DNA of 21,218 bases from a virus. Shown piece by piece: positions 1 through 21,218 of the stretch. Where the stretch lies: positions 1 to 21,218 of IMG/VR virus record IMGVR_UViG_3300031775_000423. One strand, given 5' to 3'. Numbering within the stretch: position 1 is the first letter of the stretch; each line of letters opens with the position of its first letter. Below the pieces are notes generated by a model. The model did no database searches. It had not been told where the DNA came from and was given only the letters and a program-made list of their open reading frames with translations. A program made the translations under genes and the position numbers.

Positions 1-1
1 C

Positions 2-274
2 TATTATGATTGGCACATTGATACATTCATTGAAACTCCTAATGCTTTCCATAGGAAGCTAAGTATAACTGTTCAGCTTTCAGATGGTAGTGAATATGAG
101 GGTGGTAATTTTGAATTAAATGATGGGACAGGTTCAGCATTACCACAAGATTCTTTAAGAAAGAAAGGAACTATTTTAATTTTCCCTTCGTTCTTATTAC
201 ATAGAGTAACACCAGTAACAGCCGGCACTAGAAAAACTTTAGTAGCTTGGGTTGAAGGGAGGCATTTTAAATGA
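2..274 (+). CDS. 2-oxoglutarate/Fe(II)-dependent oxygenase, C-terminal part (5' end outside window)
   Basis: An open frame enters from the left edge and ends in a TGA that overlaps the next start (ATGATG). The visible 90 residues are the catalytic half of a double-stranded beta-helix dioxygenase of the prolyl-4-hydroxylase/PKHD type. An HxD iron motif sits in YYDWHIDTF (His 14-16, Asp 20-22), the distal iron His is in FLLHRVTP (200-202), and an Arg (230-232) in GTRKTLVAW matches the 2-oxoglutarate-binding Arg. Enzymes of this family hydroxylate proteins, nucleic acids or small molecules using O2 and 2-oxoglutarate, and they are common accessory genes in marine phages. The substrate cannot be told from sequence. 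It appears to be co-transcribed and translationally coupled with the DUF3310 gene. Confidence 0.85.
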   Translation, partial: YYDWHIDTFIETPNAFHRKLSITVQLSDGSEYEGGNFELNDGTGSALPQDSLRKKGTILIFPSFLLHRVTPVTAGTRKTLVAWVEGRHFK

Positions 275-555
275 TGTATAAATTTAATGAAGATATGTTA
301 GTAGAAGAACTACAAGACTATATTGATGAGACTTATTCAGAACATTATGCGTCAGATAAATATCAGGCAACAGATGTAATTATAGATTCAGGACATGGAG
401 AAGGTTTTTGTATGGGTAATATAATGAAGTATGCTAAAAGATATGGTAATAAAGATGGATATAATAGAAAAGATTTGATGAAGATATTACATTATGCTAT
501 AATAATGTTAGACATACATGACAAAAAGGAGAATGACAATGATGTTGGAAGATAA
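271..555 (+). CDS. DUF3310 family protein
   Basis: This 94-residue protein carries the compact DUF3310 pattern in its middle: a KYQATDVI stretch near residues 30-37, GNIMKYAKRYGNKDG near 49-63, and a following helix RKDLMKILHYAIIML. Pfam links this family loosely to phage nucleotide metabolism ('nucleotide kinase'), but no enzymatic role is established, and no kinase P-loop is visible here. Its start overlaps the oxygenase stop. Its 3' end overlaps the nrdA start region by 17 nt, which fits translational coupling into the ribonucleotide reductase block. An alternative start lies one codon downstream (274). Confidence 0.75.
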   Translation: MMYKFNEDMLVEELQDYIDETYSEHYASDKYQATDVIIDSGHGEGFCMGNIMKYAKRYGNKDGYNRKDLMKILHYAIIMLDIHDKKENDNDVGR

Positions 556-2437
556 GATTGGAAAGAAACAATACTTAGGAATAGAAATAGATTATGATAA
601 GGAAAACGAATTTGATAAATTCAGTTTAGATACATTAAAAGATAGATACTTCTGGAATGGTGAGACACATGCCCAAGAAGCATTCGCAAGAGCATCAGTT
701 TTTGGTGCAACATATAAGGGGAAAACAGATTATGAAATGGCTCAAAGACTTTATAGCTACAGTTCCAACTGTTGGTTCATGTTTAGCACTCCTATACTTA
801 GTAACGGGGGAACAACTCGTGGGCTTCCTATCAGTTGCTTCCTTAATTATGTTCCTGATAGTAGGGATGGTTTATCTTCTCACTATGACGAGAATATATG
901 GTTGGCAAGTTCAGGTGGAGGTATTGGTGGATATTGGGGAGATGTTAGGAGTAATGGTATACCTACTACTCATGGTAGTCGTTCTACTGGTTCAATCCCC
1001 TTCATGCATGTTGTAGATTCACAAATGCTAGCCTTTAATCAAGGCACTACAAGACGAGGAAGTTATGCAGCATACTTAGATATATCTCACCCAGAGATTG
1101 AAGAGTTTATAAACATGCGTAAAGAATCTGGTGGAGATATAAATAGAAAATGTTTAAATCTACACAATGGAATTAACATAACTAATTCTTTTCTACAAGC
1201 TGTAGAGAATGATGAAGATTGGAGATTGATTGACCCTAAAACTAATAAGGCTGTTAAGATAATTAATGCTAGAGATTTATGGTGGCAGATAATAAATGCT
1301 AGAGCAGAAACAGGTGAGCCTTATATGATAAACATAGACACATGTAATGATGCTTTACCTAAAGAACAACAAGATTTAGGATTAAAGATAAGACAAAGTA
1401 ATTTATGTTCAGAGATAACTCTTGCTACCAATGAAGAAAGGACAGCAGTATGTTGTTTATCTTCTGTTAATTTAGAATACTTTGATGATTGGTCCAAAGA
1501 TACTCAGTTCATTGAAGATTTAATAACTATGCTTGACAATGTAATAGAACATTATATTGAGAATGCAGTAGACACATCACAGCTAGGAGGTTATGGTGCA
1601 AATTTTAAAAGGTTTAAAAATTATATACGAGAAGGTAAAGAAGGTTATGCAAAATCTGCATACTCTGCTTATAGGGAAAGGTCGTTGGGCTTGGGAGCAA
1701 TGGGATTCCATGCTTACTTACAGTCTAAGGATATATCGTTTGAAGGTTTATTTGCCACTAGCTTTAATCATAAAGCGTTTTCGCACATCAAAACAAATGC
1801 CGATGATGCTACTAGGAAACTTTCTGAACTACGGGGTGAATGTCCTGACCTACCTCGTGGGCACAAGCGTAATGCTCACCTCCTTGCTATTGCTCCTAAT
1901 GCTAGCTCTGGGATTATTTGTAGTGGGACTTCCCCTAGCATTGAGCCTTATCGTGCTAATGCATATACACACAAAACTTTATCAGGTAGTTACCAAGTTA
2001 AAAACAAATACTTAGAAAAAATATTAAAGTCAAAAGGATTAAAGGTAAAAGAACTTGAAGAAATTTGGAAAGACATATCAGCTAAAGAAGGTTCAGTTCA
2101 ACATCTTGATATTCTTACTGACGAAGAGAAAGAAATATTTAAAACAGCTAATGAATTAAATCAGATATGGGTAGTTGAACATGCGTATCAAAGACAACAA
2201 TATATATGCCAAGCACAGTCAGTTAATCTGTTCTTTACTTTACCTAAAGCAACAGAAGAACAATCTATACATGATGAATATATGCAGTATGTTAATGATG
2301 TTCATTGGTATGGTATGAATAAACTTAAATCACTCTACTACTTTAGGTCTAATGCAGCTAGAAATGTAGAGAATGTAAATATTAAAGTTCCAAGAATAAA
2401 GTTAGATGAAGTGGAATGTATTGCCTGTGAAGGCTAA
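539..2437 (+). CDS. nrdA: Class I ribonucleoside-diphosphate reductase, large (alpha) subunit
   Basis: The catalytic subunit reduces ribonucleoside diphosphates to deoxy forms for phage DNA synthesis. From the start at 539 the protein has 632 residues. Visible catalytic features are Cys100 (PISCF, reversible disulfide), Cys290 in NLCSEI (thiyl radical site, with Asn288 and Glu292), the Cys305-Cys306 pair in AVCCLSS, the tyrosine pair 600-601 in LYYFR (radical transfer), and a C-terminal Cys627-x-x-Cys630 tail for thioredoxin or glutaredoxin exchange. The first catalytic cysteine lies near residue 100 instead of about 225 as in E. coli, so the N-terminal ATP-cone is absent. The start at 539 (or 542) was preferred to 518 because AGGAG at 527-531 is 7 nt upstream. 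It forms one transcription unit with nrdB. Confidence 0.97.
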   Translation: MMLEDKIGKKQYLGIEIDYDKENEFDKFSLDTLKDRYFWNGETHAQEAFARASVFGATYKGKTDYEMAQRLYSYSSNCWFMFSTPILSNGGTTRGLPISCFLNYVPDSRDGLSSHYDENIWLASSGGGIGGYWGDVRSNGIPTTHGSRSTGSIPFMHVVDSQMLAFNQGTTRRGSYAAYLDISHPEIEEFINMRKESGGDINRKCLNLHNGINITNSFLQAVENDEDWRLIDPKTNKAVKIINARDLWWQIINARAETGEPYMINIDTCNDALPKEQQDLGLKIRQSNLCSEITLATNEERTAVCCLSSVNLEYFDDWSKDTQFIEDLITMLDNVIEHYIENAVDTSQLGGYGANFKRFKNYIREGKEGYAKSAYSAYRERSLGLGAMGFHAYLQSKDISFEGLFATSFNHKAFSHIKTNADDATRKLSELRGECPDLPRGHKRNAHLLAIAPNASSGIICSGTSPSIEPYRANAYTHKTLSGSYQVKNKYLEKILKSKGLKVKELEEIWKDISAKEGSVQHLDILTDEEKEIFKTANELNQIWVVEHAYQRQQYICQAQSVNLFFTLPKATEEQSIHDEYMQYVNDVHWYGMNKLKSLYYFRSNAARNVENVNIKVPRIKLDEVECIACEG

Positions 2438-2445
2438 GGAGAATT

Positions 2446-2673
2446 ATGAATAAGGAATTATACGAAGCGTTGATATTAAAATATAAAGCTGAGTTACAAG
2501 AAGCTAAAGTTAATTTAAAATTATACTTTACAAACTCAGCAGGAGTTGCTGACCATCCTAACTTAGTAGAAAGTGTGGAACAAGTGTTCAGTAAATATAC
2601 AGAAGCAAAAGAAAAATTAAAAACATTACAGGAGGATTACCATGAGCTTATTGGGAACGAGAGATTACTATAA
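2446..2673 (+). CDS. Small helical protein of unknown function between nrdA and nrdB
   Basis: This 75-residue ORF follows nrdA by 8 nt with a clear AAGGAG ribosome-binding site (2437-2442) and overlaps the nrdB start by 32 nt. The protein is almost entirely charged and predicted helical: KYKAELQEAKVNLK near the N-terminus and EAKEKLKTLQEDY near the C-terminus, separated by a short GVADHPN turn. It could form a helical hairpin or coiled-coil. I recognise no family and see no catalytic motif. Its place between the two reductase subunits suggests a link with that enzyme, but this is positional inference only. Confidence 0.7.
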   Translation: MNKELYEALILKYKAELQEAKVNLKLYFTNSAGVADHPNLVESVEQVFSKYTEAKEKLKTLQEDYHELIGNERLL

Positions 2674-3625
2674 ACCATTTGAATATCCATGGATGTTTGA
2701 TTACTATGTATTACAGAATCAAATGCATTGGATGCCGGAATCTGTACCACTACACACAGATGTAAAAGACTGGCAAGAACTTACAGATGTAGAAAAGAAT
2801 TTACTTACTCAAATATTCAGACTGTTCACACAATCTGATGTTGATGTTGCTAGTGGATATATAGATAAGTATATGCCTATGTTTAAAAAACCAGAGGCAA
2901 GAATGATGATGAGTTCATTTGCTAATATGGAATCAATACACCAACATGCCTACAGTTTATTACTTGATACAGTAGGGATGCCTGATATAGAGTATAAAGC
3001 TTTTGCTGACTACGAAGAGATGGCAGACAAGCATGATTATGTTAGTAAGTTTAAACCAACTAAATCTAACAAAAGAAATATTGCTAAAACTTTAGCAGTC
3101 TATTCAGCTTTTACAGAAGGACTACAATTATTTAGTAGCTTTGCTATCCTATTAAACTTCCCAAGATTTGGAAAGATGAAAGGTATGGGACAGATAGTTA
3201 CTTATTCTATTCGTGATGAATCATTACATGTTGAAGCTATGACTAAACTCTTTAGAGAATTTATAAAAGAGAACACAGATATATGGACTGATGATTTTAA
3301 GAAAGAGATATATGAAATCTGTAGACAGATGGTTAAGCTTGAAGATAAGTTTCTTGATTTAGTATTTGAGATGGGAGACTTGCCGGGATTAACTAAGAAA
3401 GATATGTATGCTTATAATAGATACATAGCTGATAGAAGACTACTTCAATTAGGATTGAAAACAAACTATGACCAAAGAGAAAATCCGTTAGAATGGATTG
3501 ATGAAGTTATGGGAGTAGAACATCAGAACTTCTTTGAAGGAAGAGCTACAACTTATATGAAGGCAGGTCTTAGAGGAAGACAAGATACCATATCATTTGC
3601 TAGTCTAAGTGAAGATGATGATTAG
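2642..3625 (+). CDS. nrdB: Class I ribonucleoside-diphosphate reductase, small (beta) subunit
   Basis: This subunit holds the metal-radical cofactor that starts catalysis in NrdA. The carboxylate and histidine ligand pattern of the ferritin-like R2 fold is present: Asp66, Glu97 and His100 (MESIH), Glu159 (FTEGLQ), Glu193 and His196 (RDESLH). Tyr104 lies at the E+7 position expected for the radical tyrosine, so this is the tyrosyl-radical (Ia/Ib-like) type, not the Phe type. The length of 327 residues is typical. The acidic C-terminal tail ending in SLSEDDD would dock to the large subunit. GGAGG at 2631-2635 precedes the start at good spacing. The gene overlaps both neighbours. Confidence 0.97.
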   Translation: MSLLGTRDYYKPFEYPWMFDYYVLQNQMHWMPESVPLHTDVKDWQELTDVEKNLLTQIFRLFTQSDVDVASGYIDKYMPMFKKPEARMMMSSFANMESIHQHAYSLLLDTVGMPDIEYKAFADYEEMADKHDYVSKFKPTKSNKRNIAKTLAVYSAFTEGLQLFSSFAILLNFPRFGKMKGMGQIVTYSIRDESLHVEAMTKLFREFIKENTDIWTDDFKKEIYEICRQMVKLEDKFLDLVFEMGDLPGLTKKDMYAYNRYIADRRLLQLGLKTNYDQRENPLEWIDEVMGVEHQNFFEGRATTYMKAGLRGRQDTISFASLSEDDD

Positions 3626-4016
3626 AGGAATAACATGTGGTGCTTTTGATTTACTTCATGCAGGACATGTTGTAATGTTTGAAGAGGCTAAAGAGATTTG
3701 TGATTATTTATTAGTCGCTATACAAACAGACCCCTCAACTGATAGACCTAACAAACATAAGCCAGTTCAAAGTATTGTTGAAAGACAACTCCAAGTCAAA
3801 GCTGTTAAGTGGGTAGATGATACAATAGTATATCATACAGAAAAAGAATTAGAAGATATATTTAATACACTACCTATTGATGTGAGAATAATTGGGGAAG
3901 AATATAAAGAAGAACTATTTACTGGTAGAGATATCTGTAAGCAAAGAGGTATAGATGTTTATTACAATAAAAGAAAACACAATTTTAGTACAACTAAATT
4001 AAGGAAACAATTATGA
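3615..4016 (+). CDS. TagD-like nucleotidyl(cytidylyl)transferase
   Basis: This is a single-domain cytidylyltransferase of the glycerol-3-phosphate cytidylyltransferase type, about 133 residues. Residues 5-18 carry the N-terminal GITCGAFDLLHAGH core with the HxGH nucleotide-binding motif (15-18). The C-terminus ends in FSTTKLRKQL, matching the conserved ST-T-x-x-R segment that contacts the nucleotide. Such enzymes activate alcohol phosphates with CTP, for example for surface glycopolymer or lipid head-group synthesis. In a phage this could serve glycan modification, but the acceptor substrate is unknown. Starts at 3609 (GTG), 3615 and 3618 (ATG) are possible; an ATG close to the conserved core was preferred. 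It overlaps nrdB by 11 nt and the next gene by 4 nt. Confidence 0.85.
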   Translation: MMIRGITCGAFDLLHAGHVVMFEEAKEICDYLLVAIQTDPSTDRPNKHKPVQSIVERQLQVKAVKWVDDTIVYHTEKELEDIFNTLPIDVRIIGEEYKEELFTGRDICKQRGIDVYYNKRKHNFSTTKLRKQL

Positions 4017-4237
4017 AAAAGAAGGAAGCTGTCCTATTAGGATATAAATTCCTATACAATAAGTCAGGACAATTAATAACAGAAAGAACTACAACTGATA
4101 TTACTAAGTTAAAAAAGTTTTTAAAGAAGTATGAGTATGAATTATTACAGGTAATTATGAGAGAAGGTACAGCAAAATTAGATGCGATACACTCTGATAT
4201 AGAAAATCATATAAATGCTAGGAAAATGACTGACTAA
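4013..4237 (+). CDS. Small lysine-rich protein, unknown function
   Basis: A 74-residue ORF that starts in an ATGA overlap with the cytidylyltransferase gene. The protein is basic, with a central run of lysines and aromatic residues (LKKFLKKYEYELLQV) and a helical C-terminal half. No known family is recognised and there is no transmembrane segment. It is the last convincing gene of the plus-strand block. The reading frame continues open for another 35 codons after its TAA; see the entry at 4238. Confidence 0.6.
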   Translation: MKKKEAVLLGYKFLYNKSGQLITERTTTDITKLKKFLKKYEYELLQVIMREGTAKLDAIHSDIENHINARKMTD

Positions 4238-4345
4238 TTGAAAAACGACATCACAGAATGCCCGTGGTTGAACGAAGAGCTGTTAAGTAATACCTTATGT
4301 CCAGAAAGACATAAAATTCAACCACGAGCTTGTGTGTGGCTCTGA
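4238..4345 (+). CDS. Possible 35-codon cysteine-containing ORF (weak candidate)
   Basis: A TTG directly after the TAA of the previous gene opens a 35-codon frame ending at TGA 4343-4345. The peptide would contain ECPWLNEELL and LCPERHKIQPRACVWL, with three cysteines. It lies in the same frame as the 74-residue protein, so stop readthrough would add it as a C-terminal tail. No ribosome-binding site is clear, and the stretch uses more GC-rich codons than its neighbours. It also coincides with strong nested inverted repeats, which may be the real functional content. Treat it as an undecided alternative to a structured RNA or terminator region. Confidence 0.3.
   Translation: MKNDITECPWLNEELLSNTLCPERHKIQPRACVWL
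4263..4326. repeat. Nested perfect inverted repeats at the convergent gene boundary
   Basis: Outer arms CGTGGTTGAA (4263-4272) and TTCAACCACG (4317-4326) are exact reverse complements over 10 bp. Inside them, TTATGTC (4295-4301) and GACATAA (4308-4314) form a second perfect 7-bp stem with a 6-nt loop. A transcript could fold into a long stem with an internal hairpin. It sits between the plus-strand metabolic block and the minus-strand late operon. It may act in bidirectional termination, transcript-end protection or as a small RNA. It is not a tRNA: no T-arm or acceptor geometry was found on either strand. Confidence 0.6.
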
Positions 4346-4363
4346 TAGCATTTAGCTATTTTT
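4345..4363 (+). terminator. Weak intrinsic-terminator-like hairpin for the plus-strand block
   Basis: ATAGC (4345-4349) and GCTAT (4355-4359) form a 5-bp stem with loop ATTTA, followed by a run of T (4359-4363). It lies just past the last plus-strand ORF and abuts the stop codon of the convergent hsp20 gene. The stem is short and AT-rich, so it would be weak alone. It may work together with the stronger nested inverted repeats immediately upstream. Confidence 0.35.
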
Positions 4364-4775
4364 ACCCAGAAATTTTAATTTTCTTAGGCTTTTGCTCGTC
4401 TGGAATGTTTTTACTTAGTTCGATAAGTAATATTCCATCAGCAACCTTAGCTTTTTTAACTTCAACATACTCAGCTAGAGCAAATGATTTCCAAAATTCC
4501 CTTTCAGAAATTCCTTTATGAATAAATTCTATATCATCTTCTCTATCTCCATAGCATGCAGATACAGTTAAAGTATTATCTTCTATTTCAATATCAATAT
4601 CGGACTTACTAAATCCTGCCATTGCTATTTCAATAAAATATGTCTCACCTTTTTTAAGAATATTGTAAGGTGGATAGTTTGATTTAGGTATTGATGCTCT
4701 TTGTAATGTATTAAACATTTCATCAAACCCAACTGAGAACGGACTGAATTGTCCAAATGCTTTTATGTTTGTCAT
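4362..4775 (-). CDS. hsp20: Small heat-shock protein (Hsp20/alpha-crystallin, IbpA-like)
   Basis: This 137-residue chaperone has the IbpA-type N-terminus (SVGFDEMFNTLQ, residues 14-25), an alpha-crystallin beta-sandwich from about residue 33 to 124, including PYNI, IEIAMAGFSKSDI and the ADGILLIEL segment (A-x-x-x-n-G-x-L-like), and a C-terminal I-x-I motif (IKI, 133-135) that usually drives oligomer assembly. Hsp20 genes are frequent in large marine phages and are thought to help virion or replication proteins fold. It is the last gene of the minus-strand unit but has its own promoter and a leader that resembles a thermosensor. AGGAG at 4785-4781 lies 5 nt before the ATG. Confidence 0.95.
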   Translation of the reverse strand: MTNIKAFGQFSPFSVGFDEMFNTLQRASIPKSNYPPYNILKKGETYFIEIAMAGFSKSDIDIEIEDNTLTVSACYGDREDDIEFIHKGISEREFWKSFALAEYVEVKKAKVADGILLIELSKNIPDEQKPKKIKISG

Positions 4776-4826
4776 ATTAACTCCTTGTTAAAGCAAGTTC
4801 ATGAGTGCCGACCTTTCGCACACTCT
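4776..4826 (-). promoter_or_regulatory. Putative ROSE-like RNA thermometer in the hsp20 leader
   Basis: The predicted leader of about 51 nt has a first hairpin with arms GAGTG (4825-4821) and CACTC (4807-4803). A second hairpin masks the ribosome-binding site. In it, TTGCT (4796-4792) faces AGGAG (4785-4781) as U4791-A4786, U4792-A4785, C4793-G4784, G4794-G4783, U4795-A4782 and U4796-G4781, around the loop TAAC. The UUGCU element opposite the Shine-Dalgarno, with a G-G pair, is the hallmark of ROSE elements of alphaproteobacterial and enterobacterial small heat-shock genes. Heat would melt this hairpin and free the RBS. The match is by eye and has not been scored against the Rfam model. Confidence 0.55.
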
Positions 4827-4832
4827 TATTAT

Positions 4833-4860
4833 AGTATATAGTCTACTGCTTATTTGTCAA
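4833..4860 (-). promoter_or_regulatory. Sigma70-type promoter for hsp20
   Basis: On the minus strand a perfect TTGACA (-35, 4860-4855) is followed after 16 nt by TATACT (-10, 4838-4833). Transcription would start near 4826, leaving a leader of about 50 nt. The -35 box lies inside the last codons of the adenylate cyclase gene. Hsp20 can therefore be expressed independently of the long late operon, for example early by host RNA polymerase. A TATAAT further on (4832-4827) gives 22-nt spacing and is less likely to be the -10. Confidence 0.6.
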
Positions 4861-6651
4861 GAGTTTTGGGAAATAAATTGTTATAGGTTCTGACTTACCT
4901 TTAACTAAGATACTATCTATCTTTTCATAATCAAAAGAATCTTCTGCTAACTCTTTAGTATATTCAGATATAATAATCTTCCATTGTTTGTAATCATTTC
5001 TACCAGCAGTTGCTTCTAATCTAGCTGATAAGTTTACAGCATCCCCAACAACAGAATAATCAAATCTAGTTTCACTTCCCATATTACCAACAATACAAGT
5101 TCCAGAGTTGACACCAGTTCCTACATTGATAGGTGGTAAGTCTAAACCTTGTTCTTTAAATTGTTTGTTGAGTTCTAATGTAGCTTCTTCTATTTCTATA
5201 GCAGATTTAATTGCTAACTCTGCATGATTCTCACAAGGTAGAGGAGCATTCCAGAAAGCCATGATACAATCACCCATATATTTATCAATGGTCCCACCAT
5301 TAGCTAGTATAATCTTTGTCATCTTATCCAGATAAGTATTAATTAATTCTACTAAGCCTTCGGGGTCATCATTATTTTTAAAGACTTCTGATACCGGAGT
5401 AAAGCCCATGATATCTGTAAAGAGGAATGTCATTTCTTTTCTTTCTCCACCTAACTTTAAAAGCTCTGGATTCTTTTGAAGCATGGCAACCATATCAGGA
5501 GACAAGTAAGTTCCGAATTGTTTTTTAATTTGTTGTCTGAGTTTGAATTGAGTTCTAAAGTTTAAATAGAATTGTTGAGTTGCAATAAGTGTCATACTTA
5601 TTAAACTCCATGTTACATCAATTAAATATCCTAGCGATATAAAATAATAACCTGCCCCAGTTATCGATAGCATTGACATTCCGGCTAAGAATAAACCCAA
5701 GGTTATACCAAAATAATTTATTACGAAAGCTATTAATAATCCTGATAAGCATAATATAAATAATTCAACAAATAATCTGTAGTCGGGTATAGAAGGAGAG
5801 TCAATCAAAATACTTTCTGCAAGAGCAGCTTGTATCTTATGAGGCTCTAGTAATCCATTTGGTGTAGCTAATTGTGGCATTACACCAGCAGCAGTAACTC
5901 CAACAAATACAAACTTATTTGCTACATTCATTTCTTCTAATGTAGTTTGAGGTGTGTCCACCCAGCTAATCCACTTACGACCTAAACTATCTGTAGATAT
6001 AGGAGGTAATCCTCTAACTCTTATTTGTTCTATACCATTTTCATTTGTTTTAATTTGATAAGTTGTACCTTCAACCAATCCTTTTAAAACTTCTGTACCA
6101 AAAGAAGCCACCCATCCTTCTGGTGTTTGCTGTAATAAAGGTAATCTTCTTATAAGATTATCTACATCTACTTGTGCAGATACAGCACCTTGACTTGCAA
6201 CCTCTGTAAGTTCTTCTATGTTCTCTAAAAATCCGGAAGCTTTAGGTAAGTTTACATCCGGTCCAAGTATAACAGTACCATGAGTTTCTGGGTAAATACC
6301 ATTATTAAATTCAGGCATAGCTAATATACTTGTTCTATATTTTAATGCCTCAGCAAAAGCTTCATCACCACCAAACCTATCTGCCTGTGGAAAAAGGATA
6401 ACCCATCCTACTCCTGTTGCTCCTTCATTTAAAAGGTCTATATGTATCTCAGCTAAGTCCTGTCTTGGAAAAGGATAGCCACCTCTATCTTGTACATCTT
6501 CTTCTGTTATATTAAGTATTGTAAAATAGCCACTAGGTTCTGGAGTTGTAACAAGAGCATCAAAAGTTTTAAGTCTTAATACTTCTAGAGGACCAAAATT
6601 AAATAGTAATGGTAGTGTGAGTAACCCTAATAATGTAATTGCCCATTTCAT
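4843..6651 (-). CDS. CHASE2-domain class III adenylate cyclase (membrane sensor)
   Basis: A 602-residue membrane enzyme predicted to make cAMP from ATP. It has an N-terminal hydrophobic anchor (about 3-19), a periplasmic CHASE2 sensor region (about 25-290), three close transmembrane segments (about 293-315, 317-340, 343-362), and a cytoplasmic class III cyclase domain (about 400-595). Active-site residues are complete: metal Asp413 (FTDIMGF) and Asp461 (GDCIMAF), adenine-selecting Lys457 (TIDKYMGD) and Asp531 (FDYSVVGD), and transition-state Asn540 and Arg544 (AVNLSARLE). The Lys/Asp pair indicates an adenylate, not guanylate, cyclase. It begins 1 nt after the FecR gene stop, and FecR-CHASE2-cyclase pairs are a known bacterial arrangement. 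Such a sensor cyclase is unusual in a phage. Confidence 0.93.
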   Translation of the reverse strand: MKWAITLLGLLTLPLLFNFGPLEVLRLKTFDALVTTPEPSGYFTILNITEEDVQDRGGYPFPRQDLAEIHIDLLNEGATGVGWVILFPQADRFGGDEAFAEALKYRTSILAMPEFNNGIYPETHGTVILGPDVNLPKASGFLENIEELTEVASQGAVSAQVDVDNLIRRLPLLQQTPEGWVASFGTEVLKGLVEGTTYQIKTNENGIEQIRVRGLPPISTDSLGRKWISWVDTPQTTLEEMNVANKFVFVGVTAAGVMPQLATPNGLLEPHKIQAALAESILIDSPSIPDYRLFVELFILCLSGLLIAFVINYFGITLGLFLAGMSMLSITGAGYYFISLGYLIDVTWSLISMTLIATQQFYLNFRTQFKLRQQIKKQFGTYLSPDMVAMLQKNPELLKLGGERKEMTFLFTDIMGFTPVSEVFKNNDDPEGLVELINTYLDKMTKIILANGGTIDKYMGDCIMAFWNAPLPCENHAELAIKSAIEIEEATLELNKQFKEQGLDLPPINVGTGVNSGTCIVGNMGSETRFDYSVVGDAVNLSARLEATAGRNDYKQWKIIISEYTKELAEDSFDYEKIDSILVKGKSEPITIYFPKLLTNKQ

Positions 6652-6652
6652 T

Positions 6653-7765
6653 TTAATTACTTTGTTTAATTTTTATAGTTGAGGAACTTCCACCATTGAC
6701 TAAAATCTGTGTGCTCTTTCCATTCTGTATTAAGATAACAGTATAAGAAGCAGACTTATCTAAATCTAATCTTATAGTATCTTCTAATGATTTTAAAAAT
6801 GTAAGAACATTATCAGTAGTAAAAGTATTAACCTGAGTATTAGAATCAAAACCCATAGATGTGCCTTTCAAGTCTAGGTCTGCTTGAAGCATCGTTTCTG
6901 TTTGGTCAAGTTCATTTATATCTTCAATAATATCAAGAAGGTCTTCAAGAAAATTTACATCTAAATAATTTATATCTAACTCTGTAAATTCTAAATCATC
7001 ACTTACAAGATAGTCTACATCAAGGTCTTCAAACTCAAGATAGTCGACATCAAGTATATTACTACTACCAGCTTCTGAATATTGTCCAGAAACATCTGTT
7101 GTTTCCTCCGGTGGATTGACAATTAACATATTGTCTATTAAATTTAAAGTTATATCTAATATAACTGGTTTAGATGGTTCAGTCTCAAACATAGAAACTG
7201 TCGTAGCTTGATAAGGTCTATTGAGAATTACTTCTCCTGCTCCTGTAGCTACTAAGATTTCTCCACTAGGGGTACCATCTGCTTTAGGTAATAATATAAT
7301 TAAAGATTCACCTAGCTCATTAACTGTTAAGGTGAAGTCTGTTCCTCTAATAGAAACATTAGCACTTGGCGTACTAATAGATATGTTTTCTTTATTAATA
7401 TTATTTAATTTACCTGTGATAAACCTTGCAGTTCCACTAGTAAATTGAAGAGCCATCTTAGATTTAGATGGATTTGGGTCATATATAAATTCGTCAATAA
7501 CTAATTCTGAATGTTCTGTTAAGCGAACTTGTGTATTGTTAAGGAAGGTAATACCCATCCTTCCATTAGAAGTTTCTACATTATCATAGCTTTCTATATC
7601 TAAAGATAAGGCAGCATCATAAGGAGCTTGTTCCCTTACTACTCTGCCTTCTCCTTTTAACTCAGTTATATTTCCTATACTAGCATCCGACGCTTGTGCC
7701 ACCATCGTTTTGGATAACACAAACAGTACCAGAATCGCCAGTCGATTGAATTTTAAGCCAGTCAT
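6653..7765 (-). CDS. Secreted FecR-domain protein with acidic tandem repeats
   Basis: This 370-residue protein starts with a signal peptide (hydrophobic core LAILVLFVLSK, likely cleavage after VAQA near residue 25), which supports the start at 7765 despite a weak ribosome-binding site. A FecR domain spans about 55-155 and ends in the typical STPSANVSIRGTDF stretch. Residues 238-273 hold four LDVDYL-like repeats (LDVDYL twice, LDINYL, LDVNFL) in a very acidic region, and a beta-rich C-terminal segment follows. FecR domains are periplasmic sensor or scaffold modules, often next to CHASE2 cyclases. The first 86 nt overlap the end of the curlin-like gene in another frame. A periplasmic partner for the cyclase or the curli pore is inferred. 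Confidence 0.85.
   Translation of the reverse strand: MTGLKFNRLAILVLFVLSKTMVAQASDASIGNITELKGEGRVVREQAPYDAALSLDIESYDNVETSNGRMGITFLNNTQVRLTEHSELVIDEFIYDPNPSKSKMALQFTSGTARFITGKLNNINKENISISTPSANVSIRGTDFTLTVNELGESLIILLPKADGTPSGEILVATGAGEVILNRPYQATTVSMFETEPSKPVILDITLNLIDNMLIVNPPEETTDVSGQYSEAGSSNILDVDYLEFEDLDVDYLVSDDLEFTELDINYLDVNFLEDLLDIIEDINELDQTETMLQADLDLKGTSMGFDSNTQVNTFTTDNVLTFLKSLEDTIRLDLDKSASYTVILIQNGKSTQILVNGGSSSTIKIKQSN
7006..7054. repeat. 19-bp imperfect direct repeat inside the FecR gene
   Basis: CAAGATAGTCTACATCAAG (7006-7024) recurs as CAAGATAGTCGACATCAAG (7036-7054), with one mismatch and a 30-bp period. It encodes the first two LDVDYL units of the acidic repeat block of the FecR protein. 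The near-identity at DNA level suggests recent tandem duplication. Confidence 0.8.
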
Positions 7766-8396
7766 TATCTAAAGTGCTCAGTTGTTGTATATTGAAAGTT
7801 CTTGAATCGCCAGTTTGGTCAAGATAAAAATAACCACCAGCATATCCACTACCTGTAAAGGTAACAGTATTACTATCTCCATCAACATCAACATAAGAAG
7901 TACCACCATCATAATTTATATCAAAGTCTAATGTGTTACTACTTCCATTAATAATCCAGTCTAAGTCAGTATTACTTGCCATAGAGCTTGTTGCTACATC
8001 TAATGTAAAGTCATTACTATCTCCAGTAACATCGACATTAAAGTCTGAACTATCTGCACCATAGGTATCAGTCGGGTCAACCTGTATAGTAAATTCATTA
8101 CTGTTGCCATCAAACTCAAACCAAGCTGTAATATTATCTCCTAAGATATCTCCTAAGAATTTATTACTATCTCCAATTTGGTTAATGTCAAGAGTTAAAG
8201 TGCTACCATCTAAATCCAATGGTGTCATATTACCTGCTGTAGACTGTAAGCCACCTATAATATTAGCAGAACCTAATTGTTCTAAATCTATATTAGCTGT
8301 GTCTCCTGACTGGTCAATATATATTTCGTTATCAGCCCCGTATGTCGTCAATGCAGTCAACATCACAACTAGGCTCATTAATTTCAAATGTTTCAT
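7680..8396 (-). CDS. Curlin-like repeat protein, putative secreted amyloid subunit
   Basis: A 238-residue protein with a signal peptide (KLMSLVVMLTALTTYGA, cleavage near 21) and about nine repeat units. Their cores are QSGDTAN (29-35), QLGSAN (40-45), QIGDSN (73-78), DGNSN (96-100), TGDSN (124-128), NGSSN (150-154), DGDSN (172-176), QTGDS (194-198) and STGDS (218-222). Spacing is mostly 22-28 residues, as in curlin repeats (Q-x-G-x-x-N), with alternating hydrophobic residues (LTLDI, FTIQV, FTLDV). This fits a beta-solenoid amyloid of the CsgA/CsgB type, more acidic than E. coli curlin. Two cysteines lie near or at the C-terminus (226 and 238), which is unusual. It overlaps csgG by 65 nt and the FecR gene by 86 nt. 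It is the likely CsgG cargo. Confidence 0.75.
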   Translation of the reverse strand: MKHLKLMSLVVMLTALTTYGADNEIYIDQSGDTANIDLEQLGSANIIGGLQSTAGNMTPLDLDGSTLTLDINQIGDSNKFLGDILGDNITAWFEFDGNSNEFTIQVDPTDTYGADSSDFNVDVTGDSNDFTLDVATSSMASNTDLDWIINGSSNTLDFDINYDGGTSYVDVDGDSNTVTFTGSGYAGGYFYLDQTGDSRTFNIQQLSTLDNDWLKIQSTGDSGTVCVIQNDGGTSVGC

Positions 8397-9189
8397 ATTC
8401 CCAATACCCTCTTTCTATTCCTATTTCAATTAAATTAAATACACCTGACTCTATTGCCTTTTGCAAAGCTATAGAACCAGCCTCATTCTCAGCTATACCC
8501 CCTTCTATTTCCACGAGCTCGGTGCCCATTTCAATAAAACGAAATGCATCCTGAGAGATGCTTGTTGATAAAATATTTTTAGAAACTGTAGTCTCCATTA
8601 ATATTTCACCAGTCGATACAGAAACTAATCTTAATGATATAGTTACTACATCTTCCCTGTATTGCTTGCTACTACCTATTCCTAAGTACCTAGCACCAAC
8701 ACCACCAGTTTCAATATTTGTGTCGTAGCTAATTACTCCACCTTGTATTATAAGACCTGCAAATAATAAAGGTTGAAGCTTTGCATCTTCCTCAAAATTT
8801 TCTCTGGTTGACCTTACTAGTTGTCGTTCTTTGGTAAGATTATCTAATCCTACTCTTTCAACAACTCTAAAAAATTGTCCGTTAGCAGCATGTTTTAAAG
8901 CTCTTATAAGTAAAGCTTCTGGTGCTTGAGTAACTGCTGTACTAAATAAAGCAAAGCTGCTATTGCTTTTTCTTTGTCCTGTTAAATCTTGAAAGCTATT
9001 TGCATATACTGCAATGATAGGTCTTTGTTTGGCAGCCGGTAATTCATACAATTCTTTAGACTGTAATTCTAAAATTGTAGGTGTCTGTATCTTTTTTGTT
9101 AAAACTAAATCGCTGTTATTATTTAAAACTGCACAGCCACTAAAAAGTAAAGCTACCGATAGGCAAAGATATAGTCGTAGTGTTACCAT
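8332..9189 (-). CDS. csgG: CsgG-like outer-membrane curli secretion lipoprotein
   Basis: CsgG forms a nonameric outer-membrane pore that exports curli subunits. This 285-residue protein has a lipobox LLFSGC with Cys19, then close similarity along the whole family. Landmarks are DLTGQ-K (68-74), FSTAVTQAP (82-90), the first transmembrane hairpin region GGVGARYLGIG (162-172) and SLRLVSVSTGEIL (185-197), the second in SKNILS and FRFIE (203-220), and AIESGVFNLIEIGIERGYW (245-263). The constriction loop differs from E. coli: KSNSSFALFS replaces KPYPASNFS, so the Phe is kept but the Tyr and Asn are not, and the loop is one residue longer. A C-terminal CDVDC is an addition. It overlaps csgF by 50 nt and the curlin-like gene by 65 nt. 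Confidence 0.96.
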   Translation of the reverse strand: MVTLRLYLCLSVALLFSGCAVLNNNSDLVLTKKIQTPTILELQSKELYELPAAKQRPIIAVYANSFQDLTGQRKSNSSFALFSTAVTQAPEALLIRALKHAANGQFFRVVERVGLDNLTKERQLVRSTRENFEEDAKLQPLLFAGLIIQGGVISYDTNIETGGVGARYLGIGSSKQYREDVVTISLRLVSVSTGEILMETTVSKNILSTSISQDAFRFIEMGTELVEIEGGIAENEAGSIALQKAIESGVFNLIEIGIERGYWEYETFEINEPSCDVDCIDDIRG

Positions 9190-9619
9190 CTGAATCCGTA
9201 ATTGTTAAAGTTATTATTCCATCGACAACACTATACTCGATTGTATTGCCCTCTAAAGTTAATATACCACTATCACTAGGAGTTTCTCCAAATAAATTTT
9301 CTACTAACTGTCTTGATAGCTGTGCGTATATTCTAGATTCTAAGTTTCTTATAAATCTTGCAAGCGTTGTATTCTCTTTGTCTCTTTCTATCTGGTCCTT
9401 TAGAGCTTGAATCTCTTCTTTAATAGTTATTTTTCTTAAATGCTCTTGGTTCTCTATTGTAAGATAATGTGCAGAAGTTCCTATACCACTAAAGCTAGGA
9501 CTTTTAAATTTATGTACCATCTCATCTGCCGATAAGTTATGTATTGAAATAAACATAACTAATATACTCCAGAATGCCATGCATCCATAACAAATATTAT
9601 CAATCTTTTCTTTGGTCAT
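9140..9619 (-). CDS. csgF: CsgF-like curli assembly factor
   Basis: CsgF docks on the outer face of CsgG and positions curli nucleation. This 159-residue protein has a signal peptide (hydrophobic AFWSILVMFISI, cleavage near residue 31). The mature N-terminus DEMVHKFKSPSFSG matches the family's MTFQFRNPNFGG, the segment that inserts in the CsgG channel. The helix LARFIRNLESRIYAQL (86-101) corresponds to the conserved CsgF helix, and the C-terminus is a beta sheet (TIEYSVVDGIITLTITDSDG). It differs from E. coli CsgF by an extra charged helical stretch (about 57-84). Translation may also start at Met14. Its first 20 nt overlap the upstream holin-like gene. Confidence 0.85.
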   Translation of the reverse strand: MTKEKIDNICYGCMAFWSILVMFISIHNLSADEMVHKFKSPSFSGIGTSAHYLTIENQEHLRKITIKEEIQALKDQIERDKENTTLARFIRNLESRIYAQLSRQLVENLFGETPSDSGILTLEGNTIEYSVVDGIITLTITDSDGNTTTISLPIGSFTF

Positions 9620-9950
9620 CTCTATCTGCCTTTGCTATTTTCTCTGTATCTATCATACTTGGTACACCTAATAATGTTTTTAAAAGAACATCTTGTCTAA
9701 TGCTCTGATTATCCATGGCTCTTATCCTATCAATTAAGCTTACAATAATACCATACTGAGTGTCTAATTTAGTAGATACTCTTTCTTCCATTGTATCTAA
9801 ACTTGTTTTAACTTTCTCATCTAATGTATCTAGTTTAGTTTCCATACCATCAATAATTCTATTGATAAGTTTCCATACAAACATCCCTAAACCTAGGGCT
9901 GCTGCAATAGGAAAACCGACTTCGGTTATTACTGCAACTATATCAGACAT
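9600..9950 (-). CDS. Membrane-anchored coiled-coil protein, possible holin or lysis regulator
   Basis: A 116-residue protein with one N-terminal transmembrane segment (about 9-28, FPIAAALGLGMFVWKLI) followed by a heptad-rich coiled coil (about 34-80) containing the related units KLDTLDEKVKTSLDT and MEERVSTKLDT, and a charged tail. One transmembrane helix plus a coiled coil resembles BhlA/UviB-type small holins. Its place directly after the three-segment holin and lysozyme supports a lysis-cassette role. There is no periplasmic lipoprotein partner, so a spanin role is not supported. The start overlaps the preceding stop by 1 nt, and the 3' end overlaps csgF. Confidence 0.55.
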   Translation of the reverse strand: MSDIVAVITEVGFPIAAALGLGMFVWKLINRIIDGMETKLDTLDEKVKTSLDTMEERVSTKLDTQYGIIVSLIDRIRAMDNQSIRQDVLLKTLLGVPSMIDTEKIAKADRDDQRKD

Positions 9951-10432
9951 TACTTATCGTCTTTACTAGAACCCTGTGATGCTCCGAAGTAAAATGATAT
10001 TACAGCACTTGCTAGACCACCTAAGTAACCTAATACAAGATTAATAAGTGCCTCAGAGTTTTGCTCTGGTGGTTGTAGTGTTACTAAAAAAATGTAAGCT
10101 AAGAAGCCACCAATAGTTGCCATACCCATAATCCTTGTAGTCCAATCTTTACCAAATTTACTACGAGCATCTTGTGTATCTGCAACTTCTAATTTATATA
10201 CATCTACTTCAAGCTCTTTCATTTGAATATCAAAAGCTTGTTCAGCTTTCTTAAGCTCTAGCATCTGTTCAGGCGTAGCTTCTGCTAATCCTTTTTCTAT
10301 AGCTTTAGGATTATTAGGTACTCCTAAAACATCTGCTATCATATTAGCTGCCATGCCACCCATAGGTCCACCTAAAGCAGTTCCTAATGTTGGGGCTACA
10401 GCACCTACGATATTTTTTAATATATTTTTCAT
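9950..10432 (-). CDS. Three-transmembrane holin-like protein (GTA_holin_3TM type)
   Basis: A 160-residue protein with a glycine-rich hydrophobic N-terminal segment (about 8-37), a charged helical middle (55-95) with KKAEQAFDIQMKELEVD, and two C-terminal transmembrane helices (about 101-119 and 128-150), ending in a short charged tail (SSKDDK). This layout and the C-terminal SAVISFYFGASQGSS stretch match the three-segment holins first named from gene transfer agents. Its proposed role is to permeabilise the inner membrane so that the leaderless lysozyme can reach the cell wall. GAGGA lies a few nt before the ATG. It follows the 48-residue gene within the lysis cluster. Confidence 0.75.
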   Translation of the reverse strand: MKNILKNIVGAVAPTLGTALGGPMGGMAANMIADVLGVPNNPKAIEKGLAEATPEQMLELKKAEQAFDIQMKELEVDVYKLEVADTQDARSKFGKDWTTRIMGMATIGGFLAYIFLVTLQPPEQNSEALINLVLGYLGGLASAVISFYFGASQGSSKDDK

Positions 10433-10433
10433 T

Positions 10434-10580
10434 TTATTCCTCGTATATTATTTGCATTAAATCTTCAAATAGTATTCTAAAATCTTCTAATTGCATAAAT
10501 CCTACACCTTGTCCTAACTGATGTAACCTATAACTATTATAGGCAGCTTCAAGTTGGTCCTCAGTATATAAGACCATCAT
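10434..10580 (-). CDS. 48-residue small protein in the lysis cluster, unknown function
   Basis: This short gene starts at ATG 10580-10578, overlapping the lysozyme TGA in an ATGA junction, and stops at 10434, one base before the holin start codon. The protein (MMVLYTEDQLEAAYNSY... to ...FEDLMQIIYEE) is acidic, soluble-looking and predicted helical, with many aromatic residues. No family is recognised. The exact packing between neighbours and normal codon use argue that it is real. A role in timing lysis is only a guess from location. Confidence 0.65.
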   Translation of the reverse strand: MMVLYTEDQLEAAYNSYRLHQLGQGVGFMQLEDFRILFEDLMQIIYEE

Positions 10581-11023
10581 TGACTTAAGATTACTTCTTG
10601 TAACTCAATGCTTCTACGACCTACTTGTTTAAACCATTTACTATCTTCCATTTCAACAGCCATCTTTTTCCAGTCGTGTTCTCTACATGCCTTTAACATA
10701 TTTTTAAATTTAGATAATCTAGTACCACCTAAATTAAAACACATATTAACTATTACTTCTTTTACTGCATCTGGTAAATCTCTAAACTCATCTTTACCTA
10801 CAACTTCTATTGCTTCAACAACATGCTTTGAAAAATCACTATCAAAATACATATCAACTACTTCTTGAGTTACAGCAGTTCCCACTTCCCAATTATATTC
10901 AGGGTCCTGTGGTTGACATAAATGTCCTATTCCTAAAGTTTTATAACCTAAACTATCTAAATAGATTTCTAGGACTTCACCTTCATGTCTTTTAATTTGT
11001 TCTTTACATTTATCTATGTTCAT
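10577..11023 (-). CDS. T4-type lysozyme (endolysin, glycoside hydrolase family 24)
   Basis: A 148-residue muramidase that cleaves the MurNAc-GlcNAc bond of peptidoglycan at the end of infection. The catalytic triad of phage T4 lysozyme is present with identical spacing: Glu14 (RHEGE), Asp23 (YLDSLG) and Thr29 (YKTLGIGH), matching T4 Glu11, Asp20 and Thr26. It has no signal peptide or signal-anchor, so export should need a holin, and two holin candidates lie just downstream. It starts in an ATGA overlap with the giant virion gene and ends in an ATGA overlap with the 48-residue gene. Confidence 0.95.
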   Translation of the reverse strand: MNIDKCKEQIKRHEGEVLEIYLDSLGYKTLGIGHLCQPQDPEYNWEVGTAVTQEVVDMYFDSDFSKHVVEAIEVVGKDEFRDLPDAVKEVIVNMCFNLGGTRLSKFKNMLKACREHDWKKMAVEMEDSKWFKQVGRRSIELQEVILSQ

Positions 11024-14000
11024 AAATCATCACTCCAAGTTACAAAATCATCGCCTAATTTGTAATCGACATCTTTAAAACCTCTCATTATTTTTTCAAT
11101 AGTATATCTTCTATATCCATAATCTCTTAATAATGTTCTAGCCTCTTTTACAGTTATATGACCATGAGTTAGCATCTCATATACATCGTCAGCTCGTACA
11201 TTAAACTTTGAAGATTCTGCAGCCTTAGATGATTTGCGTTTTAAAGTTTTTAAATACTCTGGGTCTAAATAACGAGTTCTTAGATTTACAGCAGACTTTC
11301 TTGACACACCTTTTTGTACTGTTTTACCTAAAGATTGTACTAAACCACCTACTACAAAAGGCTCTCTTAATCCTAGCCCTTCCATTTGACCTTTTAAAGC
11401 TCTATCTTCTTCATCCTCTAAAAATGCTATATTGTTATTATAGCGTTTACCTGTCAATTTGTCAATCCTTTCATCAGGTTCTTTTACTACATTCGGAACA
11501 TTATAAACTAAACCACCTTTATCAAATCCATACCTATCTTTCTTTCGTTTTGATTTTTTACTTTTACCACTACTACCTCTTGCTACCTTTCTTAGTTTAG
11601 CTTTAGTACCTTCACCAAAGAATATATCATATAACTGAAAATAAGGAAGATTACTTACACCTACTTCTGCAAAACCTTTACGATAAGCAATCATGTCTAT
11701 TACATCTTGGGGTAGAGGACCACCAATAGATTTTAATATCTCAGTAGGTAATCCCATTCCTCTTTCTCGTTGGTCTGCAAATCTTGCAGTATAATCAAAA
11801 GGACCTAAGCCACCCCATCTTCTCCATGCATCCATTATTACAGAACGAGTAGGTTTTTCTTCTCCAGTTGCATAGTCTATTTTAGCTTTACCATTACTTC
11901 TGATTTCATTACCTACATGAGCTACTGCAGTCATCATGAAAACAGTAGGTAAAAGCTTACCAGTTCTATACATTTCTTTTCTGCTTCCATCTTTAGCTAT
12001 ATCTCTAGCAAATTTTTTCAAAATAGTATTAGTAAATACTGTTGGGTAACCAGCAAATTGCATTAATAACTGAGCATTAGGATTTGAGAACCATAATGGT
12101 CTATTAGCTTCTTGGACACTTGGGTTTAGAATAATCTCTTTTGCAAACCTATTCCCACCTCGATTCATTTTTTGATAGAATTGTGCATTCTGTAAAAATA
12201 TTTTTCCTTCGCCTATTTCAAACTTTCCTGTTATACCTTTAGATAAGTTCTCATCAAACTGACCAGTTGCTTTATTTAAACTATTATTCCACCAAGTAGC
12301 AGCCTCTTTAGGTTCAATACCTAAATCTCTTAATTCCTCATTTATTAATTTTCTTCTACCAGAACTTAATTTATTTCCTAAGTCAGTTCTACCTGTAGCC
12401 AAAGCTCTAGAATGCTGTCTAATAATTCTTTTACCTGTAGTATAAGAAGCAAGTTGAACAGCTCTTGTCCATTGAGTTAGTAGGTTAGATTTAAAAAAGA
12501 AATTCTGTGCTGACTTCATTCCACTACCATGTAAAGCTTCTCCAGCTAATCCTTCAATTCTTTCCATAACAGTTTGTTCTAAAGCTAATCCAGTTTTATA
12601 TAATTCAAACCAGTCATCATCTGAAACCTGAGATATTTTATATTTTCCAGCATCCTCTTCAACACCTAAATGTTTTAAACTTCTTTTACCTTGTAAGACT
12701 TTTCCTCTGCCCATTTGTACATGTCTTACAGTACGAGACATTATATTTCCACCTTCATTAACTAAAGACTTACCAATAGTTTTTGCTGTATCAGTAGAAA
12801 AATCTCTAGTTAAAAGAATCATAGGTTCAGTTATACTAGAAAGTGTAGCTAATGGTAAATGAGCCATTTGTTGAGATAACTTTAATATATCTCCGGTCCT
12901 TCTACCAGCCGGTGTTCTAGCAAACCAACTATTTCTATGACTTTGGTCTACTCCTGTAACTCTACTAATCATTTTCATAAAGTCACCAGTAACTTTAGAA
13001 GCTTCATCTGCACTCATACCAGAAGATTCTAATTCTCTTCTAATAGGTTCAAAGATATCTTTTTTCAAGTCATCAATATTATTACCAAAATATCTAGACC
13101 TAGCCAATATTTGTGAAGCATTATTAAAATAATCTTGTGATACTCTCATAACATCAGTATCAACAAATTCATCTAATGAACTATCAGGTATTCTATTAAA
13201 TACTCTAGTATGTAAGAATCCTGAACTTTCTCCATATCTTTTATTTAATCCTTGTAATTCATATGGCACATGTCTTTTATTTAACATGTCATCTACGATA
13301 TGTCTAGCTTTAAGTCTTCTAGCATATTCATATAAGTCTACAGTTTCATTAGTTTTCTTTGTAAGATAATTATAAGGGCTTTCTTTACCAAAAGATATTC
13401 TAGTTTTTACTCCATTAATATTTGTATTAATATCCATTTTATCATCTATCTTATCTACTAGATATCTCCAAGATTGTTTCCAAGCTTCGTTACCTTTGTA
13501 ATCATTTTTCTTTAACCAAGCTTTAACTTCTGTACTACTAGAAATTCTTTTTCTTTGACCTTTACTTAAAGTGTCCCAGAACCATTTTCTAGCAGCAAGC
13601 TCTTCAAAAGAATTTGAACCAGTCTCTCTAAGATTTGCAAAAAGATTCCAGTCTCTTCCTTTAGAAGCTCTATGAGCTGCCTCACCTACATCCACCCATT
13701 CATCACCAACTTTTTGAACAAAATCTTTAAATGTTTCTATTTCATTACTAGGATTAGCATGGTTAGCTTTTACTATTTGTCTTTCTAAACCTACTCTATT
13801 TTTTTGTATAGCACTATGACTAAATTTTCTAGGGAAGTAACCTAATCTTTGTGGACCACCTTGTTTAAATAGTCCTTCCATCTTTGCTCTATCGTAAACA
13901 TCATCATATAATCCTCTTAATCTCGTATAACCAAAATACATTTTCTTATCTAATTCAATACCATTATGATTATAACCAATCTCTACTTTCTGCCAATTAG

Positions 14001-15714
14001 CTTTCCCTTTTTTTGAACCCATATTAACTAATATATGTTCTTCACCTGTGTATCTTCCATATCTTGGGTTAGGGTCACGGATGTCTGATAATAATTCTCT
14101 TTGTCTAAGAACTTGAATATCTTTACTTTGTAATAAAGTCTTCATCTTATTATTAGTTTCTTTAGTTATTACTTGTCTCCATCCAGTTAATCCTAAAACT
14201 CCAAAGGTTTGTTCTAACCCTACATGATATTTACCAATTAGTTCTCCAAAATATTCTCCATAACTTTGAGTTGTAAGTTGACTCTTAGGTCCATCTGGAT
14301 TCATTTCATCAGCATATTCTTTTCTTAACTTAGCACTTCCACCAGCAGAATCTAATCCTTGTGCTATTCCTTTATCAAAATCATTTCTTAATTTACGAAG
14401 ATTATTAGTTAATGTCGGAGATGCATTATCTTTTAATACATCAACAAATTTTTGTGTAGGTTTTTGTATGAATGTTCTTAAGAACCATGTCATTGGACTT
14501 ATTGCTTTACTGCCAATCTCACCTATTTTATCAGAGGCTTCTTTCCAATCTAAAAAGTTTGTACTATCTTCTTCATTAAATTTATTATGGACAGTTGAAT
14601 TAGCTCTAGATTCTGTTTCATGTCTTGCAGCCTCTTCTTTACGAGGATTTGGTTTAGTCTCTTTAGTCTGTTTAGGTTGTTCAACATCATCAAATAAAGT
14701 TCCTTGTCTCGGCGATGGTTGTTCACTACCTATTTTATAAAATGGCTTTTCGCCTAGTGGACCTACAAATACATCTACATTACCTTCTGCAGCGAAATCA
14801 AATTCTTTTTGTAATGTTTTAGAATATGCAGGACCTGCTAAATATCTACCAGCTACCCCACCAATAGCACCACCAAATGCTCCACCCATTAACATTGACT
14901 TTGTTATTCTATCTGCTTCTATATCATCTTGAAGACCTAGATTAATATCAATATCTTGCATAAAATAATCATGTAGTCCTGTCCATGCAGCACCTTCTAC
15001 AGCACCTACTTTAGCAAATCTTCTAGCTGCTTCATACTTAACTGATTTCTCAGCTTGTTCTTTAGTCCATCTTTTAGTTCCTTGTTTAGCAAGTTCCTTT
15101 ACTCCTTTATTAATAGCAGCTTGTGATACAGCTCTAGCTGAAAGACCAAAGCCTAAAGAACTACCAGCACTAGGAAGTGCTAACAAAGCAGTAAGCCAGT
15201 TAAGAGGGTCAAGAAGAATATCACCACCTAAATCTTTTATTAAACCTACTCGTTCTTTCCAGTTTCCAATTTCAGCATTATTAAATCTATTTCTTAAATA
15301 TGAATAATCTTGTAAAGTTTGTTCATCCCATCTCTTCATCTCAGCAGCTCTTTGTGCAGCAGAAGATAAACTAAAATTAGCATCCCTTAGATATTCATAT
15401 ATGTTCTCATCACGATTAATACTTTCCATAAATCGTTCTGCTGTATCAGCAAACTCGTCATCGTTTTTAAGTTGGGTTAAAGTTATTTTATTACCTAAAG
15501 ATTCTAAAGGTCTACGAGAGCTTTTTTCTAATGAGCTCTCTATGACATCTATAGTATTAGTATCTTTAAGACTTCTATCTGGAATCTCAGGGACAAGAAA
15601 GTTATTATGTGCTTGTAACTTTCTTTCTTTTTCTAGTAGTTCTTCTTCTTTAGCTCGTTGCTGATTTCTTTTAATAGCTTCCCAAGTTAAACTACCTGCT
15701 CTTTGTAATGCCAT
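11020..15714 (-). CDS. Giant internal virion protein (1564 residues)
   Basis: A very long structural protein in the position of the T7 gp16-type internal core protein, which is ejected ahead of DNA and helps span the cell envelope. An N-terminal basic helix is followed by small-residue-rich hydrophobic stretches (about 165-205, and 275-292 GGAFGGAIGGVAGRYLAG) that could insert in membranes, then a Pro/Lys/Glu linker (about 330-370) and a long mixed helical region. The C-terminal part has a lysine/serine patch (SSGKSKKSKRKK) and a KEPDERIDKLTGKRYN segment that I recall from C-termini of marine podovirus internal proteins. No transglycosylase motif is visible here; that domain is encoded by the frameshifted gene upstream. 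An AAGGA site precedes the start at good spacing. Confidence 0.75.
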   Translation of the reverse strand: MALQRAGSLTWEAIKRNQQRAKEEELLEKERKLQAHNNFLVPEIPDRSLKDTNTIDVIESSLEKSSRRPLESLGNKITLTQLKNDDEFADTAERFMESINRDENIYEYLRDANFSLSSAAQRAAEMKRWDEQTLQDYSYLRNRFNNAEIGNWKERVGLIKDLGGDILLDPLNWLTALLALPSAGSSLGFGLSARAVSQAAINKGVKELAKQGTKRWTKEQAEKSVKYEAARRFAKVGAVEGAAWTGLHDYFMQDIDINLGLQDDIEADRITKSMLMGGAFGGAIGGVAGRYLAGPAYSKTLQKEFDFAAEGNVDVFVGPLGEKPFYKIGSEQPSPRQGTLFDDVEQPKQTKETKPNPRKEEAARHETESRANSTVHNKFNEEDSTNFLDWKEASDKIGEIGSKAISPMTWFLRTFIQKPTQKFVDVLKDNASPTLTNNLRKLRNDFDKGIAQGLDSAGGSAKLRKEYADEMNPDGPKSQLTTQSYGEYFGELIGKYHVGLEQTFGVLGLTGWRQVITKETNNKMKTLLQSKDIQVLRQRELLSDIRDPNPRYGRYTGEEHILVNMGSKKGKANWQKVEIGYNHNGIELDKKMYFGYTRLRGLYDDVYDRAKMEGLFKQGGPQRLGYFPRKFSHSAIQKNRVGLERQIVKANHANPSNEIETFKDFVQKVGDEWVDVGEAAHRASKGRDWNLFANLRETGSNSFEELAARKWFWDTLSKGQRKRISSSTEVKAWLKKNDYKGNEAWKQSWRYLVDKIDDKMDINTNINGVKTRISFGKESPYNYLTKKTNETVDLYEYARRLKARHIVDDMLNKRHVPYELQGLNKRYGESSGFLHTRVFNRIPDSSLDEFVDTDVMRVSQDYFNNASQILARSRYFGNNIDDLKKDIFEPIRRELESSGMSADEASKVTGDFMKMISRVTGVDQSHRNSWFARTPAGRRTGDILKLSQQMAHLPLATLSSITEPMILLTRDFSTDTAKTIGKSLVNEGGNIMSRTVRHVQMGRGKVLQGKRSLKHLGVEEDAGKYKISQVSDDDWFELYKTGLALEQTVMERIEGLAGEALHGSGMKSAQNFFFKSNLLTQWTRAVQLASYTTGKRIIRQHSRALATGRTDLGNKLSSGRRKLINEELRDLGIEPKEAATWWNNSLNKATGQFDENLSKGITGKFEIGEGKIFLQNAQFYQKMNRGGNRFAKEIILNPSVQEANRPLWFSNPNAQLLMQFAGYPTVFTNTILKKFARDIAKDGSRKEMYRTGKLLPTVFMMTAVAHVGNEIRSNGKAKIDYATGEEKPTRSVIMDAWRRWGGLGPFDYTARFADQRERGMGLPTEILKSIGGPLPQDVIDMIAYRKGFAEVGVSNLPYFQLYDIFFGEGTKAKLRKVARGSSGKSKKSKRKKDRYGFDKGGLVYNVPNVVKEPDERIDKLTGKRYNNNIAFLEDEEDRALKGQMEGLGLREPFVVGGLVQSLGKTVQKGVSRKSAVNLRTRYLDPEYLKTLKRKSSKAAESSKFNVRADDVYEMLTHGHITVKEARTLLRDYGYRRYTIEKIMRGFKDVDYKLGDDFVTWSDDL

Positions 15715-15716
15715 AT

Positions 15717-16478
15717 TTAGTCCTTATATCCCGGATAATATTTTAGTAAATTTCTTTCAATATTCTTATCCTTACCTAGTGCATATTTTATTTTTTTAAT
15801 AGGACCCATATTCTTATTTCCTGCATCAGTATGATGTGTTAATTCATAAATTCTTTTTGCAGCTAGGGCTTGCTCTTTAGAACCGGGAGCTGCACTATAA
15901 TAATTCCACATTAATTCAGTACCTAAACCATCTTGCTTTACACCATCTATAGAAACAGGTCGTTCTATTAAATTTGAGAAAGCTAATAAAGTCTGCGAAG
16001 TAGGAGATAATCTAAGAATATCTATTGCCTCTAATCCCTCTGACATTATTTCATCATATAATACCTGTACATCATTAGGTACTTCATAGTCTCCAAACTT
16101 AGAATTATTAACAAGTCTTACAACTGCTGTCTTAGTTGTTTCATCAGTAAATTGAAAAACTCCTTTTGCAGTTGAGTCAGGGTTGGTTGCAATAAGTGGA
16201 TTACTTTCACCACCACTTTCATTAGATGCAATAAAGCTTATTAGAGTATCAGTTGCTTTATTTGTTTTATCATTAAAAGGAATGGGAGCAAAGCCTGCAG
16301 AAACAAATACATTATTCATTCTCCTCTGGTAATTACTTAATTCCTCTCTAGTATTTTCATCGTATAGTGGAGTATTTTGGATATCTTGTCCAAATATATC
16401 ATCCTTAGTTACATTAGCCCATTTGTCAGGTGGTGTAAAAGGTAGAGAGCTAGTATCTCCTGTCTCTACCTTATCTAC
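15717..16478 (-). CDS. Lytic-transglycosylase domain, reached by -1 frameshift from the 717-residue gene
   Basis: This is the -1 frame continuation of the upstream virion gene. From G16478 it reads 53 codons (VDKVETGDTSS ... REELSNYQRR) and then the 200 residues beginning MNNVFVSAGF. There is no ATG, GTG or TTG in the first 53 codons, yet they look coding. The ATG at 16319 has its AGAGGAG only 1 nt upstream, too close for efficient initiation. Residues 25-70 after that Met resemble an SLT/lysozyme-like fold, with catalytic Glu34 in SNESGG, then NPL and STAKGVFQFT. In the fusion this Glu would be about residue 804 of 970. It would digest peptidoglycan during DNA entry, as the transglycosylase part of T7 gp16 does. 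A stand-alone 200-residue product from 16319 is the alternative. Confidence 0.75.
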   Translation of the reverse strand, partial: VDKVETGDTSSLPFTPPDKWANVTKDDIFGQDIQNTPLYDENTREELSNYQRRMNNVFVSAGFAPIPFNDKTNKATDTLISFIASNESGGESNPLIATNPDSTAKGVFQFTDETTKTAVVRLVNNSKFGDYEVPNDVQVLYDEIMSEGLEAIDILRLSPTSQTLLAFSNLIERPVSIDGVKQDGLGTELMWNYYSAAPGSKEQALAAKRIYELTHHTDAGNKNMGPIKKIKYALGKDKNIERNLLKYYPGYKD

Positions 16479-16496
16479 TTTTTTCCAGCAACCTCC
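16441..16496 (-). promoter_or_regulatory. Programmed -1 ribosomal frameshift signal
   Basis: Minus-strand elements in order: Shine-Dalgarno-like GGAGG (16496-16492), 7 nt, slippery heptamer A AAA AAG in frame (16484-16478), stop TAG (16477-16475) inside a 7-nt spacer TAGATAA, then an 8-bp perfect stem GGTAGAGA (16470-16463) with TCTCTACC (16448-16441) and a 14-nt loop. This is the same set of parts as the E. coli dnaX frameshift site: upstream SD, A AAA AAG and a downstream hairpin. The -1 frame entered at G16478 is open through to the transglycosylase stop at 15717. Confidence 0.88.
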
Positions 16497-18628
16497 GGAG
16501 CTTCAAGGCTCCCGTAGTCTTTAATCATTTTTATTCGGTTTAAATATTCGTTTCTACTACCTTGATTTTGAGTACTACCTAATGTCCTAGGTACTGACAC
16601 TTGTGGGAAATAATATGAGTCACTCCAATGATTGATATCAAGATTCATTGTTCCTCTTTTATTCATAACCTCTGACCATTTATCTACAGGCATATTATAA
16701 TCGGGTCCTAAGTCAGCACCAAATATTACTGCTCTAGCTGAATCATCTGCTAGCCATCTCTGATACTGATTAACATCCACAGTACCCATAATTGGATGAG
16801 GAATACTTTGAGTAAACTCATTATATATATCTACTAAATCAATCTGATTTTCTACCTCTAGATTACCAATATTCATAAGAGTAGTATGCCATACTTGAGC
16901 TTGTTTCTGAGGACTTAACTCACTCCAACCTCCACTACCATCTCCCTTAACATCATTATTTAAATGCCATCCCTTTTTATCTACATAAATATAATTATTT
17001 TCTGCGTGAGCCATTATATTATTATGAGTATTATAACCTCTAGGTACAGAATATTTATCAAATCTATCAACTGTGTCTGTTTCGAAATCATATCCTTCAT
17101 GAGCTTGAACTCCCTCACTATAGAAACCTTCTCGCATTAACATTCTAGAAGCTATTATTATTCTACCTTGTTCATCAGAAGCAAATCTATCATATTCTAC
17201 CATAGCAGATTCATCATTACTTTCGAATCCATTTAAAGTTCCTACCATATTACCATAGATTTGTCTGTATTTTTTCGGGTCTAATTCCATGGCTATAGCT
17301 AATTTAGCTGTGTCTGTATGGAATGCCTTTAGTTCAAGCTCACCTAAATCATCTGAATATCTGTCAGCTCTCCTCCAAATCATACGCCATCCTAAACCTT
17401 TATGAGTCTGATTTTCTCCTTCATAAGTAGGCACCGACATATGAACTAAAGCACTAGCTGTTATCTCTTCTCTGGTTCGATTTCCGTACAAAGCTTTATA
17501 TGTAAAGTTCTTAGCAGAAAGTAAACCTTGTTCTTTATAATCGTCATATTGTGTATATGGTGTATAATCTTCGTCTACTTGTAACTCTAATTCCAATAAA
17601 CTCTCTCGGCTTAATCCGGGTAAAGTATTACTTTCAAATTCTTGTAATCTATTATTAACACTATCATATACAACAGAAGATAAATTCATTTCAAATTTTC
17701 CTTCTAATGGGTCTCTATTAAATAACCAGTCTGCTTTACTTGAACTTTCAAACATATTAGGAGTTGTATCATCCTTCCAAGCTCCAAGCTTTCTAGCTCC
17801 ATCAATAACACCACCAATTAATCCTTTATCATAATTTTCAGTTCCCCATCTATCTATATAAGCTGCTTCTACTCTACTAACATCCATAGGAGTTATACCT
17901 TGTGCTCTACTTAAAAATTCTTCGGCAGATTTGTCCCTATCAGGACCTTTTAAATTAAATAATTCTAATCCGTTATCAATAAAATTTTCATATTGAGGTC
18001 TATAAGGTTCTCCTTCCTTAGCTACATTTTTATAATAATGATTAGCTATATCCATACCATGAAGTTCCAGTACCTTTTCATAATCTTTACTACCTACAAA
18101 TTCCTCATATCTACGAGGATTCATTTTCTTTTTTAATGCTTCATCAAATGGAGCACGAAACTGTAAGGCAATACTTCCTATTCTATCACTATCATGTAAG
18201 TAAGCACTCCTAACTTGTGATTCAGAAAGTTCTGATATATCTGTATCACCATAATAAAATTTTAATTCCTCTGGATTGTTTTTAAAATTTAAGTAATCTT
18301 GACCTTCCCATAGATTTAAATTATCGAAATCAACGAAATGTTTTACTGCTTCTGAATTAGTTCTAAATTGAGAAGCCTGAGCTTCATCATCACCTCTTTC
18401 CCATACTTTTTTTTCTTCTAATTCAGCTAATCTTCTTTTCTTAGCATCTTTAGTAATAGCTACACCTACACCAATTAATCCTAAAACATTTTGAATCCTT
18501 GCCTGCTTCTTAGCTTCTTTTGCTGCTTCTGCATTTAATCTAGCTTGTCTAGATAATAAGGAACTACCTATGTCTTCTAAAGACATATTATCCATATTCG
18601 AAACTAAATTTCCTATTTCATCTGCCAT
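16475..18628 (-). CDS. Internal virion protein, 717-residue frame-0 product (gp15-like size)
   Basis: A 717-residue, soluble, mostly helical protein in the structural block; I recognise no family by motif. The N-terminus is a basic/alanine-rich helix (SRQARLNAEAAKEAKKQAR, about 26-44) followed by a small hydrophobic patch (VLGLIGVGVAITK, 48-60). The rest is rich in Asp, Tyr, Trp and Glu. Size and place, just before the giant protein, resemble T7 gp15. AGAGGAG lies 6 nt before the ATG. Its end is exceptional: the final codons GGA AAA AAG TAG are a frameshift site that would append 253 residues with a lytic-transglycosylase domain, giving about 970 residues in a fraction of molecules. Confidence 0.8.
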   Translation of the reverse strand: MADEIGNLVSNMDNMSLEDIGSSLLSRQARLNAEAAKEAKKQARIQNVLGLIGVGVAITKDAKKRRLAELEEKKVWERGDDEAQASQFRTNSEAVKHFVDFDNLNLWEGQDYLNFKNNPEELKFYYGDTDISELSESQVRSAYLHDSDRIGSIALQFRAPFDEALKKKMNPRRYEEFVGSKDYEKVLELHGMDIANHYYKNVAKEGEPYRPQYENFIDNGLELFNLKGPDRDKSAEEFLSRAQGITPMDVSRVEAAYIDRWGTENYDKGLIGGVIDGARKLGAWKDDTTPNMFESSSKADWLFNRDPLEGKFEMNLSSVVYDSVNNRLQEFESNTLPGLSRESLLELELQVDEDYTPYTQYDDYKEQGLLSAKNFTYKALYGNRTREEITASALVHMSVPTYEGENQTHKGLGWRMIWRRADRYSDDLGELELKAFHTDTAKLAIAMELDPKKYRQIYGNMVGTLNGFESNDESAMVEYDRFASDEQGRIIIASRMLMREGFYSEGVQAHEGYDFETDTVDRFDKYSVPRGYNTHNNIMAHAENNYIYVDKKGWHLNNDVKGDGSGGWSELSPQKQAQVWHTTLMNIGNLEVENQIDLVDIYNEFTQSIPHPIMGTVDVNQYQRWLADDSARAVIFGADLGPDYNMPVDKWSEVMNKRGTMNLDINHWSDSYYFPQVSVPRTLGSTQNQGSRNEYLNRIKMIKDYGSLEAPEVAGKK

Positions 18629-18629
18629 C

Positions 18630-19262
18630 TTATTCTCCTCTGTCTAATAAACTTTTCATATCTCCAGTAGGTTTAGGTCTTTGTAATATACTCTGTTCTA
18701 CTTTTTCAACATTTAAATTATCTAATTGTGTTCTAATATCTTTACCAACAGCCATTGGATTTATATTTCCTTTAGGCATAAGCTTCTGTCTTCTTCTATT
18801 TAACATCTGCTCAGGTATTGGTCCAGCATTTCTAGGGTCAGTAGTAGGCATTCCGACATCATCATCATCAAAATCTCTATCGTTATCTTCGCCATCTACT
18901 ATAGGTCTAATACCTGATTTCTCAGCTATAGCCATTAATATAACCATAGTAGGTTCCATTAATTGCATTAACATATCTGGATTGAAAGCACCTTCTCTGA
19001 ATCCTTGAGTTAATAAAACTTCTGCAATAGTATTAACAGGAATTTTATTTATCATTAATTTTTGTACACTTTCTATTCTATCAGGATGTGTTAAGTCAAA
19101 AAATATTTTTTCTCTTGCATCTTTAACAGAAGTAAACTTAGGTGCTTCTTCCCAAGGTGCTCTGTTACTAGGGTCATTAGTTAAAGATTGTCCCGGAACA
19201 GGACCTTCAAACATATACTGTTCCATATCTGATGGAACTTGTTGTCTATCTATATTATCCAT
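18630..19262 (-). CDS. Virion-associated protein, unknown function (210 residues)
   Basis: This protein starts 8 nt inside the end of the preceding gene with a strong GGAGGAG site, and ends 1 nt before the next start. The N-terminal region has a proline-rich PVPGQSLTNDP and a NRAPWEEAPKF segment, then a helical part (about 45-120) with LLTQGFREGAFNPDMLMQLMEPT and VILMAIAEKSGI. After that comes an extremely acidic stretch, DNDRDFDDDDVG (about 126-137), and a basic tail. I recall similar PGQSLTNDP...PWE...NPD-M-M-L-EP proteins in marine phage structural clusters, but with no assigned function. A virion or assembly role is inferred from location. Confidence 0.65.
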   Translation of the reverse strand: MDNIDRQQVPSDMEQYMFEGPVPGQSLTNDPSNRAPWEEAPKFTSVKDAREKIFFDLTHPDRIESVQKLMINKIPVNTIAEVLLTQGFREGAFNPDMLMQLMEPTMVILMAIAEKSGIRPIVDGEDNDRDFDDDDVGMPTTDPRNAGPIPEQMLNRRRQKLMPKGNINPMAVGKDIRTQLDNLNVEKVEQSILQRPKPTGDMKSLLDRGE

Positions 19263-20430
19263 AACTTCTTTCTCCTCCAGAGATTATACCATTATATGAA
19301 TTTTGTAATAAAAACATTTGTTCTTGTGTTAAGTTTGTATTAAAATCTAAATAAGATACATTAGGTTCTACTGGTCTTTGTAAAACATTTTGAGCAACAT
19401 TACTAAAATATTTTGATTGTGCTTGTTTAGCATATTTTACAGCAGCTTCTTGAGCTTCTTCTTGCTGGAAGTATGCACTTGTAGCTACTTGAGCTGGAAC
19501 TACTTTTTTAGCTACTGTAAATTCTTTACTATCTCTAACATGCTCTCTCCAATTTGCTGAGCCTGATGGTTCCATAATTCCATGAGTACTACTATCTAAG
19601 AATGCAGGACCTCCTGTGTCAAGGGATGGATTATATCCTGTACTTCCTTTACCTGAATGATACCATTTCTGCTCTACTTCTTTATTCCATTTTCTTGAGT
19701 CTATCTTTAGTTTAGTTGGTTTAGTATATGATTGCTCTTTATAATTAGTAAAGGAATATCCATCACCAGCTTGAGCCTTTTCTAATTTTCCTACTTTCTT
19801 TAAATCTCTCATTTGTTTTCTACTTAAATCTCCAGATTCTAATAGAGTCTTACCCTCGTCAGTTCCCTGCATTATGTTGTTTAAAGAATCATCTTTAGCT
19901 ACTTTTAATTTATTTGCTTCTAACTTAGCGTTGCTTCTATTTATTGCTCTTTCATCTTTAGTCAAACCACCAGCCTTTCTACTACCTTTAGCATTTTTTA
20001 CATCTATAGTCGTGCCATCTACTACATATGATTTATCAGAACCTTCTATGAAGCCACCAGTTAAATTACTAATACCATCTCTAAGTGCACTACCGAATCC
20101 TCTCTCATTCATACCTGCCTTAGTAAAGGGTGCAGCAATACCATTTAATCCAGTTTCAACAGCGTCTGTAATTCTATTGAATACTTTACCTACACCATTT
20201 TTAACTGCACCTACAGTACTTGATACACCATCTGCTACAGTCTTTAAGAATCCTCCATCAGGGAGTCCTTGGAACCATTGTCCAATAGTAGGTACCACAA
20301 AAGATAATGCAATACTACCTAAAGGTCCTAGTTCAGCAAACTTTCCTGCTACTTTCTTTAAACCCTTTTTAAGTTTCTTGCCAACTTTTTTAAAGGCACT
20401 TCCTATTTTTTTACCTATTTTCTTTAACAT
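19255..20430 (-). CDS. Virion protein with lysine-rich amphipathic N-terminus (391 residues)
   Basis: The first 30 residues repeat a KK-hydrophobic-G pattern (KKIGKKIGSAF, KKVGKKLKKGLKK), a basic amphipathic helix like membrane-active peptides or nucleic-acid-binding tails. A hydrophobic segment follows (LGPLGSIALSFVVPTIGQWF, about 34-53), then glycine/valine-rich helices to about residue 115. The remainder is polar and largely disordered-looking, with a C-terminal alanine/glutamine helix (QQEEAQEAAVKYAKQAQS). No family is recognised. The position suggests an internal core or ejection protein; the N-terminus could act on the membrane or bind packaged DNA. It overlaps the next gene by 8 nt. 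Confidence 0.65.
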   Translation of the reverse strand: MLKKIGKKIGSAFKKVGKKLKKGLKKVAGKFAELGPLGSIALSFVVPTIGQWFQGLPDGGFLKTVADGVSSTVGAVKNGVGKVFNRITDAVETGLNGIAAPFTKAGMNERGFGSALRDGISNLTGGFIEGSDKSYVVDGTTIDVKNAKGSRKAGGLTKDERAINRSNAKLEANKLKVAKDDSLNNIMQGTDEGKTLLESGDLSRKQMRDLKKVGKLEKAQAGDGYSFTNYKEQSYTKPTKLKIDSRKWNKEVEQKWYHSGKGSTGYNPSLDTGGPAFLDSSTHGIMEPSGSANWREHVRDSKEFTVAKKVVPAQVATSAYFQQEEAQEAAVKYAKQAQSKYFSNVAQNVLQRPVEPNVSYLDFNTNLTQEQMFLLQNSYNGIISGGERSYG

Positions 20431-20445
20431 TATATTCTCCTTTAA

Positions 20446-21218
20446 TTAATCAACCCAAGCACTAAATAAATTATATAGAGCTGATATATTATCATCCCAT
20501 TTACCTTTTTCATTTACACCCTGCTCGTTTCCTAAAGCAGCTACGAGTAAGGAAGTCTTCCTTTGTTGGTCATTATCCCATCTCTTGAAATCAAAATCAG
20601 CTTCATCTCTTAGTTCTTGCCATAAGAAATTATTTGCTGATGCAGATAAATTAAAAGCGTTCTGAGCATTCTGTTGATTAACTGCATTAAAAGCAGCAGT
20701 ATCAGCAGTATTAGCTTTACGCCTCCAGTCAACAGTAGACTGTGCGATTACTGTATTTTGTTGTGCATTAAATTGGTCTCTTATAAATTCTTTCTCAGCA
20801 TTAAACTTAGAAACATCTGTAGCTAACTGAGCATCTAATGATGCAGCTTGTAAGTTATTACCAACTCTTCTAGCTTCGGCAGAATTATTACTAGTAGCAT
20901 TAAACTGCTTCATATTATTTTGAGCAGAAGCATTATACTGTTCCATATTAGCACCAAGTTGTTGCATGAATTGATTAACTTGATTCTCACTAGTAGCATT
21001 AAATTGTACAGCAGCATTCTGAGCAGACTGGTCTGACAGTAATCTCTGTTGTTGTAATTGAGTTTTTAAAACTCTAGATTGCTGGTCATTGTTTAGATTT
21101 GCCATATCATATTGTAAAAAGTTCTTAGCATTTTCTACTTGGACTCTTTCTCTAACACTTAGATTAGCAACATCTAATTGTGCTAATGATGTAGCTTCTT
21201 GAATAATAGATTGTTGTT
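20446..21218 (-). CDS. Internal virion protein with 11-residue repeats, partial (5' end outside window)
   Basis: The frame is open to the window edge, so the Met at 21105 is probably internal; 256 residues are visible. The protein is rich in Gln, Asn and Ala and predicted as long helices. Numbered from that Met, an aromatic/hydrophobic-N/D-A motif recurs with 11-residue spacing: F35-N-A, F46, Y57-N-A, F68-N-A, L90-D-A, F101-N-A, F112-N-A. Two more copies at 139 and 151 are out of strict phase. Such hendecads favour long, weakly right-handed coiled coils. It lies first in the visible structural block, matching T7 gp14-like internal proteins in place and composition, but homology cannot be claimed. 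It ends 15 nt before the 391-residue gene. Confidence 0.65.
   Translation of the reverse strand, partial: QQSIIQEATSLAQLDVANLSVRERVQVENAKNFLQYDMANLNNDQQSRVLKTQLQQQRLLSDQSAQNAAVQFNATSENQVNQFMQQLGANMEQYNASAQNNMKQFNATSNNSAEARRVGNNLQAASLDAQLATDVSKFNAEKEFIRDQFNAQQNTVIAQSTVDWRRKANTADTAAFNAVNQQNAQNAFNLSASANNFLWQELRDEADFDFKRWDNDQQRKTSLLVAALGNEQGVNEKGKWDDNISALYNLFSAWVD

Follow-up and report, generated by a model that had tools for sequence, protein, structure and literature searches.

The window analysed here is the whole 21,218-nt stretch of IMG/VR record IMGVR_UViG_3300031775_000423, from an uncultured phage. On its minus strand an ORF of 717 codons (the body) is followed, in the -1 frame, by a segment carrying a lytic transglycosylase (SLT) domain, and we hold with moderate confidence that -1 ribosomal frameshifting at the junction still makes some 970-residue body-SLT fusion beside the 717-residue body. 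The direct basis for this explanation consists of the sequence elements at the junction, homology, and the fusion of the two parts in a sister virus (L002) and in the wider family. The features concerned are compiled in Table 1.

Table 1. Features of the junction, the two ORFs that it separates and the following gene.
Feature	Position	Strand	Remarks
GGAGG, Shine-Dalgarno (SD)-like	16496-16492	minus	7 nt 5' of heptamer; GGAGG also in L002
Slippery heptamer A_AAA_AAG	16484-16478	minus	in frame with 717-codon ORF; missing at L002 equivalent
TAG, 0-frame stop	16477-16475	minus	abuts heptamer
Hairpin, perfect 10-bp stem	16439..16472	minus	16472-16463 with 16448-16439; starts 5 nt past heptamer
-1 frame, linker then SLT domain	16478 to stop 15719-15717	minus	253 codons plus stop
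ATG, earliest ATG/GTG/TTG of -1 frame	16317..16319	minus	53 codons in; SD-like GAGGAG 1 nt upstream
SLT (lytic transglycosylase) domain	15783..16271	minus	limits from iterated profile
Candidate catalytic Glu codon, E87 of 253-residue segment	16218..16220	minus	invariant in 12 aligned sequences
Putative body of middle ejection-type virion protein, 717-codon ORF	16475..18628	minus	L002 homologue 89% identical; gene order
Ejection-type protein, 1564 codons, after SLT	11020..15714	minus	PHROG 7348, 3e-34; PHROG 6958, 2.4e-13

The GGAGG, the 7-nt gap, the in-frame heptamer and the adjoining stop listed in the initial annotation are all present on the minus strand; the stem, given there as 8 bp after a 7-nt spacer, is real, the 8 bp being the inner part of a 10-bp stem that begins 5 nt from the heptamer. 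The heptamer is of the X_XXY_YYZ type and lies in the 0 frame before the stop with the -1 frame open, and it is flanked by an SD-like element upstream and a suitably spaced structure downstream, so that the junction, judged from its sequence, contains the components expected of an efficient -1 signal in bacteria. The predicted hairpin has a folding energy of -14.7 kcal/mol (z -3.76), and none of 200 dinucleotide shuffles was equally stable. Its L002 counterpart, which has no heptamer beside it, folds less strongly, a difference that speaks for frameshifting in the window. Given stimulators, A_AAA_AAG counts as one of the most efficient E. coli motifs (PMC4066793). Because the run at the slip site comprises only 6 A's, short of the run of at least 9 A or T taken to mark RNA-polymerase slippage, ribosomal slippage is the likelier route here.

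The heptamer by itself is not rare, with four in-frame copies in 6881 codons, two of them within the 717-codon gene. With thresholds chosen when the junction site was already known, an SD-like element of 5 nt at 4-14 nt together with a hairpin of -10 kcal/mol or lower was found at 3 of the 3209 codon positions examined in five genes of the ejection region (two at the junction and one at 20254), or at 4 of 3209 when the element was relaxed to 4 nt. The complete cassette is known from only one independent sequence.

The SLT domain has no good independent start codon. As had been described, the -1 frame is open for 53 codons without ATG, GTG or TTG before the Met at 16319, whose SD-like element is 1 nt away, whereas at the start at 18628 AGAGGAG lies at 6 nt. 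Production of the SLT domain as a separate protein from this ATG, by reinitiation or translational coupling, is the least probable of the readings considered, and we regard it as very unlikely: the ATG exists and has GAGGAG just upstream, but at 1 nt only, the stop of the 717-codon ORF is about 155 nt upstream, the 53 linker codons would go unused and yet match the L002 protein, and relatives carry SLT in frame with the body. A separate SLT gene is accordingly disfavoured by the poor start context.

Recognition of the lytic transglycosylase proposed in the initial annotation is weak, its score falling below the Pfam gathering threshold (PF01464, E 0.009, 16.0 bits against 21.3), and the key motif is intact. 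PHROG 4067, a transglycosylase, matches the segment at 7e-4, and the SLT profile matches MltE and gp144 with E 0.002-0.006. The structural model has a pLDDT of 72, and its ten best PDB matches are all lytic transglycosylases, albeit weak ones (E 0.03-0.7, TM about 0.25), the fold search of the PDB yielding nothing at E 0.001. The Pfam search of the L002 segment did not match SLT. E87, S88 and Q109 are invariant across 12 sequences, in agreement with a Glu-Ser motif and a later Gln; we take these to be the key residues of the SLT family, which makes E87 the candidate catalytic residue.

Searches with the body in Pfam, in PHROG and by tblastn against phages gave nothing significant, and its likeness to the T7 gp15-like ejection proteins is one of position only, gp15 sequence homology not having been detected. 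Gene order suggests that it is an ejected virion protein: relatives have the order p391-p210-body-(module)-p1564. The 1564-codon protein is remotely similar to particle proteins from Pseudomonas and Vibrio phages. Among annotated phages there was no close relative by DNA, nor by tblastn of SLT or body at E 0.001, and the L002 segment gave a single, irrelevant match at E up to 10; genome contigs contained no relative among 48 pattern stretches.

In L002, whose DNA is 91-97% identical, body and SLT form a single continuous gene of 982 codons, with 72% amino acid identity between the -1 segment and the same region of that gene. Among 57 related middle genes, SLT is in frame with the body in 14 of the 16 SLT-bearing ORFs (L002 and 13 more), the other two being cut by contig ends. 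That the two ORFs encode one protein, as initially proposed, is borne out by these 14 genes. In another relative, L146, body and SLT are split at the same boundary in a sequence without a slippery site. From the joined genes and the L146 split without heptamer it follows that body and SLT were ancestrally fused and that the split arose later, and a frameshift product in the window would therefore correspond to the ancestral protein.

The same comparison removes the claim of a textbook, conserved frameshift. The initial annotation had proposed alignment with relatives and had named ORFs joined in one frame without the heptamer as evidence against it; L002 has just this arrangement, and the family is joined in 14 of 16 cases. 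The heptamer and split layout are shared only by L001, another viral contig with the same junction, which is identical to the window across about 16.6 kb and, being near-identical, is no evidence of conservation. For want of such conservation we describe the junction only as one that works like a programmed -1 frameshift.

The frame break relative to L002 amounts to 5 extra A's, and two further explanations bear on it. A sequence or assembly error, with a true run of 7 A's and a continuous gene, appears improbable: indel errors do arise in A runs and a run of 7 would leave the frame open throughout, as in L002, but two viral contigs agree (weak evidence, since contigs so nearly identical may derive from the same reads or method) and no further gene in the window looks broken by eye. 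Less improbable, though still rather unlikely in our judgement, is an accidental break by a recent indel in a variable, A-rich linker, in which case the body would function by itself, the SLT frame would be a remnant of recent origin and the signals would have come together by chance. The 5 extra A's and the unrelated break that L146, lacking a heptamer there, has at this boundary are consistent with such an accident, as is the presence in L002 of GGAGG and a weaker stem (-10.5 kcal/mol, z -0.76) without the heptamer, so that these elements may predate the slip site and be a coincidence. In addition, 35 of the 57 middle ORFs, the L146 body included, match neither the SLT nor the GH24 profile (the latter built from the same six sequences that it finds), and because so many relatives have no recognised module in the middle protein, loss of the wall module seems to be tolerated. 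Against an accident, the heptamer, an SD-like element and a strong hairpin coincide at the break, and two contigs carry the split, though near-identical ones. The SLT domain also has no excess of residue changes, with 8 in the window versus 10 in L002 (outgroup L041), or 7 versus 10 (L041 and L085); since it has changed no faster than in L002 there is no sign of decay, and only the linker is slightly higher in the window (5 versus 2).

The frameshifting explanation can be set out as follows. The gene of a middle ejection-type virion protein would ancestrally have had an SLT wall-cutting module in frame at its end, and in the window the frame is broken within the linker at A_AAA_AAG. The majority of ribosomes would halt at TAG and release the 717-residue body. 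Pairing of GGAGG with rRNA, together with the 10-bp hairpin, may pause a fraction of ribosomes, which would shift to the -1 frame at the two lysine codons and go on to complete the 970-residue body-SLT fusion. Slippage in the host, its level, a part for the body in ejection and the presence of both forms in virions are inferred.

The same linker in relatives carries A10 tracts, an observation new here. Exact A10 before the C-terminal module occurs in 9 related records from 4 body clades, all 9 having the run of at least 9 A or T, and among the 103 loci examined there was no run of ten besides these linker tracts. Tracts of this type are known as places where RNA polymerase slips, and polymerase slippage there would be predicted to free the body without its module. 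In five genes (group 1) the tract is followed by G, which creates an in-frame A_AAA_AAG, and a -1 shift would truncate the protein there too. Predicted folding downstream is weak in L064, L049, L069, L048 and L046 (0 to -3.8 kcal/mol) and reaches -8.5 in L088; as it is mostly weak, polymerase slippage is the preferred reading at A10. Codon evolution was compared pairwise only, and the string class [EQK]KK[KN] was picked after the tracts had been seen. The keeping of two AAA codons in group 1 is not significant by itself (of 39 lysine columns in common, 28 consist of AAA throughout); 1 of the 39 is all AAG, which we take from the tract sequences to be the tract-ending codon. Among cultured Pelagibacter phages, the Skadi group has A10 upstream of a lysozyme domain in a comparable protein; this tract and the A9 of HTVC203P carry less weight, since further runs of the kind are present in the same genomes, and the clearest SLT belongs to HTVC024P, where the tract near the boundary is only A8, which counts against a general rule. 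Since several relatives have A10 there, the linker probably tolerates or uses slippage in this phage family, and the existence of two forms, one of them lacking the wall cutter, becomes more plausible than from the window alone. More tentatively, the boundary between ejection protein and wall module may be a recoding site of the family, using polymerase slippage on A10 in several clades and -1 frameshifting in the window's lineage, whereby virions would hold module-free subunits and a limited cutter-bearing dose in a ratio set by slippage.

Frameshifting in lambda yields G and GT, which are a shorter and a longer version of one morphogenesis protein, as proposed for the window; that protein is a chaperone absent from the virion, and its slip site is widely conserved. 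These tail-assembly chaperones are named as a case in the Discussion of PMC4256274. E. coli dnaX likewise has an A_AAA_AAG site and a long and a short product, and in the reversed dnaX that a few bacteria seem to have the stop comes right after the site and the long form is made by frameshifting, which is the window layout (PMC5009743). In Thermus dnaX the short form arises when RNA polymerase slips on a run of 9 bases within one ORF (PMC5009743), which the A10 relatives would match. DnaX is a polymerase subunit and not a virion protein, and for E. coli and Thermus its recoding is reported as demonstrated (PMC5009743), whereas that of the window is predicted. In TssM of the Citrobacter type VI secretion system (T6SS) and in Yersinia tssM3 the two lengths in which a protein of an envelope-crossing machine is made are set by a poly-A tract, slippage yielding the long form in one species and the short form in the other (PMC4256274); the Citrobacter case is transcriptional slippage on A11 in another machine (PMC4256274), while the window has only 6 A's. 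In phage coat proteins, those of T3 and A2 for example, an optional domain is appended at the C-terminus by frameshifting (PMC5009743), as proposed here for a virion protein, although that extension is an Ig-like domain and the present one an enzyme on an ejection-type protein. T7-like gp15 and gp16 include an ejection protein with a wall-hydrolase domain that swaps between gp16 and gp15 homologues (PMC8954989), but the main text of that paper does not contain the word frameshift. Finally, a Campylobacter phage methyltransferase gene is broken in a poly-A tract and the authors suggest rescue by transcriptional slippage (PMC2853527); the enzyme is not a virion protein, and the passages concerned propose no two-form use.

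If this reading is true, the amount of wall-cutting enzyme in phage virions is governed by slippage and not by giving the enzyme a gene of its own, in parallel with the subunit ratios set in dnaX and TssM. It would also suggest how a possibly ring-forming ejection protein can bear a bulky hydrolase on some copies only, and the layout of the family hints that such phages may make the ejection protein both with and without the cutter.

The junction between the 717-codon reading frame (the body) and the lytic transglycosylase (SLT) segment lies on the minus strand of the window, a 21,218-base virus record. The initial annotation had described GGAGG, a 7-nt gap, an in-frame A_AAA_AAG and a stop codon, followed by a -1 frame free of start codons, and all of these are present. 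The stem, which it had given as 8 bp after a 7-nt spacer, is likewise found, but it is longer and begins closer to the heptamer. None of 200 shuffled sequences gave an equally stable hairpin (-14.7 kcal/mol, z -3.76). An SD-like element and a hairpin occur together at 3 of 3209 codon positions in the five ejection-region genes of the window, two of the three being at the junction, with thresholds fixed when the junction site was already known. A -1 shift at the heptamer would give a product of 717 + 253 = 970 residues, and -1 ribosomal slippage most likely yields some body-SLT fusion protein in the window.

Features of the candidate frameshift cassette in the window
Feature	Position	Strand	Remarks
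717-codon ORF (body)	18628-16475	minus	3' end reads GGA AAA AAG TAG
Slippery heptamer A_AAA_AAG	16484-16478	minus	GGAGG 7 nt upstream
10-bp hairpin	starts 5 nt past the heptamer	minus	
-1 frame	from 16478	minus	open for 253 codons; first start codon is ATG 16319

The 200-residue ORF of the 253-residue segment gives a weak Pfam SLT match (16.0 bits versus a cut-off of 21.3), and the segment matches PHROG 4067 'transglycosylase' at E 7e-4. The equivalent segment of the sister virus L002 reaches only E 0.012 with this PHROG and has no Pfam SLT match. A 12-sequence SLT profile matched MltE and phage gp144 at E 0.002-0.006, and E87, S88 and Q109 are invariant in the alignment of these sequences. 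The AlphaFold model of the segment has a mean pLDDT of 72, and its ten best PDB matches are lytic transglycosylases, all weak (E 0.03-0.7, TM about 0.25). Database searches gave no significant match for the 717-residue body, and for this reason its probable ejection role is assigned from gene order. The 1564-codon gene downstream matched virion and endolysin PHROGs, and the remote matches of its product are particle proteins of Pseudomonas and Vibrio phages.

Two contigs were found in an SLT search of viral contigs. L001 is the same virus as the window, with about 16.6 kb identical and the difference confined to the first ~460 bases; positions 1-460 carry 29 substitutions and 15 gap positions, looking like sequence of a different strain. 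L002, with DNA identity of 91% and 97% to the window in two blocks, encodes body and SLT in a single 982-codon reading frame, which in the window is broken by five extra A's. It retains GGAGG and an 8-bp version of the stem that is ordinary for a sequence of this composition (-10.5 kcal/mol, z -0.76, 39/200 shuffles as good). With L041 as outgroup, residues changed only in the window versus only in L002 number 8 versus 10 in SLT, 10 versus 10 in the body and 5 versus 2 in the linker; in these small numbers the SLT of the window shows no sign of relaxation.

Searching with a motif conserved in the 1564-residue protein gave at least 100 viral-contig stretches, and with the flanks of 16 more regions added, 57 middle ORFs (equivalents of the body, with or without a terminal module) were compared, including that of L002; five lack the 5' end. 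With the window and L002 as starting sequences, an iterated profile detected SLT in 16 of them, the most distant calls (e.g. L057, L088, L110 and L152) being less certain because of the iteration; that in L148 is also found by Pfam (E 0.0019). SLT is in frame with a long body in 14 of the 16, and in the other two (L071 and L110) only 57-64 codons of contig lie upstream of it; L085, whose contig begins inside SLT, was left out of the count. Six middle ORFs end in a GH24 lysozyme, five passing the Pfam cut-off and L028 scoring 21.1 versus 22.3 bits. Neither profile detects a module in the other 35, many of which have 550-690 codons and some of which bear another C-terminal module. Grouped by eye, L099, L141, L140 and L092 carry a third type of C-terminal end on the middle ejection protein, and the C-termini of L099 and L092 have no Pfam match.

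One of the 35, L146, comes from a gene split into 714 + 176 codons: it supplies the body half, and the second half matches the SLT end of the relative L144. The join in L146 contains no slippery heptamer of the searched classes and runs for 50 codons without a start codon, so that frame breaks without a slip site happen too. In this second split of the same gene (record G020, oriented 693-3328) a short deletion relative to L057 is seen by eye. Given the joined SLT ORFs, the joined gene would most simply be ancestral and the split in the window derived. The split layout is not conserved among relatives, and the cassette, which had been proposed as a textbook element, is a lineage-specific derivative.

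An exact run of ten A's (A10) lies in the linker of nine related records (L043, L046, L048, L049, L064, L069, L088, L099 and L148), always in the phase xAA AAA AAA AAy and coding [EQ]-K-K-[KN]. These fall into four body clades with 17-41% identity between clades and 63-83% among members of group 1, one of the clades; the bodies of L043 and L099 are identical across the compared stretch. In seven records, i.e. 7/16 SLT-bearing genes, the tract is 29-45 codons upstream of the SLT match, closer than the slip site of the window (about 71 codons), and in the remaining two it precedes a 240-residue end matching neither the SLT nor the GH24 profile; none of the six GH24 middle ORFs has an A10. A slip of one base in either direction leads to a stop within about ten codons in all eight tracts read out (those other than L148).

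Across 103 loci (849,603 bases), the only runs of at least 10 A or T are these nine, which corresponds to nine in middle ORFs (29,929 codons) versus none in other ORFs of at least 100 codons (244,206 codons). Outside the middle ORFs, 24 [EQK]KK[KN] strings contain no A10, with 13.5 expected from codon usage, and within the middle ORFs 9 of 16 strings are A10, all in this linker. The excess (Fisher 4e-5 by strings, 2e-9 by codons) is not corrected for relatedness; counted by clade, it amounts to four instances, or perhaps three should the tracts of group 1 and L099 have a common origin. Bacterial RNA polymerase is described as slipping efficiently at 9-base A or T runs (PMC5009743). The tracts can be read as selection for slippage or, alternatively, as tolerance of it, the truncated body being still functional.

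Among cultured relatives, HTVC203P gp47 matched 17 Pelagibacter phage records, and the gene was inspected in HTVC203P, HTVC024P, Greip, Skadi-4, -2 and -6, part of Skadi-8, HTVC100P and HTVC035P. The HTVC024P gene has a clear C-terminal SLT (Pfam 7.6e-25) and a longest tract there of only A8, and HTVC203P has an A9 upstream of an SLT-like end that lacks a Pfam match. In Skadi-4, -2 and -6, whose genes are identical, an A10 coding EKKN lies 56 codons upstream of a C-terminal lysozyme match (6e-8 in Skadi-4). The shorter genes of Greip, HTVC100P and HTVC035P (709-749 residues) have no A9 or longer near their ends; HTVC035P has one such run in mid-gene. The Skadi and HTVC203P tracts before the wall module are only suggestive because these genomes carry other such runs (10 of at least 9 A or T in Skadi-4 and 5 in HTVC203P, the linker tract counted). 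The deposited linear record of Skadi-8 (OP131296) starts, at position 1, inside the A tract preceding the lysozyme domain, perhaps where the assembly broke at the A run. In Pelagibacter phage Baldr (OQ414636), an A10 at 3866, the only run of at least 9 in an 8.4-kb stretch, lies close to the N-terminus of a very large protein, 135 nt upstream of an SLT-like match at 4001-4396.

The late region of the window (4362-9619, minus strand) encodes CsgG (Pfam 1.5e-51), CsgF (2.1e-17), FecR, a CHASE2-adenylate/guanylate cyclase, Hsp20 and a repeat protein without a Pfam match, which looks curlin-like. Relatives of CsgG occur in Pelagibacter phages, Methylophilales phages and one short Salmonella phage record. 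In 11020-19262, differences of the ejection genes from the sister virus (L002/L005) are mainly non-synonymous (dN/dS 1.1-1.3; linker 0.7), which suggests that the ejection module is under diversifying selection. Non-synonymous versus synonymous single-change codons number 52 versus 15 in the 717 body and 37 versus 8 in residues 1-832 of the 1564 protein. The presumed curlin (0 versus 17), CsgF (0 versus 8) and the cyclase (4 versus 25) changed mostly synonymously, CsgG (10 versus 13), FecR (5 versus 13) and lysozyme (4 versus 1) are mixed, and the control pair L064/L069 gave 88 versus 126.

A literature search of open-licence papers, mostly at title level, gave no report of recoding at a junction between an ejection protein and a wall cutter. 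Wall-hydrolase domains are known to swap among ejection proteins (PMC8954989). The same kind of interchange as that described here is seen in dnaX, with its forward, reversed and slippage versions (PMC5009743), and in TssM, where slippage produces the long variant in one species and the short variant in another (PMC4256274).
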